Below the pieces are notes generated by a model, which was not told the DNA's origin, made no database searches, and saw only the letters and a list, made by a program, of their open reading frames with translations. A stretch of 64,000 bases of DNA from Aurantimonas aggregata (GTDB lineage Bacteria > Pseudomonadota > Alphaproteobacteria > Rhizobiales > Rhizobiaceae), in assembly GCF_010500835.1 (NCBI RefSeq), contig NZ_JAAAMJ010000001.1, positions 186,001-250,000 on the forward strand, in the 5' to 3' direction. A program made the translations under genes and the position numbers. Positions 1-64,000 of this stretch are shown here, one piece after another (positions within the stretch are counted from its first letter, which is position 1; every line of letters begins with the position of its first letter).

Positions 1-467
1 GAGACGTCGTCGAGCGACATGCCGTTCTCGTTGAGCATCCAGGCCAGCAAGAAATACGGCGAGGTGCCGGGCGTCGAGGCCGCGATCGTCTTGCCCTTGA
101 GATCCGCGAAGGTCTCGACATCGCCGCGCACCGCGATGCCGTCGGCGCCGTAGCTCTTGTCCATCTGGAAGATCTGCGTTGCCGCGACGCCGTTGGCGTT
201 CCAGGCGACCCAGGTCTCGACCGTCGTCGCCGCGCACTGGATGTCGCCCGAGGCGATGGCGAGGTGGCGGCTCGCCTGCGGGATCTTGGAGAGCGTGACG
301 TCGAGACCGTTCTTCTCGAAGATCCCGGCCTCCTTGGCGAGGGTCAGCGGCGCGAAGCCGGTCCAGCCGGAGAGGCCGAGATTGATGCTCGTCGTCTGCG
401 CCTGGGCGCCGGAAAGCCCGGCAAGCACCAAACCGACCGCGCAGCCTGTCTTAGAAAGCAAATCCAT
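1..467 (-). CDS. NitT/TauT-family ABC transporter substrate-binding protein (partial, N-terminal part)
   Basis: The gene runs off the left edge of the window, so only about 155 N-terminal residues are seen. It begins MDLLSKTGCAVG with a Sec-type signal peptide ending near AQA. The mature part reads like SsuA/TauA-type periplasmic binding proteins: a GWTGFAPL opening, then LAKEAGIFEKNGLDV and LKGKTIAASTPGTS. The start at 467 is preceded by AGGGG at good spacing. Proteins of this class bind nitrate, taurine, sulfonates or related small molecules for an ABC importer. The ligand cannot be told from this part and the permease and ATPase would lie outside the window. The class is fairly certain; the substrate is unknown. 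Confidence 0.85.
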   Translation of the reverse strand, partial: MDLLSKTGCAVGLVLAGLSGAQAQTTSINLGLSGWTGFAPLTLAKEAGIFEKNGLDVTLSKIPQASRHLAIASGDIQCAATTVETWVAWNANGVAATQIFQMDKSYGADGIAVRGDVETFADLKGKTIAASTPGTSPYFLLAWMLNENGMSLDDV

Positions 468-711
468 TTTCGTCGCCCCTCCATTTGTCTACACAAATAC
501 AGACTGACGGAAGGCCATGAGGCGGTCAAGCGGGGTGGCGGCGCCGGCCTGCGGATTGAATCGGCAGGCGCGGAGCGAATGCTGTGCAATGTGCCCACCG
601 ACGCGGCAAAGGCGCGATCACGGGTAAACGACACCGGCTCGGTGGAGATCGTCAGCGCCCGGCGTGAGCTCTTTCGAGCCCGCGCCGGGCGGATCGTCGC
701 TGACGCCCTGA

Positions 712-1116
712 TCAGGCCTTCTGGACCGCCGCGGCAATGTCGTCGACCGAATGGCCGGTCAGGTCCTTGGCGAGATCGCCGACGATCTTGCCCTTGAGGT
801 TCGCGTGATAATGCTTGCGCATCTCGCCGAGCGTGCGCGGATCGGCGATGATGAAGACATGCTCGAGCTTGTTCTTGAGCGCCATCTGGTTGAGATGCTC
901 GGCACTTGCCGCGGCGAAGGCGTCTTCGTCGCCGCGATGCGAATCCGGATTGGCCGACGAGCTCTGGTGCCGCCCGCCCGACCCGGCGTTGCTGGCGTCG
1001 ATCGTCGGGTCTGCCATCGGCGCGAGGTCGAGCTGGGTCTCGGTCCCCTTGTTGTGGAAGAGCTTGAGGTTCTTTCCGTCCACGACGGCCACGATCGTTC
1101 CGTTGGCAAGGATCAT
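712..1116 (-). CDS. Host attachment family protein
   Basis: This 134-residue protein matches the family annotated as host attachment protein or protein required for attachment to host cells. It opens ANGTIVAVVDGKNLKLF and has a histidine/aspartate-rich middle and an ending of the type HVFIIADPRTLGEMRKHY...LAKDLTGHSVDDIAAAV. The family's name comes from Agrobacterium work; its biochemistry is not established. It resembles the archaeal/eukaryotic release-factor-like nuclease fold more than an adhesin, and it has no signal peptide. The start has CAGGAG about 8 bases upstream. It is monocistronic, with non-coding sequence on both sides. Confidence 0.8.
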   Translation of the reverse strand: MILANGTIVAVVDGKNLKLFHNKGTETQLDLAPMADPTIDASNAGSGGRHQSSSANPDSHRGDEDAFAAASAEHLNQMALKNKLEHVFIIADPRTLGEMRKHYHANLKGKIVGDLAKDLTGHSVDDIAAAVQKA

Positions 1117-1276
1117 CGGTAAACTCCTGATTGTCCGGTCGGCACGATGTGGCCGATCGGGTTTCGACGAATGTCGTCACTGCGAGACGTTTCGCGGCGG
1201 GGTGCGTTCCCTCCGCTGTTGGTGGCAAGGTGCTGCTCGGAGCTCTCGGAAAGCCGGAGCCCGGCAAGCGAGGGCC

Positions 1277-1426
1277 TCAGGGCAGCGGCCGGTCGTCCTC
1301 CAGCATCCGCTCCGCCGAACCGTCGAGATCGTCGAACTGGCCGCTGTTGAGGCTCCAGAGGAACGCCGCGAGGCCGAGGGCCCCGAGCCCCAGCGCCACC
1401 GGAATGAGCACGATCAGGAGGTTCAT
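1277..1426 (-). CDS. ccoS: cbb3 oxidase maturation protein CcoS
   Basis: This 49-residue protein has one N-terminal membrane helix (LLIVLIPVALGLGALGLAAFLW). The helix is followed by the SLNSGQFDDLDG signature typical of CcoS. CcoS is needed for insertion of redox cofactors into the cbb3 oxidase. It is the last gene of the ccoGHIS operon: its ATG overlaps the ccoI stop codon by 4 bases, so translation is probably coupled. The length is normal for the family and the call is secure. Confidence 0.93.
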   Translation of the reverse strand: MNLLIVLIPVALGLGALGLAAFLWSLNSGQFDDLDGSAERMLEDDRPLP

Positions 1427-3762
1427 GCGGCCTGCTCCTGCAAGGCGGTTGCCGCCACCGGCACGGGTTCGCCGCTGGCAGACGGCGCAGGCACCTGCGC
1501 AACCGGCCGACGTGCCAGTCGCCGCTCGCTGCCGCCCCGCGTGAGCCGGAGACTGTTGCCGATGACGATGATCGAGGAGGAAGACATGGAGATTGCCGCC
1601 ACCAGCGGCGTGACATAGCCCGCCACCGCCAGCGGCACGGCGAAGCAGTTGTAGAGGATCGCCAGCCCGAAATTCTGCCGGACCAGAGCCTTTGCACGCT
1701 GGGCGATGCGATGCGCGTAGGGCACCGCCAGCAGGCTGTCGCGGGTGAACACGAAATCCGCAGCCTGCCGGCCGGCATCGCAGGCCGAGGCCGGCGCCAT
1801 CGAGACGTCCCCGGCGGCAAGACTCGGCGCGTCGTTGAGCCCATCGCCCACCATCAGCACGCGATGGCCCTCGGCCTGCAGCGCGCGGATCCGGTCGATC
1901 TTCATCGCCGGGGTCTGCGCGGAAGCAAACCGTTCGATCCTGAGCCCCTGCGCCAGCCGTTCGACCGGCCCGGCGGCGTCGCCGGAAAGGAGTTCGACGT
2001 CGAGCCGCGCCTTGGTCAGCCCCGCGATGGCCGCCGCCGTGTCGGCGCGCAGCGTTTCGGCGAGCACGAACCCGGCAGAGGGTCCGCCCTCGACGGCGAA
2101 AGCCGGCCCGTCGCCTGGCAGCGCTCCGCCGGGCGACGCGATTTCCGCCGCCCAGTCGGCACGGCCGAGCCGCACGCGGCGTCCGTCGTCGCTGCGTCCC
2201 TCGATGCCGCTTCCGGCGACTTCCCTGATATCGACCAGCGGCAGGGTCGGGCCCGCCCCGAGAAACGCCCGCACGGCCCGCGAGGCCGGATGGGTGGACT
2301 GGCTGGCCAGCGCCCTCGCCCAGGCCGTCGATGCCCCCTCGCCGATGTCCGACCGCACGACAAGCGGCGTGCCGGTGGTGAGCGTGCCGGTCTTGTCGAG
2401 AACCACGCGGTCGATCTCGGCGAGCCGCTCCAGCGCCGAGCCGTCCTTCATCAGGATGCCGGCCTCGAACAGCCGCGACGCGCCGATCACGTGGACGACC
2501 GGCACCGCCAGACCCAGCGCGCAGGGACAGGTGATGATCAGTACGGCAATGGCGATGTAGAGCGCGTGGTACCAGTCGCCGCCGGTGGCGACGAGCCAGC
2601 CGAGGAAGCTGGCGGCGGCGAGGACGTGCACCGCCGGCGCATAGATACGGGCCATCCGGTCGGCGATGCGGACGTAATGTCCGCGCCCGACCTCCGCTGC
2701 CTCCATCATCCGCACGATCTCGGCAAGGAAGGAATCCTTCGCAGCCTTTAGCGCCCGCATGTCGAGCGGGCCGGTGAGGTTCAGCGTCCCGGCCTCGATC
2801 CGGTCGCCGACGATCGCCGCGGAAGGCTCGCTCTCGCCGGTGACGAGCGAGCGGTCGAGCGCGCTGGATCCGCGCAGGATTTCGGCGTCCACCGGCACCC
2901 GTTCGCCGGCCGCCACCCGCAGGACCATCCCGGGGCGGACCTCGTCCAGCGGCACGTAGCGCAGCGCGTCGCCTTCGACGGCGGTCGCACCCTTGGCCGC
3001 CAGCCGTGCGAGGCCGGTGACGGCGCTGCGTGCCCGTTCGCGCATGCGCTGGTCGAGGAACCGGCCGATCAACAGGAAGAACAGCAGCGTCACCGCCGCG
3101 TCGAAGTACGCCTCCTCGCCACCGGTCAGGCTCTCGGCGAGGCTCATGGCGAGCGCGAGCAGGACGCCGAGCGAGATCGGCACGTCCATATTCATCCGCC
3201 CGGCGCGCAGCGCCGCAAAGGCCGAGCGGAAGAACACCTGGCCGGAATAGGCGATGGTCGGCACGGCGATCAGCGCCGAGACGAGATGGAACAGGTCGCG
3301 CGTTGCCGCATCGGCGCCCGACCAGACGGAGACCGACAGGAGCATGATGTTGGCGGCGGCGAATCCCGCGACCGCCAGCGCCTTCAGAAGCTGCGCCGAC
3401 TCCCGTTGCTGGCCCAGCGCGTCGAGGTCGCCGAGGTCGATCGACGTCGCACGGTAGCCGACGCCTTCCAGCGTGTCCGGCACGATCAGCGCCGGGCGGT
3501 CCGGTGTGTCGAGAACCACGGTCACCCGCCGCATCGTCAGGTTGACCCGCGCGGCGACGACGCCGTCGAGCCCGGCAAGTGCCGTCTCGATGGTCGAGAT
3601 GCATCGCCCACACGAAATGTCCGGGACGGCGAAGACGTACTGGACCGTGCCGTCATCCTGCTGCCGGCCGGCATGCGCCAGTTCCTCGGCCTTCAGGAGA
3701 CGCGCCGGATCGCTGGTCTCGCCGGCGAGCCCGGCCGCCAGCCCGCCGCCGCAACAGCTCAC
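1423..3762 (-). CDS. ccoI: Copper-transporting P-type ATPase CcoI (FixI)
   Basis: This 779-residue P1B-type ATPase supplies copper for cbb3 oxidase assembly. An N-terminal heavy-metal domain carries CGRC at residues 51-54, with an extra CC at residues 3-4. The membrane region holds the CPC metal site at 412-414, and TGES is at 308-311. The phosphorylation motif DKTGT is at 456-460, and MVGDGLNDAPSLA lies near residue 640. It lies between ccoH and ccoS and overlaps both by 4 bases. The context separates it from general copper-export CopA proteins. Confidence 0.95.
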   Translation of the reverse strand: MSCCGGGLAAGLAGETSDPARLLKAEELAHAGRQQDDGTVQYVFAVPDISCGRCISTIETALAGLDGVVAARVNLTMRRVTVVLDTPDRPALIVPDTLEGVGYRATSIDLGDLDALGQQRESAQLLKALAVAGFAAANIMLLSVSVWSGADAATRDLFHLVSALIAVPTIAYSGQVFFRSAFAALRAGRMNMDVPISLGVLLALAMSLAESLTGGEEAYFDAAVTLLFFLLIGRFLDQRMRERARSAVTGLARLAAKGATAVEGDALRYVPLDEVRPGMVLRVAAGERVPVDAEILRGSSALDRSLVTGESEPSAAIVGDRIEAGTLNLTGPLDMRALKAAKDSFLAEIVRMMEAAEVGRGHYVRIADRMARIYAPAVHVLAAASFLGWLVATGGDWYHALYIAIAVLIITCPCALGLAVPVVHVIGASRLFEAGILMKDGSALERLAEIDRVVLDKTGTLTTGTPLVVRSDIGEGASTAWARALASQSTHPASRAVRAFLGAGPTLPLVDIREVAGSGIEGRSDDGRRVRLGRADWAAEIASPGGALPGDGPAFAVEGGPSAGFVLAETLRADTAAAIAGLTKARLDVELLSGDAAGPVERLAQGLRIERFASAQTPAMKIDRIRALQAEGHRVLMVGDGLNDAPSLAAGDVSMAPASACDAGRQAADFVFTRDSLLAVPYAHRIAQRAKALVRQNFGLAILYNCFAVPLAVAGYVTPLVAAISMSSSSIIVIGNSLRLTRGGSERRLARRPVAQVPAPSASGEPVPVAATALQEQAA

Positions 3763-4250
3763 TGGCCTGCCTCCACATGGAAGCGGACCCGCTTCTCCCA
3801 GCTCTCGGCGCTTGGGGTCTCGACGATGACGTCGGCCTCCCAGAGCCCCGAAGCGAGCTCGGTCTCGCCGCCGTAGCCGCCTTCGCGCAGCGGCTGCAGG
3901 GTCACGGTCCTGTCCAGTTGCGCCGAGGCCGGCCGGCCGATCGTGGCCGTGACGGTGCTGTCGTGGATAGGTCGACCCTCGCGGTCGGTGAGCGCCACGA
4001 CGAAACGCCCGTCGGCGTAGCGCGTGTCGATCGACCAGCCGCGCGCCGCCTGACGCTCGCGGGTTTCGGTCACGGTGTTGAAGCGCTGGCTCTCGACGTA
4101 GGAGTTGCCGACGACGAGGCCGCTCCAGGTGGAGGTCGCGAGAAACGCCATGGTGAAGTTGACGGCGATGATCGTGCCGAAGAACAGCGCCAGGACGGCC
4201 GCCATGTGCTTGCCGGTGAAATGGTTGGTGCCGAGCAGACGGTCGATCAT
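3759..4250 (-). CDS. ccoH: cbb3 oxidase accessory protein CcoH (FixH family)
   Basis: This 163-residue protein has a single N-terminal membrane helix (MAAVLALFFGTIIAVNFTMAF) followed by a periplasmic domain, as in FixH. The segment around LATSTWSGLVVGNSYVESQRFN is the family hallmark. FixH/CcoH associates with the cbb3 complex and is needed for its stable assembly. Its stop overlaps the ccoI start by 4 bases and it begins 2 bases after the ccoG stop, so it is an internal gene of one operon. Confidence 0.92.
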   Translation of the reverse strand: MIDRLLGTNHFTGKHMAAVLALFFGTIIAVNFTMAFLATSTWSGLVVGNSYVESQRFNTVTETRERQAARGWSIDTRYADGRFVVALTDREGRPIHDSTVTATIGRPASAQLDRTVTLQPLREGGYGGETELASGLWEADVIVETPSAESWEKRVRFHVEAGQ

Positions 4251-4251
4251 C

Positions 4252-5811
4252 TCAACGCTCCGGGTTTTCGAAAATGGCGGTGTAGCTGTCGGTTTCCGAC
4301 GCGGACGCGTCCTCGACGACGAAGCGGAAATCGGTGGCGCCGGGCTGCACCGCGTCCGGCTTCTGCGCCACGAAGACCCGCAGCGTGCGCAGCCGGTCGG
4401 GCTCGACGGGGACGTCGAACGCGGTTCCGGCCGTGTCGGCGATGTCGGGTATCTGCATCGCCGCGCCGGGCAGGCCCTCGAGTCGCAGCGTGATGGTGCG
4501 CGGCTCGGCGATCATGTTGAGCAGCTTGACGGTGTAGCCGTTGCGGATCGAGCCGTCGCTGAGCGTCACAGCGACCGGGTTGCGGTCGTGCTGGACGGTG
4601 ACCTGCAGCCGGTCCCGCGACAGGAGCGCCGTGATCAGGACGACGCCGATCGCCGTCCAGAGCGCGGTGTAGACCAGCGTCCGCGTGCGCAGCAGTACCC
4701 GCCAGTCGAAATGCTTGAGGCTGGCGGTGAAGCGGCCGTCCGGGCCCCGCACGCGGGCGGGATCGATCGCGCCGGTCGCGGGGTCGGTGGCGATCGCCAT
4801 GTTGGCGTCGTAGTCGCGCAGCGTCGCGTAGGAGATCAGGCCGCGCTCGCGGCCGAGCTTGTCCATGACGCCGTCGCAGGCGTCGATGCACAGCGCGCAG
4901 GTGATGCAGGCGAGCTGCTGCCCCTCGCGGATGTCGATTCCGGTCGGGCAGACCGCGACGCAGGCGTTGCAGTCGACGCAGTCGCCGGCCGGGATGCCGG
5001 CGGCGGCGGCCTTCTTGGCGCCGTGGGTGCGCGGCTCGCCGCGCCAGTCGTTGTAGGTGACGACCAGCGAGTCCTCGTCGAGCATTGCCGCCTGGATGCG
5101 GGGCCAGGGGCACATGTAGATGCAGACCTGCTCGCGCATCAGCGCGCCCAGCACGTAGGTGGTGGCGGTGAGGATGCCGACGGTCGCATAGGCGACGAAG
5201 GGCGCCGAGCCGGTGAGGAAGTCCCGCAGCAGCGTCGGGGCGTCGGCGAAATAGAAGATCCAGGCGCCGCCGGTCGCCACCGCGATCACCAGCCACGTCG
5301 CGTGCTTGAGGACGCGCTTGCGGACCTTGTCGAAGCTCAGCGGCGCCTTGTCGAGGCGGATCCGGGCGTTGCGGTCGCCCTCGAAGAACCGCTCGACGAC
5401 GAGGAAGAGGTCGGTCCAGACGGTCTGCGGGCAGGTATAGCCGCACCACGCCCTTCCGGCGACCGAGGTGACCAGGAAAAGCCCGACCCCGGCCATCACC
5501 AGGAGCCCGGCCACGAAGAAGAACTCCTGCGGCCATATCTCGATGAACAGGAAGTAGAAGCGGCGGTTGGCGATGTCGATCAGCACCGCCTGGTCGGGAG
5601 CGTAGGCGCCCCGGTCCCAGCGCAGCCATGGCGTGACGTAGTAGACCGCCAGCGTCACGGCCATGATGATCCATTTCAGCCGGCGAAACCGTCCCTCGGC
5701 CCGCTTCGGATGGATCTTCTGGCGGGGTGCATAGAGCGGCTGGCTCTGTTGCCGGGCCGCGGTATTGACGGCTTGGACGTCGATCCTGTCGATGTCGGGC
5801 TGGTGCAGCAT
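4252..5811 (-). CDS. ccoG: Cytochrome c oxidase accessory protein CcoG (FixG), polyferredoxin-type
   Basis: CcoG is a membrane protein with several helices in its first half and a cytoplasmic ferredoxin-like domain at about residues 270-315. That domain carries CVDCNACVAVCP and CITCALCIDAC, giving ligands for two [4Fe-4S] clusters. It is followed by an Ig-like C-terminal FixG domain. Known family members reduce Cu(II) to Cu(I) for the oxidase. The longest ORF begins at 5865. I prefer the ATG at 5811 (519 aa, MLHQPDIDR...) because the anaerobox at 5889-5902 predicts transcription starting near 5855, downstream of 5865, and because GAGGG lies 12 bases before 5811. It is the first gene of ccoGHIS. 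Confidence 0.92.
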   Translation of the reverse strand: MLHQPDIDRIDVQAVNTAARQQSQPLYAPRQKIHPKRAEGRFRRLKWIIMAVTLAVYYVTPWLRWDRGAYAPDQAVLIDIANRRFYFLFIEIWPQEFFFVAGLLVMAGVGLFLVTSVAGRAWCGYTCPQTVWTDLFLVVERFFEGDRNARIRLDKAPLSFDKVRKRVLKHATWLVIAVATGGAWIFYFADAPTLLRDFLTGSAPFVAYATVGILTATTYVLGALMREQVCIYMCPWPRIQAAMLDEDSLVVTYNDWRGEPRTHGAKKAAAAGIPAGDCVDCNACVAVCPTGIDIREGQQLACITCALCIDACDGVMDKLGRERGLISYATLRDYDANMAIATDPATGAIDPARVRGPDGRFTASLKHFDWRVLLRTRTLVYTALWTAIGVVLITALLSRDRLQVTVQHDRNPVAVTLSDGSIRNGYTVKLLNMIAEPRTITLRLEGLPGAAMQIPDIADTAGTAFDVPVEPDRLRTLRVFVAQKPDAVQPGATDFRFVVEDASASETDSYTAIFENPER

Positions 5812-5888
5812 GGGATTGTCGAGACCCTCGTCTCCGGCGACGATAGTGCCGGTACCGTCCCGCATAGAGGGGCGGCCGCGAGGCCACC

Positions 5889-5902
5889 TTGATCTGCGTC
5901 AA
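5889..5902 (-). promoter_or_regulatory. FixK/FNR-type anaerobox upstream of ccoG
   Basis: TTGATCTGCGTCAA matches the TTGAT-N4-ATCAA FNR/FixK consensus with one mismatch in the right half. It lies 78 bases before the preferred ccoG start. The position suits a class II activator site (centre near -41) and suggests ccoGHIS has its own microaerobic promoter, separate from ccoNOQP. Confidence 0.75.
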
Positions 5903-5976
5903 GCCGCCTCCGCAGATGGCGGAGACAGACCAGCGACACCTGGCACGAATGCCGAGAGCGCCGCTGGCCTGGATGC

Positions 5977-6864
5977 CTACTGCGTGGCGGCCTGCTCGCC
6001 GCCGCCGAGGCTGTGGACGTAGACGGCGAGCTCCTTCACCGTCCCCTCGCCCAGCCGGTCTTCCCAGCCCGGCATGACGCCGTGTCGCGGCGCGACGACC
6101 TGGGCGGCGATTTCCGCCTGACTGCCCCCGTAGAGCCAGATCGCGTCGTTGAGCCGCGGGGCCCCCATTTCGCGCATCCCCTCGCCGGCCTCGCCATGGC
6201 ACGCGGCGCAGTTCTCGGCGTAGAGCGTCGCGCCGCGTTCGGCCCCGGCGGCATCCGCCTCCTGGCCCGAAAGCTGGCGGACATACCAGGCGACGTCGGC
6301 GATCTGGGTGCGATCGAGGATGCCGTCACGGCCGAAGGCCGGCATCTCCGAATAGCGCGTCTCGTCGTCGGCGCCGTAGCGGATGCCGTGCTGGATCGAC
6401 AGATAGATGTCGTCCACCGTGCCGCCCCAGATCCAGGCGTCGTCGTTGAGGTTCGGATAGCCCGGCCCGCCCTGGGCACCCGAGCCGTGGCACTGGACGC
6501 AATTGACCTTGAAGGCGGCGCGACCGGCGGCGACGGCATACTGGCGCAGTTCCGGGCTGGCGGCGATCTTGGAGACCTCGGTGGTCTGGATCGCCGTCTC
6601 GCGGTCGACGTTCAGCATGTCCACGGCGGAAATCTCGGTCCGCAGATCGGCGCGGCTCGACCAGCCGAGCAGGCCCGTCGTCGCACCGTTGACCAGCGGC
6701 CAGGCAGGATAGAGCACGGTGTAGACGGCGGCGAAGGCGATCGTCGCGTAGAACGTCCACAGCCACCAGCGCGGCATGGGGTTGTCGAGTTCGCGAATGC
6801 CGTCCCATTCGTGGCCGGTGGTCTCGACGCCGGTGGCGGCGTCGATTTCTTTCTCGTCGGCCAT
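5977..6864 (-). CDS. ccoP: cbb3-type cytochrome c oxidase subunit III (CcoP, di-heme)
   Basis: This 295-residue subunit has an N-terminal membrane helix (about residues 32-53) and two cytochrome c domains. Their heme c motifs are CVQCH at 122-126 and CAACH at 219-223. CcoP carries electrons from soluble cytochrome c into the cbb3 core. Length and layout are normal. It is the last gene of ccoNOQP, starting 1 base after the ccoQ stop. A 165-base gap with the ccoG anaerobox follows it. Confidence 0.96.
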   Translation of the reverse strand: MADEKEIDAATGVETTGHEWDGIRELDNPMPRWWLWTFYATIAFAAVYTVLYPAWPLVNGATTGLLGWSSRADLRTEISAVDMLNVDRETAIQTTEVSKIAASPELRQYAVAAGRAAFKVNCVQCHGSGAQGGPGYPNLNDDAWIWGGTVDDIYLSIQHGIRYGADDETRYSEMPAFGRDGILDRTQIADVAWYVRQLSGQEADAAGAERGATLYAENCAACHGEAGEGMREMGAPRLNDAIWLYGGSQAEIAAQVVAPRHGVMPGWEDRLGEGTVKELAVYVHSLGGGEQAATQ

Positions 6865-6865
6865 C

Positions 6866-7015
6866 TCAATCCTCCTTGAACGGAATATTCGCGGCGTCGT
6901 CGGCGCTCTTGCGCCCGCCGGGTCGCAGCACCCAGAGAACGACGCCGATGAAGAACAGCGTCATGCCCAGCAGCGCCCAGCTGTCGGCAAAACTCCGCAT
7001 CGTCTGGTAATCCAT
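6866..7015 (-). CDS. ccoQ: cbb3-type cytochrome oxidase subunit CcoQ
   Basis: This 49-residue protein (MDYQTMRSFADSWALLGMTL...) has a single membrane helix and an acidic C-terminal tail, as expected for CcoQ/FixQ. CcoQ stabilises the oxidase complex. It sits in the canonical place between ccoO and ccoP. The ATG at 7015 is the only start in this frame that gives a normal-sized protein. Confidence 0.93.
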   Translation of the reverse strand: MDYQTMRSFADSWALLGMTLFFIGVVLWVLRPGGRKSADDAANIPFKED

Positions 7016-7025
7016 GCCGGCGCTC

Positions 7026-7772
7026 CTAGCGGTCGTTCTGTTCGGGCTCGTAGACCGAGAAGTCGACGAGGGTTCCGAGCATCTGCAGGTAGGCGACCAG
7101 CGCATCCATCTCGCTGAGATGCTGCGCATTGCCGTCGAAATTGCTGACCACCGCCTTGGGGTAGCGTTCGAGCAGACCGGCCGTGTCGGCGTCGGGATCG
7201 GCCTGGGCCTTCAGATCGGCCCGGGCGCTCTCGATCATCGCGTCGGTATAGGGAACGCCGACGCCGCGATTGGCGACGAGGTGACCCGCAGGATCCGCCA
7301 TGTCGAGGTCGCGGGAGAGGAAGGCATAGGTCGGCATGATCGATTCCGGCACCACCGAGCGGGGGTCGGTCAGGTGCTGGACGTGCCATTCGTCGGAGTA
7401 GCGGCCGCCGACGCGGGCGAGGTCCGGCCCGGTCCGCTTGGAGCCCCACTGGAACGGATGGTCGTACATCGACTCCGCGGCGAGGCTGTAGTGGCCGTAG
7501 CGCTCGACCTCGTCGCGGAACGGCCGGATCATCTGGCTGTGGCAGAGATAGCAGCCTTCCCGGATGTAGATGTTGCGACCGGCCAGCTCGAGCGGCGAGT
7601 AGGGCCGCATCCCCTCCACCTTCTCGATCGTGTTCTCGAGATAGAACAGCGGTGCGATCTCCACGATGCCGCCCACCGAGACGACGAGCAGCGATCCGAC
7701 GAGCAGCAGCGTGGCGTTGCGTTCGATCTTGCCGTGGTGCTTGAGCAGGGACTTCTTCTGTGTGGGAGCCAT
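7026..7772 (-). CDS. ccoO: cbb3-type cytochrome c oxidase subunit II (CcoO, mono-heme)
   Basis: This 248-residue subunit has an N-terminal membrane anchor (about residues 20-40) and one heme c motif, CYLCH at residues 74-78. The family sequence [23 protein letters not shown] surrounds the motif. It relays electrons from CcoP to the CcoN core. It lies 12 bases after ccoN and 10 bases before ccoQ. Length and motifs are typical. Confidence 0.96.
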
Positions 7773-7784
7773 GGCTGCTGATCC

Positions 7785-9407
7785 TTACTCTGCGGGCACG
7801 GCGACCGCGGCGCGGCGGCCCATCGGGGCCTCCTCGCGGACGTCGCCCCGGATGGTGCGGTAGATGTTGAAGGCCATGATCAGCGCTCCGGCGAGGTAGA
7901 GCAGCCCGCCGAAGGCCCGCAGCATGTAGTAGGGATGCATGGCGGCGATCGTCTCGGCGAAGGAATAGACGAGGTATCCCTCGGCATCGTACTCGCGCCA
8001 CATCAGGCCCTGCATGATGCCGGCGACCCACATCACCGCGGCGTAGACGACGATGCCGAGCGTCGCGAGCCAGAAGTGCCAGTTGACCAGGCGCACGCTG
8101 TAGAGCCGCTGACGGTTCCAGAGCTTCGGCACCAGGTAGTAGATCGCCCCGAAGGTGATCAGGCCGTTCCAGCCGAGCGCGCCGGAATGCACGTGGCCGA
8201 TGGTCCAGTCGGTGTAGTGGCTGAGCGAGTTGACCGCCTTGATGGACATCATCGGCCCCTCGAAGGTCGACATGCCGTAGAAGGCGACGGAGATCACCAT
8301 CATCCGCAGGATCGGGTCGGTCCGCAGCTTGTCCCAGGCGCCCTGCAACGTCATCAGGCCGTTGATCATGCCGCCCCAGGACGGCATCCAGAGCATCACC
8401 GAGAACACCATGCCGAGGGTCTGCGCCCAGTCCGGCAGCGCGGTGTAGTGGAGGTGATGCGGACCGGCCCAGATATAGAGGAAGATCAGCGACCAGAAGT
8501 GGATGATCGACAGCCGGTACGAGTAGACCGGACGGTCTGCCTGCTTGGGGATGAAATAGTACATCATCCCGAGGAAGCCGGCGGTCAGGAAGAAGCCGAC
8601 GGCGTTATGGCCGTACCACCACTGGGTCAGCGCGTCCTGGACGCCGGAAAAGGCCGAATAGCTCTTGGCGCCGAGCAGCGACACCGGCAGCGCCAGGTTG
8701 TTGACGACGTGCAGCATCGCGATGGTGACGATGAAGGCCAGGTAGAACCAGTTGGCGACGTAGATATGCGGTTCCTTGCGGCGGATCAGCGTGCCCATGA
8801 ACACCGCCAGATACGCGACCCAGACGGCCGTCAGCCACAGATCGACGTACCATTCCGGCTCGGCGTATTCGCGGCTCTGGGTGATGCCGAGGAGGTAGCC
8901 GGTGGCCGCAAGCACGATGAACAGCTGGTAGCCCCAGAACACGAACCAGGCCAGGTTGCCGCCCCAGAGCCGCGCCCGCGTGGTGCGCTGAACGACGTAG
9001 AAGGAGGTGGCGATGAGGGCGTTGCCACCGAAGGCGAAGATCACCGCCGACGTGTGCAGCGGCCGCATCCGGCCGAAATTGAACCACGGCTCGATATTGA
9101 GGATCGGCCAGGCCAGCTGCGAGGCCACCACCACGCCGACGAGGAAGCCGACGATACCCCAGGCCAACGTCGCGATGACCCCGTACCGGACCACCTCGTC
9201 CATGTAGCCGGTGTCCGGCGAGCGCGGCGGTACAGGGCCGGCGGGGGCGAATTCGATGCGCCGCAGCAGCACGACCGTCGCCCCGGCGAGAACGAAGAAC
9301 AGGACCCAGGCATGGGCGGCGAATTCGGCATCCCGGGCGAAGGCCGCCCCGAGCATGGCCACAAAGGCAGCGACGCCGATAAGGATCGCCTCGACTTGAT
9401 TCCGCAT
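7785..9407 (-). CDS. ccoN: cbb3-type cytochrome c oxidase subunit I (CcoN)
   Basis: This 540-residue polytopic catalytic subunit reduces oxygen at a heme b3-CuB centre and has high oxygen affinity. Visible ligand segments are [28 protein letters not shown] and the heme pair [12 protein letters not shown]. The ATG at 9407 has GAGAGGA about 9 bases upstream. A longer ORF reaches back to a TTG inside the anaerobox and is not credible. It leads the ccoNOQP operon, with the perfect anaerobox about 105 bases upstream. Confidence 0.96.
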
Positions 9408-9510
9408 TGATCGGTGTCCTCTCCAGGATTCCGCCGGCGCGACAGTGTCGCCCCCCGTCGCGGCGCGGTGTGTTTCATCGATCCTGTGGCAGTCGGGGGG
9501 CGGGCTCGCC

Positions 9511-9524
9511 TTGATCCTGATCAA
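9511..9524 (-). promoter_or_regulatory. FixK/FNR anaerobox upstream of ccoNOQP
   Basis: TTGATCCTGATCAA is a perfect match to the FNR/FixK consensus TTGAT-N4-ATCAA. A class II promoter at this box would start transcription near 9477 and leave a leader of about 70 bases before ccoN. This is the expected control of the microaerobic terminal oxidase. The site could also act on the tadE-like gene at 9717, but that gene lies on the other side and has no known link to oxygen. Confidence 0.88.
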
Positions 9525-9716
9525 GGCGGGGCGCCGGCTCGTTCGCGCGGCCCGGTCCAGTCTGGGAACGCCGCACCGCCAGCGCCGCGCTCAGGAGCGC
9601 TCGAAGATCCGGGCATCATCGGCGGTGCCGATCGCTCGAATTCGCCGGCTTTCCCTCAAGGAAAAGTAACGACTCTGCGTGCATGATCTTGCCGTGTTTC
9701 ATCCAATGGCAGACCG

Positions 9717-10280
9717 ATGCTGCGATTACGCTCCCCTCTCCGGCGATTACTTCGGTCGGCCTTCGTGCGCGACCGTTCGGGCGTCGCGGCGGTCGAATTC
9801 GCCTTTGTCGGCCTGCCGCTCTTCGCGATGATCTTCGCCATCATCGAATCAGCTGGGATCTCGGCCGTCGGCGTCCTCCTGAACACGGCGGTGGACGGCG
9901 TGGCGCGGCAGGTGCTGACCGGTCAGGTGCAGAAGGCCGACATCAGCGAGGAAGTCTTTCGCCAGCGCATCTGCACGGAAGTCGACTTCATCCTCGACTG
10001 CAGCAAGCTGAAGATCGACCTGCGTACCTTCCCGACCTACAAGGCGATCCCGGTCGACGCCCCGATGCAGTTGCGGCGGATCGACGACAGCGATTTCTGC
10101 TTCGACCCGGGCGGTGCGAGCTCGATCACCGTGCTGCGGGTGTTCTACGAGTGGCCCTGGTCGGCCGCCTTCCTCAGCAATCTCGCCACCGACACCGACG
10201 GAAACGCCGTCATCTTCGGCATGTCGGCCTTCATGAACGAGCCGTTCGGCGATCTCGCCAGCAGCCGGACGACGTGCTGA
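9717..10280 (+). CDS. TadE-like pilus assembly protein
   Basis: This 187-residue protein has the TadE signature near its N-terminus: a basic stretch, then DRSGVAAVEFAFVGLPLFAMIFAIIESA. That is a pseudopilin-like processing region with the conserved glutamate in a hydrophobic segment. The rest is a soluble extracytoplasmic domain with several cysteines. TadE-type minor pseudopilins belong to Flp/Tad pilus systems. It is followed within 11 bases by a second TadE-like gene and then a TadG-like gene. No Tad ATPase or Flp pilin is in the window, so the main tad locus must lie elsewhere. The start is not backed by a strong ribosome site. Confidence 0.85.
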   Translation: MLRLRSPLRRLLRSAFVRDRSGVAAVEFAFVGLPLFAMIFAIIESAGISAVGVLLNTAVDGVARQVLTGQVQKADISEEVFRQRICTEVDFILDCSKLKIDLRTFPTYKAIPVDAPMQLRRIDDSDFCFDPGGASSITVLRVFYEWPWSAAFLSNLATDTDGNAVIFGMSAFMNEPFGDLASSRTTC

Positions 10281-10291
10281 GGCAAATGACG

Positions 10292-10852
10292 ATGCGCAAT
10301 CCGATCCGCTTCCGCCTGCCCCGCCGACTGGACGAGTTCGCCCGGCAGCGCGATGGCGCCAGCGCGGTGGAATTCGCCCTCGTCCTGCCCTTCGCCCTGC
10401 TTCTCTATTTCGGCTGGTTCGAGGCGACCCAGGCGTTCCAGATGGTCCAGAAGGTCGACTCGACCGCCGAGACGATCGGCAATCTCGTTGCCCGGACGAA
10501 GACGATGAACGACGTCGCGATCACCAACATCTTCGACATCTCGACCGCGATGATGACGCCGTTTCCGTCGGAGAAGCTGAAGATGACGATCACGACGGTC
10601 GCCGTCGAGCCGGACGGCAAGGGCGTGGTCCACTGGTCGAAGGCCAATATCGGCGACGCCCTGACGCCGGCCCAGCCCTATGCGGTGCCGGAGGAACTTG
10701 TCTTCGACGCCAAGACCTACCTCATCGTCGCCGACGTCTCCTACGACTACGACGCGCTCTTCGGCTTCGGCGGCTGGTTCGACGATATCACCGTGAAGAA
10801 GAGCTACACGTTCCGACCGCGGCTCAGCAAAGAGATCGTCTGGGAAAATTAG
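10292..10852 (+). CDS. TadE/TadF-like pilus assembly protein
   Basis: This protein of about 186 residues has an N-terminal RDGASAVEFALVLPFALLLYFGWFEA segment typical of TadE-like minor pseudopilins, followed by an extracytoplasmic domain. Two ATGs are possible, at 10286 and 10292. GAGG at 10279-10282 sits 9 bases before 10292 but only 3 before 10286, so I chose 10292. The gene forms a run with the flanking tadE- and tadG-like genes, all on the same strand and closely spaced. Confidence 0.82.
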   Translation: MRNPIRFRLPRRLDEFARQRDGASAVEFALVLPFALLLYFGWFEATQAFQMVQKVDSTAETIGNLVARTKTMNDVAITNIFDISTAMMTPFPSEKLKMTITTVAVEPDGKGVVHWSKANIGDALTPAQPYAVPEELVFDAKTYLIVADVSYDYDALFGFGGWFDDITVKKSYTFRPRLSKEIVWEN

Positions 10853-10902
10853 CGCGAATGCATTCACCGGCTCTTGATGCCTGACGTGCAAGGAAAGACC
10901 GC

Positions 10903-12807
10903 ATGTCCCTGGAACAACTCGCGACCCGCGCCATGACCAAGCTTCCCGACCTGCGCGCCGCCTGGCACGATCGCCGCGGCAATGTTGCCGTCATCTTCGG
11001 GCTGACGCTGCCGCTGCTGGCCTGCTGCATGGCGGCGGCCGTCGACCTCAATTCCGTCTATGGCGCCGAACGCAACCTGCAGCAGGCGGCCGACACCGCC
11101 GCGCTGGCCGCCGCCAAGGAATACGGCCAGTCGCAGGATGCGGCATACCTCTCGCGCGTCGCGACCGCCTACTTCTTCCACAACGCCGGCGAGGACACCC
11201 GCGGCTACACGCAGTTCCAGTATGACGGCATCTCCGTGGTCGACGGCGAGACCGTCCTCAAGGTGACCGCCACCCGCCAGCAGCCGACCTGGTTCGGCGA
11301 TCTCCTCGCGCTGGTCACCAACGAACAGGTCGATTGGCGGCAGTTCCCGCTCGCGGCCACCAGCGAGATCGTCGTGCAGAACCGCTCGATCGAGATGGCG
11401 CTGGTGCTCGACAATTCCGGGTCGATGGCCTGGACGGTCGGCGGCAAGCGCAAGATCGACACGCTGAAGGATGCGGCGAAAGACCTGACCGCCTCGCTGA
11501 TGAAGATCAACGAGACGGCGCCCGGCAAGCCGCCGGTGATGATCGGCGTCGTGCCGTTCTCCGGGTCGGTCAATGTCGGCAAAGACAATATCGACGCCCC
11601 CTGGATGGACCGCTACGGCGACTCGCCAATCCACCACGAGAATCTCGACTGGGGAAACTGGGTTGACAGCAGCACCGGCGAAAAGCTCGCCGAGCCCGTC
11701 GGCAATCGTTGGCGACTCATATCGGACGGGACGTGGCTGACGCGGCAGTGGCTGTGGGAAAACGCCGCCGTCATGGGCGGCACGAGGAAAGAATGGCGCG
11801 AGGTGTGCGTCCCCATTCTGTGGTGGCCGTGCGCAAGCAAGAAATGGGTGGAGGTAGACGTCCCGGCCGCATCCGCAAAGCGCTTTCCCGCTGGTTGGGA
11901 AGGCTGCATCGAGGCACGACCGTCGGGACTCGCCGCCTCTGACGACGCGCCTGCGCCGGGAACGATCGCCACCTTGTCCGCCAATGGCAAGACGCTGTTC
12001 GTGCCGATGTTCGCGCCAGACGAGCCAGAAAACCCCTCCCCGAAAAACAGCTACCTAACCGATTCCAGCAACATCAATCCGACCCAGTCGACGCAGCGAT
12101 ATTTTCAATCGCAAAGCGACATCAACAAATACTTTTCTGCCAGCGGTAACCGATCAACCGAACAGACCAATATCGGCTGCGACACCACGCCGATCACGCC
12201 ACTCAGCGCCCAGCAGAGCGTCGTTGATGCGGCGCTCAACGCCATGCAGCCGCACAACCTCACCAACATTCCGCAGGGCCTTATCTGGGGTTGGCATGTC
12301 GTCTCGCCCGGCGAGCCCTTCACCGAGGGGCGCGCCAAGGATGCCAAGGACAATTTGAAGGTTATTGTCGTGATGACCGACGGCGAAAACACCTACTCCT
12401 CGAGCAACAATTCCAACCGGTCGGAATACGGCGCCTTCGGCTACGGCCAGATCTGGAAGGACGGCGGGACGCGAACCGGCCGGATGTTCGACGCCACGAC
12501 CAAGACGACGAAGGCCGCCAACGAAAATCGCTACGTCGAGGCGATGAACGAGACCACCGCGCAGATCTGCGAGAATGCCAAGAGCGACGGCCGCTACCCG
12601 GACGGCACCGACGGCATCCTGATCTTCACCATCGCCTTTGACGTCCGCGATGGCAGCTCGGTGAAGAAGCTCCTCGAGAACTGCGCGTCCTACGGCATCT
12701 CCGACCCGACGGTGAAGCTCTATTACGACGCCCAGAGCAAGGAGCAGCTGGCGGCGGCCTTCGGCTCGATCACCGAGGAGATCTCTAGCCTGCGCATTGC
12801 CCGCTGA
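10903..12807 (+). CDS. TadG-like pilus assembly protein with von Willebrand factor A domain
   Basis: This 634-residue protein starts with a Tad-type segment (DRRGNVAVIFGLTLPLLACCMAAAVDL, about residues 24-50). NLQQAADTAALAAAKEYG follows, the usual TadG opening. A vWA domain begins near residue 160 with the metal-site motif DNSGS at 170-174, and VVMTDGENT appears later. A cysteine- and tryptophan-rich insert at about 290-340 is not part of the basic family pattern. TadG proteins are exported and thought to take part in Flp pilus assembly or surface adhesion. It is the third gene of the tadE-tadE-tadG set. Confidence 0.85.
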   Translation: MSLEQLATRAMTKLPDLRAAWHDRRGNVAVIFGLTLPLLACCMAAAVDLNSVYGAERNLQQAADTAALAAAKEYGQSQDAAYLSRVATAYFFHNAGEDTRGYTQFQYDGISVVDGETVLKVTATRQQPTWFGDLLALVTNEQVDWRQFPLAATSEIVVQNRSIEMALVLDNSGSMAWTVGGKRKIDTLKDAAKDLTASLMKINETAPGKPPVMIGVVPFSGSVNVGKDNIDAPWMDRYGDSPIHHENLDWGNWVDSSTGEKLAEPVGNRWRLISDGTWLTRQWLWENAAVMGGTRKEWREVCVPILWWPCASKKWVEVDVPAASAKRFPAGWEGCIEARPSGLAASDDAPAPGTIATLSANGKTLFVPMFAPDEPENPSPKNSYLTDSSNINPTQSTQRYFQSQSDINKYFSASGNRSTEQTNIGCDTTPITPLSAQQSVVDAALNAMQPHNLTNIPQGLIWGWHVVSPGEPFTEGRAKDAKDNLKVIVVMTDGENTYSSSNNSNRSEYGAFGYGQIWKDGGTRTGRMFDATTKTTKAANENRYVEAMNETTAQICENAKSDGRYPDGTDGILIFTIAFDVRDGSSVKKLLENCASYGISDPTVKLYYDAQSKEQLAAAFGSITEEISSLRIAR

Positions 12808-12904
12808 CCGAGCCCGCGGCGCCATGATTGCTGTGCCTGACCGCACGCCGGCGGGGGTAAGCGTCTGCGCGGCTGGCCGCTCCTTCAGCGGCCGCGAGCG
12901 CCAG

Positions 12905-13774
12905 CTAGCGCCGGTTCTCGCGCCACCAGATGTAGATGCCGCTGCCGATCAGGAGCGCCGCGCCCGCGATGAGGCTCGGCCGCAGCGGGTCGCCGAGCAG
13001 CACCAGGCTGAAGATGCTGGCAAACAGCACCTGCGAATAGAGAAAGGGCGAGAGCGCCGAGGCCGAGGCGTAGGAGAAGCCGATGACGAGGCAGAAATGC
13101 CCGATCGCGCCCAGGAGGCCGACCAGCACCATCAGGACGAATTCCGTCGGAGTCGGCCACTGCCACACGAACGGCACGGCGAGCGTCAGCAACACCGCGC
13201 CCACCGCCGTGGTGTTGAACAGCGTCGAGGCGCTGTCGTCGGCGCCCGACAGCGTTCGAGTGAGCAGGAAATACACCGACAGGATCGCCGCCGCGCCCAG
13301 CGGCAGCAGCAGATAGGGATCGGTGTCTGAAAATCCCGGCTGGACGATCAGCAGCACCCCGCCGAACCCGACGAGCACCGCCGCGATGCGGTGGATGCCG
13401 ATCCGCTCGCCGAGGAAGACCACCGACAGCACCGTCACCAGCACCGGCGCGAAGAACTGCACCGACGTGGCGTCGGCCAGCGGAATGCGCGAGAAGGCCG
13501 TGTACATCAGCAGCGTCGCGATCAGCAGCGTGCCGCCGCGCAGAAGTTGCAGGCCCGGCCGCTTCGTCCGCAGGAACCGCATGCCGGTGGTCGGCGCGAG
13601 CCACGCGACCATCACCAGCGTGTGGAAGAAATAACGGGCCCAGACCACCTCCATCACCGGCAGCCGGCCGGTCAGGAACTTGCCGGCCGTGTCCATCGAC
13701 GCCAGCGACAGCCCGGAGAGTATGGTCAGGCAGATGCCGGCTAGGATGCCGCTCGGCTTGTGCAAAGGGATCAC
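12905..13774 (-). CDS. DMT superfamily transporter (EamA domains)
   Basis: This 289-residue protein has about ten hydrophobic segments arranged as two EamA repeats. It shows the family pattern LADATSVQFFAPVLVTVLSVVFLGERIG in the first half and a matching LSPFLYSQVLFASIFSLVLLGDPL in the second. Such carriers move amino acids, nucleotides or other metabolites across the inner membrane; the substrate cannot be inferred. The start is a GTG at 13774. It is convergent with the tadG-like gene and divergent from the BpsA-like gene. Confidence 0.85.
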   Translation of the reverse strand: MIPLHKPSGILAGICLTILSGLSLASMDTAGKFLTGRLPVMEVVWARYFFHTLVMVAWLAPTTGMRFLRTKRPGLQLLRGGTLLIATLLMYTAFSRIPLADATSVQFFAPVLVTVLSVVFLGERIGIHRIAAVLVGFGGVLLIVQPGFSDTDPYLLLPLGAAAILSVYFLLTRTLSGADDSASTLFNTTAVGAVLLTLAVPFVWQWPTPTEFVLMVLVGLLGAIGHFCLVIGFSYASASALSPFLYSQVLFASIFSLVLLGDPLRPSLIAGAALLIGSGIYIWWRENRR

Positions 13775-13946
13775 CGCGATCGGGGGATGGGCACGTTCCC
13801 CGCTTTGCCCCCTCGCCCACGGAAAAGCGAGCCCATCCTTCGAAATATTCGCCTGCCTTACTGTTCGCGCCCGTCCGCGATCACGCGGCTGCGGGCTTGG
13901 GAAGCTTGCCGATGGACAGCGGCCGCATGGTCGGTTCTATGGCCAC

Positions 13947-15185
13947 ATGACATCGAACCTCGAAGACGGCACCCCCTCTCCCGCATCCACACCGGACGTG
14001 CTCGCCGACGTCGCCGCGGCGACGAGCCTTCGCGAGGGCCGCGAGGGCGTCGCCGGCATCGTGCGCGCCGTGGCGACGGAGGGACCGCTGGCCCTGCGCG
14101 ACCTGGCGCGGCTCGTGCGGATGCCGTTGCCGGTGGTCAGCGCCGTGCGGCGGGAACTCGAAACCCGCGGCCTGTTCGAGCGCGGACAGGGCGTCGGGCT
14201 GACGGACACGGGGCGCGACTTTGCTACCGAGACCTTGGGCCTGACGCTGAAACCGGCTGAGCCGCGCGACGCGCCCGTGCAGCGCCAGCGCCGGACCCCC
14301 GCGAGGCAGCCCGACGACGCCGGCGAGGGGCTCGAGCCCCTCCTCGTTCCGCTTCTGCCGGCGATGGAGGCGCATGTCGCCGATGGTCCGGCCGTCGACG
14401 TCACGCTCGACCAGGCGCCCTGCACCGCCGAGACGGCGCTGCGGCGGGCGCTGGCGATGCACCGCGCCGGCGCCCTGGCCGGCCGGCGCATCCTATTGAT
14501 CGGCGACGACGACTCGCTCTCGGTGGCGATCGGCCTCGTCGCGCAAGCCCTGGACGCGCAGCCGCGCCGGCTTACCGTGCTGGAACTCGACCCCGGCCGC
14601 ATCGCCCATCTGGAGCGCGGGGCCAGCCAGCACGGCATCGCCTTCGAGCCGATCGCGCACGATCTGCGTGATCCGTTGCCGGAAGCGCTCGCCGGCCAGT
14701 TCGACGTCCTCGCCACCGACCCACCCTATACGCTGGACGGCATGGCGCTGTTCGTTTCGCGCGGCATCGAGGCGCTGGCGGCCGGGCCGGGGCTGAAGCT
14801 GTTCCTCTCCTTCGCCGACCTTGCCCCCGACGACCGGCTCGACCTGCAACAGCGGCTGGGCGATCTCGGCCTCGCCATCCTGCGGATGCGGCCGTCCTTC
14901 AACCATTATGGCGGGGCCTCGATCCTCGGCTCCGCCGGCCAGTTCCTCGAACTCGAAACCACCAACCGCACGCGCTCGGCAATGGCCGGAGAACGGTTCG
15001 GAGCGGCCATCTATACCGGCGAGGTCAGACCACGCGAGCGCGCCTACCGCTGCACCGAATGCGGCCTCGCGACGCCGGTCGGGGCCGGCGAGCGCTTCGC
15101 GACGATCGAGGCGCTGAAGGCGGCGGGCTGCCCGCGCTGCGACGGCCAAATCCTCGAACGCCAGCGTGGCGGCCGGCCCGGCTGA
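13947..15185 (+). CDS. BpsA-like branched-chain polyamine synthase (aminopropyltransferase) with zinc ribbon
   Basis: This 412-residue protein has three parts. An N-terminal winged-helix-like region (residues about 30-95) is followed by a Rossmann methyltransferase-like core with IGDDDSLSVA near residue 185 and TDPPYTLDG near 257. A C-terminal CxxC...CxxC zinc ribbon (residues about 368-399) ends the protein. GDDD and DPPYT are the signature of N4-bis(aminopropyl)spermidine synthase BpsA. BpsA transfers aminopropyl groups from decarboxylated AdoMet to a secondary amine of spermidine. The gene is tail-to-tail, 11 bases away, with an operon that includes AdoMet decarboxylase, the enzyme that makes that donor. 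BpsA is best known from thermophiles, so the acceptor here may differ. Family call strong; substrate inferred. Confidence 0.82.
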   Translation: MTSNLEDGTPSPASTPDVLADVAAATSLREGREGVAGIVRAVATEGPLALRDLARLVRMPLPVVSAVRRELETRGLFERGQGVGLTDTGRDFATETLGLTLKPAEPRDAPVQRQRRTPARQPDDAGEGLEPLLVPLLPAMEAHVADGPAVDVTLDQAPCTAETALRRALAMHRAGALAGRRILLIGDDDSLSVAIGLVAQALDAQPRRLTVLELDPGRIAHLERGASQHGIAFEPIAHDLRDPLPEALAGQFDVLATDPPYTLDGMALFVSRGIEALAAGPGLKLFLSFADLAPDDRLDLQQRLGDLGLAILRMRPSFNHYGGASILGSAGQFLELETTNRTRSAMAGERFGAAIYTGEVRPRERAYRCTECGLATPVGAGERFATIEALKAAGCPRCDGQILERQRGGRPG

Positions 15186-15196
15186 AGCCGCCGGGA

Positions 15197-15457
15197 TCAG
15201 GCGGCGGACTCGACCTTCCGCCGGACCGCCGCGATCAACGGTGCGATCCCGTCGACGCCCTCGATTTCGGCCAGGGTGAAGCGGACCGGAAACGCCTCCT
15301 CGATGGCGAAGACCATCCGCACCAGCGCGAAGGAATCCCATCCCTCGACGTCTGCCGCGCGGGTGTCATCATGCAGCCCGGCCGAGTCCGTTGCCAGCAC
15401 GTCCGCGACAATGCCGATCACCCTGGTCGCCACGGGCTCGCTCGTGGATTGGCTCAT
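15197..15457 (-). CDS. Stand-alone acyl carrier protein
   Basis: This 86-residue acyl carrier protein has the phosphopantetheine site GWDSFALVRM, with Ser42 as the likely attachment residue. It differs from the housekeeping AcpP motif (DSL) and from AcpXL at 55.8 kb. Its ATG shares one base with the stop codon of the FkbH-like gene, so the two are translationally coupled. FkbH proteins are known to load a glycerate-derived unit onto a partner ACP, which makes this ACP its probable substrate. What is built on it is unknown. Confidence 0.88.
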   Translation of the reverse strand: MSQSTSEPVATRVIGIVADVLATDSAGLHDDTRAADVEGWDSFALVRMVFAIEEAFPVRFTLAEIEGVDGIAPLIAAVRRKVESAA

Positions 15458-17160
15458 CAAGCTTCCTCGCTCTCGGTCTGCGTGTCGCGTGTCACCCCGG
15501 CCGGCCAGTGCGACGCCGGGCCGGACGGATCGAGCGGCAGTACCCACCGCCCTCCACTCTCCGGCCACCCGGCCGCAGCAAACAGGCCGCGGGCCGGGGC
15601 GTTGCGCTCCAGCGTCTCGATCGTTCCGACCAGGCGACTGGCCCCTGCGGCATGCGCCCGCTCCGCCAGGATCGCCAGCATCGCGAACTCGACGCGCCGC
15701 TGCAGCGCCCGGCAGGAAAGCAACAGATTGTCGATCACCACGGCGTCGCCCGCGCGCCGCGCCAGCACCAAGCCGACCAGCCCGTGGCTGCCGAAGACAT
15801 CGTCGAGGCGGACGAGAAAGTCGAACGGGCTGCCGCGCCCGGCGAGCGCCGATTCGTTGGGCCGGACCTCGGTGAGTACGAACTGGTTCACCCGCCGCGC
15901 CAGTTCCGCCGCCCTTGGAACATTGGCCGGGGTGATCGCGACGACGGTCAGTCGTGTGCCGAGCCGTTCGAGGAACGTCGCGTCGTCGGGCGCCTCCTCG
16001 CGCGCCGCCTCGACCGCAGCGCGGCGCCGGTAGAAGGTGGAACGATCGGCGGCAGCTGCCGGCGACTCCGTAGCCGCAAGCAGCGGATCGGCGAGCAGCA
16101 TGGCGGCAACATCCGCTTCTTCGCCGGTGAAGCGCCGGACGTCCATGTCCGGGAACCGGGCTGCCACGCTGGCGCAATTCACCGGGTCGTTGTCGACGAA
16201 GATCGTGTGCCCCGGCGCCAGCCCGAGCGCCTCCAGCACCTCCCCGACCAGCACCGGCTTGTCCTCCCAGCCGACGGCGAGATGGGCGAAAGGCGGTCGT
16301 GCGGTTTCGGTGGCCAGTTTGGCCAGCGCGGCATCGACCGCGGCGGGATCGTTGCGGCTGGCCGCCGCGATCACCTGTCCGCGCGCAGCCAGCGCGGCCA
16401 GTGCCGCGCCATAGGCGGGCCGGAGCGGGGTCATCGGCGTCTCGCCCAGCACGCCAGACCACAGCGTGTCGTCGAGATCCGTCACCACCAGCTTTGGCGC
16501 ACGACCCGAGACCCTTGCGGCAAAGCCGGCCGCCGTGTCGGCGATGGAATCGGCGCCGCGCGGTGTGGGAATTGTACCGAGACTGCCGGCAAAGCGCGCG
16601 TCGAAAAGCAGTTCGTCGTCCGTCAGCGCTCCCGCGACGGGGCAGACCGACACGCCTGCCGGCAATTCGCTGGTATTTTCGAAGCTGCGGGCATTGCCCG
16701 GTATGACCGCGACGGGACAGCATAAGTTCGCCGCCAGCTTCTCGGCCGCCACCAGCACCGCCTCTCCGGACGCGCTGCCCTCGCCATCCAAGGGGACTAC
16801 CGAGACGATCGCGCAGTCGAAGCCGGCCTCGGCGTCGTTCGCGCCCTCACCCGGGACCAGCCCCTCTTCGGCGACGAGCTCGAGATCCAGTCCGGCAATG
16901 GCGAAGGCCAGCGCCAGCGCCTCGGTGATGACGCGCGGTTGGTAGGACGCGGCGAAGTAGACCCGAATCGGCCGCAGCGCCGCCGTCCGGTCGACAGACC
17001 GCAGCAGCTTGACCGTGCGGCCGGTGCCGAGCCGTGCGCGCGCGTCCCGCAGCGCCCGAGAGATCGCGCCGCGGCCGCTCCTGGCGGCTAGCGCCAGGGC
17101 GTCGGCATCGGGCGGCGGCGCCGGGACGAAGCGCCACCAGGCGTCGGTCAGGTCGTTCAA
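15457..17160 (-). CDS. FkbH-like protein (HAD-family acyl/glyceryl transferase with C-terminal GNAT-like domain)
   Basis: This protein of about 567 residues matches the FkbH family. The HAD catalytic motif DLDDTLWSGVLGE lies near residues 227-240, and AASRNDPAAV and FVDNDPVNCA follow. The C-terminal GNAT-like part has RVNQFVLTEVRPN, FGSHGLVGLV and LLLSCRALQRRVE. Known FkbH enzymes dephosphorylate 1,3-bisphosphoglycerate while transferring the glyceryl unit to an ACP. I place the start at a TTG at 17160 that overlaps the speD stop (TTGA). The ORF is open further upstream but would run through speD. Coupled upstream to speD and downstream to an ACP, it appears to be the core of a small biosynthetic operon. 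Confidence 0.85.
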   Translation of the reverse strand: MNDLTDAWWRFVPAPPPDADALALAARSGRGAISRALRDARARLGTGRTVKLLRSVDRTAALRPIRVYFAASYQPRVITEALALAFAIAGLDLELVAEEGLVPGEGANDAEAGFDCAIVSVVPLDGEGSASGEAVLVAAEKLAANLCCPVAVIPGNARSFENTSELPAGVSVCPVAGALTDDELLFDARFAGSLGTIPTPRGADSIADTAAGFAARVSGRAPKLVVTDLDDTLWSGVLGETPMTPLRPAYGAALAALAARGQVIAAASRNDPAAVDAALAKLATETARPPFAHLAVGWEDKPVLVGEVLEALGLAPGHTIFVDNDPVNCASVAARFPDMDVRRFTGEEADVAAMLLADPLLAATESPAAAADRSTFYRRRAAVEAAREEAPDDATFLERLGTRLTVVAITPANVPRAAELARRVNQFVLTEVRPNESALAGRGSPFDFLVRLDDVFGSHGLVGLVLARRAGDAVVIDNLLLSCRALQRRVEFAMLAILAERAHAAGASRLVGTIETLERNAPARGLFAAAGWPESGGRWVLPLDPSGPASHWPAGVTRDTQTESEEA

Positions 17161-17510
17161 TGCTCGAGCGGCTCTATATTGCGGGTCACGTAGCTCTTCT
17201 CCACCAGCCCATCCGGGCAAAGCAGCCGGCCGATCTCGTCGACGACGGCGTCCTCGTCCATGTCGGGATTGCACAGGAGCACGTCCACCAGCACCATCCT
17301 GAACTCCGGCCAGGTGGTCAGCATGATATGGGATTCGGCGAGGAACACGACGAGCGTCAGGCCGTGCGGCACGTAGCGCTGGGCGTGCTCGCCGATGACG
17401 GTGGCGCCGCCTGCCCGGGCACCGACCAGGGCGGCGTCGCGCAGCAGCGCCTCGTCCTCGATCGCGGACGAGCAGTCGCGCATGTCGGCCACGACCTGGC
17501 GAATTCGCAT
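17157..17510 (-). CDS. speD: S-adenosylmethionine decarboxylase proenzyme (SpeD/SpeH class 1B)
   Basis: This 117-residue protein carries the pyruvoyl-enzyme motif LAESHIMLTTWPEF. Ser60 is the expected self-cleavage and pyruvoyl residue, and Cys80 matches the conserved catalytic cysteine. The enzyme makes decarboxylated AdoMet, the aminopropyl donor in polyamine synthesis. No spermidine synthase (speE) is beside it; instead the neighbours are FkbH-like, ACP and a convergent BpsA-like gene. AAAGGA precedes the ATG. It is the first gene of this minus-strand operon and is divergent from the GNAT gene across a 146-base intergenic region. Confidence 0.9.
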   Translation of the reverse strand: MRIRQVVADMRDCSSAIEDEALLRDAALVGARAGGATVIGEHAQRYVPHGLTLVVFLAESHIMLTTWPEFRMVLVDVLLCNPDMDEDAVVDEIGRLLCPDGLVEKSYVTRNIEPLEH

Positions 17511-17656
17511 GATTGCATCCTTTGGTTGCAGCTGATCGTTCGGCGTGGCCTTGGCCCGCTTTTCAGCCGGATCGCTGCCCTATAGTGAGGCGGCAGGCGG
17601 GCTTCAAGTCCGCGCGCCGCGGTTGCGCGGCCGCACAGCAGACCGGAGTTCCCCGC

Positions 17657-18163
17657 ATGACCGCCCCAACGCAAGCCGAACCGAAGCCGAGCGAACTCGT
17701 CCTGCGCGACCTTGAACTGCGCGACATCGAGCAAGTCGCCGAGTTCGAAGCCGCGATCGCGCGGCGGTCCTTTGCCGACGAGGCGGTGACGGACCTAGCG
17801 CATTACCGCAAGAAACTCGGCAAGCTGGTGAAATACGGCGGCGACTGGACGAAAGTCGCCGAGCGCGACGGGGTGATCGTCGGCTGGGCCTGGGTCGCGC
17901 CGCGGCAGAATTTCATAACCGGCGACGACTACGCCGATTTCCGTTCCTTCTACGTCGACGGCCAACGCGCCGGATCCGCCGCCTCCGTCATGCTGCTGCG
18001 GGCGGTTCTCGCCCACGCCACGGCGGCGGGCTACACGCGCATCGTCGGCCGCACCGCCACCTCCAACGAGGCGATGCGGGCACTCTACCGGCTGGCCGGC
18101 TTCGAGGAAAAGCACGTGGTCTACGAACTCGAGATCGGCGGCGTCGGCCGCGACCTCGGCTGA
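17657..18163 (+). CDS. GNAT family N-acetyltransferase
   Basis: This 168-residue protein is a GNAT acetyltransferase. It begins LVLRDLELRDIEQVAEFE, has a central DFRSFYVDGQRAGSAASVMLLRAVLAHA (acetyl-CoA region) and ends with TATSNEAMRALYRLAGFEE. It is divergent from speD across a shared 146-base intergenic stretch. Acetylation of a polyamine or related amine is possible from that context, but nothing in the sequence fixes the substrate. Confidence 0.82.
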   Translation: MTAPTQAEPKPSELVLRDLELRDIEQVAEFEAAIARRSFADEAVTDLAHYRKKLGKLVKYGGDWTKVAERDGVIVGWAWVAPRQNFITGDDYADFRSFYVDGQRAGSAASVMLLRAVLAHATAAGYTRIVGRTATSNEAMRALYRLAGFEEKHVVYELEIGGVGRDLG

Positions 18164-18282
18164 GCGCGACGCTCGAGCGTCCGGTCGTTTCGGCCTCGCC
18201 CCGGTTCATGCGCCACCGCGCTTCCGGTGGACGCTCCCCCCGCTCCCTTCCCCCCGCCGGCCGCTGCCGGCGAGGCCTCGCG

Positions 18283-19044
18283 TCAGATCGAGCCGGCTTC
18301 GACCATGTAGTTGTTCGCCGTGCACATGGCGGCGTCGTCGGACGCCAGGAACAGCACCATCCGCACGACGTGGAACGGCTCGATCAGGTCCGGCAGGCAC
18401 TGGCGCTGGCGGTGCTTCTCGATCGATTCCGGCGTCACCCAGAGCTGCTTCTGGCGCTCGGTCATGATCCAGCCCGGCACCACCGTGTTGACGCGGATCC
18501 GGTGCTCGCCGAGGTCGCGGGCGAAGGATCGGGTTAGACCGTGCACCGCCGCCTTGGCGGTCGTGTAGGCCGGCATGCCGCCGACCGCTTCCCACCACGA
18601 GTTCGACCCCATGTTGACGATGGAGCCGCCGCCGGCACCGATCATGCCGGGCGCCGCCGCCTGGATCGCGAAGAACATGTGCCGGAGATTGGTGGCGATC
18701 CGCTCGTCGAAATACTCCGGGGTCACGTCCTGCCAGCCATGGCGGTCGTCGCGCGCGGCGTTGTTGACGAGCACCGTCGCCGGACCGTGCTTTACGGCAA
18801 GTGCCTCAAAGGCGCTGCGCAGCGCGGCGATGTCGCGAAGGTCGCAGGGTTCAAAGGCGACTCCGCCCTTGCTGCCGGCAAGCTCTGCGGCCAGTGCCGC
18901 TCCGGCCTCGCGGTCGATATCGACGAAGCCGACCTTGGCGCCCTGCTCGCCAAAGGCCCGCACCATCTCGGCGCCGATGCCAGAGGCGCCGCCGGTGACG
19001 ATCACGCTGGCGTCGTCGAGGCTTGGGTAGGTAGCAAGACGCAT
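18283..19044 (-). CDS. SDR family NAD(P)-dependent oxidoreductase
   Basis: This 253-residue classical short-chain dehydrogenase has the cofactor motif TGGASGIG near residue 17, the NNAA motif and a catalytic YTTAK with an upstream serine. VNTVVPGWIMTERQKQLW and LASDDAAMCTANNYMVEAG resemble sugar/aldonate dehydrogenases of the L-rhamnose/L-fucose type. No sugar-pathway genes lie beside it, so the substrate is left open. GGGGAT lies upstream of the ATG. Confidence 0.85.
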   Translation of the reverse strand: MRLATYPSLDDASVIVTGGASGIGAEMVRAFGEQGAKVGFVDIDREAGAALAAELAGSKGGVAFEPCDLRDIAALRSAFEALAVKHGPATVLVNNAARDDRHGWQDVTPEYFDERIATNLRHMFFAIQAAAPGMIGAGGGSIVNMGSNSWWEAVGGMPAYTTAKAAVHGLTRSFARDLGEHRIRVNTVVPGWIMTERQKQLWVTPESIEKHRQRQCLPDLIEPFHVVRMVLFLASDDAAMCTANNYMVEAGSI

Positions 19045-19390
19045 CTGTCATCCCCTTGTTGCGCCGAAGGCAGAGAAGGCGCCGGTGGAGCCGGCAAGCG
19101 GCAGGTTCCGCGGCGCCTAGCACGGATTACGCCGGCCTTCGAGCCTCGCGCACCCGGGCACCTGCAGGGCGACCACAGTCCTCGCCCGGCATGACCCGTG
19201 AAAGCTGCTCCCCCTTGAATCCGATTGACTTGCCGAACCGGCAGCGTAGTGCCGGCACCATGGTTTTCTGGTGCCTCAGCAAAGGTTGGGAGGGCGGGCC
19301 CGGGCGCTGCCCCGTTCGGCGGTCAACGGTCTCGGCGCCGGGCATTTCTGCGCGCCGCAGCGTGACCGGTTCAATCCGGCTGCTGCCTCG
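19045..19390 (+). other. Intergenic region between divergent SDR and MFS genes
   Basis: This stretch of 346 bases holds the promoters of the SDR gene (minus) and the MFS gene (plus). I see no credible ORF, RNA gene or operator in it. ORFs here lack family resemblance and are GC-driven. Confidence 0.5.
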
Positions 19391-20593
19391 ATGACCCTCT
19401 CCCGTGCACTGCTTTGCGTCGCTGTCGGGGAAACCATCGTCTGGGCCGGCCTCTATTACCTCTTTCCCGCGCTGCTGCTGCGATGGGAAGAGGCCGAGGC
19501 CTGGCCGAAGACGCTGTTGACGGCCGCCTTCGCCGCGGCGGTGATGGTGTCGGCCGTCGTCTCGCCGCTCACCGGTCGGCTGATCGACCGGGGGCATGGG
19601 CCGCTGATGATGACCGGCTGCGCGCTGTTCGGCGCCGCGACCCTGGCCCTTTTGCCCTTCGCCGGTTCGGTCGAGATATTCGCCGCTCTCTGGCTGCTGA
19701 TCGGCATCGCCATGGGCGGCACCCTCTACGAACCCTGCTTCGCCCTGGTCACCCGCACGCGCGGCATCGACGCCCGGCGGGGAATCACCCTGATCACCCT
19801 CGTCGCCGGCTTTGCCGGCACGCTGTCCTTTCCGCTGAACCATTTCGTCGCAGAATCGGGCGACTGGCACGCGGCCACCTGGACCTTCGCGGTCCTCGTG
19901 GCGGCGGTGGGCGCACCGCTGCTGTGGCTCGGCACCAGCCATCTGGAAAAGGAGTGGCGCTCGCGGCAGCCGGCCGCCGCCCCTTCCGGATCGGCACGGA
20001 CGACTGTGCCGCCACCCGCCATCTGGAAAAGCCCAGTGTTCTGGTCGCTGGCGGCGGGCTTTTCGCTCCTCGGCGCCAACCACGGCATCGTCATCAATCA
20101 CCTGCTGCCGATCCTTGCCGATCGTGGCATCGGCGCCGGCACCGCGGTCTTTGCCGCCTCGATGATCGGCCCGATGCAGGTAGCCGGACGCCTCGCGCTG
20201 ATGGCCTCGGAGAAGCACGTCTCGGGCCGCGCCGTCGCGACCGGCTGCTTCGCCGCCATTCTCCTCGCGACCGTGTCGTTGCTGCTGGCCGAAGTCGAGC
20301 CAATCTTCGTCGCGCTGTTCGTCGTCCTGCAGGGTAGCGGCCACGGCATCATCAGCATCATGAAGCCGGTGATGATCCGCGAGGTGTTGGGCGAGACGAA
20401 CTTCGGCGCGATCAGTGGCTCCATTGCGGTGCCGTATCTGGCCGCTTTCGCCCTGTCGCCCTTTGCCGGATCGTTGCTCTGGGAACTCGGCGGCTACGAT
20501 CTGGCGCTCACCGTCGGCGGCATCTCGAGCCTCATCGGCCTCATGTGTTTCCGCATCGCCTCGCGCCCCCGACCAGGCGTCGCGGACGCCTGA
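19391..20593 (+). CDS. MFS transporter
   Basis: This 400-residue protein has about twelve membrane segments. The inter-helix motif SPLTGRLIDRGHGPLMMTGC resembles MFS motif A, and the family pattern continues in the second half (GSIAVPYLAAFALSPFAGSLLWELGGYD). Several close relatives are annotated only as MFS transporters and the substrate is unknown. The ATG at 19391 was chosen because the reading frame upstream of it shows no protein-like sequence. It ends just before the bchI operator region and marks the left border of the photosynthesis remnant. Confidence 0.85.
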   Translation: MTLSRALLCVAVGETIVWAGLYYLFPALLLRWEEAEAWPKTLLTAAFAAAVMVSAVVSPLTGRLIDRGHGPLMMTGCALFGAATLALLPFAGSVEIFAALWLLIGIAMGGTLYEPCFALVTRTRGIDARRGITLITLVAGFAGTLSFPLNHFVAESGDWHAATWTFAVLVAAVGAPLLWLGTSHLEKEWRSRQPAAAPSGSARTTVPPPAIWKSPVFWSLAAGFSLLGANHGIVINHLLPILADRGIGAGTAVFAASMIGPMQVAGRLALMASEKHVSGRAVATGCFAAILLATVSLLLAEVEPIFVALFVVLQGSGHGIISIMKPVMIREVLGETNFGAISGSIAVPYLAAFALSPFAGSLLWELGGYDLALTVGGISSLIGLMCFRIASRPRPGVADA

Positions 20594-20613
20594 TCGCCGG
20601 CGCCAGAGAAATA

Positions 20614-20631
20614 TGTCAAACTGGCTTTACA
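20614..20631 (+). promoter_or_regulatory. PpsR/CrtJ operator upstream of bchI
   Basis: TGTCAAACTGGCTTTACA fits the PpsR/CrtJ palindrome TGT-N12-ACA exactly. It lies 40 bases before the bchI ATG, in an AT-richer stretch than its surroundings. PpsR represses bch, crt and puc promoters under oxygen. The site is intact although the gene it controls is frameshifted. Confidence 0.8.
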
Positions 20632-20671
20632 GTACTTCTCAAAAGCCAAGTTTACGGTTAGCTTAGTCTGC

Positions 20672-21681
20672 ATGAAAACCGTGTTCCCGTTTTCCGCCAT
20701 CGTCGGTCAGGACGCCATGCTCCTGGCACTGACCATTGCAGCCGTCGATCCCACGGTGGGGGGCGTCCTGGTCTTCGGGGACCGTGGCACCGGCAAGTCC
20801 ACCGCCGTGCGGGCCCTGGCGGCGGTGCTGCCGCCGATGCAGGCCAGCGACTGCGCCTATCGCTGGATCCGGCGCGCGCCGGCGAAGCCTGCGAGACATG
20901 CCGCGATGGCGGGACCGGCCAGACGAAACCCACGCCCGTTCCGGTGCCGGTCGTCGACCTGCCGCTCGGCGCGACCGAAGACCGCAACGTCGGCGCCCTC
21001 GATCTCGAGCGCGCGCTGACGGCGGGCGAAAAGCGCTTCGAGCCGGCGCTGCTGGCGCGGGCCAATCGCGGGTTCCTTTATATCGACGAGATCAACCTGC
21101 TCGAGGATCACCTCGTCGATCTCCTTCTCGACGTCGCGGCCTCCGGCGAGAACGTCGTCGAGCGCGAGGGGCTCAGCGTCCGCCATCCGGCGCGTTTCGT
21201 ACTGATCGGCAGTGGCAATCCCGAGGAGGGCGAACTCCGCCCGCAGCTGCTCGACCGCTTCGGCCTCTCCGTCGAAGTCACCACCCCGACCGACCTTGCG
21301 ACCCGCATCGAGGTAGTCAAGCGACGCGACGCTTTCGAGCGCGATCCGGAGAGCTTTGCCGCCTGCTACGACGCTGCCAACGCCGTCGTGCGCGAGACGA
21401 TCCTGGCAGGCCGGCAGCGCCTGCGGACGATCGAAGTCCCCGATGCGACGCTGGAGAAGGCCGCGCAGCTGTCGCTTCGCCTCGGTACCGACGGGCTCCG
21501 CGGCGAGCTGACACTGATGAGGGCTGCTCGGGCCCTGGCGGCGCTGGAGGGCGACACGATAGTCGAATGGACGCATCTCGCCCGCCTCGCCCCGCTGACG
21601 CCGTCGCATCGGCTGCGCCGCGATCCGCTCGACGAGGCAGGCTCGGCGGCGCGGGTAGAACGCGCCGTCGGCGAACTCTAA
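20672..21681 (+). pseudogene. bchI: Magnesium chelatase ATPase subunit I, frameshifted
   Basis: BchI is the AAA+ subunit that drives Mg insertion into protoporphyrin IX. The start ([18 protein letters not shown], Walker [10 protein letters not shown]) is in one frame up to about 20865. From there the match continues in another frame: [15 protein letters not shown], then [24 protein letters not shown] and YIDEINLLEDHLVDLLLDV, to the normal end LSHRLRRDPLDEAG-type (here SHRLRRDPLDEAG). Restoring one base at 20865/20866 gives the uninterrupted reading [15 protein letters not shown], so a single-base deletion is the defect. No large segment is missing. Without repair, the product would stop about 115 residues in. 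Part of the decayed photosynthesis cluster. Confidence 0.88.
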
Positions 21682-21781
21682 GCGGCGGCGTGAGCCCGGC
21701 GGCCCTCTCCGCCGTTACTGCCTTTCCCGCCAGTCCCGCGGACGAATTTCCTGAAGCGCCCGTCGACCTCGCTGCAGCCCT

Positions 21782-22838
21782 ATGAACCGAGGTGGTGGAG
21801 GCGGTGACCCTTTCGATCCCCGCATCGGCCTGCGGTTGCGCTCGCGGGCCGGGTTCGCCCGCGACAGGCTGATGAGCCGACTTCACGAACTGCTTCCGGT
21901 GGCCGAACCTGTCCGACGCATGCCGGCCTGTTGCGCGACCGATGCCCTCACCGGCGGCATCGACCTCGCCGCGACGCTCGCCGCCGGGCGCCCGGTCTCG
22001 AGGGCCGGCCTGCTCGCGACGGCCGATCAAGGCGTGCTCGTGGCGGCGATGGCCGAACGGATGGCGCCGCAGGCCTGCGGCCTCCTCGTCCAGTGCCTCG
22101 ATACGGGCGTCGTGCGCATCGAACGCGACGGGCTTTCCGCCGAGATCCGCCGAGATCCCGGCGCGGATCGGCCTTCTCGCGCTCGACGAGGGCATCGGCA
22201 CCGACGAGGCGCCGGCAAGCGCGCTTTGCGACCGGCTGGCGTTGTCGATCGAACTTGATGGGGCCGATCCCGTCGCGGCGATGCGCGGTCCAGCGACCGC
22301 ATCGCGATCGCGGCCGCGCGTCAACGACTGCTCGAGACCGAGACCGGCGACGAGGCGGCCGCCCTTCTCTGCCAGGCTGCCTGGGCGTTCGGCGTTGCCT
22401 CGCTGCGGGCCCCGATGCTGGCGCTGCGCGTGGCGCGCGCCACCGCCGCCCTGGCCGGCCGCGCGATCGTCGGCGAGAAGGATATCGAGGCGGCGATTCG
22501 CCTTGTCCTGGTTCCCCGTGCCACCCGGCTGCCGACGACTTCGGAACCCGACGACGAGCAGGAGCCGGATGCATCGCAGGGCGATGCGCCGCAGGACGAG
22601 CCGCCGCCGCCAAGCGGCAACGACATCGAAGAGGACGCGCAAGGGGGCGAGCCGCCGTCCGACCGAGTCGTCGACGTGGCGGAGGCGCGGCTGCCCGAAG
22701 GCCTGCTGGCGCGCCTCGCCAGCCAGGCCCGCCTCGATCTCGTGCGCCGCCCGTCCGGCCGCTCGGGCGCGGCGATACGAACGCTGCGCCAGGGCCGCGT
22801 CGTCGGCACGAAGGCGGGAGACCCGCGACGCGAGCGCC
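21782..22838 (+). pseudogene. bchD: Magnesium chelatase subunit D, frameshifted and 3'-truncated
   Basis: The 5' part (LRLRSRAGFARDRLMSRLHELLP, then GGIDLAATLAAGRPVSRAGLL and GVLVAAMAERM) matches the BchD N-terminal AAA-like region. A 10-bp tandem duplication at 22136-22155 shifts the frame. The match goes on as IPARIGLLALDEGIGTDE, then a one-base deletion near 22283 returns it to the first frame (DRIAIAAARQRLLETETGDEAAALL). The acidic proline-rich linker follows, then VVGTKAGDPRRERL. There the similarity stops: the C-terminal integrin-like vWA domain is missing and crtF sequence begins. In the start frame translation would end at about 22258. Confidence 0.87.
22136..22155 (+). repeat. 10-bp tandem duplication that frameshifts bchD
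   Basis: TCCGCCGAGA occurs twice without a gap (22136-22145 and 22146-22155). Removing one copy restores the expected BchD reading LSAEIPARIGLLALDE. This looks like replication slippage and is direct evidence of gene decay. Confidence 0.9.
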
Positions 22839-23370
22839 TCGGGTCCTCGATGTCGGCGGCGGCAGCGGCCGGTTCCTCACCGCCTTCGCCGCCCGCCATC
22901 CCGACGCGGAACTGCATCTCTTCGACCTGCCGGCCGTCGCGGCGGTCGCCCGCCAGCGCCTGCCCGGCTCCCGCAACGGCCGCCGGATCGCCGTGCACGA
23001 GGGCGACTTCTTCACCGACCCCCTGCCGCAGGATTACGACCTGGCGACGCTGGTCCGGATCGTCCACGACCATGACGACGAGTCGGTGGTCCCGCTGCTC
23101 ACCCGCCTCCGCGAAGGCCTGCGACCCGGCGGCGTGGTGATGATCGCCGAGCCGATGAGCGGCGATCGCCACAGCGGACCGGTCGCCGACGCGTATTTCG
23201 GGTTCTACCTCCGCGCCATGGGCAGCGGCCGCCCACGCACCCCCGACGAGATCGCCGGCCTGATGAAACGCGCCGGCCTGACGCGGGCCCGCGAGATCCC
23301 GACCTCCCTCCCCGTCGCCACGAAGATCGTCGCCGCGGAAATACCGCGCCGCAGCGTCGCATTTTCTTGA
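22839..23370 (+). pseudogene. crtF: Hydroxyneurosporene O-methyltransferase CrtF, C-terminal fragment
   Basis: About 176 residues of the AdoMet-binding half of CrtF remain: RVLDVGGGSGRFL, then AELHLFDLPAVA, VRIVHDHDDESVVPLL and GGVVMIAEPMSG, to a natural stop at 23370. CrtF methylates the carotenoid hydroxyl group in spheroidene or spirilloxanthin synthesis. The N-terminal half is gone: the fragment joins bchD directly at about 22826-22845, with no start codon of its own nearby. crtF preceding bchC is the usual order in photosynthesis clusters. A generic methyltransferase is less likely given that context. Confidence 0.8.
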
Positions 23371-23398
23371 CAGATGTATGTGTCAAGTTAGATTGACA
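23355..23398 (+). promoter_or_regulatory. Tandem PpsR/CrtJ operators upstream of bchC
   Basis: Two TGT-N12-ACA-type palindromes lie exactly 8 bases apart. Site 1 at 23355-23372 reads CGT-N12-ACA (one mismatch) and overlaps the end of crtF. Site 2 at 23381-23398 is TGTCAAGTTAGATTGACA, a perfect match. Two PpsR sites with an 8-bp spacer are the known arrangement of the Rhodobacter bchC promoter, where CrtJ/PpsR binds cooperatively. Confidence 0.85.
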
Positions 23399-23427
23399 GT
23401 AAGCCTACCCGATTCCTGGACCCCGTG

Positions 23428-24363
23428 ATGCTCAGCGACGCCATCCTCTTCCAGCAGCCCGGCCACCTCGCAGTCCGCCGCATCGGCCTGCGCGAGCCGC
23501 AGGCGGGAGACGTCCGGGTGGCGGTCGAGTATTGCGGCATCAGCACCGGCACCGAGCGCCTGCTCTTCACCGGCGACATGCCGCCCTTTCCCGGCCTCGG
23601 CTATCCGCTGGTTCCCGGCTACGAGGCGGTCGGACATGTCGTCGAGACGTACGGCGACAGCGATTTATCCATCGGCGACCGCGTCTTCGTGCCCGGCTCG
23701 AATGGCTTCGTCGACGCCCGCGGCCTGTTCGGCGCCTCGGCATCGCAGCTGTTGGCGCCCGGCCGTCGCGTCACCCGCATTCCCGAGTCGATGAGCGCCG
23801 ATGCCGTGCTGCTGGCGCTGGCCGCCACCGCCCACCATGCCATCATTGCGGCGGACGCCATCCCCGAACTCATCATCGGCCACGGCGTCCTCGGCCGCCT
23901 CTCGGCGCGGATCGCCCTGGCGCTCGGCGGCAACCCGATCGTCTGGGAAACAGAGCCCCGCCGCCACGCCGGCGCGGACGGCTACCATATCTGCCAGCCC
24001 TCGGACGATGCCCGCTCGGACTACGGCACGATCCTCGATGTCAGCGGCACGGGCGACATTCTCGACCTGTCGATACCGCTTCTGGCCCGCGGCGGGGAGA
24101 TCGTCCTCGCCGGCTTCTACAAGGCGCCGCTCAGCTTCGCCTTCCCGCCTGCCTTCATGCGCGAGGCGCACATCCGCGTCGCCGCCCAATGGCTGCCGGC
24201 GGACATGGCGGCCGTCACGCAGATGGTCGCTGGCGGCCGCCTGTCGCTGGCCGGCCTTGTCACCTACAGACATGGGCCCGCCGACGCCGGCGAAGCCTAC
24301 CGCACGGCGTTCGAGGACGTCTCCTGCCTGAAGATGATCCTGGAATGGGGAGCCACACAATGA
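23428..24363 (+). CDS. bchC: Bacteriochlorophyllide a dehydrogenase BchC
   Basis: This 311-residue zinc-alcohol-dehydrogenase-like protein matches BchC throughout: [33 protein letters not shown], then [30 protein letters not shown] and AEDVSCLK-type (here [14 protein letters not shown]). BchC oxidises the 3-hydroxyethyl group of bacteriochlorophyllide a. The frame is open over the full normal length, unlike its neighbours. A GTG at 23425 precedes the chosen ATG. Its stop overlaps the bchX start (ATGA). With its substrate-forming enzymes broken it has no obvious metabolic role here. Confidence 0.9.
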
Positions 24364-25377
24364 CCGCTCTGAGCGAGACCCGCGCCGCACGAGGCTCCAC
24401 CGAGGAGATGGTCGAACGCCTGCGCGCCGAAGCCGCCGAGCCGCTGGCAGCCGTTGCCTCCGGTCGGTCACCAAGGAAACCCAGATCATCGCGATCTACG
24501 GCAAGGGCGGCATCGGCAAGTCCTTCACCCTCGCCAATCTCAGCTACATGATGGCCCAGCAGGGCAAGCGCGTCCTGCTCATCGGCTGCGATCCGAAATC
24601 CGACACGACCTCGCTGCTGTTCGGCGGCAAGGCCTGCCCGACCATCATCCAGACCTCCTCGGCAAGAAGGCCGCCGGCGAGGAAGTCGACGTCTCCGACG
24701 TCTGCTTCAAGCGCGACGGCGTCTTTGCCATGGAGCGCGGCGGCCCGGAGGTCGGCCGGGGCTGCGGCGGGCGCGGCATCATCCACGGCTTCGAGCTGCT
24801 GGAGAAGTTCGGCTTCCACGAATGGGGATTCGACTACGTCCTGCTCGACTTCCTCGGGGACGTGGTCTGCGGCGGCTTCGGCCTGCCGATCGCCCGCGAC
24901 ATGTGCCAGAAGGTCATCGTCGTCGGCGCCAACGACCTGCAGTCGCTGTACGTCGCCAACAATGTCTGCTCGGCGGTGGAATATTTCCGCAAGCTCGGCG
25001 GCAATGTCGGCGTCGCCGGCATGGTCGTGAACAAGGACGACGGCACAGGCGAGGCCGCGGCCTTCGCCAAGGCGGTCGGCATCCCGGTTCTCTCCTCGAT
25101 CCCGGCCGACGACGATATCCGCCGCAAGAGCGCCAATTACGAGATCGTCGGGATCCCCGGCGGCCGCTGGGCCCCGCTCTTCGAGGAGCTGGCCCAGAAC
25201 GTCGCCGACGCGCCGCCGGTGCATCCGACGCCGTTGACGCAGGACGGCCTGCTGTCCCTGTTCTCCAGCGAGGAGAACAGCCGCAACGTCGTGCTGCAGC
25301 CGGCAAGCCAGGCCGACATGCGCGGCAAGCCGGTTGCCGTCCGCCCGTCCCTCGAAGTCGTCTACGACGACGCGTGA
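24360..25377 (+). pseudogene. bchX: Chlorophyllide a reductase iron protein BchX, two frameshifts
   Basis: BchX is the nitrogenase-like [4Fe-4S] ATPase subunit of chlorophyllide a reductase. The N-terminus ([17 protein letters not shown]) starts in one frame. The P-loop part ([20 protein letters not shown] and [21 protein letters not shown]) is in a second frame, and the rest ([20 protein letters not shown] through PSLEVVYDDA) in a third. Two one-base deletions explain this: one at about 24440-24462 and one at 24660/24661, where TCCTC-GGC should read TCC-TCN-GGC. The first is within the weakly conserved N-terminus. Length is otherwise normal. ATGA overlap with bchC shows the former operon. 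Confidence 0.88.
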
Positions 25378-25383
25378 GGGGGC

Positions 25384-26172
25384 ATGACAATGGATTACGG
25401 CCCGCGCGATCAGGCACCCGGCAACACCGACATGACGGACGGCACGAGCCCCGCTGCCCCGGCACCGCGCGAGGGTGATGCGTCCTGCCATGCCGGCAAG
25501 GCCGAGATGCGCGCCGCGGCCGCCGCAGCCGGCAAGAGCGAGATCCTCGACCAATATGCCAAGGACTATCCGCAAGGACCGCACGACCAGCCGCAATCCA
25601 TGTGCCCGGCCTTCGGCTCGCTGCGCGTCGGCCTCAGAATGCGGCGAACCGCGACCGTCCTCTCCGGCTCGGCCTGCTGCGTCTACGGCCTGACCTTCAC
25701 GGCGCATTTCTACGGCGCACGCCGCACCGTCGGCTACGTGCCGTTCAATTCCGAGACGCTGGTCACCGGCAAGCTCTTCGAGGATATCCGCGAGGCGGTC
25801 CACAATCTGGCCGACCCGGATCTCTACGACGCCATCGTCGTCACCAATCTCTGCGTGCCGACGGCCTCGGGCGTGCCGCTGCGGCTGCTTCCGAAATCGA
25901 TCGACGGCGTCCGCATCATCGGCATCGACGTTCCGGGCTTCGGCGTGCCGACCCATGCCGAGGCCAAGGACATCCTCGCCGGCGCCATGCTCGCCTATGC
26001 CCGCGGCGAGGCCGAGCAAGGTCCGGTCGCCGCGCCCCGGGCGCCCCGCACCGGCCGGCCGAGCGTCGCCCTGCTCGGCGAGATGTTTCCCGCCGACCCG
26101 ATGGTCATCGGCCGCCTGCTCGAGCCGCTCGGCCTTGCCGCCGGCCCGGCGGTCCCCGACCCGGGAATGGCG
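25384..26172 (+). pseudogene. bchY: Chlorophyllide a reductase subunit BchY, frameshifted and 3'-truncated
   Basis: About the first half of BchY is present: MCPAFGSLRVGLRMRRTATV, SGSACCVYGLTFTAHFYGARRTVGYVPFNSETLVTGKLFEDIREAVH and LLGEMFPADPMVIGRLLEPLGLAAGPAVP. At 26154-26157 a run of four C appears to have gained one base: the expected TREWR follows in another frame. The match then ends at about 26172. The second half, bchZ and everything normally downstream are missing. GAGGGG precedes the ATG. In the original frame the ORF happens to stay open into ppaA, giving a 598-codon ORF; I regard that as chance. Confidence 0.87.
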
Positions 26173-26298
26173 CGGGAATTCTGGCATTCGACCATAAGAA
26201 GTAATTGGCACGCCGGCGGGAGGGACCGATGGCTGGGAGTCTGCGTGAGAATGGGCTGGGCCGCGATCACGCTGCGACCCGATCCCACCATTCCTACA

Positions 26299-26316
26299 CG
26301 TCAAGCGCGATTGACA
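26299..26316 (+). promoter_or_regulatory. PpsR-like operator upstream of ppaA
   Basis: CGTCAAGCGCGATTGACA keeps the TGT-N12-ACA spacing with one mismatch (C for T in the first base). It sits 36 bases before the ppaA ATG. The position argues that the sequence from here onward is the original ppaA promoter and that the deletion joint lies to the left, between 26172 and 26299. Confidence 0.6.
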
Positions 26317-26352
26317 CTCGCAGCTCGCCGTCACCAGCCGGGGAGCCGTCCG

Positions 26353-27180
26353 ATGCCGCCCCCGGAGAGCGGCTGGGAAAACCGGCTCGCCCAGGCGATC
26401 GTGTCGATGGTGATCCCGCGGCTCTACGATGCCCACCAGACGTCCCGCGCCTCGTCGGCAGCGGTCGAGACCCTTCGGCGTCGAACCCATGCCGACCGGT
26501 TTCTCGGCCTGGTCCTCTCCGACCGACAGGAGGCGCAATGGCAGTTCCTGGTCGATCTGGTCGAAGAAGGGCTCGAACTCGACGCGATCTTTCTCCACGT
26601 GATGGCGCCGACGATCCGGCAGATCGGCGTGCTCTGGGAGGAGGACCGGCTCAGCTTCGTCGACGTCACCACCAAGTCCTCGCACCTCCAGCAGATGATG
26701 CGGCGCCTGGCGAGCGAATTGGCCGTGACCTCGCAGCGGACGACACGGCGCCTGCTGCTGGCGCCGGTTCCGGGCGAGCAGCATACGTTCGGGCTTTTCG
26801 TCCTGGCGGAGATGTTCCTCAGGGCAGGCTGGGCGACGCTGGTCGAGCCGGCCGCAACCTGGGAAGAGCTGCACCACGATGTTGCCACCCAGCAATTCGA
26901 TGCGATCGGCCTCAGCGTCGGCAGCGAGCGGATGCTGGAGGGGATGGCCGGTTCGGTCGCCTCGTTACGCTCGGCCTCCCGATCGCCCGATCTGCGGGTG
27001 TTTCTGGGCGGCTGGGCTTTTCAGGCGACCCGGGAACCGCTAGATGGCTATGGTGCGGATTTGGTTGAGACGGACGCGCTAGCAGCCATAGCGAAGGCGG
27101 ATTTGTTATGCCCGCGCCACGACTGCGCAGTGAGCAGTTACCAGTCAATCCCGGAGGGACTTGGCATAAATAGCGGGTAA
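26353..27180 (+). CDS. ppaA: PpaA/AerR-type cobalamin-binding photosynthesis regulator
   Basis: This 275-residue protein has an N-terminal helical cap (about residues 8-125, ENRLAQAIVSMVIPRLYDAH and VDLVEEGLELDAIFLHVMAPTIRQIGVLW). A B12-binding/SCHIC-like domain follows, with PVPGEQHTFGLFVLAEMFLRAG (His144 matches the cobalamin-ligand histidine of AerR) and VFLGGWAF. AerR/PpaA is the antirepressor that senses light through B12 and acts on PpsR/CrtJ. The ATG at 26353 has GGGGAG 8 bases upstream and a PpsR-like site before it. It is intact and ends 1 base before ppsR, the usual ppaA-ppsR order. Confidence 0.85.
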   Translation: MPPPESGWENRLAQAIVSMVIPRLYDAHQTSRASSAAVETLRRRTHADRFLGLVLSDRQEAQWQFLVDLVEEGLELDAIFLHVMAPTIRQIGVLWEEDRLSFVDVTTKSSHLQQMMRRLASELAVTSQRTTRRLLLAPVPGEQHTFGLFVLAEMFLRAGWATLVEPAATWEELHHDVATQQFDAIGLSVGSERMLEGMAGSVASLRSASRSPDLRVFLGGWAFQATREPLDGYGADLVETDALAAIAKADLLCPRHDCAVSSYQSIPEGLGINSG

Positions 27181-27181
27181 C

Positions 27182-28621
27182 ATGGGAATTAATTACAACA
27201 ATTCCGGCAGCGCCTTTTCCGATCCGGGACGCTCCTTCGCTAATCTCGAGGCAACGCTCGTCGCCAACATGGTGACGGCATCGACCGATATTGCGCTCCT
27301 GATCGACTCCAAGGGGATCATCGCAGACGTCGCCGTCCGCGATGCTGAACTGTTTGGCGACGTGCCCGCCAGCTGGATCGGCCAGCCCTTCATCGACGTC
27401 GTGACGGTCGAGTGCCGCTCCAAGGTCGGCCGCATGCTCAGCGACCGCAATCCGGGCGAAGCGGCGCCGCGCCGCGAGATCAACCATCCCATGCCCGGCG
27501 GGCCGGACCTGCCGATCAGCTACGCGATGCTGTCGCTGGCCAGGGACGGCGCGCGCCTCGCACTCGGCCGCGACCTGCGCACCATCTCGATCCTGCAGCA
27601 GAAGCTGGTCGAGACGCAGTTGGCGATGGAGAGCGACTACGCCCGCCTGCAGAACGCCGAATCCCAGTACCGCGTCTTCTTCGACACTTCGTCCGACCCG
27701 ATCGTCATCGCCGACGCGGCCAGTGGCAAGATCCTGGAAGCCAATTCAGCAGCCCGCCGGATGCTGGAGAGCGACGGGCGCCAGGTCGCCGGTGTCACGA
27801 TCGAATCGCTGTTCGCCGAACGCAGCGTGCGGGACCTCGACAAGCTCGTCGCCGCGGCCCGCGCCTCCGGTGACATCGAGATCGCCGACCTCGCCTTGCG
27901 CGACGACGACAGCGCCACCGGCATATCGGCACGCTTTTATCGCCAGCATGGCGCAACCCGCCTTTCCCTCCGGTTCGGGCGCAACGGCAACGACAGCCTG
28001 TCGCCGGGTGCCCACGACCTGATCGCCAAGGCCGGCCGCGAACTGCCCGACGCGATCGTCGTCGTCGACAACGACCTGAAGATCGTCGCGGCCAACGAGA
28101 GCTTCCTTGATCTGGCCGAGATCGCCACAGGGCGTCAGGCCACTGGAAAGTCTCTGGGCGACATCATCGGCCGGCGCGGCGTCGAAATGGCCGTGGTCAA
28201 GACCGCCGTCGATGCCGAGGGCGTCGTGCGCAGCTTTTCCACCACGCTCCATACCCAGCACGGCGGTCTGGTGGACGTGGAACTCAGCGGGTCGATCCTG
28301 AAAGAGAGCGACCAGCAGTTCTACGGCTTCTCGTTGCGAAGGGCGGCGCGCGCCCCACAGCTTGCCTCCGCCACCCAGCCCCTGCGGTCGGCCAACGACA
28401 TGACCGGTCTCGTCGGGCGGGTGCCGCTGCGCGAGATCGTTCGCGAAACTGCCGACATCATCGAGCAATTGTGCATCGAGGCCGCGCTCGATCTCACCCG
28501 CAACAACCGCGCCTCGGCCGCCGAGATGCTCGGCCTCAGCCGCCAGAGCCTCTATTCCAAGCTCCGGCGCTACGGCATCGGCGATCCCTCCCCCGACTCC
28601 GGCGACAATTCCGTCAACTGA
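27182..28621 (+). CDS. ppsR: Transcriptional repressor PpsR/CrtJ
   Basis: This 479-residue regulator is full length. PAS-like domains occupy about residues 25-140, 160-275 and 285-395. The second starts ESQYRVFFDTSSDPIVIADAASGK and the third LPDAIVVVDNDLKIVAANESF. A Fis-type helix-turn-helix closes the protein (NNRASAAEMLGLSRQSLYSKLRRYGIGD). Cys431, just before the HTH (EQLCIEAAL), matches the redox-active cysteine of Rhodobacter PpsR. The only other cysteine is near residue 78. PpsR represses bch, crt and puc genes in oxygen. Its operators are found at four promoters here. It is undamaged although most of its expected targets are broken or gone. Confidence 0.92.
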   Translation: MGINYNNSGSAFSDPGRSFANLEATLVANMVTASTDIALLIDSKGIIADVAVRDAELFGDVPASWIGQPFIDVVTVECRSKVGRMLSDRNPGEAAPRREINHPMPGGPDLPISYAMLSLARDGARLALGRDLRTISILQQKLVETQLAMESDYARLQNAESQYRVFFDTSSDPIVIADAASGKILEANSAARRMLESDGRQVAGVTIESLFAERSVRDLDKLVAAARASGDIEIADLALRDDDSATGISARFYRQHGATRLSLRFGRNGNDSLSPGAHDLIAKAGRELPDAIVVVDNDLKIVAANESFLDLAEIATGRQATGKSLGDIIGRRGVEMAVVKTAVDAEGVVRSFSTTLHTQHGGLVDVELSGSILKESDQQFYGFSLRRAARAPQLASATQPLRSANDMTGLVGRVPLREIVRETADIIEQLCIEAALDLTRNNRASAAEMLGLSRQSLYSKLRRYGIGDPSPDSGDNSVN

Positions 28622-28694
28622 CGCTACGCAGGAAGCTACAGGATATGCCCCATCCGGGGTGATCCGGCAATTTGTCACAAGCCAGGGCCAAATG

Positions 28695-28712
28695 TGTCAA
28701 GATTGATTGACA
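28695..28712 (+). promoter_or_regulatory. PpsR/CrtJ operator upstream of bchG
   Basis: TGTCAAGATTGATTGACA is a perfect TGT-N12-ACA palindrome 29 bases before the bchG ATG. It should control the bchG-bch2-bchP operon. Its sequence is close to site 2 of bchC. Confidence 0.83.
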
Positions 28713-28741
28713 CTCTACGATCTCCCGCATAGCCTCGGGAC

Positions 28742-29662
28742 ATGAGCCGCCTGATCCTCGACGCACCCCGACAGACGCGTCCGACCGCCTCGGCGGCGCT
28801 CGAGCTCCTGAAGCCGATCACCTGGTTCGCCCCGATGTGGGCCTTCGGCTGCGGCGCCATATCCGCCCGCTCCTCGGCCCCCGCCGATGGCAGCGACGTC
28901 TTCTGGATCGTCATCGCCGGGATCGTCCTGTCAGGCCCCCTGCTCTGCGGCGCCAGCCAGGCCGTCAACGACTGGTTCGACCGGCATGTCGACGCGATCA
29001 ACGAACCGCAGCGGCCGATCCCCTCCGGCCGCATGCCTGGCCGATCGGGTCTGTACCTGGCGATCGTCTGGACGCTGCTGTCGCTCCTCGTCGCGGCTCT
29101 GTTCGGCCCCTGGGTGCTGGTTGCGGCGATTGCCGGCTGCGGGCTGGCCTGGGCCTACAGCGCCCCGCCCTTTCGCCTCAAGCGCAATGGCTGGTGGGGC
29201 AATGCCGCCGTCGCCATCGCCTATGAAGGCCTCGCCTGGTTCACCGGCGCCGCCGTGGTAGCTGGCGGCCTGCCCGATGGGCGGATCATCCTCCTCGCCG
29301 GGCTCTACAGCATCGGCGCGCATGGCATCATGACCCTCAACGACTTCAAGTCGGTCGAAGGTGATACGGCGCTCGGCGTCCGCACCCTGCCGGTGCAGTA
29401 TGGCGTCACCACTGCCGCGATCCTCGCCTGTGTCGTCATGCTGACGCCGCAGCTGCTGGTCGTCGCCCTGCTCTTCCTCTGGTCTGCGCCGATCTACGCG
29501 CTCATCGTCGCTGGACTGATCGTCGCCCAGCTGGCGCTGATGCGCCGGCTGCTGGCCGCACCCCGCGAGCGCGCGCCGTGGTACAACGCTACCGGCACCA
29601 GCCTCTACGTTGCCGGCATGATGGTCTCGGCATTTGCCGTCAGCAGCGTGATCGGGGGCTGA
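28742..29662 (+). CDS. bchG: Bacteriochlorophyll/chlorophyll synthase BchG
   Basis: This 306-residue UbiA-family prenyltransferase joins geranylgeranyl or phytyl diphosphate to bacteriochlorophyllide a. The signature NDWFDRHVDAINEPQRPIPSG spans residues 76-96 and holds the diphosphate-Mg aspartates Asp80 and Asp84. HGIMTLNDFKSVEGDTALGVRTLPVQYG is the second conserved region. About eight or nine membrane helices are seen. The length is normal and no frameshift is visible. It heads an operon with bch2 and bchP. Confidence 0.93.
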   Translation: MSRLILDAPRQTRPTASAALELLKPITWFAPMWAFGCGAISARSSAPADGSDVFWIVIAGIVLSGPLLCGASQAVNDWFDRHVDAINEPQRPIPSGRMPGRSGLYLAIVWTLLSLLVAALFGPWVLVAAIAGCGLAWAYSAPPFRLKRNGWWGNAAVAIAYEGLAWFTGAAVVAGGLPDGRIILLAGLYSIGAHGIMTLNDFKSVEGDTALGVRTLPVQYGVTTAAILACVVMLTPQLLVVALLFLWSAPIYALIVAGLIVAQLALMRRLLAAPRERAPWYNATGTSLYVAGMMVSAFAVSSVIGG

Positions 29663-29667
29663 GAGCG

Positions 29668-30990
29668 ATGGGGCTGTCTTGGCTGCAGATCGTCCGCCTC
29701 GCTCTGGTCCAGACGGCGCTCGGCGCGATGGTGGTGCTAACCACGGCGACGATGAACCGCGTCATGGTGGTGGAACTGGCGCTGCCTGCCATGCTGGCCG
29801 GCGCCCTGGTCGCCCTGCATTATGCGGTGCAGATGCTCCGTCCCCGCTTCGGCCACGGCGCCGATGGCGGACGGCGCCGCACCCCCTGGATCATCGGCGG
29901 CATGGTCGTCCTGGCAATCGGCACGGTCGGCGCCGCCGCAGCGACGGCGCTGATGTCCGCCTCGCCGCTTGCCGGGACGTTGGCCGCAGCTATTGCCTTC
30001 CTCCTCATCGGCGCCGGCGTGGGCGCGGCCGGCACGAACCTGCTGACCCTCGTCGCCACCAGCGTCGCCCCCACTCGCCGCGCCCCGGCGGCGACCCTGA
30101 TCTGGATCATGATGATCGCCGGCTTCGCGGTGACCACCGGGATCGCCGGGGGCTTTCTCGATCCCAATTCGCCACTGCGGCTGGTCGTCGTGACATCGGT
30201 CGTGGCCGGCCTGGCTCTGGTCCTGGCGATCGCCGCCGTCCACGGCATCGAGTCCACGTCGCCGACGGCCCGGCTTCCCGCGGCGCGACAGCGTCCAGCC
30301 TTCCGCCAGGCGTTCGGCGAAGTCTGGCAGGAACGGCAGACGCGCCGCTTCACGATCTTCGTCTTCGTCTCGATGCTCGCCTACAGCGCCCAGGACCTCA
30401 TCCTCGAACCCTTTGCCGGCATCGTCTTCGCGATGACGCCGGGCCAGACGACGCAATTGTCCAGCGTCCAGCATGGCGGCGTCGTCCTCGGCATGGTTCT
30501 GGTGGCTCTGGCCGGCGCCTTGCTGTCCCGCCGCTTTCCGGGCCTGTTGCGCGGCTTCTGCGTCCTCGGCTGCGTTGGCTCCGCCGCCAGTCTGGCGATG
30601 CTCGCCACGGCCGGCGGCAGCGCCTTCCCGCTGCGCGAAGCGGTCTTCGCCCTCGGCCTCAGCAACGGTGTCTTCGCGGTGGCGGCAATCGGCTCGATGA
30701 TGGCGCTCGCCGGCCAAGGCACCAGAGCCCGCGAAGGCGTGCGGATGGGCCTCTGGGGCGCGGCGCAGGCGATCGCCTTCGGCGCCGGCGGCTTTGCCGG
30801 AACGGTTCTCGTCGACGCGGCGACGGCCTTTCTCGGCCGGGCCGACGCGGCCTACAGCGTCGTCTTCGTCCTCGAGGCCGCTTTGTTCCTGGTCTCGGCG
30901 GCCCTCGCCCTCGGGGCGATCTCGGTGACCGGCGCCCGCCAGGTTTCGACGGCCGCGAGCGCCGGCAACGATCGGGCGGTGCCCGCATGA
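29668..30990 (+). CDS. BCH/PucC family MFS-like protein (Bch2/ORF428 type)
   Basis: This 440-residue polytopic protein belongs to the BCH/PucC family (PF03209 type). Twelve hydrophobic segments and the segments RFGHGADGGRRRTPWIIGGM, AYSAQDLILEPFAGIVFAMTPGQTTQLSS and ATLIWIMMIAGFAVTTGIAGG are typical. Relatives help assemble light-harvesting complexes or deliver bacteriochlorophyll. The member located between bchG and bchP is usually called bch2 or ORF428. It starts 5 bases after bchG and its stop overlaps the possible upstream bchP start. It is intact, though no light-harvesting genes are present. Confidence 0.88.
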   Translation: MGLSWLQIVRLALVQTALGAMVVLTTATMNRVMVVELALPAMLAGALVALHYAVQMLRPRFGHGADGGRRRTPWIIGGMVVLAIGTVGAAAATALMSASPLAGTLAAAIAFLLIGAGVGAAGTNLLTLVATSVAPTRRAPAATLIWIMMIAGFAVTTGIAGGFLDPNSPLRLVVVTSVVAGLALVLAIAAVHGIESTSPTARLPAARQRPAFRQAFGEVWQERQTRRFTIFVFVSMLAYSAQDLILEPFAGIVFAMTPGQTTQLSSVQHGGVVLGMVLVALAGALLSRRFPGLLRGFCVLGCVGSAASLAMLATAGGSAFPLREAVFALGLSNGVFAVAAIGSMMALAGQGTRAREGVRMGLWGAAQAIAFGAGGFAGTVLVDAATAFLGRADAAYSVVFVLEAALFLVSAALALGAISVTGARQVSTAASAGNDRAVPA

Positions 30991-31007
30991 ACGAAAAGGG
31001 TGGCGGC

Positions 31008-32192
31008 ATGGACAGCGTGGATGTCGTGGTGGTCGGCGGCGGCCCGGCGGGCGCAACCGCCGCCGAAATGCTGGCGCGAGCCGGACATTCGGTCGTGCTG
31101 CTCGACCGGGATGGGCGGATCAAGCCCTGCGGCGGAGCGATCCCGCCGCGGCTGGTGAGCGATTTCGAAATTCCTCCCGAACTCATCGTCGCGCGGATAT
31201 CGTCGGCGCAGATGGTCGCGCCGTCGGAACGGCGTGTCCCGATGCCGATCGAGGGCGGCGGCTATGTCGGCATGGTCGATCGCGAGCATTTCGACGAGTG
31301 GCTGCGCGTCCGCGCCGCCGCTGCTGGCGCCCGGCGGATTACCGGAACGTTCGAGCGGATCGAGCGAGATGCCGACGGCAGCGCGGTCGTTCGCTACCGC
31401 GCTGCCAGCCCTGCGAAGGAAGAAGCCTTTGGCGAAATCACGGCACGGCTGGTGATCGGCGCCGATGGTGCGCGGTCGGCGGTCGGCCGACAGAACGTCG
31501 AGGGCGCCGAGCGGATGCCGTTCGTTTTCGCCTATCACGAGATCGTCCGCTCGCCCGTCGCCAGCAAGGCTGATTTCGATCCCCGCCGCTGCGGCGTCTA
31601 CTACCAGGGCGTGATCTCGCCGGATTTCTACGGCTGGGTGTTCCCGCATGGTGCGACCACCAGCATCGGCACCGGCAGCGCAGAGAAGGGCTATGGCCTG
31701 CGGCCGGCCGTAGCGCGACTGCGGGCCACCACCGGGCTCGACCGGGTCGAGACGATCCGCCGGGAGGGCGCGCCGATCCCGCTGAAGCCGCTGAAGCGCT
31801 GGGACAACGGCCGCGACATCATCCTCGCCGGCGATGCCGCCGGCGTTGTCGCACCGGCATCCGGCGAAGGCATCTACTACGCCATGATCAGTGCGAGGAT
31901 GGTCGCCGAAGCCGGCCTCGCCACCGGCGACGCACCGGCGCTCGCAACGGCCCGCAAGGCCTTCATGCGCGAGCATGGTCGCGTTTTCTGGATCCTCGGC
32001 ATCATGCAGACCTTCTGGTACCGCTCCGACCGGCAGCGCGAACGCTTCGTCGCCATCTGCCGCGACAAGGACGTGCAGCGCCTGACCTGGGAGGCCTACA
32101 TGAACAAGAAGCTGGTGCCGGCGCGGCCCGCCGCGCACATCAAGATCTTCTTCAAGGACCTCGCGCACCTGCTTCGGCTGGTTTCGCCCTGA
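31008..32192 (+). CDS. bchP: Geranylgeranyl reductase BchP
   Basis: This 394-residue FAD enzyme has DVVVVGGGPAGATAAEMLARAGHSVVLLDRD at its N-terminus. KPCGGAIPPRLVSDF, YYQGVISPDFYGWVFPHG and LAGDAAGVVAPASGEGIYYAM follow. BchP reduces the geranylgeranyl tail of bacteriochlorophyll to phytyl. An ATG at 30987 overlaps the bch2 stop. I chose 31008 because AAGGG lies 7 bases before it and it gives the usual family length. Intact; last gene of the bchG operon and right border of the remnant. Reduction of another prenyl compound is an alternative present role. Confidence 0.92.
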   Translation: MDSVDVVVVGGGPAGATAAEMLARAGHSVVLLDRDGRIKPCGGAIPPRLVSDFEIPPELIVARISSAQMVAPSERRVPMPIEGGGYVGMVDREHFDEWLRVRAAAAGARRITGTFERIERDADGSAVVRYRAASPAKEEAFGEITARLVIGADGARSAVGRQNVEGAERMPFVFAYHEIVRSPVASKADFDPRRCGVYYQGVISPDFYGWVFPHGATTSIGTGSAEKGYGLRPAVARLRATTGLDRVETIRREGAPIPLKPLKRWDNGRDIILAGDAAGVVAPASGEGIYYAMISARMVAEAGLATGDAPALATARKAFMREHGRVFWILGIMQTFWYRSDRQRERFVAICRDKDVQRLTWEAYMNKKLVPARPAAHIKIFFKDLAHLLRLVSP

Positions 32193-32556
32193 ATCGTTGA
32201 ACCCGTTACGGCCGCCGACGGTCCGCGGCCTTGCGCGGACGCCGGGGCACGGCTGTGCGACCTTGGCCTTCGACTGCGCCGGGCCTGCCAACTCACATTG
32301 CCTGGACACGCCGCATTCTTCGCCCTGGAGGCGACGCGGCCGGAACGCATGCACGTGTTTTTAGCAGCCGATCACAAACTCGTAATAACGCCTCCGTCCA
32401 CTCTAGTCGTAGTGGCGATGGTGCGCGAATTCTGCCAATTGCGCTGGCCCGCAAACTTGCGGAAATCGATATCGCGATTACAATCGCCTCTAAAGTTCTG
32501 AATTGTATTGCTAATGACAGCTTTAAAATTCCACCGATCTCAGGCTCACTGATTCG
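32193..32556 (+). other. Intergenic region after bchP with a hairpin at 32221-32240
   Basis: This stretch of 364 bases has no credible gene. GTCCGCG (32221-32227) pairs with CGCGGAC (32234-32240) and could end bchP transcription, but no T tract follows. The part from about 32340 is clearly AT-richer than the chromosome around it and probably contains the promoter of the MocR gene. Confidence 0.45.
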
Positions 32557-33882
32557 ATGTGGAAACCGCAACTAGAGAATGGCAAAATCCGCTTCCGGCA
32601 GATCGTCGACCAGATCGTGACCGACATCGCTGCCGGGACGCTGCAGGCAGGCGATCGCCTGCCGCCGCAGCGCGAGTTGGCGACGAGCCTCAACGTCAAG
32701 CTTTCGACCGTCAGCCGCGCCTATCAGGAGGCGGCCCGCCAGCGGCTGGTCGGCGGCGAAGTCGGGCGCGGCACCTATGTCCTGAAGCCGGGCCTCGACG
32801 CCAATCTGTTTGCCGCGCCCCCCGCCGCGCCGCCGGTCTACGATCTGACCACGGCGGTTCCCGCCGCGCCGCCCGGCGACGATTCCCTCGCCGCCTCGCT
32901 GGCGAGTCTCACGCCGCGCGACCACGCGCAGCTTGCGGGCTATCCGCAACAGCGCCTGATCGAGCGCACCCGCCTTGCCATCTGCGACTGGCTGGCCTGG
33001 CGGGGCATGGAACGGCGGCCCCGGATCATCGTCCCCTGCGCCGGCGCTCACGCTGCGCTGCAGGCGCTGCTGTTGGAAAAGACCCGTCCCGGCGACCCGA
33101 TCCTCGTCGAATCGTTCACCTTCCCGGGCATCAAGATGGTGGCCAAACAGTTGCGCCTGCGCCTCGTGCCGATTGAGCAGGACGGGGAAGGCGTGACGCC
33201 GGAAGGGCTGGACGCTGCGGCCGGCGGCTCGGCCGCGCGGATCGCCATTCTCGTGCCGACCCTGCAGAATCCCACCGGCGCGGTGATGGGCGAAGCGCGG
33301 CGACGTGCGGTGGCGGCGGTGGCCGCGCGCCACGACCTGACCGTGATCGAGGACGACGTCTACGGTCCGCTGGGCGCCCTGCCGCCCCTGTCGGGAGAAC
33401 TCGGCCGGCGCGGCGTCATCGTGTCGAGCCTCTCCCAGACCGTCCTGCCCGGCCTGCGCTTCGGCTTCGTCGCTGGCGATGACCCCGACCTCGAGAAGCT
33501 GCAGGAAAGCCTGCCCCTGACGACGTGGCTGATGTCGCCCTTTTCGATGCTCATCGGCGCGAAATGGATCGACAGCGGCGTCGCCCAGGCGCGAGTTGAA
33601 TGGCAGCGCACGGAGATCGCCGCCCGCTGGCGCCAGATGCTCGCCCTGCTCGGCCCGACCGACCAGCTCCCGGCGCCACACGCCTGGTTGCGGGTCAAGG
33701 GGGATCCGGACGAGATGGTCGACAGATGCCGGGCGGCAGGCGTGGGCGTCGTACCGGCCGGCATGTTCGCCGTGGGCCGGAAGTCGGCGGCGCGGATCCG
33801 AATCTGCCTCACCGCCGCAGCGACCCGGAACGACCTCGGCGAGGCCCTGCGGATCCTCGCCGGCCTCGGGATCCGCGCTTGA
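32557..33882 (+). CDS. MocR-type transcriptional regulator (GntR HTH plus PLP aminotransferase-like domain)
   Basis: This 441-residue protein has an N-terminal GntR winged helix (FRQIVDQIVTDIAAGTLQAGDRLPPQRELATSLNV, then STVSRAYQEAARQRLV). A fold-type I aminotransferase-like domain follows with LVPTLQNPTGAVMG and VIEDDVYG. A conserved lysine for PLP is expected in the SSLSQTVLPGLRFGF region, but serine-rich sequence without an obvious lysine appears there (VSSLSQTVLPGLR). PLP binding is therefore uncertain. MocR proteins often control a neighbouring transporter or PLP-related gene. No clear target adjoins it. Confidence 0.85.
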   Translation: MWKPQLENGKIRFRQIVDQIVTDIAAGTLQAGDRLPPQRELATSLNVKLSTVSRAYQEAARQRLVGGEVGRGTYVLKPGLDANLFAAPPAAPPVYDLTTAVPAAPPGDDSLAASLASLTPRDHAQLAGYPQQRLIERTRLAICDWLAWRGMERRPRIIVPCAGAHAALQALLLEKTRPGDPILVESFTFPGIKMVAKQLRLRLVPIEQDGEGVTPEGLDAAAGGSAARIAILVPTLQNPTGAVMGEARRRAVAAVAARHDLTVIEDDVYGPLGALPPLSGELGRRGVIVSSLSQTVLPGLRFGFVAGDDPDLEKLQESLPLTTWLMSPFSMLIGAKWIDSGVAQARVEWQRTEIAARWRQMLALLGPTDQLPAPHAWLRVKGDPDEMVDRCRAAGVGVVPAGMFAVGRKSAARIRICLTAAATRNDLGEALRILAGLGIRA

Positions 33883-34036
33883 GCCCTGCGAACGGGCACG
33901 ATCTGCCTCTGGCAACGGCAATTGTGCCACCAGGCTGCGCAATGCTGCGGCAATCTGCAACCCGTCCTTTCGAAAGGCTTGATTTTCCGGCCTCCGGCTT
34001 TCTCTTTAGAGGGAAGTGAACGAGCTGGGGGCAACG

Positions 34037-35449
34037 GTGAAGCCATTCGACGACATGCTGCTGGCTGACGGGACCGTCCGCCAGCCCTATCAACGCTTCC
34101 ATGAATGGTTCTGTGCCCAGAATACCGAGGAACTCGGCGCCAAGGCGCATGAGGCGGAGGAGTTCTTCCGCCGCACCGGCATCACCTTCAATGTCTATGG
34201 CGACGAGGAAGCGGCCGAGCGGCTGATTCCCTTCGACCTCGTGCCCCGGATCATCGCCAAGGCGGAATGGGATCGTCTCGCCGAAGGCATCGAGCAGCGG
34301 GTCCAGGCGCTCAACGCCTTTCTCGACGACATCTACCACGACCAGGAGATCATCAAGGCCGGCAAGCTGCCGCAGAGCCTGATCACCGGCAACGAGGCCT
34401 ATCTGCCCGAGATGGAGGGGTTCCGGCCGCCGGGCGGCGTCTACACCCACATCATCGGCACCGACATCGTCCAGGTTGCGGAGAACGAGTTCTACGTCCT
34501 CGAGGACAATGCCCGCACGCCGTCCGGCGTCTCGTACATGATCGAGAACCGCGAGACGATGATGCAGATGTTCCCCGAGCTGTTCGCGCAGAACCGCGTG
34601 CGGCCGGTGGAGACCTACCCGCATCACCTGCGCCGTTCGCTGGCCGCCGTCGCGCCGCCGGCGTGCAAGGACAAGCCGGTGGTTGCCGTGCTCACCCCCG
34701 GCATCCATAACTCGGCCTATTACGAGCACGCCTTCCTGGCCGACCAGATGGGCGTCGAGCTGATCGAGGGCTCCGACGTCCGAGAGATCGACGGCCGCAT
34801 CCAGATGCGCACGACGGAAGGCTACACGCCGATCGACGTGCTCTATCGCCGGGTCGACGACGCCTATCTGGATCCGAAGGCCTTCCGGCCGGACTCGGTG
34901 CTCGGCATACCGGGGATCATGGACGTCTACCGCAATGGCGGCATCACCATCGCCAATGCGCCGGGGACGGGCATCGCCGACGACAAGGCGATCTATTCCT
35001 ACATGCCGGAGATCGTCGAATTCTATACCGGCCGCAAGGCGCTGCTGGAGAACGTGCCGACCTGGCGCTGCGCCGATGCGGACAGTCTCGCCTACGTGCT
35101 CGAGCATCTTGCCGAGCTCGTCGTGAAGGAGGTGCACGGCTCGGGCGGCTACGGCATGCTGGTCGGCCCCGCGTCCACCAAGGCCGAATGCGAGGCATTC
35201 GCCGCCAAGCTGCGTGAACGTCCCGGCAACTACATCGCCCAGCCGACGCTGGCGCTATCGACCGTGCCGATCCTAACCGACCAAGGGCTGTCGCCGCGCC
35301 ACGTCGATTTGCGGCCTTTCGTGCTGGTCTCCGACACGGTCCACATCATCCCGGGCGGGCTGACCCGCGTCGCGCTGAAGGAAGGCTCCCTCGTGGTCAA
35401 TTCGAGCCAGGGTGGCGGCACCAAGGACACCTGGGTCCTGCGGGACTGA
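34037..35449 (+). CDS. Circularly permuted type 2 ATP-grasp protein
   Basis: This protein of about 470 residues matches the DUF404/DUF407-type ATP-grasp family: FDDMLLADGTVRQPYQRFHEWF, then RTGITFNVYGDEEA, DIYHDQEIIKAG, EDNARTPSGVSYMIENR and SGGYGMLVGP. The last holds the glycine-rich loop. The family probably ligates peptides but its product is not established. Three starts are possible (GTG 34016, GTG 34037, ATG 34055). 34037 gives the usual MKPFDDM-like opening and has a GGGGG stretch just upstream. It is the first gene of an Anbu-type cluster with the alpha-E protein and the proteasome-like peptidase. Confidence 0.86.
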   Translation: MKPFDDMLLADGTVRQPYQRFHEWFCAQNTEELGAKAHEAEEFFRRTGITFNVYGDEEAAERLIPFDLVPRIIAKAEWDRLAEGIEQRVQALNAFLDDIYHDQEIIKAGKLPQSLITGNEAYLPEMEGFRPPGGVYTHIIGTDIVQVAENEFYVLEDNARTPSGVSYMIENRETMMQMFPELFAQNRVRPVETYPHHLRRSLAAVAPPACKDKPVVAVLTPGIHNSAYYEHAFLADQMGVELIEGSDVREIDGRIQMRTTEGYTPIDVLYRRVDDAYLDPKAFRPDSVLGIPGIMDVYRNGGITIANAPGTGIADDKAIYSYMPEIVEFYTGRKALLENVPTWRCADADSLAYVLEHLAELVVKEVHGSGGYGMLVGPASTKAECEAFAAKLRERPGNYIAQPTLALSTVPILTDQGLSPRHVDLRPFVLVSDTVHIIPGGLTRVALKEGSLVVNSSQGGGTKDTWVLRD

Positions 35450-35504
35450 GGATGATCCGATGACCGCGACGACCGACCATTTTACCCTGCAGAGGCTCTA
35501 GATC

Positions 35505-36452
35505 ATGGCTCTTCTCGGACGCACCGCCAACGGGCTGTTCTGGATGTTCCGCTACATCGAGCGCGCCGACAACATGGCGCGCCTGGTGGAGGCGGGCCTG
35601 CGCATATCGCTCACCAACCTGTCCGCCGAACCGGACGAGTGGCAGTCGGTGCTGGTCTCGGCCGGGGTCGAGAATGCCTATCTGGAAAAATACGACGACT
35701 TCGATGCCGACTCGGTCATCGACTTCCTGCTGCGCGACCGGGACAATCCGTCGAGCATCCGCTCCTGCTTCGACACGGCGCGAAGCAATGGCCGCATGGT
35801 GCGGACCGCCCTCACCCGCGACCTCTGGGAGACCGTCAACGAAAGCTGGCTGATCGTGAAGCAGCGCCTCGCCGCGCCCGTCAGCCAGCGCGAGCTGCCG
35901 GCGGTGCTGGACATGGTCAAGCGGCAGTCGGCGCTGATCCGCGGCGCCTTCTACGGCACCATGCTGCGCAACGAGATCTTCGACTTCTGCAACACGGGGT
36001 CCTTCGTCGAGCGGGCTGACAACACGGCCCGGATCCTCGACGTCAAATACTGGGTGCTGCTGCCCGAGCACTCCTCGGTCGGCTCGTCCCTCGACAATTT
36101 CCACTGGGTCTCGATCCTGCGCTCGGTCTCGGCGCATCGCTCCTACGCGTGGGAGTACAACAACGACTACCAGGCGACGAGCATCATCGACTTCCTGATG
36201 CTCAACCGCCGGATGCCGCGCTCGCTCGCCTACTGCTACAAGGCGCTGGAAGAGAGCCTGACCTATCTCAACCGCAACCACGAATCCCACCACCCCTGTC
36301 ACCTGACCGCCGCCGGGCTCAACCGGCGCTTTGCCGAGACGTCGGTTCAGGAAATCATCGATGGCGGGCTGCACGAGTTTCTCGAGAGCTTCATCGTCGA
36401 GAACAACCGCCTCGCCGTGGAGATTGCCAAGAGCTATCGCTTCTACCCCTGA
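35505..36452 (+). CDS. Alpha-E domain-containing protein (DUF403)
   Basis: This 315-residue, mostly helical protein begins LLGRTANGLFWMFRYIERADNMARLVEAGLR, the hallmark of the alpha-E family. IRSCFDTARSNGRMVRTALTRDLWE and ILRSVSAHRSYAWEYN are also typical. The function is unknown. It nearly always accompanies the circularly permuted ATP-grasp protein, as here, 55 bases downstream. Confidence 0.87.
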   Translation: MALLGRTANGLFWMFRYIERADNMARLVEAGLRISLTNLSAEPDEWQSVLVSAGVENAYLEKYDDFDADSVIDFLLRDRDNPSSIRSCFDTARSNGRMVRTALTRDLWETVNESWLIVKQRLAAPVSQRELPAVLDMVKRQSALIRGAFYGTMLRNEIFDFCNTGSFVERADNTARILDVKYWVLLPEHSSVGSSLDNFHWVSILRSVSAHRSYAWEYNNDYQATSIIDFLMLNRRMPRSLAYCYKALEESLTYLNRNHESHHPCHLTAAGLNRRFAETSVQEIIDGGLHEFLESFIVENNRLAVEIAKSYRFYP

Positions 36453-36615
36453 CGGAAGAGATTGCTCACCGCAGGCCTTGGCGAGGCAAATCGTCCTGAT
36501 TGCGGTGAAGATCGAGGGAATCGGTTCGCCAGCGATTGCGGCTTCAGCCGCATCGTCTAATGATCCCCCGGCGCGAAGCGGCGAGTCCGGCGCGATTCGG
36601 GGGTATCGAAAAGCG

Positions 36616-37347
36616 ATGACGTACTGCGTCGGTCTCTCCGTCGACCAGGGCCTGATCTTCATGTCCGACAGCCGCACCAACGCCGGTGTCGACAATATCT
36701 CCGTCGTGTCGAAGATGAAGGTCTGGGAAGTGCCGGGCGAGCGCTTCCTGTGCCTGCTCAGCGCCGGCAACCTCGCGACGACCCAGGCGACCATCTCGCT
36801 GCTCGACGAGCGCGGACTGGCGCCGGCAGAGCGCAACCCGTCGATCCTCACCCAGCCCTCGATGTTCCAGACCGCCAAGCTCGTCGGCGAGACCGTCAAG
36901 GAAGTGATCTCCTACACGACACCCGCCGGCCAGTCGGCCGACGCGATGTTCTCGGGCTCGTTCATCCTCGGCGGCCAGATCAAGGGCGGCAAGCCGCGGA
37001 TCTTCCTGATCTATCCGCAGGGCAACTTCATCGAGGCCGGTGCCGACAATCCATTCTTCCAGATCGGCGAGCACAAATACGGCCGGCCGATCATCATCCG
37101 CACCTATGATCCGAAGATGTCACTGGAGGAATGCGCCAAGCTGCTGCTGGTCTCCTTCGATTCGACGATTCGCTCGAACCTCTCAGTCGGCCTGCCGATC
37201 GACATGCAGTTCTACGAGGCCGACAGCCTGAAGGCCGGCTACAAGCGCCGCTTCGACAAGAACGATCCCTATTACCAGACGATCTCCGAGGGCTGGTCCG
37301 ACGCCCTGAAGAGCGCCTTCGACGCGTTGCCGCCCTTCGAGCGCTGA
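36616..37347 (+). CDS. Anbu proteasome-like peptidase (ancestral beta subunit)
   Basis: This 243-residue protein begins MTYCVGLSVDQGLIFMSDSRTNAG, as in Anbu, a bacterial relative of proteasome beta subunits and HslV. Thr2 is the expected N-terminal nucleophile after methionine removal. GGQIKGGKPRIFLIYPQGNFIEA and SFDSTIRSNLSVGLPIDM are family segments. Anbu clusters typically hold ATP-grasp, alpha-E and a transglutaminase-like protease; the last is absent here. The role of Anbu is not settled; links to nitrogen limitation have been proposed for relatives. Confidence 0.9.
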   Translation: MTYCVGLSVDQGLIFMSDSRTNAGVDNISVVSKMKVWEVPGERFLCLLSAGNLATTQATISLLDERGLAPAERNPSILTQPSMFQTAKLVGETVKEVISYTTPAGQSADAMFSGSFILGGQIKGGKPRIFLIYPQGNFIEAGADNPFFQIGEHKYGRPIIIRTYDPKMSLEECAKLLLVSFDSTIRSNLSVGLPIDMQFYEADSLKAGYKRRFDKNDPYYQTISEGWSDALKSAFDALPPFER

Positions 37348-37376
37348 CACGGCATAAGACCTCCGAGGACCCGACC

Positions 37377-37991
37377 ATGGCGACGACCCTCCTGCGCACG
37401 CTTGCCGATCTCGAGGCTGTCTACGGCGAGCCGGTCCGCGGCTCGCTGATGAAGGAGATCGATCACCTCTCGGCGCACTACCGAACCTTCGTCCAGCATG
37501 CGCCCTTCGTGCTGGTCGCGAGCGCCGGTCCCGGCGGGCTCGACTGCTCGCCGCGCGGCGACGCGCCCGGCTTCGTCACCGTTGCCGACGAGAAGACGCT
37601 GCTGCTGCCGGACCGGCGCGGCAACAACCGCGTCGACACGTTGCGCAACGTCGTCGCGGATCCGCGCGTCGCGCTGCTGTTCCTCGTGCCGGGCGTCGGC
37701 GAGACGCTGCGGGTCAACGGCACGGCCGAGATCGACGTCGATCCCGAACTGCTGGCAAGCTTCGCCATCCAGGGCAAGGCGCCCCGCTCGGTGCTGCGCG
37801 TGCATGTCGAGCGGGTCTACTTCCAGTGCCAGAAGGCGCTGGTGCGCTCCCACCTGTGGGACCCGGGCACGCGAATCGAACGCAGCCAGCTGCCGAGCAC
37901 CGGCGAGATCCTCGCGGCGCTCGACCGCGAGGTCGACGCGGCGGCCTACGATGCCGCCTATCCCGAGCGCATGCGCCAGACGATCTATTGA
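37377..37991 (+). CDS. Pyridoxamine 5'-phosphate oxidase family protein (FMN-dependent, MSMEG_1061-like)
   Basis: This 204-residue protein matches the flavin-binding PPOX-like family: FVLVASAGPGGLDCSPRGDAPGFV, LLLPDRRGNNRVDTLRNVV and VALLFLVPGVGETLRVNGTAEI. Such proteins bind FMN or F420-like flavins; the substrate is unknown and a true pyridoxamine phosphate oxidase is unlikely. The ATG at 37377 lies 29 bases after the anbu stop, so the gene may be co-transcribed with that cluster. Confidence 0.83.
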   Translation: MATTLLRTLADLEAVYGEPVRGSLMKEIDHLSAHYRTFVQHAPFVLVASAGPGGLDCSPRGDAPGFVTVADEKTLLLPDRRGNNRVDTLRNVVADPRVALLFLVPGVGETLRVNGTAEIDVDPELLASFAIQGKAPRSVLRVHVERVYFQCQKALVRSHLWDPGTRIERSQLPSTGEILAALDREVDAAAYDAAYPERMRQTIY

Positions 37992-38022
37992 GTGACGCGC
38001 AGCGCCGGGTCGGACAAGACCA

Positions 38023-38385
38023 TTACGGATCGCGCCGCAGCCCCTTCGCCGCCAGCTCGTCCAGATAGGTCTGCCAGCGCTGTGCCGCGTCGCGGGCGAG
38101 TTCGGCGAGATAGCTCCAGGAATAGATGCCGCTGTCGTGGCGGTCGTCGAAGACGATGCGGACGGCGTAGCGGCCGATCGGCCGGACGTCGGTGATCCGC
38201 ACGTCACGCTTGCCGCCGATCGTCTTGCGCTGCTCCGGCGAATGGCCCTGCACCTCCGCCGACGGCGACATCACCCGCAGCATCTCGGCCGACAATTCGT
38301 CCCTTGTACCGCCCGGCTGGACCAGGATCAGGGTCTGGCGGTCGGGGCTGACGCGGATTTCCTCGGGGGGCTGGGATGCTGTCAT
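38023..38385 (-). CDS. DUF971 domain-containing protein
   Basis: This 120-residue protein has the DUF971 pattern: [21 protein letters not shown] at the N-terminus, then [27 protein letters not shown]. The domain also occurs at the N-terminus of gamma-butyrobetaine hydroxylase-like proteins and in proteins linked to iron-sulfur or Mrp/NBP35 biology. As here, it often neighbours molybdenum-cofactor genes. It is divergent from moaA across about 115 bases. Function not known. Confidence 0.83.
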
Positions 38386-38501
38386 TGCGGATGCGGTCCT
38401 ATCGTATGCGTTTCGGCTTTTCGCCGGCGTGCCGGCTTTGTGTGTCGGCGACTGCGGTTAGCGGCTTGACCCAGGGTGGCGGGGCTTCCACATTCCGGCC
38501 A

Positions 38502-39548
38502 ATGGATATCACCCGCCTTCTCGACCCCGCCGTCTCGCCCGTTCCGTTCGGATCGGAGATGATGGATCCGTTCGGCCGCAGTATCACCTATCTGCGCGTC
38601 TCGGTCACCGATCGCTGCGATTTCCGCTGCGTCTACTGCATGGCGGAGGACATGACGTTCCTGCCGAAGCGCGATCTCCTGTCGCTCGAGGAACTCGACC
38701 GGCTGGCCAGCTGCTTCGTCGAGAAGGGCGTCAAGCGTCTGCGACTCACCGGCGGCGAGCCGCTGGTGCGCAAGAACATCATGCACCTGATCCGCTCGCT
38801 GTCCCGCCATCTGGAAAGCGGCGCGCTGGAAGAGCTGACCCTGACCACCAACGGTTCGCAGCTCGCGCGCTTCGCGCCGGAGCTCGCCGATTGCGGCGTC
38901 CGACGCCTGAACGTGTCGCTCGACACGCTCGATCCGGACAAGTTCCGCCAGATCACCCGCTGGGGCGAACTCGACAAGGTGATGGCCGGCATCCGCGCGG
39001 CCCAGGCGGCCGGCATCGGCATCAAGCTGAACGCCGTCGCGCTCAAGGGCTTCAACGACGGCGAAATCCCCTCGATGATCGAGTGGGCGCATGGCGAAGG
39101 CATCGACCTGACGCTCATCGAGACCATGCCGATGGGCGAGATCGACGAGGACCGCACCGACCAGTATCTGCCGCTGACCCAGGTCCGCGCCGACCTTGCC
39201 GAGCGCTGGACGCTGCGCGACATCCCGTACAAGACGGGGGGCCCGGCCCGCTACGTCGAGGTCGCAGAGACCGGCGGGCGGCTGGGGTTCATCACGCCGA
39301 TGTCCCACAATTTCTGCGAAAGCTGCAATCGCGTCCGCATCACCTGCACCGGCACGCTGTTCATGTGCCTCGGCCAGGAAGACGCCGCCGACCTCCGCGC
39401 GCCATTGCGCGCCTCGGAAGGGAACGAATTGCTGTCAAATGCCATTGACGAGGCGATCGGCCGCAAGCCGAAGGGCCATGACTTCGTCATCGACCGCGCG
39501 ACGCGGAAACCTTCGGTCTCACGGCACATGAGCGTGACCGGAGGATGA
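38502..39548 (+). CDS. moaA: GTP 3',8-cyclase MoaA
   Basis: This 348-residue radical SAM enzyme catalyses the first step of molybdenum cofactor synthesis, forming 3',8-cyclo-GTP. The N-terminal cluster motif CDFRCVYC covers Cys39, Cys43 and Cys46. The C-terminal [18 protein letters not shown] supplies the second [4Fe-4S] cluster. The C-terminus ends in the catalytically important double glycine (VTGG). The start at 38502 gives the family length; the frame is open further upstream without similarity. No other moa genes are adjacent. Confidence 0.96.
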
Positions 39549-39552
39549 TTCC

Positions 39553-40035
39553 GTGGCAATTCGACGACTGGCTCTGGCGGCAGCCGGGCTGACCCTCGCC
39601 TTCACGGCCGCGAGCCCCGCCTTGGCGGAGGACGTGACCTACCGAAACGAACGCTTCGGGACGACCGCCACTTTCCCGGCCGAGCTGTTTCCCGATCAGC
39701 TACCGGCGCCGACCAATGGCGACGGCCTCGGCTGGACGTCGCCCGAAGGGGCGGAGATATTCATCTACGCGCGACCGCGCCAGGACGGCGAAACGCCTCG
39801 CACCGTGGTGCGCGACCGCGGCTCGGTGGATGACGTCACCTACGACCGCTCCGGGCGGCGCTGGGTCGTCGTGTCGGGCTACCGGGACGGCCGCATCTTC
39901 TACGAGCGCTACATCTTCCGCGGCGATCTCGTGCATTCAGTGTCGATCCGTTATCCCGAGACACTGCGCGCCACCTACGATCCGCTGGTCGGTCCCGTGA
40001 CGATGTCCCTGCAGGGTCCGTCGAGCGGCTCATAG
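39553..40035 (+). CDS. Hypothetical secreted protein
   Basis: This 160-residue protein starts with a GTG and a clear Sec signal peptide (IRRLALAAAGLTLAFTAASPALA, cleavage before ED). The mature part is a small beta-rich domain (TYRNERFGTTATFPAELF, RWVVVSGYRDGRIFYERYIF). I do not recognise a family with a known role. It starts 4 bases after moaA and may be co-transcribed with it. It is probably periplasmic. Confidence 0.7.
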   Translation: MAIRRLALAAAGLTLAFTAASPALAEDVTYRNERFGTTATFPAELFPDQLPAPTNGDGLGWTSPEGAEIFIYARPRQDGETPRTVVRDRGSVDDVTYDRSGRRWVVVSGYRDGRIFYERYIFRGDLVHSVSIRYPETLRATYDPLVGPVTMSLQGPSSGS

Positions 40036-40168
40036 TCCTCGCCGGCTGGCAGAGATTGTCACTTCTGCAGGATCGCGCGGCAGACAACCGCAATGTGGCC
40101 TCGCCAAGCGGCAGGGGTGAGCGTAAGGGAGACTGATCGTCCCTTCCGCAGTTTTCCCGGCCGTCACC

Positions 40169-41065
40169 TTGCACAGCGACAATTTCCGCGCCGCCCTGTT
40201 CATGCTGTTGGCCATGGCGGGGTTCGTCGTCAACGACACCTTCGTCAAGATCGCCTCGACGGACATCCCGCCGGCGCAGATCATGGCGATACGCGGCGTC
40301 GCCGCATCGCTGTTCCTCGCGGTTCTCGCTTGGAAGCTGGGGGCACTGGGCCCGGTACGGCTGGCGCTGTCGCCGCGGCTGCTGCTGCGAACCGCCGCCG
40401 ACATCCTCGCCACGCTCTCCTACATCACCGCCCTCGGCCAGATGCCCATCGCCAACGCCTCGGCCATCTTCCAGGCGTTGCCGCTGGTGGTGACGCTGGG
40501 GGCCGCCCTGTTCCTCGGCGAACCGGTCGGCTGGCGACGCTGGTCGGCGATCATTGTCGGCTTCATCGGCGTGATGATCATCGTCCGGCCGGGCACCGAG
40601 GGATTTACGGTCTATTCGGTTGCCGTCCTCGCCTCTGTCGCCTTCTCGGCGGTCCGCGACCTTTCCACCCGCCGGATGGACCGGACGGTGCCGTCGATCT
40701 TCATCGCCCTGGTGACGGCCATCGCCGTGGGGCTGTTCGGATGGCTGCTGGTGCCATTCTCCGGCGGGTGGCAGCCCGTGTCGGCATCGATCCTTGTCAG
40801 CCTGACCGTCGCGGCGGCGGCGATCGCGGTCGGCTACATCTTCATCGTCCAGGCCATGCGGACCGGCGACATGGGCTTCGTCGCGCCGTTCCGCTATTCG
40901 ATCCTGCTCTATGCCTTGGTCATTGGCTATCTGCTTTTCGGCGACCTGCCCTCGCCGCTGACCCTGATCGGCTCGGCCATCGTCGTGGCGAGCGGCCTCT
41001 ACACGCTGTATCGCGAGCGCCTGCGCGGCGTCGTCAAGCTCCCGCCGACGCCGCAGGTGCACTGA
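40169..41065 (+). CDS. DMT superfamily transporter (EamA domains)
   Basis: This protein of up to 298 residues has ten hydrophobic segments in two EamA repeats (QMPIANASAIFQALPLVVTLGAALFLGEPVG and DMGFVAPFRYSILLYALVIGYLLFGDLP). The TTG start at 40169 is uncertain; the ATG at 40202 falls inside the first helix and seems too late. Substrate unknown. It is followed 67 bases later by an efflux transporter on the same strand. Confidence 0.82.
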   Translation: MHSDNFRAALFMLLAMAGFVVNDTFVKIASTDIPPAQIMAIRGVAASLFLAVLAWKLGALGPVRLALSPRLLLRTAADILATLSYITALGQMPIANASAIFQALPLVVTLGAALFLGEPVGWRRWSAIIVGFIGVMIIVRPGTEGFTVYSVAVLASVAFSAVRDLSTRRMDRTVPSIFIALVTAIAVGLFGWLLVPFSGGWQPVSASILVSLTVAAAAIAVGYIFIVQAMRTGDMGFVAPFRYSILLYALVIGYLLFGDLPSPLTLIGSAIVVASGLYTLYRERLRGVVKLPPTPQVH

Positions 41066-41132
41066 TGATCACCGTCCCGACCCGAAGCTGCCAGCCCGCT
41101 GCTTCGCCGCTCGATCCCGCAGGAAAGTCCGC

Positions 41133-42326
41133 ATGACCGACCAGACCACCATCGCCCGGCGCCCGATGCTCGTCACGCTGATGATCGCCTCGGCGCTGTC
41201 GCCGCTGGCGATCAACATCTTCATCCCCTCGATGACCTCGATCGCGCGTGACCTCCAGGCGGACGGGCCGACCATCGGACTCGGCCTGTCGCTTTATCTG
41301 ATCGCAACGGCGCTCATCCAGCTGATCGCCGGGCCGCTCTCCGACCGCTACGGCCGGCGTCCGGTGATCCTCTGGGGCATGGTGCTGTTCCTCGTCGGCA
41401 CGGCGATGTGCCTCGCCGCCGAGGGACCGGGGCTTTTCCTCGCCGGCCGCATCGTGCAGTCGGCCAGCGCCACCGGCATCGCCCTCTCCCGGGCGATCGT
41501 GCGCGACGTCTACAGCCGCGAGCGCGCCGCGGCGATGATCGGCTACGTGACGATGGGACTCGCCGTCGCGCCGATGGTGGGCCCCGCGCTCGGCGGCCTG
41601 ATGGACACCGCCTTCGGCTGGCGCAGCGTCTTCTGGCTGCTTGGCGGCGTCGGCGTCCTCACCGTCGGCCTGCTCGCCTTCGACCTCTCGGAGACCAACA
41701 GCGAGCGCGGCAAGCCGTTCTTCTCGCAGTTCGGCTCCTATGCGCTGCTGCTTCGATCGAGCGCCTTCTGGATCTATGTCGGCGCCTCGGCCCTCACCTC
41801 GGCGGTGTTCTTCGCGTTTCTCGGCGGCGCGCCGTTCATCGCCGTCGAGGTGCTTCACATGACGCCGGCTGGCTACGGCTTCTGGTTCATCCTCTGTTCG
41901 GTCGGCTACGTCGCCGGCAATTACGGCACCGCCCGCTATTCGGAACGCCTCGGCATCAAGACGATGATGGTCGCCGGTACCGTGCTGACGGTCTTCGCCG
42001 CCATCGTCGGAGCGGTGACAATCGGCGCCGGCCTGTTGTCCCCGTTGACGCTGTTCGGGCCGATGATGCTGGTCGGACTCGGCAACGGCCTGGTCTTGCC
42101 GACCGCGACCGCGGGCGGCGTGAGTGTCCGACCGGAATCAGCGGGCGCGGCGGCAGGGCTACTCGGTGCCTGCCAGATCGGCCTCGGCGCGGTCGCCTCG
42201 ATCCTGGCCGCGATTCTCGCTACCGGCGCTGGCGGCGCCTTCGGCATGGCGTTGCTGATGCTCGGCTTCGGCATCGCCGGCCTCGTCTGCACGCTGCTCG
42301 CCAAGCGGGTACGGACCACCGGCTGA
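41133..42326 (+). CDS. Bcr/CflA family multidrug efflux MFS transporter
   Basis: This 397-residue, twelve-helix protein matches the Bcr/CflA group: LSPLAINIFIPSMTSIARDLQ, the motif A region GPLSDRYGRRPVILWG, and RIVQSASATGIALSRAIVRDVYSRERAAAMIGYVTMG. Relatives export bicyclomycin, chloramphenicol or other small molecules by proton exchange. The actual substrate is unknown. Confidence 0.88.
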   Translation: MTDQTTIARRPMLVTLMIASALSPLAINIFIPSMTSIARDLQADGPTIGLGLSLYLIATALIQLIAGPLSDRYGRRPVILWGMVLFLVGTAMCLAAEGPGLFLAGRIVQSASATGIALSRAIVRDVYSRERAAAMIGYVTMGLAVAPMVGPALGGLMDTAFGWRSVFWLLGGVGVLTVGLLAFDLSETNSERGKPFFSQFGSYALLLRSSAFWIYVGASALTSAVFFAFLGGAPFIAVEVLHMTPAGYGFWFILCSVGYVAGNYGTARYSERLGIKTMMVAGTVLTVFAAIVGAVTIGAGLLSPLTLFGPMMLVGLGNGLVLPTATAGGVSVRPESAGAAAGLLGACQIGLGAVASILAAILATGAGGAFGMALLMLGFGIAGLVCTLLAKRVRTTG

Positions 42327-42458
42327 GATATCGGCGGACACGGCCTCGTCACGGTTGCCTTGCACGACGAAAAAATGGCAGCATCGCCTGTCTTCGCGGC
42401 ATGCTGCTTTTCCGGGCGTCCGAGCAGCGTGACCGCCAACAACAACGATGAGGTCTCC

Positions 42459-43256
42459 ATGCGATTCACCCGAACTCTCGCGCTCGCCACCGCGGTCGCT
42501 GCCCTGCTCGCCGGCCCTGCCGCCGCTCAGGAAAGCGATGCGGACAAGGATTGGTCAACCGTGGTGATCGGGACCGAAGGCGCCTACCCGCCCTTCAACT
42601 TTCTCGACGCGGCTGGTGAGCTCAAGGGCTTCGACGTCGATATCGCCAAGGCGCTCTGCGCCCAGATGGAGGTCGAATGCACCTTCGTCACCCAGGACTG
42701 GGACGGCATGATCCCGGCGCTGCAGAACGGCAATTTCGACGCGCTCGTCGCCTCGATGTCGATCACGCCGGAACGCCAGGAGCAGATCGACTTCTCCGAC
42801 AAATACTACCAGACCCCGCCGGCCATCGCCGTGCCGAAGGATTCCGACATCACGGAAGCCACGGCCGAGGCACTGTCGGGCAAGGCGATCGGCGCGCAGA
42901 CGGCGACCACCCACGCCCAGGCCGCCGAAGCGCTGTTTCCGGACGCCGACATCCGGCGCTATCCGACCGCGGAAGAGTACAAGCTCGACATCGAGAGCGG
43001 CCGCGTCGACGCGGTGATGGACGACGTCGTGGTCCTGTCGGAATGGCTCGACAGCGAAGCCGGCGCCTGCTGCAAGATCCTCGGCACGCTGCCGGCCGAC
43101 CCGGCCATCTACGGCAGCGGCGTCGGGATCGGGCTGCGCAAGGGCAATGAGAAGCTCAAGGGCATGTTCAACGAGGCGATCGCCGCGATCCGCGAGAACG
43201 GCACCTACAAGACGATTCAGGACCAGTATTTCGACTTCGACGTCTACGGCGAGTGA
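42459..43256 (+). CDS. Amino-acid ABC transporter substrate-binding protein (family 3)
   Basis: This 265-residue periplasmic protein has a signal peptide (MRFTRTLALATAVAALLAGPAAAQ) and the family 3 pattern VVIGTEGAYPPFNFLDAAGELKGFDVDIAKALC. Then come WDGMIPALQNGNFDALVASMSITPERQEQIDFSDKYY and KGNEKLKGMFNEAIAAIRENGTY. It resembles lysine/arginine/ornithine/histidine-binding proteins. GAGG lies 8 bases before the ATG. Two matching permease genes lie 1.2 kb downstream, separated by an opposite-strand gene. No ATPase gene is nearby. Confidence 0.9.
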   Translation: MRFTRTLALATAVAALLAGPAAAQESDADKDWSTVVIGTEGAYPPFNFLDAAGELKGFDVDIAKALCAQMEVECTFVTQDWDGMIPALQNGNFDALVASMSITPERQEQIDFSDKYYQTPPAIAVPKDSDITEATAEALSGKAIGAQTATTHAQAAEALFPDADIRRYPTAEEYKLDIESGRVDAVMDDVVVLSEWLDSEAGACCKILGTLPADPAIYGSGVGIGLRKGNEKLKGMFNEAIAAIRENGTYKTIQDQYFDFDVYGE

Positions 43257-43271
43257 AACTGGGTCACGAGA

Positions 43272-43301
43272 GAAGCGCGGCGTCCTGTGACGCCGCGCTT
43301 C
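43272..43301. terminator. Bidirectional hairpin terminator between convergent genes
   Basis: GAAGCGCGGCGTC (43272-43284) and GACGCCGCGCTTC (43289-43301) form a perfect 13-bp stem with a CTGT loop. It lies between the converging binding-protein and metallo-hydrolase genes. There is no long T tract on either side, but the stem is strong and well placed. Confidence 0.75.
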
Positions 43302-43315
43302 AGGCAACGATGCGA

Positions 43316-44290
43316 TCAGAGATCGTAGGTCCAGGGGGACGGCTGGAACACGTAGGTTCCGTCCTGCGAGCCCTTCACGACATGACCGACGCCCGGGAAC
43401 GAGATGTGCATGCCGGCGACGCGGGTACGCTCCGTCGCCACCTCCGCGAGGATCGCCTGGCGTGTTGCGATGGCCGTCTCGGGGTCGGCATCGAAGGCGA
43501 CGCCGATGTCGGGCCTTGCGATTTGAACCGGCGCGACATGGACGATATCGCCCCACACCAGAAGACTGTCCTCGCCGCTGCCGACCAGGAAGCCGCAATG
43601 GCCCGGCGTATGGCCGAAGAGCTCGCGCGCGGTGATGCCGGGCACCACTTCCGCCGAACCGGTGAACGTCTTGACGCGATCACCATAGGTTTCGACCACC
43701 GCGCTGGCGGCGTCGAAGAACGGCTTGAACTCTTCGGGTGCGGCGTTGCGGTTGTCCGCGCTCGTCCAGAAGGCGGCCTCGATTTCGTGGACGTGGACGT
43801 CGGCATTCGGGAAAGCCGGCTGACCATCCACCAGCATCGCGCCGATATGATCGGGATGCAGATGCGTCAGCAGCACCGCGGTGACGGCATCCGGAGCGAT
43901 GCCGGCTGCCTCGAGGCCGGGCATCAGCTGTCCAAGGCTTGGCAACATGCCGGCACCCCCGGCATCGATCAGCACGGTCTGATCTGCCATCTGTACGACA
44001 TAGGCGTTGACGCCGGTGATCACCGGCGAGACGGCGGGCACGAAGGCGGCCGCGAGGATCTCGTTGGCCGCCTCGGGGGTGACGTTGGAGAGCAGCGCGG
44101 TCTCGATGGCGAGGAAGCCGTCGGAAATCGCCGTGACGGTCGCCTCGCCGACCTTGAGGCGCTGGATGGCGACGACCTGGGAGACGCCACCCGCGGCGGC
44201 GGTTTGCGCGTTCGCCGGGACAAGCGCAAGTTTGACCAGAACGGGCGCGGCAAGCGCTCCGGCAAGCAGCGTGCGTCGGGACATCGTCAT
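43316..44290 (-). CDS. MBL-fold metallo-hydrolase with Tat signal
   Basis: This 324-residue protein has an N-terminal twin-arginine signal (MSRRTLLAGALAAPVLVKLAL) and the metallo-beta-lactamase zinc motif LLTHLHPDHIGAM (HxHxDH near residue 141). FGHTPGHCGFLVGSGEDSLLVWGDIVH follows. It should be exported folded to the periplasm. Relatives include acyl-homoserine lactonases and other lactone or ester hydrolases; the substrate here is unknown. It separates an amino-acid binding protein from its likely permeases. Confidence 0.87.
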   Translation of the reverse strand: MTMSRRTLLAGALAAPVLVKLALVPANAQTAAAGGVSQVVAIQRLKVGEATVTAISDGFLAIETALLSNVTPEAANEILAAAFVPAVSPVITGVNAYVVQMADQTVLIDAGGAGMLPSLGQLMPGLEAAGIAPDAVTAVLLTHLHPDHIGAMLVDGQPAFPNADVHVHEIEAAFWTSADNRNAAPEEFKPFFDAASAVVETYGDRVKTFTGSAEVVPGITARELFGHTPGHCGFLVGSGEDSLLVWGDIVHVAPVQIARPDIGVAFDADPETAIATRQAILAEVATERTRVAGMHISFPGVGHVVKGSQDGTYVFQPSPWTYDL

Positions 44291-44412
44291 GACGAGAAGT
44301 ACTCCGTGATCGGGAGGCAGACACTAGCCATGTCCCGGCAGGCCGCAAGGCTATCCGCAGGCGAACGATCCGTAGATCAAACGGAGACGCACCGGATCGA
44401 GGGGCGCGCCTG

Positions 44413-45123
44413 ATGCAGGAGGCGCTGGTTCTCCTTGGCTTCGGCGAGACCGGATGGGGCGACGACATCGCCGCCGGCGTCCTCGTCACCGTGTCGCTGT
44501 CGCTGGCGACGCTGCCGATCGGCCTCGTCGCCGGCTTCCTGCTGTCGCTCGGAAAGCAGTCGGAGGACCGGCTGCTCAATCTTTCCGCCAATATCTACAC
44601 GACGATCTTTCGCGGCCTGCCGGAGCTGCTGACGCTGTTCCTGGTCTATTTCGGCCTGAACAGCGCGCTACGCTCGCTGAGCAGCGCGAGCGGCCTTCCC
44701 GACATCGCGCTGTCGAGCTTCGTCTCGGGCATGCTCGCCCTCGGCCTTGTCTTTTCCGCCTTCGCCAGCGAGGTATTTCTCTCCGCCTTCCGCGCCATCC
44801 CGCGCGGCCAGACCGAGGGCGGCATGGCGCTCGGTCTCAGCCGCTGGCGCGTGATGCTCTTGATCATCGTGCCGCAGCTGATCCGCATCGCCCTGCCCGG
44901 TCTCTCCAATCTCTGGATGAACCTCCTCAAGGACACCGCCCTCGTCTCGGTCATCGGCCTTGCCGACATCTTGCGCCAGGCCGGCATCGCCGCGCGGGTG
45001 AGCCGCGAGCCTTTCCTGTTCTTCGGCGTCGCGATCATGCTCTATCTCGTCCTCACCATCGTCTCGTCGGTGGCGATCGGCGGCATCGATCGCTGGACGA
45101 AGCGCGGTGAGGCCGTGCGATGA
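44413..45123 (+). CDS. Amino-acid ABC transporter permease (HisQ type)
   Basis: This 236-residue inner-membrane protein has about five helices and the family pattern FRGLPELLTLFLVYFG near residue 70. The ATPase-contact EAA loop reads GGMALGLSRWRVMLLIIVPQLIRIALPGLSN. It overlaps the next permease by 4 bases (ATGA). Together they should form the heteromeric channel for the binding protein at 42.5 kb. Confidence 0.9.
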   Translation: MQEALVLLGFGETGWGDDIAAGVLVTVSLSLATLPIGLVAGFLLSLGKQSEDRLLNLSANIYTTIFRGLPELLTLFLVYFGLNSALRSLSSASGLPDIALSSFVSGMLALGLVFSAFASEVFLSAFRAIPRGQTEGGMALGLSRWRVMLLIIVPQLIRIALPGLSNLWMNLLKDTALVSVIGLADILRQAGIAARVSREPFLFFGVAIMLYLVLTIVSSVAIGGIDRWTKRGEAVR

Positions 45124-45932
45124 GTGCCGCGACGCTTCATTCCGGTGCGCCGGTCGCCCCCCGGCCCAAGCGCGGCACCGCCGGCATCGTCGCGGTCGGG
45201 TTCTGGATCCTCGTCGGCGTCGGGCTGGTCATCTATCTCGCCAGCGTCTTCGACCCCAGCCTCTTCGTCCGCTTCGGGCCATCCTACCTCTCGGGCCTGT
45301 GGATCACGTTGTCGCTAGTGCTGATCTCGTTCGTCGTCGGTGCCGTCGTCTCGGTGCCGGTGGCGTTCGGCCGGATGGCGAAGAACCCGGTGGCCCGGAC
45401 TCTGGCCTTCGTGTTCGTGTATTTCTTCCGCGGCACGCCGCTGATCGCCCAGATATTCCTGGTCTATTACGGCTTCGGGCAGTTCCGCGGGTTCTTCGAG
45501 GCGATCGGGCTTTGGGGGTTCTTCCGCGAGGCCTGGTACTGCGCGCTGTTCTCGCTGTCGCTGAACACCGCGGCCTATCAGGCGGAAATCCTGCGCGGCG
45601 CCATCGAGAGCGTGGCGCGCGGCCAGTGGGAAGGCGCCCGCTCGCTCGGCCTGTCGCGCGGGGTGATCTTCTGGAAGGTCGTCCTGCCCCAGGCGATGAT
45701 CGTCGCGCTGCGTCCCTACGCCAACGAGATCATCCTGATGATCAAGGCGTCGGCCATCGTCGCGATCATCACCGTCTACGACCTGTTCGGCGAGACCCGG
45801 CAGGCCTATTCGCGCACCTTCGATTTCCAGACCTATGTCTGGGCGGCCCTGCTCTACCTCTCCATCGTCGAGGCGCTGCGTCACGCGACGAACTTCGCCG
45901 AGCGCCGGCTGACACGGCACCTGAAGCGGTAG
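45120..45932 (+). CDS. Amino-acid ABC transporter permease (HisM type)
   Basis: This 270-residue permease has the pattern FVYFFRGTPLIAQIFLVYYGFG and the EAA loop EGARSLGLSRGVIFWKVVLPQAMIVALRPYANEI. It is translationally coupled to the HisQ-type gene. The operon ends without the ATP-binding subunit usually found beside such permeases, so the ATPase must be encoded elsewhere or shared. Confidence 0.9.
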   Translation: MSAATLHSGAPVAPRPKRGTAGIVAVGFWILVGVGLVIYLASVFDPSLFVRFGPSYLSGLWITLSLVLISFVVGAVVSVPVAFGRMAKNPVARTLAFVFVYFFRGTPLIAQIFLVYYGFGQFRGFFEAIGLWGFFREAWYCALFSLSLNTAAYQAEILRGAIESVARGQWEGARSLGLSRGVIFWKVVLPQAMIVALRPYANEIILMIKASAIVAIITVYDLFGETRQAYSRTFDFQTYVWAALLYLSIVEALRHATNFAERRLTRHLKR

Positions 45933-46027
45933 CGCGTCTCGACTCCACGCCGGATAACATGGAAAAAGCGAGCGGGCCGCTGCACTATCGGCCCGACACA
46001 AGCATCGATCGAGGGGGGAAAGCCGGC

Positions 46028-46897
46028 ATGGCGAAGACAGCATTCATCGGACTGGGCGTGATGGGTTACCCGATGGCGGGTCACCTCAAGGCGAAGGGCG
46101 GCCACGACGTCACCGTCTTCAACCGCAGCGCGGAGAAGGCGCAGAAATGGGCTGGCGAACATGGCGGTGCCCATGCCGCAACGCCCAGGGAAGCCGCCGA
46201 CGGCGCCGATTTCGTCTTCACCTGCGTCGGCAATGACGACGACGTCCGCTCGGTCGTCTACGGCGACGACGGCGTCTTCGCCGGGATGAAGTCGAGCGCG
46301 ACCCTGATCGACAACACCACCGCCTCGGCCGAGCTTGCCCGCGAACTCGACGCGGCGGCCCGCGAGAAGGGCTTCAAGTTCATCGACGCGCCGGTCTCGG
46401 GCGGGCAGGCCGGCGCCGAGAACGGCGCCCTGACCGTGATGTGCGGCGGCCACGAGGCCGACTTCGCGGCGGCCGAGCCCGTCATCAGCGCTTACGCCAG
46501 GATGGTCGGCCTGATGGGTCCGGCCGGCTCCGGCCAGCTGACCAAGATGATGAACCAGATCTGCATCGCCGGCCTCGTCGAGGGCCTGTCGGAAGCGATC
46601 GCCTTCGGCCAGAAATCCGGTCTGGACATCGAGAAGGTCATCGGCGTGATCTCCAAGGGCGCTGCCGGATCCTGGCAGATGGAGAACCGCTACAAGACGA
46701 TGATCGCCGACCATTACGAGCACGGCTTCGCGGTCGAGTGGATGCGCAAGGATCTTGGCATCTGCCTCGCCGAAGCCCGGCGCAACGGCGCCACACTGCC
46801 CGTCACCGCTTTGGTCGACCAGTTCTATGCCGAGATCGAGGCAATGGGCGGCAAGCGCTGGGACACGTCGGCGTTGCTTGCCCGACTCAATCGGTAA
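46028..46897 (+). CDS. NAD(P)-dependent beta-hydroxyacid dehydrogenase (3-hydroxyisobutyrate dehydrogenase-like)
   Basis: This 289-residue protein has the dinucleotide-binding opening AFIGLGVMGYPMAGHLKAKGGHDVTVFNR, the substrate motif DAPVSGGQAGAENGALTVMCGG and the catalytic-lysine segment GPAGSGQLTKMMNQI. These define the 3-hydroxyisobutyrate/tartronate semialdehyde/glyoxylate reductase family. The exact substrate cannot be decided. It stands alone between the permease operon and the Lrp gene. Confidence 0.9.
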   Translation: MAKTAFIGLGVMGYPMAGHLKAKGGHDVTVFNRSAEKAQKWAGEHGGAHAATPREAADGADFVFTCVGNDDDVRSVVYGDDGVFAGMKSSATLIDNTTASAELARELDAAAREKGFKFIDAPVSGGQAGAENGALTVMCGGHEADFAAAEPVISAYARMVGLMGPAGSGQLTKMMNQICIAGLVEGLSEAIAFGQKSGLDIEKVIGVISKGAAGSWQMENRYKTMIADHYEHGFAVEWMRKDLGICLAEARRNGATLPVTALVDQFYAEIEAMGGKRWDTSALLARLNR

Positions 46898-46998
46898 GGC
46901 GCTATCTCCGTCGCGCGGGCACACCTGAAGATGCTCGCGCGACGCATGAAAGCATTGTCCCAGCCAATTCAGCCGACTCGGCTATCGGCGCCAGCGAC

Positions 46999-47484
46999 TC
47001 AGTCCCCGCGCGGCTCCTTGTCGAGCACCAGATAGTCCAGCGGCAGCTCGGTCGTGTACTTGATCTGCTCCATCGCGAAGGAAGAGGAGACGTCGCGGAT
47101 CTCGATCTTGGCGATCATCCGCTTGTAGAAAGCGTCATACGCCGCGATGTCCGGCACAACGACGCGCAGCAGATAGTCGACGTCGCCGCTCATGCGGTAA
47201 AACTCCATCACTTCCGGAAACTCGCCGATCACCTCGGAAAAGCGCTTCAGCCACTCGTTGGAATGCGAGTTGGTGCGGATCGAGACGAACACGGTGACGC
47301 GGGCATTCACCTTGACCGGGTCGAGGATCGCCACGCGGCGCTTGATGACGCCCTCTTCCTCGAGCTTCTGGATGCGGCGCCAGCAGGGCGTCGTCGACAG
47401 CCCGACGCGCTTGGCGACGTCGGCCACCGCCAACGTCGAATCCTCCTGCAGCAGCCTCAGAATCTTCTTGTCCAGCCGGTCCAT
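46999..47484 (-). CDS. Lrp/AsnC family transcriptional regulator
   Basis: This 161-residue protein has an N-terminal HTH (LDKKILRLLQEDSTLAVADVAKRVGLSTTPCWRRIQKLEEEGVI) and a C-terminal RAM ligand-binding domain (GEFPEVMEFYRMSGDVDYLLRVVVPDI). Such regulators sense amino acids. The closest potential target cannot be named; it converges on the dehydrogenase gene and lies on the same strand as the DNA glycosylase gene upstream. Confidence 0.92.
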   Translation of the reverse strand: MDRLDKKILRLLQEDSTLAVADVAKRVGLSTTPCWRRIQKLEEEGVIKRRVAILDPVKVNARVTVFVSIRTNSHSNEWLKRFSEVIGEFPEVMEFYRMSGDVDYLLRVVVPDIAAYDAFYKRMIAKIEIRDVSSSFAMEQIKYTTELPLDYLVLDKEPRGD

Positions 47485-47573
47485 TGCCGCACCACTCCCG
47501 TCGTTCCTTCGAGTGATAGACAAGGCTCGGCGAAAACAACAGGGCGCGGCGGCATTGCGCGCATTGCCACGTC

Positions 47574-48206
47574 TCAGACCAGTTGCGCCACGCGCCGCTG
47601 CAGTTCCGGTACCAGCTCGGCCTCGAACCATGGATGGCGCTTCAGCCAAGGGGTGTTGCGCCAGGACGGATGCGGCATCGGCAGCACCGGCGCGAAGCGC
47701 CCGCGTCCTGCAAGTATCGTTCGCCAGTCCGTGACGGTCTCGGTCAGGCTCCGGCCGGCGCCCTCGACGATGTGGAAGCGCTGGGCGTGGAGCCCGATCG
47801 CCAGCACCAGCTCGACCTGCGGCATCGAGGCCATCACCAGCTCGTGCCAGGCGGGACGGCATTCCCGGCGGGGCGGCAGGTCGCCGCCTTTGGTGTCGTT
47901 ACCGGGAAAGCAGAAGCCCATCGGCACGATCGCCAGCCGGGCGGGATCGTAGAAGATGTCCGGCCCGATCCCCAGCCATTGCCGCAGCCTGATCCCCGAT
48001 GGATCGTTGAACGGAATCGTCGTCCGGTCGGCGATATTGCCCGGCGCCTGGCTGGCGATGACCAGCCGCGCCGTCGAGGAGATCACCAGGATTGGGTTGG
48101 GCTCGATCGGCAGCGGCGGCCCGAGCGGCGCGTCCCGGCAGATGCGGCAGCCGCGGATCGTCCGGTACAGCGCTTCGGGCGTTTGCGGGAACGCGCTTTC
48201 GGTCAA
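47574..48206 (-). CDS. Uracil-DNA glycosylase family protein
   Basis: This 210-residue protein has the UDG-superfamily pattern: CRICRDAPLGPPLP near the N-terminus, IASQAPGNIADRTTIPFNDPSGIRLRQWLG (active-site region), VPMGFCFPG and a C-terminal PMPHPSWRN. I place the start at a TTG that overlaps the GST stop (TTGA), since the upstream frame lies inside the GST gene. It probably removes uracil or related damaged bases. It is coupled to the GST gene. Confidence 0.85.
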   Translation of the reverse strand: MTESAFPQTPEALYRTIRGCRICRDAPLGPPLPIEPNPILVISSTARLVIASQAPGNIADRTTIPFNDPSGIRLRQWLGIGPDIFYDPARLAIVPMGFCFPGNDTKGGDLPPRRECRPAWHELVMASMPQVELVLAIGLHAQRFHIVEGAGRSLTETVTDWRTILAGRGRFAPVLPMPHPSWRNTPWLKRHPWFEAELVPELQRRVAQLV

Positions 48207-48814
48207 GCCGCCGCGCCCGGCCGCGACGAGACCTCGGCATGCCACCGCGCAACGTTCGTGAGTCCCTTGGGCATCGCGATCTTGGCCGGCTTCATGAAGT
48301 CGCAGGCGATCAGGCCGGTGACGTCGGCGACGCTGTAATTCTCGCCCGCAGCAAAGCGGTTGTCCGCCAGATGCGCGTCGAAGAGTTCCAGGAATTCCTG
48401 CGCCTTGGGTCGGTTCGCCTCGCCCCAGGCGGGAATTTGAGGCACTTCCCATGCCGCCATCGCCGGATGGGTATGACGGAACGCAGAAGCGACCGCCATG
48501 TAGAGCCCCAGCTCCAGCCGGCGGTTCCACATCTCGACCCGCGCCCGTCCCAGGGCGCCAGTACCGAACAGCGCCGGCTCGGGATGCAGCTCCTCGAAAT
48601 AGCGGCAGATCGCGATCGATTCGGTGAGCACGGTCCCGTCGTCGAGTTCGAGCACCGGCAGCCGTTTCAGCGGATTCAGCCGGGCCATCGCGTCGGATCG
48701 ATGCGCCAACTGGCCCATGTCGACCGCTTCGGTCGGCACCTCGATACCTTTTTCCGCCAGGAAGACCCGGACGCGCCGCGGGTTGGGCGCACGGCCGCCG
48801 TCGAACAGTTTCAT
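48203..48814 (-). CDS. Glutathione S-transferase family protein
   Basis: This 203-residue protein has a thioredoxin-like N-terminal domain (MKLFDGGRAPNPRRVRVFLAEKGIEV, then LKRLPVLELDDGTVLTESIAICRYFEE, which holds the glutathione-binding ESIAI). An all-helical C-terminal domain follows (YSVADVTGLIACDFMK). The GGGAGGA ribosome site is clear. It resembles soluble bacterial GSTs of the beta/theta type. The substrate is unknown. Confidence 0.92.
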   Translation of the reverse strand: MKLFDGGRAPNPRRVRVFLAEKGIEVPTEAVDMGQLAHRSDAMARLNPLKRLPVLELDDGTVLTESIAICRYFEELHPEPALFGTGALGRARVEMWNRRLELGLYMAVASAFRHTHPAMAAWEVPQIPAWGEANRPKAQEFLELFDAHLADNRFAAGENYSVADVTGLIACDFMKPAKIAMPKGLTNVARWHAEVSSRPGAAA

Positions 48815-49049
48815 CGCTTCATCCTCCCGAATGCTTCCCGATGAGTAGGCAAGTGCGGCGGGCCTGCCAAGACCCTTGTCGCGTGGGGTCTGAAGCGCCG
48901 GCGCGCTGCCGTGCCGACCGACCGTCGCCGAAGTCAGGTCGGATTTTCCACAGGCAATCGGCATTTTCGCTCTTCCTTAAGGCATTTTTTTAAGCTTCCC
49001 GAAACATGATCGGTCGTCATCCGCGTATCCAGGCGATCGATCGAGTTTC

Positions 49050-50552
49050 ATGTCCATCGCAGCCCATCCGCTCTACGATTCCCAGCTCGTCTCGCGGCGT
49101 GCGTCGGGCAATGCCGACCTGAACCGGACGCTGCGGCGGACGCGCGAGAAGCTGTCGTCGCGAGGTGGCGTGTCCGACAGCTACGGCCGCGAACTGCTGG
49201 CGCAGCATGCGGCCTCGGTGCAGGCGGCGGCGGTCGTGCTGCCGCTGCCGGTGATCCTCACCGGCTCTGCGCTCTCGGTGTTCACCGGGCCGGCGATGGC
49301 GATGATGTGGACGCTGTTCGCGCTTGCCAGCCATCTCGGGCTCGTCCTGATCGCCCGGCGCTTTTCCGCCCGCCCCGGCGACAGCATCGACGTCCGGCGC
49401 TGGAGCCGGCTCTTCCTGCTCGGCCACGTCGTCGCCGGGTTGTCCTGGGCGTATCTCGCCACGCTGTCCTGCGAAGCCTGCGGGCCGATGCGCTTCGAGA
49501 TCTTCCAGTTCACGGTGATCTTCCTCGCCGTGGCGATGATCGCGATGATCTCCTACACGCTGAAGGGGGTCGTCCCGCTGACCTTCGTGCCGACCGGGCT
49601 GCTGGTCGTGGTCGCGATCATGTCGTCGCCGCAGCCGGTGACCGGGACGATGCAGGTCGTGCTGCTCGGCGCCGTGCCGTTCTTTTCCATCGTCGCGGAG
49701 CGGCTGCGGCGTAGCGCCCTCGACCGGATGAAGCACCAGGCCGAGAAGGACGACCTGATCGCCGAGCTCGAGACCGCGAAGATCGTCTCGGACGAGGCGC
49801 GAAGGCGCGCCGAGGACGCCAATCTCGCCAAGTCCCGTTTCCTCGCCACGATGAGCCACGAACTGCGCACGCCGCTCAACGCCATTCTCGGGTTCTCCGA
49901 AGTCATCGGCAAGGAAATCCTCGGCCCGGTCGGCAACCCCGCCTACAAGGAATATGTCGACGACATCCACGCCTCCGGCCAGCATCTGCTCGGCCTGATC
50001 AACGAGATCCTGGACCTCTCCCGTGTCGAGGCGGGGCGCTACAACCTCAACGAGGAAGCCGTCGAGCTGGTGCCCATCGCCCGCGATTGCCTCGCCTATA
50101 TCCGGGTCAAGGCTGATGCCAAGGAACTCGAGGTCCGCGCCGAGTTCGAGAAGGACCTGCCCGCCATGTGGGCCGATGAACGCTCGCTCCGGCAGATCGT
50201 CATCAATCTCCTCTCCAACGCGGTGAAGTTCACGCCGCGCGGCGGCAAGATCCTGCTCCGCGTAGGCTGGACGGCCGGCGGCGGCCAGTATGTCTCGGTC
50301 AGCGACAACGGGCCGGGCATCCCGGAAGACGAGATCCCGATCGTTCTCTCGTCCTTCGGCCAGGGCTCCGTCGCCATCAAGAGCGCCGAGCAGGGAACCG
50401 GCCTCGGCCTGCCCATCGTGCAGGCGCTGGTGAAGATGCATGACGGCACGTTCGAGCTGCAGTCGCGCCTGCGCGAAGGAACCGAGGCGATCGCGATCTT
50501 CCCCAATTCTCGCGTCCTGGAAGTCATGGAAGCGCTCGACGAAATCGCCTGA
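49050..50552 (+). CDS. Membrane-bound sensor histidine kinase (PleC/PdhS-like)
   Basis: This 500-residue kinase has about six membrane helices in residues 55-220. A short coiled coil follows, then a HisKA domain with ATMSHELRTPLNAILGFSEVIG (phospho-acceptor His270). The HATPase domain has NLLSNAVKFTPRGG, VSDNGPGIPEDEI and GTGLGLPIVQALVKMHDG. The kinase core resembles the alphaproteobacterial PleC/PdhS group that acts on DivK-like regulators. No response regulator is beside it. Signal unknown. Confidence 0.88.
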   Translation: MSIAAHPLYDSQLVSRRASGNADLNRTLRRTREKLSSRGGVSDSYGRELLAQHAASVQAAAVVLPLPVILTGSALSVFTGPAMAMMWTLFALASHLGLVLIARRFSARPGDSIDVRRWSRLFLLGHVVAGLSWAYLATLSCEACGPMRFEIFQFTVIFLAVAMIAMISYTLKGVVPLTFVPTGLLVVVAIMSSPQPVTGTMQVVLLGAVPFFSIVAERLRRSALDRMKHQAEKDDLIAELETAKIVSDEARRRAEDANLAKSRFLATMSHELRTPLNAILGFSEVIGKEILGPVGNPAYKEYVDDIHASGQHLLGLINEILDLSRVEAGRYNLNEEAVELVPIARDCLAYIRVKADAKELEVRAEFEKDLPAMWADERSLRQIVINLLSNAVKFTPRGGKILLRVGWTAGGGQYVSVSDNGPGIPEDEIPIVLSSFGQGSVAIKSAEQGTGLGLPIVQALVKMHDGTFELQSRLREGTEAIAIFPNSRVLEVMEALDEIA

Positions 50553-50695
50553 CGATCGGCGGTCGGCACCCCCAGTGACATCATCTTTGCTGACGACAAA
50601 CTGACAGGATCGTCAGGAGCGGGACGCTTGCCCGTTCGGCGCCGGCTCGCCATATCTGTGGCGAAGGCGGCCGAACGCCGCAAGCAAGGACGGGC

Positions 50696-50941
50696 ATGAC
50701 CATCGAAAGCCCCTGCAACCTCGTCTGCACCATCGATCCGACGAGCGGCTACTGCTTCGGCTGCGGCCGGACCGGCGACGAGATCGCCGGCTGGACGGGC
50801 TTCAGCCCGGCCGAGCGGCGCGACCTGATGATCGTGCTGCCCGAGCGGCTGGCCACCCTTACCCGCCCACCACGCCGGGAGACGCGGCGCAGCGCGCTCG
50901 CGCGCGCCCGGGGTGCTGCCGGGGGCGCCGACGATGCGTAG
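50696..50941 (+). CDS. DUF1289 domain-containing protein
   Basis: This 81-residue protein carries the DUF1289 pattern SPCNLVCTIDPTSGYCFGCGRTGDEIAGWTGFSPAERR. Its four cysteines (CxxxC...CxxC) are likely metal ligands. Function unknown; such proteins are common as small partners in Proteobacteria. Its end overlaps the next gene by 8 bases. Confidence 0.9.
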   Translation: MTIESPCNLVCTIDPTSGYCFGCGRTGDEIAGWTGFSPAERRDLMIVLPERLATLTRPPRRETRRSALARARGAAGGADDA

Positions 50942-51641
50942 GGACGTTCTCCTCTGGGTCATCCTGGCGCTGCTTGGCGTCGCCTGCCTCGTGCTGGTGC
51001 TCAACGGCGACGGCGAGATCGCCGGGCTGCCGGACGGCCAGTTCGCCCGCCTCGCCTATTACGGCGCGTGGGGGCTGGCGCTCGCCTCGACCGCCCTGTT
51101 GATGGTCCGTACCCGCCTCGGCTTCGCCCTGAAGGCCGCGGCCATCTGGGGCCTCGCCTTCCTCGTGCTGATCGGCCTCTATGCCTCCGCGCCGGAGTTG
51201 AACGCGCTGAAGAACAGGCTGATGGCGGCGCTCGTGCCCGGCAGCGTCGTGGCGGTCTCCGGTTCCGACGGCCGGCAGTTCATGGCGACGCGCGGCGTCG
51301 ACAACCATTTCCATCTCGACGGCTCGATCGACGGCGCGCCGGTGTCCTTCATGGTCGATACCGGCGCTTCGGTCGTCGCGATGGACCGCGCTTCCGCCGA
51401 GTCGCTCGGCCTCCGCACCGACAATCTGCGCTTCTCGCAGCAGGTGATGACGGCCAACGGCGTCGCCAACGCGGCACCGCTGCGGCTGGACACCGTTCGG
51501 ATCGGCGACATCGTCCGTCATGACGTCGACGCGGCGGTCATCGAGGGGCGAGGCCTCGGGGTCGTGCTGCTCGGGATGAGCTTCCTGTCGACGCTGACCT
51601 CGTTCGACTTCCGCGGCGACCGGCTGATCATGACGGACTAG
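50934..51641 (+). CDS. Retropepsin-like aspartic protease (TIGR02281 type)
   Basis: This 235-residue protein has three N-terminal hydrophobic helices. A periplasmic retropepsin-like domain follows with FMVDTGASVVAMDRASAESLGL (catalytic Asp142) and GVVLLGMSFLSTLTSFDFRGDRLIM. The family is clan AA and may act as a homodimer. It overlaps the DUF1289 gene and is probably co-expressed. The natural substrate is not known. Confidence 0.88.
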   Translation: MRRDVLLWVILALLGVACLVLVLNGDGEIAGLPDGQFARLAYYGAWGLALASTALLMVRTRLGFALKAAAIWGLAFLVLIGLYASAPELNALKNRLMAALVPGSVVAVSGSDGRQFMATRGVDNHFHLDGSIDGAPVSFMVDTGASVVAMDRASAESLGLRTDNLRFSQQVMTANGVANAAPLRLDTVRIGDIVRHDVDAAVIEGRGLGVVLLGMSFLSTLTSFDFRGDRLIMTD

Positions 51642-51666
51642 CTGTCCGGGAATGTCCGGCGCGGCC

Positions 51667-52488
51667 TCAGAGCAGGCTGTAGATGAAGCGTGCGGCAACC
51701 AGCAGCAGGAAGCAGCCGAAGCCGATCTCCAGCTGGCGCCGGCTGAGCCGGTGCGCCAGCGCCGCGCCGCCGGGCACGGCCAGGATCGAGGCAGGGGCGA
51801 TGATCGCGACGGCGGCGAGGCTGACAAAGCCGAAACTGTAGGGCGGCAGCAGCGGATCGCCCCAGCCGCCGACGATGTAGGCGACGAGGCCGGGGATCGA
51901 GATCAGCGCGCCGACGCCGGCGCTGGTCGCCACCGCCTGGATCATCGGGCGGTTGAACAGCGTCATGAAGGTGTTGTTGAGGACGCCGCCGCCGATTCCC
52001 ATCAGGGCCGAGAACACGCCGATGGCGAAGCCGGCGACCGAGCGACCGGCGAGGCCCGGCAGATCCTGCGCGACGACATAGGGCACACGACCGAACAGCA
52101 TCTTGATGCCGAGGATCGTCGCGAGCACGGCAAAGATCCCGCGCAGCGTCTCGGACGAGGCGTAGGTGGCGAAGACGACGCCGGCGATGGCGCCGAGCGG
52201 GACCGCCACCGTCCATTCGCGCAGCAGCCGCCAGTCGACCACATCCTTGCGCCAGTGGGCGACCAGCGAGCGTACCGACGTCGGCACGATGATCGCGATC
52301 GACGAGCCGACGGCCAGATGCATCGTCACCGCGTGGTCGACGCCAAGCGTCTCGAACGTCTGGTAGAGTATGGGAACATAGATCGCCCCGCCGCCGATGC
52401 CGAACAAGCCGGCGAGGAAACCGCCCGCAGCGGCGGCGATCAGGATCGGGATGAGCAGCGCCAGGAGCGACGCGAGATCGAACGACAT
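51667..52488 (-). CDS. Sulfite exporter TauE/SafE family protein
   Basis: This 273-residue protein has eight or so helices and the duplicated glycine-rich motif of the family (GGFLAGLFGIGGGAIYVPIL near the start, FSALMGIGGGVLNNTFMTLF in the second half). Relatives export sulfite, sulfoacetate or other organosulfur anions. No sulfur-metabolism gene is near, so the substrate is open. The ATG at 52488 was preferred over the longer frame start at 52527. Confidence 0.9.
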   Translation of the reverse strand: MSFDLASLLALLIPILIAAAAGGFLAGLFGIGGGAIYVPILYQTFETLGVDHAVTMHLAVGSSIAIIVPTSVRSLVAHWRKDVVDWRLLREWTVAVPLGAIAGVVFATYASSETLRGIFAVLATILGIKMLFGRVPYVVAQDLPGLAGRSVAGFAIGVFSALMGIGGGVLNNTFMTLFNRPMIQAVATSAGVGALISIPGLVAYIVGGWGDPLLPPYSFGFVSLAAVAIIAPASILAVPGGAALAHRLSRRQLEIGFGCFLLLVAARFIYSLL

Positions 52489-52576
52489 CAGGTCTCTTAG
52501 GCCACTAGGTGCCGCGAGGCACCCCACGCCGCGGGATGTCCACCGTCATGCGCGCAGTGAACGCGTGCAGGCAGCC

Positions 52577-53581
52577 TCACGCCGCATCCCGCTCGGCCGG
52601 AGCAACCCGGACGGCGGCGAACGCTTCGTGCAACAGGGCCGGACCGGCGCCGGGCTTGACGGCGCCGTCCGACAGGATCTGCCGCCAGCGCCGCGCACCC
52701 GGCATGCCGTTGAACAGGCCGATCATGTGACGGGTGACCTGCCCCAGCCGGCCGCCTTGGGCGATATGCCGGCCGGCATAGTCCGCCATGGCGTCGATGA
52801 TGGCGGGATAGTCGACCGGCCGTACTTCGTCGCCGAAGACGCGGGCATCGACGTCGAGGAGCCGGTCCGGCGTCTGGTAGGCGGCGCGGCCGAGCATCAC
52901 CCCGTCGACATGGTCGAGCTCTGTGACGGCGGCATCGAGCGTCTGAAGCCCGCCATTCAGCCCGACGAAGACGTCCGGCAGCCGGCGCTTCAGCCGGTGC
53001 ACCCGGTCATAGTCGAGCGGCGGGATATCGCGGTTCTCGCGCGGGCTAAGCCCCTGCAGCCAGGCCTTGCGGGCATGCACCCAGATTGCCGAAATGCCGG
53101 CCGCGACCGCCACGTCCGCCAGCCGGTCGAGCGCTTCCTCCGGATCCTGGTCGTCGACGCCGATCCGGCACTTGACCGTCACCGGCACCGGGCTCCCTTC
53201 GACCATCGCCGTCAGGCACTCGCCGACGAGATCCGGCTGCAGCATCAGGCAGGCGCCGAAGACGCCCGACTGGACGCGGTCCGACGGACAGCCGACATTC
53301 AGGTTGATCTCGTCATAGCCATAGGCACCGGCGATCCGGCAAGCCTCGGCCAGCTTCGCCGGGTCCGACCCGCCGATCTGCAGCGCCACCGGATGTTCGG
53401 CCGCGTCGAAGCCGAGCAGCTTGTCGCGATCGCCCCGGATGATCGCGTCGGCGACAATCATTTCGGTATAGAGCAACGCCCGCCGCGTCAGCTGCCGGTG
53501 GAAATACCGGCAGTGGCGGTCCGTCCAGTCGATCATCGGGGCAACCGCAAAGCGACTGCCGATATTCGCGTATACCGTCAT
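52577..53581 (-). CDS. dusA: tRNA-dihydrouridine synthase DusA
   Basis: This 334-residue FMN enzyme reduces uridines in the tRNA D-loop (positions 20/20a in DusA). It shows FAVAPMIDWTDRHCRYFHRQL, ALQIGGSDPAKLAEAC and EINLNVGCPSDRVQSGVFGACLM (catalytic cysteine in NVGCPS-V--G--GACLM). VTVKCRIGVDDQD, WVHARKAWLQGLSP and GVMLGRAAY follow. The DWTDRHCR opening identifies DusA rather than DusB/C. Start chosen at the ATG at 53581, where similarity begins. Confidence 0.95.
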   Translation of the reverse strand: MTVYANIGSRFAVAPMIDWTDRHCRYFHRQLTRRALLYTEMIVADAIIRGDRDKLLGFDAAEHPVALQIGGSDPAKLAEACRIAGAYGYDEINLNVGCPSDRVQSGVFGACLMLQPDLVGECLTAMVEGSPVPVTVKCRIGVDDQDPEEALDRLADVAVAAGISAIWVHARKAWLQGLSPRENRDIPPLDYDRVHRLKRRLPDVFVGLNGGLQTLDAAVTELDHVDGVMLGRAAYQTPDRLLDVDARVFGDEVRPVDYPAIIDAMADYAGRHIAQGGRLGQVTRHMIGLFNGMPGARRWRQILSDGAVKPGAGPALLHEAFAAVRVAPAERDAA

Positions 53582-53842
53582 GCTGGAATGCACGCCCGTT
53601 AGCTGGTGGCGATGGGCCGCGCGGCGGCCTTGGATACTCTTTGCCGGGCGGCTTCCGCCGGCCCTTGGTCCGGCCATATCATGGAACGCACCTGTTGGCA
53701 TCCGGACTGGCCCGGCGACCAAAGGGGCGCTTTGTTAACTGCCCTGCCGGAAAATCCCGCCGCTGCGCCGGCCTTCGGATGACAGCCGGCACCGGCGCGC
53801 CCATGTCTTGGTCCGAACAAAGCCTGGCGACGGGAGACGACG

Positions 53843-54334
53843 ATGGTTCGAGTAGCCTTGCTGGTGCTGATGCTGACCGGGATCGGGCCGGCACTGGCCG
53901 CCATGCCCGTGACGGCTGTGGGAGATCCTGCGCGAGCGGCGGCGGCAGGCCTCCGGGAAGGCTCGGACGCTTCTGATCGAGTGGTGCAGTACCGCGGCGA
54001 CCAGCGGTCGTGGCGTGGCGAGGTCCGCCATCATCGCTATTTCGGCCGCGGCGACGACTGGCGCCGGCACCACCGCGGCTCCTACGACCGTCCGCAATGG
54101 CGCGACCGTCACCGCGATGAATCGCGACACGACCGCCGGCGCGACCGCCCCGGGGACCACGCCCGCAGGGGGGATCGCACGCGCTACGATGACAGGCATG
54201 ATCGTCGGGGGCGCTGGGAGAGCGGCGGCAGCTTCCGCGGTGATGACTGGGGCCGCCAGGAAGGCCACGGCCGGTTCGACGATCGGCGCCGGCGCTTCGA
54301 CGCCCGTCGCGACCGCTGGGTAGACGCGCCGTGA
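53843..54334 (+). CDS. Secreted Arg/Asp/His-rich low-complexity protein
   Basis: This 163-residue protein has a signal peptide (MVRVALLVLMLTGIGPALA). Its mature part is extremely rich in Arg, Asp, His, Gly and Trp (for example GDDWRRHHRGSYDRPQWRDRH). It is almost without hydrophobic residues, so it is probably disordered and periplasmic. It resembles RcnB-like or other metal/nucleic-acid-binding low-complexity proteins only in composition. Its stop overlaps the next start (GTGA). Expression as a protein is likely but not certain. Confidence 0.65.
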   Translation: MVRVALLVLMLTGIGPALAAMPVTAVGDPARAAAAGLREGSDASDRVVQYRGDQRSWRGEVRHHRYFGRGDDWRRHHRGSYDRPQWRDRHRDESRHDRRRDRPGDHARRGDRTRYDDRHDRRGRWESGGSFRGDDWGRQEGHGRFDDRRRRFDARRDRWVDAP

Positions 54335-55005
54335 CCTTTTCCATCGTCGCCCGCTGCCCCGAGACTGGCCAGTTCGGCATCGCCGCCACCACCGGCGTTC
54401 CGGCGGTCGGCAAGCTGCTCACCCACGCCGCGGCGGGTGTCGGTGCCGTGGCCACCCAGGCGCGCGTCAACCCCTATCTCGGCATCGACGGCCTTGCCTG
54501 TCTGCGCGACGGGATGCCGGCCCGCGAGGCCCGCAACCGCCTCATCGGCATGGATCCCGCGATCCAGGACCGGCAGTTCGCCATCATCGACCGGCATGGC
54601 GATACGGCCGTCTGGACCGGTGACGACTGCCTCGACTGGGCCGGATCGATCGAGGGCGAAGGCTACAGCCTGCAGGGCAATCGGCTCGTCGGGGAAAACG
54701 TCCTGGTCGACGCCGCCGGCGCCTACGACAGTGCCGCTGGCCAACCCCTCGCCGACCGTCTCCTGGCGGCCGTCGTTGCCGGCGATCTGGCGGGCGGCGA
54801 CCGCAAGGGCGAGCGCTCGGCGACGATCTATGTCGTCGACACCGAAGAGTATCCGCTCTGGGACATCCGGATCGACGAGCACGAAGCACCGGTCAGGGAA
54901 TTGCAGCGGCTTCACGCGCTCTTCGCCCGCGAGGTGATCCCGGAGATCCGTCGCATGCCGACGCGCGAGAACATGGCCGGCGAGGCTGGCGAAGACCCGA
55001 TCTAG
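54331..55005 (+). CDS. DUF1028 domain-containing protein
   Basis: This 224-residue protein matches DUF1028, an Ntn-hydrolase-like family of unknown role: MTFSIVARCPETGQFGIAATTGVPAVGKLLTHA, then QARVNPYLGIDGLACL and GYSLQGNRLVGENVL. Relatives have been linked to uric acid, hydantoin or peptide hydrolysis without proof. The start is a GTG overlapping the previous stop. Confidence 0.88.
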   Translation: MTFSIVARCPETGQFGIAATTGVPAVGKLLTHAAAGVGAVATQARVNPYLGIDGLACLRDGMPAREARNRLIGMDPAIQDRQFAIIDRHGDTAVWTGDDCLDWAGSIEGEGYSLQGNRLVGENVLVDAAGAYDSAAGQPLADRLLAAVVAGDLAGGDRKGERSATIYVVDTEEYPLWDIRIDEHEAPVRELQRLHALFAREVIPEIRRMPTRENMAGEAGEDPI

Positions 55006-55060
55006 CCGTCGGCTTTTCCGCAGACGGCGGGAGCGCGATTCGCGCGGCGGACGAAACTGC

Positions 55061-55513
55061 TCAAGGCCGCTCCCCGAAGGCACGGTCGAGACCGGCGAGC
55101 CCACGTTCCAGACCGCTGATCTCTTCCTTGGTCAGATTCTTCAGCACGGTATTCTCGGCCGTCTCGACCTTCGGGACCAGTTGCGCATAGGCGGCCCTGC
55201 CGGCTGGCGTCAGCGCCAGATACTCGAAGCGGCGATCCGACGTTGCCCGTGTCCGCTGCAGCCATTTGCGCCGATCGAGCGAGGAGACCGCTCGGCTGAC
55301 CTTGGTCTTGTCCATCGCCGTGGTCTCGACGATGTACGAGGAGGTCTGGGCGCCGTCTTCGCCGCCGAGGATCATCAGCACGCTGAATTCGGGCAGCGTC
55401 AGCCCGTGCTGGCCCTTGTGCACCTGCGACGTGACGCGGCCGAGGGCGGTCGCGGCGCGGATGAGTCGGCTGCTGAGGAAGAGGCTTCTGTCGCTGTCTC
55501 CTGTCGCGGTCAT
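55061..55513 (-). CDS. MarR family transcriptional regulator
   Basis: This 150-residue winged-helix regulator has LTLPEFSVLMILGGEDGAQTSSYIVETTAMDKTKVSRAVSSLDRRKWLQR (recognition helix region) and EYLALTPAGRAAYAQLVPK (wing and last helix). MarR proteins repress nearby genes and release DNA on binding aromatic or other ligands. The ATG at 55513 has GGGAA upstream. No clear target gene is adjacent. Confidence 0.9.
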   Translation of the reverse strand: MTATGDSDRSLFLSSRLIRAATALGRVTSQVHKGQHGLTLPEFSVLMILGGEDGAQTSSYIVETTAMDKTKVSRAVSSLDRRKWLQRTRATSDRRFEYLALTPAGRAAYAQLVPKVETAENTVLKNLTKEEISGLERGLAGLDRAFGERP

Positions 55514-55827
55514 GATGTGGTTCCCTTGGGCCCGCGACGCGGGTATTTGCCTGATGCTTACATTCGAGAATGCTGGGCGGGCCAAGGCGTTGCGTCACCG
55601 ATAGGTGAAAAAGTCACGGCGCTCGCCGGCAGGCGTTGCCTCCGGGCCGCGCGTCCTGCATTTCGTGCGCTGCCACGGCGCCGGTACCGGCAGCGAATGC
55701 TAGGATGAAGTGCCGCATATCGCGGGTCCCGGCGACGGCGGGTGATCCTCGCTTTGCTTTTCCGGGCGAATTCCCTATAGGTTCGCGCCGGATTCAGCAT
55801 ACCTCCCAACGTTCAAGGATTTCCCCA
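55514..55827 (+). other. Intergenic region between MarR and acpXL
   Basis: This stretch of 314 bases separates two divergent genes. No gene is supported. Near 55753-55785, TTTGCT and TATAGG are spaced like a -35/-10 promoter for acpXL, which is only a suggestion. Confidence 0.4.
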
Positions 55828-56109
55828 TTGTCTTCAACCTTCGACCGGGTCGCGGACATCATCGCGGAAACGAGTGAAATCGACCGCGACCAGATTACGC
55901 CGGAAAGCCACACGATCGACGACCTCGGCATCGATTCCCTCGATTTCCTCGACATCGTCTTCGCCATCGACAAGGAATTCGGGATCAAGATCCCGCTCGA
56001 GAAATGGACCCAGCAGGTCAACGACGGCGACGTTCCGACCGAGGAATATTTCGTCCTGAAGAACCTCTGCGCCAAGATCGACGAATTGCGGGCCGCCAAG
56101 ACCGCCTGA
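55828..56109 (+). CDS. acpXL: Acyl carrier protein AcpXL
   Basis: This 93-residue carrier protein matches AcpXL of Rhizobiales almost throughout: [58 protein letters not shown]. Ser37 in DSLD carries phosphopantetheine. AcpXL holds the growing C28-type very-long-chain fatty acid attached to lipid A. The start is a TTG at 55828 with AAGGA 8 bases upstream; no ATG is suitably placed. It leads the VLCFA cluster. Confidence 0.95.
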
Positions 56110-56205
56110 ACCACTGCCCGCGCGTCGGCGCGTCGTGGTCATCGGCATGAAGGGATCGCAGGTCCTGCCGAAGGGAGCGGCAGACCTCGAAACTGGAATG
56201 AAGAC

Positions 56206-57414
56206 ATGAGCGACAGTCCAAGGGACGTTGTCATCACCGGGATCGGCCTCGTCTCGTCCCTCGGCGAGGGCATCGGCGCGCATTTCGATCTGATCGGCCG
56301 CGGGCCGCAGCCGCACATCGATGCCGAGGGCTACGCCCCGTATTTCGTGCATCCGCTGCCGCCGATGGACTGGTCCAGCCAGATCCCAAAGCGTGGCGAC
56401 CAGCGCCAGATGGAGACCTGGCAGAAGCTCGGCACCTATGCTGCAGGGCTTGCCCTCGAGGACGCCGGCATTCCCGCCGACGAAGCCGTCCGCGCCAAGA
56501 TCGACATGGTCGTCGCGGCGGGCGGCGGCGAGCGCGATGCGACCGTCGACGCCATGGTCATCGAGCGGGCACGCGGCGCCAACGACCGCGAGCAGGTGAT
56601 CAACGACACGCTGTCGACGGAACTGCGGCCGACGCTGTTTCTCGCCCAGCTCTCGAACCTTCTCGCCGGCAACATCTCGATCGTCCACAAGGTGACGGGC
56701 TCGTCCCGCACCTTCATGGGCGAGGAAGCGGCGGGCATTTCCGCCCTCGCCTCGGCGCGGGCGCGGATCGCGGCCGGCCAGAGCGACATCTGCCTAGTGG
56801 GCGGCGCGTTCTCCGCAGAGCGCAAGGATCTGATCCTGAATTTCGAGCTCGCCGGGCTGATGCTGCGGGACGAGTGGCGGCCGGTATTCTCCCGTTCGGC
56901 GCCGCATGACGGCATCACCGTCGGCAGTGTCGGCGCCTTCCTGATCCTGGAGTCGGCAGAACATGCCGCGGCCCGCTCGGCGCCTGCCTATGCAAGGCTG
57001 GCTTCCGTCTCCGGCGACCGTGGGCGTCGCGACACGGCAGCGGCGACCGAAGCCCGGATCAAGCGGATGCTTCCCGAGATCGACGGCGACGGCGCGGACA
57101 CGATGATCTTCTCCGGCGCGACCGGCATCGCCGCGCTCGCCGATGTGGAACGCAGCGTCCTGCGCGGCTGGCTTCCCGACGCCGCGCTGCGGGCCTATGG
57201 AACCATCATCGGCCATTCGTTCGAGGCGCAGGTGCCGGCCGGGGTGGCGCTGGCCGCGGGCGCTCTGGCGCGCGGTATCGTGCCGCCGCCCTTCGACAGC
57301 GGCGAGGAACGGCCGACCGACACGCGGCCGAAGCACGCCGTGGTCACCGGCATCGGCCATCTCCATGCCGAGGGCGTCTGCCTGCTCGAGGCGGTGGACG
57401 GGCGCAGATTGTGA
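56206..57414 (+). CDS. fabF2XL: Beta-ketoacyl-ACP synthase-like protein FabF2XL (no catalytic cysteine)
   Basis: This 402-residue protein is thiolase-fold and related to FabF (VVITGIGLVSSLGEGIGAHFDL, VGSVGAFLILESAEHAA, GHSFEAQVPAGVALAAGAL). At the position of the catalytic cysteine it has SSR (residues 166-168, KVTGSSRTFMGEEAAG). It should not condense on its own. In VLCFA clusters this protein is paired with FabF1XL and probably acts like a chain-length factor. Neighbours and order support this. Confidence 0.88.
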   Translation: MSDSPRDVVITGIGLVSSLGEGIGAHFDLIGRGPQPHIDAEGYAPYFVHPLPPMDWSSQIPKRGDQRQMETWQKLGTYAAGLALEDAGIPADEAVRAKIDMVVAAGGGERDATVDAMVIERARGANDREQVINDTLSTELRPTLFLAQLSNLLAGNISIVHKVTGSSRTFMGEEAAGISALASARARIAAGQSDICLVGGAFSAERKDLILNFELAGLMLRDEWRPVFSRSAPHDGITVGSVGAFLILESAEHAAARSAPAYARLASVSGDRGRRDTAAATEARIKRMLPEIDGDGADTMIFSGATGIAALADVERSVLRGWLPDAALRAYGTIIGHSFEAQVPAGVALAAGALARGIVPPPFDSGEERPTDTRPKHAVVTGIGHLHAEGVCLLEAVDGRRL

Positions 57415-57424
57415 GGATGAGGAC

Positions 57425-58711
<1,287 letters not shown>

Positions 58712-58747
58712 CCATCGCCGAAGCCAGCATTCGAGGCTGATAGACCC

Positions 58748-59803
58748 ATGCGGGCATTGCAACTCGTCGGCGACCGCGACCTGCGGGAAGTCGACCTTCC
58801 ACCCCCACCGCCCCCCGGCCCCGGCGAAGCCACCGTGGCCATCCGGGCGGTCGCCCTGAACCACATCGACGTCTGGGGCTGGCGCGGCATGGCGTTCGCT
58901 AAGCGCAAGATGCCGCTCGTCGTCGGCGCCGAGGCTTCCGGCGTCATCGAGGCTATCGGGCCCGGCGTCGGCAACGTGCTGCCCGGCCAGCTCGTCGCGA
59001 TCTACGGTGCGCAGACCTGCGGCCTCTGCCGCCCCTGCCGTGAGGGCCGCGACAATCTGTGCGAGCACGTCTCCGGCGTGCACGGCTTCCATCTCGACGG
59101 CTTTGCGCAGGAGAAGGTCAACCTGCCGACCCGGTTGCTCGTTCCCGCTCCTCCGGGCTGCGACGCGATCGGCGCGGCGCTGGCGCCGGTCACGTTCGGC
59201 ACCGTCGAGCATATGCTGTTCGACAATGCCAGGCTCGAGCCCGGCGAGACCATCCTCGTCCACGCCGGCGGCTCGGGCATCGGCTCGGCGGCGATCCAGC
59301 TCGCCAAGAAGCAGGGCGCGACGGTCATCACCACCGTCGGCTCCGACGACAAGATCCAAAGAGCGAAAGCCCTCGGCGCCGACCACGTCATCAACTACCG
59401 CACCGACCGCTTCGAGGGCGTGACGCGGAAGCTGACCCGCAAGAAGGGCGTCGACGTAGTCTTCGAGCATGTCGGCAAGGACACATGGCCCGGCTCCATG
59501 CTCTGCCTGAAGCGGGGCGGCCGTCTCGTCACCTGCGGCTCGACGTCGGGCGTGTCGACCGACATGAACCTGATGATGCTGTTCCAGCAGCAGCTGAAGC
59601 TGTTCGGCTCGTTCGGCTGTCGCATGGAGAACATGCGCGACGCCATGCAGAAGATGGCGCGCGGCATCGTCCACCCGGTGATCGACACCGAGATCGGCTT
59701 CGACGGCATCGCGCTGGCGCTGAAGCGCATGGAAGCCCGCGAGGTGTTCGGCAAGATCATCCTGCACGTGAACCGCGAGAGCGCGGACGCAGCCGGCTCA
59801 TGA
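58748..59803 (+). CDS. Zinc-type alcohol dehydrogenase / quinone reductase of the VLCFA cluster
   Basis: This 351-residue MDR-family protein has CGLCRPCREGRDNLC (structural zinc cysteines), GGSGIGSAAIQLAKKQGATVI (NAD(P)-binding) and VVFEHVGKDTWPGSMLCLKRGGRLVTCG. In Rhizobium the corresponding gene of the acpXL cluster is adh2XL, with an unproved role in the very-long-chain fatty acid, perhaps as an enoyl reductase or in the (omega-1) hydroxyl step. It overlaps lpxXL by 4 bases. Confidence 0.88.
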   Translation: MRALQLVGDRDLREVDLPPPPPPGPGEATVAIRAVALNHIDVWGWRGMAFAKRKMPLVVGAEASGVIEAIGPGVGNVLPGQLVAIYGAQTCGLCRPCREGRDNLCEHVSGVHGFHLDGFAQEKVNLPTRLLVPAPPGCDAIGAALAPVTFGTVEHMLFDNARLEPGETILVHAGGSGIGSAAIQLAKKQGATVITTVGSDDKIQRAKALGADHVINYRTDRFEGVTRKLTRKKGVDVVFEHVGKDTWPGSMLCLKRGGRLVTCGSTSGVSTDMNLMMLFQQQLKLFGSFGCRMENMRDAMQKMARGIVHPVIDTEIGFDGIALALKRMEAREVFGKIILHVNRESADAAGS

Positions 59804-60744
59804 GTCCTCAGGCCACGCGGCTGCTGCTGCGGCTGAAACGGGCCGGCGACTATGTCGTGGCGCAGATCCTCTTCGCGATCCTGCGGCTGCTGAGGCTGCT
59901 GCCCGCCGAGGCGGGGCTGGCCTTCGCCGACCGGGCCTCGCGGCTGATCGGACCCCTGACGCCGCGCCACACGCTCGCCAAGGACAATCTCCGCCAGGCA
60001 TTCCCCGAGCGGGACGAAGCCTGGGTCGAAAAGACCGCGCGGGCGAACTGGGGCCAGATGGGCCGCATCGCCGCGGAATACGTCTTTCTCGACGATCTCT
60101 TCGACTTCGATCCCGAGCGGCCCGGCGAGGGCCGGATCGAGGTCGAGGGCATCGAGACCTTCATCGAACTGCGCGAGCGCAAGGGCCCGTTCATCTTCTT
60201 CACCGGGCATCTCGGCTGCTTCGAGCTGCTGCCGATCGGCGCCGCCGCCTTCGGGCTGGAATTCACCGCACTGTTTCGCCAGCCGAACAACCGCTACATC
60301 GCCAAGGAGGTGCTGTCGGCCCGCCGGACCACCGGCGGCCACATGGTGCCATCCAAGGCCGGGGCCGCCTGGTCGCTGGCCGGCATCCTGCAGCGCGGCG
60401 GTGCCGTGGGCATGCTGGTCGACCAGAAATTCCAGAAGGGCGTCGGCACCACGTTCTTCGGCCGGCCCTGCAAGACCAATCCGCTGCTGCCGAAGCTGGC
60501 CCGCCAGTACGATGCGGAGATCTACCCGGCCCGCTCGATCCGGCTGCCGAACGGCCGCTATCGCCTGGAGCTGCAGCCGCGGCTAGACCTGCCGCGCAAC
60601 GCGGCCGGCGCGGTTGACGTCGAGGCGACATGCCAGCTGCTCAACGACGTCGTCGAGGGCTGGGTGCGCGAGCATCCCGAGCAGTGGATGTGGTTCCACG
60701 ACCGCTGGCAGTCGCGCAAGCCCTCCCGGAAGCGTCGCAAGTAG
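59800..60744 (+). CDS. lpxXL: Lipid A very-long-chain acyltransferase LpxXL
   Basis: This 314-residue protein of the LpxL/LpxM family has one N-terminal membrane segment and the acyltransferase dyad HxxxxE in GHLGCFE (His137, Glu142). GMLVDQKFQKGVGTTFFGRPCKTNPLLPKLA and a C-terminal HPEQWMWFHDRW are diagnostic. LpxXL transfers the 27-hydroxyoctacosanoate-type chain from AcpXL to lipid A. ATGA overlap with the dehydrogenase; last gene of the cluster. Confidence 0.94.
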   Translation: MSPQATRLLLRLKRAGDYVVAQILFAILRLLRLLPAEAGLAFADRASRLIGPLTPRHTLAKDNLRQAFPERDEAWVEKTARANWGQMGRIAAEYVFLDDLFDFDPERPGEGRIEVEGIETFIELRERKGPFIFFTGHLGCFELLPIGAAAFGLEFTALFRQPNNRYIAKEVLSARRTTGGHMVPSKAGAAWSLAGILQRGGAVGMLVDQKFQKGVGTTFFGRPCKTNPLLPKLARQYDAEIYPARSIRLPNGRYRLELQPRLDLPRNAAGAVDVEATCQLLNDVVEGWVREHPEQWMWFHDRWQSRKPSRKRRK

Positions 60745-60787
60745 CGTCGGCTTCGCCGGACCGTCCTGGCGGGAAGTCTCATCCGAA

Positions 60788-60801
60788 TTGATCCCGATCA
60801 A
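60788..60801 (+). promoter_or_regulatory. FixK/FNR anaerobox upstream of the universal stress protein gene
   Basis: TTGATCCCGATCAA is a perfect TTGAT-N4-ATCAA site. If it works as a class II site, transcription would start near 60835, leaving a leader of about 127 bases before the ATG at 60962. Usp genes are frequent FixK/FNR targets. Confidence 0.82.
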
Positions 60802-60961
60802 CGTTCGTTCGTCGCGTGCGCGCGATAGTGCGGCATATCGTCAGGCGCGGGCCGTCCAATGGTGGGAAACCATCTGGCCCCGCCCTCGACGACACCGATC
60901 ATTTGCACGCCGGGTATGGCCTTCGGACCTCGCTCCGCGTGAGGGAGCGAGAGGATCGACT

Positions 60962-61858
60962 ATGAGCAGCCTTCTCAACCAGGGCCCCTATTCCGATGCG
61001 ACGGGGCAGGCGCAGACGGCGCCCGCCCTCGATCGCATCGCCGACCTTGCCGTCCATCTCGACGGTTCCGGCTATGATGCCCCCCGACTTGCCTACGCGC
61101 AGATGCTGACGAATATCTTCGGCACGCATGTCGAGGGCTTCTTCGCCAACCCAATCCCGACCTCGTTCATCCCCGTCGGGGCCGGCTACGAGCGCGTTGC
61201 GGTCGAGATCTGGGAAGAAGGCCGCGCTGCCGGCGATGTCGCGGAGAAGGCGATCCGCGCCCGCCTCGAGCACATGGACAATGGCTGCGCCCTACGGCGC
61301 GTCGACGGCATGCCGCATGAACTCGCCTTCGCCGCCGCACGACTGGCCCGAACGCTCGACCTCGTCGTCCTCGGGCGGCCCGACGACGACCGATCGCTCG
61401 CCGACATGATTGCGGCCGTGCTCTTCGACGCCGGCTGCCCGGCGCTGATCGTGCCGCCGGATGCGAGCGAGCCGCGGGACCCGCAGACGATCGTCATCGG
61501 CTGGCGCGACTCGACCGAGTGCTCGCGGTCGATCGCGGCTGCCCTGCCCTTCCTCAAGCGGGCCCGCGAGGTCTTCCTCGTGTCCGTCGCGGAAGCGACG
61601 GCGAGCGAGGAACGCCACAGCGAGCCGGTCGCCGACATGGCGCGCCATCTCGCCCGCCACGGGGTCACCGTCGAGGTCCGGCATCTGCCGAAATGGAACC
61701 GGCCGGCCGACGCGCTGCTCAACGAGGCGAAGATCGTCGGAGCCGAGCTGCTGGTCTCCGGTGCCTACGGCCGTTCGCGGCTGCGGGAGATGATTCTGGG
61801 CGGCGTGACACGTGACCTCTTGAAATCATGTCCGATTCCGCTCCTCATGTGCCATTGA
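60962..61858 (+). CDS. Universal stress protein (UspA family, tandem-type)
   Basis: This 298-residue protein is about twice the size of a single Usp domain. The C-terminal domain has the ATP-type motif VSGAYGRSRLREMILGGVTRDLLKSCPIPLLMCH. The N-terminal half is degenerate (RIADLAVHLDGSGYDAPRLAYAQML). It probably takes part in survival under low oxygen, consistent with the anaerobox upstream. A small gene follows 25 bases later. Confidence 0.9.
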   Translation: MSSLLNQGPYSDATGQAQTAPALDRIADLAVHLDGSGYDAPRLAYAQMLTNIFGTHVEGFFANPIPTSFIPVGAGYERVAVEIWEEGRAAGDVAEKAIRARLEHMDNGCALRRVDGMPHELAFAAARLARTLDLVVLGRPDDDRSLADMIAAVLFDAGCPALIVPPDASEPRDPQTIVIGWRDSTECSRSIAAALPFLKRAREVFLVSVAEATASEERHSEPVADMARHLARHGVTVEVRHLPKWNRPADALLNEAKIVGAELLVSGAYGRSRLREMILGGVTRDLLKSCPIPLLMCH

Positions 61859-61883
61859 GGTTCGCAGTACGGGAGGCATGAAC

Positions 61884-62108
61884 ATGCATACCTCGGAACT
61901 CAGCTACAATGTCGAGCCGCTCGGCAGGCGCTGGACGATCTCCTTCTGTCACACCCCCCACGGCACCTTCGACCGACGTGTCGATGCGCTGCGGGCCGCA
62001 GTCCAGGACGCCGACCGGGTGCGCCGGATGGGTCACAGGGTAACCGTCTCGGTGGCGCGCCCTCACGGCGCGCCCTTCGCCGAACGTGTGGTGCGACTAG
62101 CGCCCTGA
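61884..62108 (+). CDS. Small hypothetical protein
   Basis: This 74-residue protein (MHTSELSYNVEPLGRRWTISF...) has a beta-alpha pattern with DRRVDALRAAVQDADRVRRMGHRVTVSV, similar in style to DUF2188-like small proteins. Two ATGs lie close together; GGGAGG at 61871-61876 is 7 bases before 61884 but only 1 before 61878, so I chose 61884. It is probably co-transcribed with the Usp gene and thus under the same anaerobox. Function unknown. Confidence 0.65.
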   Translation: MHTSELSYNVEPLGRRWTISFCHTPHGTFDRRVDALRAAVQDADRVRRMGHRVTVSVARPHGAPFAERVVRLAP

Positions 62109-62178
62109 AGTCCTGGGCGGTCCGCTTCCCGCGCCAGCCACGGCGAGCCGACCGACCTGACGTGACTGCGCAACCAGC

Positions 62179-62607
62179 CTAGCGCTGCACGACGACGCGG
62201 GTGTTGCCCATGCCGTGCTTGCGGACCAACGCGTAGAACGTCTTCGCATTTGCCGTGTGGAGGCGCACGCAGCCGTGCGACGCCGGACGGCCGAGACGGC
62301 TGACGGCGCCGGTCCCATGGATCGCATAGCCGCGGTGGTAGAAGACCGAATAGGGCATCGGCGACATGTCGTATTTGCGCGAATGCCACATGCGGTGGAT
62401 GCGCTTGGCCCGCCAGCTGCCGGTCGGCGTCACGTAGCCCTTGCGCGCCGTCGACACCGGCCAGCGGTAAACCACCTTGCCGTTCTGAATAACCGTCATG
62501 GTCTGAGTAGAAATGTCGACTTTTGCTACGAGACCTGCCGCGGCGCTCGAGACACCGAGCATCATCGATGCCGCAATCAACATCGCGGCCACAAGGAATT
62601 TCTTCAT
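62179..62607 (-). CDS. L,D-transpeptidase (YkuD domain)
   Basis: This 142-residue secreted protein has a signal peptide (MKKFLVAAMLIAASMMLGVSSAAA). Its YkuD catalytic domain has the active-site sequence HGTGAVSRLGRPASHGCVRLHTANA (Cys113, His111). The family cross-links peptidoglycan or attaches proteins to it and is abundant in Rhizobiales. The longer frame start at 62625 is disfavoured because MKKFLV is a standard signal-peptide start. Confidence 0.92.
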   Translation of the reverse strand: MKKFLVAAMLIAASMMLGVSSAAAGLVAKVDISTQTMTVIQNGKVVYRWPVSTARKGYVTPTGSWRAKRIHRMWHSRKYDMSPMPYSVFYHRGYAIHGTGAVSRLGRPASHGCVRLHTANAKTFYALVRKHGMGNTRVVVQR

Positions 62608-62752
62608 CACGCAAACTCCAACCAAAAATTAGCCGTCTGTTCGCCGCGAAAAAATCTAATTCTGATTGCCGAAAACTGTCAATTGCCGATGACGTGAGGC
62701 GTTAGACCATTTTTCAACATGGTTTCTGATGGCTCCCATGCAGATTGCCATC

Positions 62753-62773
62753 CTGGTGCCTCAGCGGCACCAG
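62753..62773 (-). terminator. Possible hairpin terminator after the FixK-linked hypothetical gene
   Basis: CTGGTGCC (62753-62760) and GGCACCAG (62766-62773) form a perfect 8-bp stem with a five-base loop. It lies 56 bases beyond the stop of the minus-strand gene at 62829. No T run follows on that strand, so function is only possible. Confidence 0.4.
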
Positions 62774-62828
62774 GCGCTTGACGGGTGCCGGAACAGGGCT
62801 CGACCAGCCGGTTGTTCGCCCGTCGGGG

Positions 62829-63233
62829 TCAGAGCCGCTCGACGAGCTTGACCTGATAGGTGTGCATGGCGCCGTCGCTGCGGATCGAGACATACTCGCC
62901 CGGCACGAAGCGCTCCTCGCCGAGGCGGAAGCCGACCTCGTCGTCCTCGTCACCCTCGGCATAGTCGAAATACCAGGTGCCGCCCGGCTTGCGGCGCAGG
63001 CGACCGACGAGTTCGGTCTGCCCGTGTGCGAAGCGCCGGACGCGGCAGGCCGCCTGATGCGTCTTCCATTCGGCGGCATCGAGCCGTCCCTCGGCATCCA
63101 GCGGCACGAGGAGGTCATAGCCCTGCTCCCGGTCACCGTCCGGATGGCCCTTCTCGCGGGCGAGTGCCAGGCGCACATGCCGGAAATTCGGCGTCAGCTC
63201 CGGCGTGGCTTTCGTCTCGGCGGTCGACGTCAT
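62829..63233 (-). CDS. Hypothetical protein, FixK/FNR-linked
   Basis: This 134-residue cytoplasmic protein (LTPNFRHVRLALAREKGHPDGDREQGYDLLVPLDAEGRLDAAEWK, then CRVRRFAHGQTELVGRLRRKPGGTWYFDY and YVSIRSDGAMHTYQVKLVERL) is beta-rich. I recognise it only as a conserved alphaproteobacterial hypothetical protein. GGGAGGA precedes the ATG at good distance. A perfect anaerobox lies 108 bases upstream, so it should be induced under low oxygen together with cbb3 oxidase and Usp. Confidence 0.8.
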   Translation of the reverse strand: MTSTAETKATPELTPNFRHVRLALAREKGHPDGDREQGYDLLVPLDAEGRLDAAEWKTHQAACRVRRFAHGQTELVGRLRRKPGGTWYFDYAEGDEDDEVGFRLGEERFVPGEYVSIRSDGAMHTYQVKLVERL

Positions 63234-63340
63234 GGCAGTTCCTCCCGATCTGTTGCTGTCCCGTCGGGCAAGGTCGGCTCGCGCCGTCAATCCGGATCCC
63301 GGGGGCGCCTGCATCAGGCGCCCGGAACGATCCGCCGGCC

Positions 63341-63354
63341 TTGATCAGGATCAA
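63341..63354 (-). promoter_or_regulatory. FixK/FNR anaerobox upstream of the hypothetical gene at 62829
   Basis: TTGATCAGGATCAA is a perfect FNR/FixK site. It lies between the stop of the reductase gene and the start at 63233 on the same strand. A class II start would fall near 63307, with a 74-base leader. Confidence 0.85.
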
Positions 63355-63399
63355 CGGGCCGGTCGGCGCCTCCCGAACACCGAGCGGCCAAATGCCGTC

Positions 63400-64000
63400 T
63401 CAGCGTTCGGACAGGCTCGCCACATGCGCCTTGAGGTCGAAATCGTGGCGTGCCACCTCGGCCCGCGCGATCGTCAGGTCCTGCCCGAGAATACGCCGGC
63501 CGAGCATGTGCTCGCCAGGCCGGTTCACCGTCTCGATGCCGAGCAGCCGATCGCCGCGGAAGCAATAGGCGATGAGCCGCCCCTCCTCCCCGAGCCGGCC
63601 GAGCTCGACGTGATCGGACCCCGCCGTCAGGCCGACGACCTGCAGCTTGAACGGCCCCTGGTCGCTCCAGAACCACGGCACGCTGCGATAGGGCTCGCCC
63701 GGGCCGATGACCCTTGCCGCGACGGTTTTGGCCTGGTCGACGGCGTTCTGCACCGATTCCAGCCGCACCGGCCGGTCGGTGAACGGGCTTTCGAAGACCG
63801 CGCAATCGCCGATGGCGAAGATCCGCGGATCGCTCGTGGTCATGAACGTGTCGACGACGATGCCGTTGTCGGTCGCGAGCCCCGCGTCCCGAGCCAGCCG
63901 GTCCTCCGGCACGACGCCGGCAGCGATCAGCACGATGTCGGCGGCGATCGTCGTCCCGTCCGCCAGCAGCACGCCTTCGGCGCGGTCGTCGCCGAGCACT
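63400..64000 (-). CDS. FAD-dependent ferredoxin/rubredoxin reductase-like oxidoreductase (partial, C-terminal part)
   Basis: The gene enters from the right edge; about 200 C-terminal residues are seen. ADIVLIAAGVVPEDRLARDAGL and TSDPRIFAIGDCA (FAD-binding) belong to the pyridine nucleotide-disulfide reductase fold. PYRSVPWFWSDQGPFKLQVVGL is the C-terminal domain of ferredoxin reductases of the ThcD/CamA type. Its electron acceptor is unknown. Confidence 0.87.
   Translation of the reverse strand, partial: VLGDDRAEGVLLADGTTIAADIVLIAAGVVPEDRLARDAGLATDNGIVVDTFMTTSDPRIFAIGDCAVFESPFTDRPVRLESVQNAVDQAKTVAARVIGPGEPYRSVPWFWSDQGPFKLQVVGLTAGSDHVELGRLGEEGRLIAYCFRGDRLLGIETVNRPGEHMLGRRILGQDLTIARAEVARHDFDLKAHVASLSER

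Follow-up and report, generated by a model that had tools for sequence, protein, structure and literature searches.

Positions 20614-32192 of the window (the whole 64-kb stretch of Aurantimonas aggregata DNA analysed here) hold a photosynthesis gene cluster in which broken and open genes stand side by side, which raises the question of whether phototrophy has been lost in this lineage, and how recently. The first-pass annotation, made from the sequence alone, had read the locus as a snapshot of such a loss. Profile searches and tblastn (with R. litoralis proteins for bch2, crtF and ppaA) returned the gene identities and order it had given, and remnants of 11 cluster genes were detected in the window by tblastn. 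The features are listed below with their evidence, which includes comparison with four congeners: G123 and G126, which carry the cluster, and G041 and G121, which do not.

19271..20593, + strand: left neighbour, an intact ArsK-like MFS transporter (part of the block that G041 and G121 lack)
20614..20631, + strand: predicted PpsR-type operator 5' of bchI (TGT-N12-ACA; similar site at bchI in G123 and G126)
20672..21681, + strand: bchI, frameshifted (tblastn in two frames; gap versus both congeners)
21782..22841, + strand: bchD 5' remnant (NCBIfam fragments; alignment, G123 protein split in three pieces)
22841..22842, no strand: deletion junction 1 (blastn blocks versus G126 and G123; junction sequence)
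22842..23370, + strand: crtF 3' remnant, from about residue 199 of 368 (tblastn)
23381..23398, + strand: predicted PpsR-type operator 5' of bchC (identical in A. aggregata, G123 and G126)
23425..24363, + strand: bchC, open (TIGR01202, 380.5 bits, cut-off 291.25)
24360..25377, + strand: bchX with two 1-base losses (profile search, tblastn, alignment)
25384..26166, + strand: bchY 5' remnant (200 of 422 profile positions; alignment)
26166..26181, no strand: deletion junction 2 (blastn blocks; junction sequence)
26229..27180, + strand: ppaA/aerR with leader frameshift (alignment versus congeners)
27182..28621, + strand: ppsR, intact (TIGR02040, 396.4 bits, cut-off 275.4; G123 residues 1-479 of 479 in one frame)
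28695..28712, + strand: predicted PpsR-type operator 5' of bchG (identical in G123, similar in G126)
28742..29662, + strand: bchG, intact (TIGR01476, 340.5 bits, cut-off 212.3)
29668..30990, + strand: bch2 (BCD-family transporter), open (tblastn; alignment to G123)
30987..32192, + strand: bchP, geranylgeranyl reductase, open (TIGR02023, 492.1 bits, cut-off 343.3)
32557..33882, + strand: right neighbour, MocR-like regulator, intact (locus marker in G041, G121, G123 and G126)

A complete photosynthesis gene cluster was found at the same place, with both flanks syntenic, in G123 and G126, the closest of seven congeners when the adjacent MocR proteins are compared (86 and 83% respectively, versus 58% for the next). 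The other five congeners lack BchC. Locus, flanks, gene order and PpsR-type sites were shared with A. aggregata, but the run bchIDO-tspO-crtCD-crtF-bchCXYZ-pufBALMC, kept without large gaps in both congeners, was broken in A. aggregata. The two also kept puhE-acsF-puhBA-lhaA-bchMLHBNF and ppaA-ppsR-bchG-bch2-bchP without large gaps (puhC was seen in G126 only, and ppaA of G123 was found as an open reading frame). In G041 and G121 the left and right neighbours were adjacent, with neither cluster nor remnant between them, which suggests that the genus saw either a gain of the cluster or a clean loss of it. Because G123 and G126 both have intact copies at this locus, the A. aggregata remains point to loss rather than to a half-arrived transfer.

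Aligned with these intact clusters, a comparison that the first-pass annotation had proposed, the A. aggregata genes carried eight small out-of-frame indels: one in bchI (1-base loss near 20865), three in bchD (a tandem duplication of 10 bases, a loss of 7 bases and an indel of 1 base), two in bchX (1-base losses near 24461 and 24662), one in bchY (1-base gain near 26154) and one in the ppaA leader (1-base gain near 26344). Six of the eight were single-base (four losses, two gains). Moreover, blastn against the congeners delimited two large deletions: i) one of ~5.4 kb, which removed the 3' part of bchD, bchO, tspO, crtC, crtD and the 5' part of crtF, leaving only the 3' part of the latter; and ii) one of ~23 kb, from bchY (cut at about half its length) to just before ppaA, which removed the bchY 3' part, bchZ, pufBALMC, puhE, acsF, puhCBA, lhaA and bchMLHBNF. 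All eight small indels and both deletions were unique to A. aggregata in comparison with G123 and G126, and bchI, bchD, crtF, bchX and bchY were indeed disabled as first described. The ends of both deletions, inspected by eye for microhomology, showed no long match. Intergenic differences were not scored as lesions; examples are those of 2 bases around 25378 and around 28665 and those of 1 base around 33892 and around 34031, the last of which is not far from a gene whose start is uncertain.

The earlier claim that the cluster interior had been removed was right as to these deletions but went too far for three carotenoid genes: crtB and crtE gave no match in 80 kb of either G123 or G126, and crtI gave no separate match there (matches overlapping a better one were filtered), so the three probably never belonged to this cluster, and their loss from it was dropped as a candidate.

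Across the whole A. aggregata assembly (completeness estimate 100; 95 contigs), no match was found for pufLM (PF00124), puhA (PF03967), AcsF or antenna genes (PF00556, two each in G123 and G126); bchN, bchB and bchZ were also absent, the sole PF00148 match being the bchY stump. Within the 64-kb window, bchH, bchL, bchM, bchF and bchO were missing by tblastn. The search for missing genes elsewhere thus returned no functional second copy of pufLM, puhA, bchZ/N/B, acsF or the antenna genes in the assembly, and the reaction centre, antenna genes and complete bch pathway required of a functional cluster were lacking. Of the order, 397 genomes were sampled; both reaction-centre and bchC genes were present in 74 of them, and A. 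aggregata was the only one with bchC and no reaction centre; likewise it alone, of 121 sampled genomes, had BchG above cut-off without a reaction centre. The 1-in-397 count suggests a short life for half-decayed clusters, in keeping with fast clean-up of dead ones.

Could the lesions be errors of sequencing or assembly, the indels being misread bases and the missing DNA simply unassembled? The single-base indels by themselves could be sequencing error, and the reading is drawn solely from the assembly. However, such an artefact is very improbable: read errors do not typically take the form of a 7-base loss or of a tandem duplication of 10 bases, a single 934-kb contig spans both large junctions, and the reaction-centre, antenna, cyclase and BchN/B/Z genes searched for are absent assembly-wide. 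Frameshifts had been described as confined to the cluster genes, and 23 of 25 rule-picked flanking ORFs gave stop-free alignments to G123, in some cases of partial length; the two with a stop (47135-47539 and 47574-48530) look like shadow frames. Frameshift counting by blastn in the flanks gave many compensating gap pairs and was rejected in favor of this protein-level comparison. Thus the mixture of lesion types (tandem duplication, 7-base loss, kilobase deletions) beside clean flanks argues, at the level of the assembly, against random sequencing error, as the first-pass annotation had held. Still less credible is a partial cluster acquired by horizontal transfer and never functional here. 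The adjoining neighbours in G041 and G121 would suit an arrival, but the whole cluster lies in the same order and place in both closest congeners, the A. aggregata sequences stay in frame with theirs except at discrete lesions, and purifying selection acted for long on A. aggregata's own branch.

The decay is recent: on the A. aggregata branch, for which estimates are rough since synonymous change is near saturation (t ~0.5-3 per codon), most broken genes retain low omega (bchI 0.037, bchX 0.017 and bchY 5' part 0.037, each different from 1), and the pooled broken genes minus bchD gave 0.035 versus a background of 0.045 (p = 0.36). The crtF remnant (0.075, p = 0.068) and bchD (0.28, p = 0.09) were not separable from 1, and bchD was the sole cluster gene with omega raised over background (p = 0.013 unmasked, 0.022 masked), so that loss may have been stepwise or partly older. 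The intact flanking mocR also departed from background omega (p = 0.014). The dN/dS analysis suggested earlier therefore yielded recency, not relaxation, except in bchD.

Near-invariant protein columns (for bchC, those at least 97% identical among 46 homologues) were also compared. Homologues with under 80% coverage, internal stops, identical sequences or identity under per-gene floors were excluded, the surroundings of the bchD indels were masked, and columns gapped or with a stop in A. aggregata were not counted. After removal of changes shared with congeners, eight of 893 columns were changed in A. aggregata only, versus none in G123 only (p = 0.008) and two in G126 only (p = 0.11). With shared changes included, Fisher tests of A. 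aggregata against the congeners gave p = 0.18 for the left half of the locus and p = 0.11 for the right, so the sign of relaxed constraint is thin. These changes suggest that ~1% of the branch was neutral (rough estimate ~0.9%, range 0.4-1.8%), at 1.45% (0.5-3.2) for the left half and 0.47% (0.06-1.7) for the right, which do not clearly differ (Fisher test of the changes, left versus right, p = 0.15).

Within the left half, bchC is a single open frame across 98% of references, yet it may already be drifting: three of its 79 near-invariant columns were changed in A. aggregata and none in G123 or G126, the most A. aggregata-only changes of any cluster gene. Selective retention of bchC was therefore set aside, as an indel-free 0.94 kb also says little. 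An early version of this test, with nine distinct sequences (9 of 120 columns changed), exaggerated the drift and is superseded.

Of the genes first listed as open, ppsR, bchG, bch2, bchP and bchC are so (bchC, ppsR, bchG and bchP above their family cut-offs), but ppaA has the leader frameshift. Its conserved domain stays readable from position 26353, where there is an internal ATG (ATG also in G123, TTG in G126), and also forms the end of a bchY'-ppaA open frame at 25384-27180. In R. capsulatus delta-LAerR, as described in the relevant part of PMC6199135, a 1-base insertion in the aerR leader similarly spares the short-form internal start; that allele was engineered in a working phototroph, whereas the one in A. 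aggregata is natural, lies in a dead cluster and has a putative short form. The natural frameshift is similar to that laboratory allele, with which R. capsulatus makes less pigment.

To the right of ppaA, ppsR, bchG, bch2 and bchP align end to end to G123 in one frame, so that this half may still be in use. Selection may have kept it (perhaps with a short PpaA) for some role outside photosynthesis, for instance the reduction of geranylgeranyl groups or the control of other genes by PpsR/PpaA, even as the left half decayed. Consistent with this, out-of-frame indels numbered seven in 20672-26166 versus none in 27182-32192 (binomial p = 0.011; Poisson p = 0.0017), the A. aggregata-only indels of bch2 (6-base loss) and bchP (9-base loss) are in frame, omega is low in all four genes, and the ppaA frameshift spares the internal start. 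Regulation beyond photosynthesis is also on record, in the passages of the sources that concern it, for AerR in R. capsulatus, where it extends well beyond (PMC6199135), and for a PpaA-like protein in R. rubrum (PMC10734443). However, the low omega mostly reflects time before the loss, the neutral fractions of the halves do not clearly differ, and no other sampled genome keeps BchG or BchC without a reaction centre. In addition, while bchG was unchanged (0 of 77 near-invariant columns), bch2 (1 of 81; 77 homologues) and bchP (1 of 114; 76 homologues) were each changed at one column where the congeners were not. We consider such selection on the right half unlikely, and a working module of short-form ppaA with ppsR-bchG-bch2-bchP, re-purposed while the rest decays, a shade more doubtful.

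The preferred reading, to which we give a probability of about 0.93, is that the cluster common to G123 and G126 has been found in A. aggregata soon after its usefulness ended. The comparisons establish the lesions, the synteny, the gene absences in the assembly and the recency. That all three species inherited the cluster from one ancestor is inferred; cause, event order and lost phenotype are likewise read back from the remains. Selection on phototrophy would have been relaxed or reversed in the A. aggregata lineage; slippage-type small indels would then have broken bchI, bchD, bchX, bchY and the ppaA leader, and the two large deletions would have taken the reaction-centre, antenna, protochlorophyllide-reductase, cyclase and some carotenoid genes. 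A. aggregata is predicted to produce neither bacteriochlorophyll nor a reaction centre. The genes bchC, ppsR, bchG, bch2 and bchP and three operators would persist mainly because too little time has elapsed, with the ppsR-bchP half perhaps under longer-lasting constraint. As one isolate and one genome per species were compared, the lesions could be laboratory or private mutations. With the congeners intact at this locus and no second cluster in the assembly, the snapshot first proposed is upheld.

The process of loss is already known; what is unusually clear here is the intermediate. Phototrophy is scattered over Proteobacteria, and the usual basis for deciding between loss and transfer is which genomes have the genes and which do not. 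In the relevant portion of Zheng et al. 2012 (PMC3338782), the non-phototroph Citromicrobium JLT1363 is set beside a phototrophic relative whose flanking genes it shares; JLT1363 has a single hypothetical gene where the cluster would be, whereas half-decayed remains persist in A. aggregata. Such clean whole-cluster loss does not match A. aggregata, and an empty site is what G041 and G121 show. In Rhodobacteraceae (PMC6052148) and Erythrobacter (PMC4919336), phototrophs are scattered among non-phototrophs and, as far as the parts consulted go, loss was inferred from presence and absence, whereas in A. aggregata the remains are visible. The text of PMC6052148 contains none of "pseudogen", "remnant" and "frameshift", and "remnant" is likewise missing from PMC4919336 and from PMC12700997, where partial clusters were looked for; among the matches listed in the open-access literature, no description of a half-decayed alphaproteobacterial photosynthesis gene cluster was found. 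A freshly broken cluster where two relatives keep the full set is a rarely caught middle step of photosynthesis loss, and shows its course: which genes, which kinds of mutation and at what rough speed. Since intact copies exist in related species, the order of lesions could be tested with few more strains.

The operators, too, are still recognisable, as first described. Matches to TGT-N12-ACA numbered eight in the window versus 3.35 expected, a count reached in two of 100 shuffles, and three of these, the predicted PpsR-type sites listed above, end ~26-40 bases before the starts of bchI, bchC and bchG; G123 and G126 each have equivalent sites at these three genes. Among named loci, the nearest BchG proteins were those of Jiella (J. 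flava 77%, J. pacifica 74%), while that of G027 was nearer (81%).

Remains of a photosynthesis gene cluster (PGC) were located in an assembly of 4.86 Mb (G000; 95 contigs, completeness estimate 100; the window is G000:C1:186001-250000), between two flanking genes:

19271-20593: ArsK-like transporter, left flank of the cluster remains
32557-33882: MocR-like regulator, right flank of the cluster remains

Between them the gene order was bchI, bchD, crtF, bchC, bchX, bchY, ppaA, ppsR, bchG, bch2 and bchP, as in the first-pass annotation, which had read this stretch as a decayed cluster. bchC, ppsR, bchG and bchP were above NCBIfam cut-offs and the pieces of bchI, bchD, bchX and bchY below theirs; bch2, crtF and ppaA were identified via tblastn using R. 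litoralis proteins.

BchC was above cut-off in three of the eight genomes sampled from the genus: the window's and its closest sampled congeners, G123 and G126. In a single place, both congeners carry bchIDO-tspO-crtCD-crtF-bchCXYZ-pufBALMC and puhE-acsF-puhBA-lhaA-bchMLHBNF, then ppaA-ppsR-bchG-bch2-bchP (puhC and ppaA of G123 gave no row against the distant R. litoralis references; ppaA is present there as an ORF). Because the full set lies in one place in the congeners and both flanks align with the window (81-87%), the window's cluster is, judged by alignment, that of its congeners with parts gone. This comparison with intact relatives, proposed as a check in the first-pass annotation, revealed small indels and two large deletions:

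24494-29902 in the turned G126 stretch: deletion 1, ~5.4 kb
33233-56384 in the turned G126 stretch: deletion 2, ~23 kb

Deletion 1 took the 3' part of bchD, bchO, tspO, crtC, crtD and the 5' part of crtF; deletion 2, spanning mid-bchY to just upstream of ppaA, took bchZ, the puf and puh genes, acsF, lhaA and bchMLHBNF. Out-of-frame small differences within genes, unique to the window versus both congeners, numbered one in bchI, three in bchD (7 bases lost, 10 gained by tandem duplication, 1 lost), two in bchX, one in bchY and one in ppaA; differences in bch2 (6 bases) and bchP (9 bases) were in frame. Thus bchI, bchD, crtF, bchX and bchY, previously called broken, each bear out-of-frame indels and/or deletions, and among the genes called open, ppsR, bchG, bch2 and bchP are free of out-of-frame indels, but the ppaA leader has gained one base. 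Deletion 2 also leaves one open frame (25384-27180, 598 aa) in which the first half of bchY runs into ppaA; this frame probably arose by chance, though the bchC operator could drive its transcription.

The gain in ppaA lies ~nine bases ahead of an internal start (ATG in the window and G123, TTG in G126), which in the window is preceded by a GGGGAG run. According to excerpts of PMC6199135, R. capsulatus makes long and short forms of AerR (PpaA family), and a one-base insertion past the long-form start left the short form only, with pigments strongly reduced. By analogy with AerR, short PpaA may still be made in the window's species; the likeness, a one-base leader gain sparing the internal start, is a parallel only.

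The lesions are neither chance nor obvious error. The flanks are undamaged: when flank ORFs selected by rule were aligned to G123, 23 of 25 ran without a stop, in keeping with the earlier claim that frameshifts are confined to cluster genes. G123 flank proteins with a window match (some only partial) matched in a single frame; the one exception (6992-7618) departs at its beginning, where the initial residues fall in a different frame and the start codon is uncertain. Nor did a second cluster emerge: whole-genome search of the G000 assembly returned no pufLM, LHC, puhA or AcsF match and, for PF00148, only the bchY stump, and bchH, bchL, bchM and bchF were absent from the 64-kb window. Two phytoene-synthase-family genes elsewhere in G000 suggest, from gene content, that carotenoids may still be made.

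The age of the decay was approached via omega on the window's branch in a three-species codon model. Omega was 0.037 for bchI, 0.017 for bchX and 0.037 for the 5' part of bchY, each differing from 1, and 0.075 for the 3' part of crtF (p=0.068 versus 1). Pooled broken genes showed 0.035 versus a background of 0.045 without bchD (p=0.36) and 0.065 versus 0.059 with it (p=0.62). The dN/dS ratio, also proposed earlier, was raised for bchD (0.28 versus 0.09, p=0.013; 0.29, p=0.022 after masking around indels), but the broken genes otherwise still had low omega. The raised omega and three indels therefore make bchD a candidate for the first loss, a weak signal because the intact flank gene mocR differs too (p=0.014). 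Among 893 near-invariant columns from 11 genes (at least 97% identical in homologues from outside the genus; changes common to the window and a congener excluded), window-only changes numbered eight (bchI 2, bchC 3, bchX 1, bch2 1, bchP 1) versus none in G123 (p=0.008) and two in G126 (p=0.11). With shared changes kept, Fisher tests were not significant between window and congeners (left half, bchI-bchY, p=0.18; right half, ppsR-bchP, p=0.11) or between halves (p=0.15). If all eight were neutral, the unconstrained share of the branch since the split would be ~0.9% (0.4-1.8%), a rough figure with synonymous change near saturation. Seven out-of-frame indels in the left half (5.5 kb) versus none in the right (5.0 kb; binomial p=0.011) hint that constraint persisted longer on the right; however, the rates of change at near-invariant sites overlap between left and right, and one change of this kind occurs in bch2 and another in bchP, leaving the evidence for longer retention divided.

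In an even family sample (121 genomes, 109 genera), Photo_RC was above cut-off in 12 genomes (a 13th, G056, had a weak match below it), and BchG in 13: those 12 and the window's genome. In the order sample (397 genomes; BchC counted at E of 1e-60 or better; the two lists compared by reading), Photo_RC and BchC were each found in 75 and both in 74: only G149 (93% complete, 510 contigs) had a reaction centre without BchC, and only the window's genome had BchC without a reaction centre. G224, of the same order, has two pufLM pairs ~265 kb apart (G224:C1 3853802-3855485 and 4119434-4121090). The clusters of two related genera seem split, as each has pufLM on one contig and bchG-bch2-bchP on another (loci L131 and L133 in G020; L134-L136 in G027).

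In the congeners G041 and G121, the MocR gene comes immediately after the SDR gene that elsewhere lies left of the cluster; the 40 kb examined there yielded neither a PGC match nor one to the ArsK-like gene. Judged from the site in these two congeners, the cluster was therefore either gained in an ancestor of the three species or cleanly lost elsewhere; in G122, G124 and G125 no close MocR copy was found. The window's loss is later than, and separate from, either scenario. PGC loss as a process is already known: gains and losses in Rhodobacteraceae have been modelled (excerpts of PMC6052148, presumably Brinkmann et al. 2018), and Zheng et al. 2012 (excerpts of PMC3338782) described clean loss in Citromicrobium, arguing that selection should remove a dead PGC, whereas the window holds half-decayed remains. 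Such remains were not described among the listed open-access literature matches, as excerpted, and an intermediate readable against intact relatives seems unusual.

Left of the cluster, both congeners carry an extra block of ~8 kb (G123:C1 ~967600-975400 and the G126 equivalent) that is absent from the window (18163-18262) and unrelated to photosynthesis; by eye, we take one of its ORFs to hold a CxxxCxxC stretch like that of radical-SAM enzymes and another to have a PLP-decarboxylase-like start. Far from the cluster, two TGT-N12-ACA motifs (42934-42951 and 43036-43053) lie 102 bases apart, with a similar pair in G123 and one of the two in G126. AT skew is strong relative to most of the window at 12001-14000 (0.227) and 40001-42000 (-0.257).
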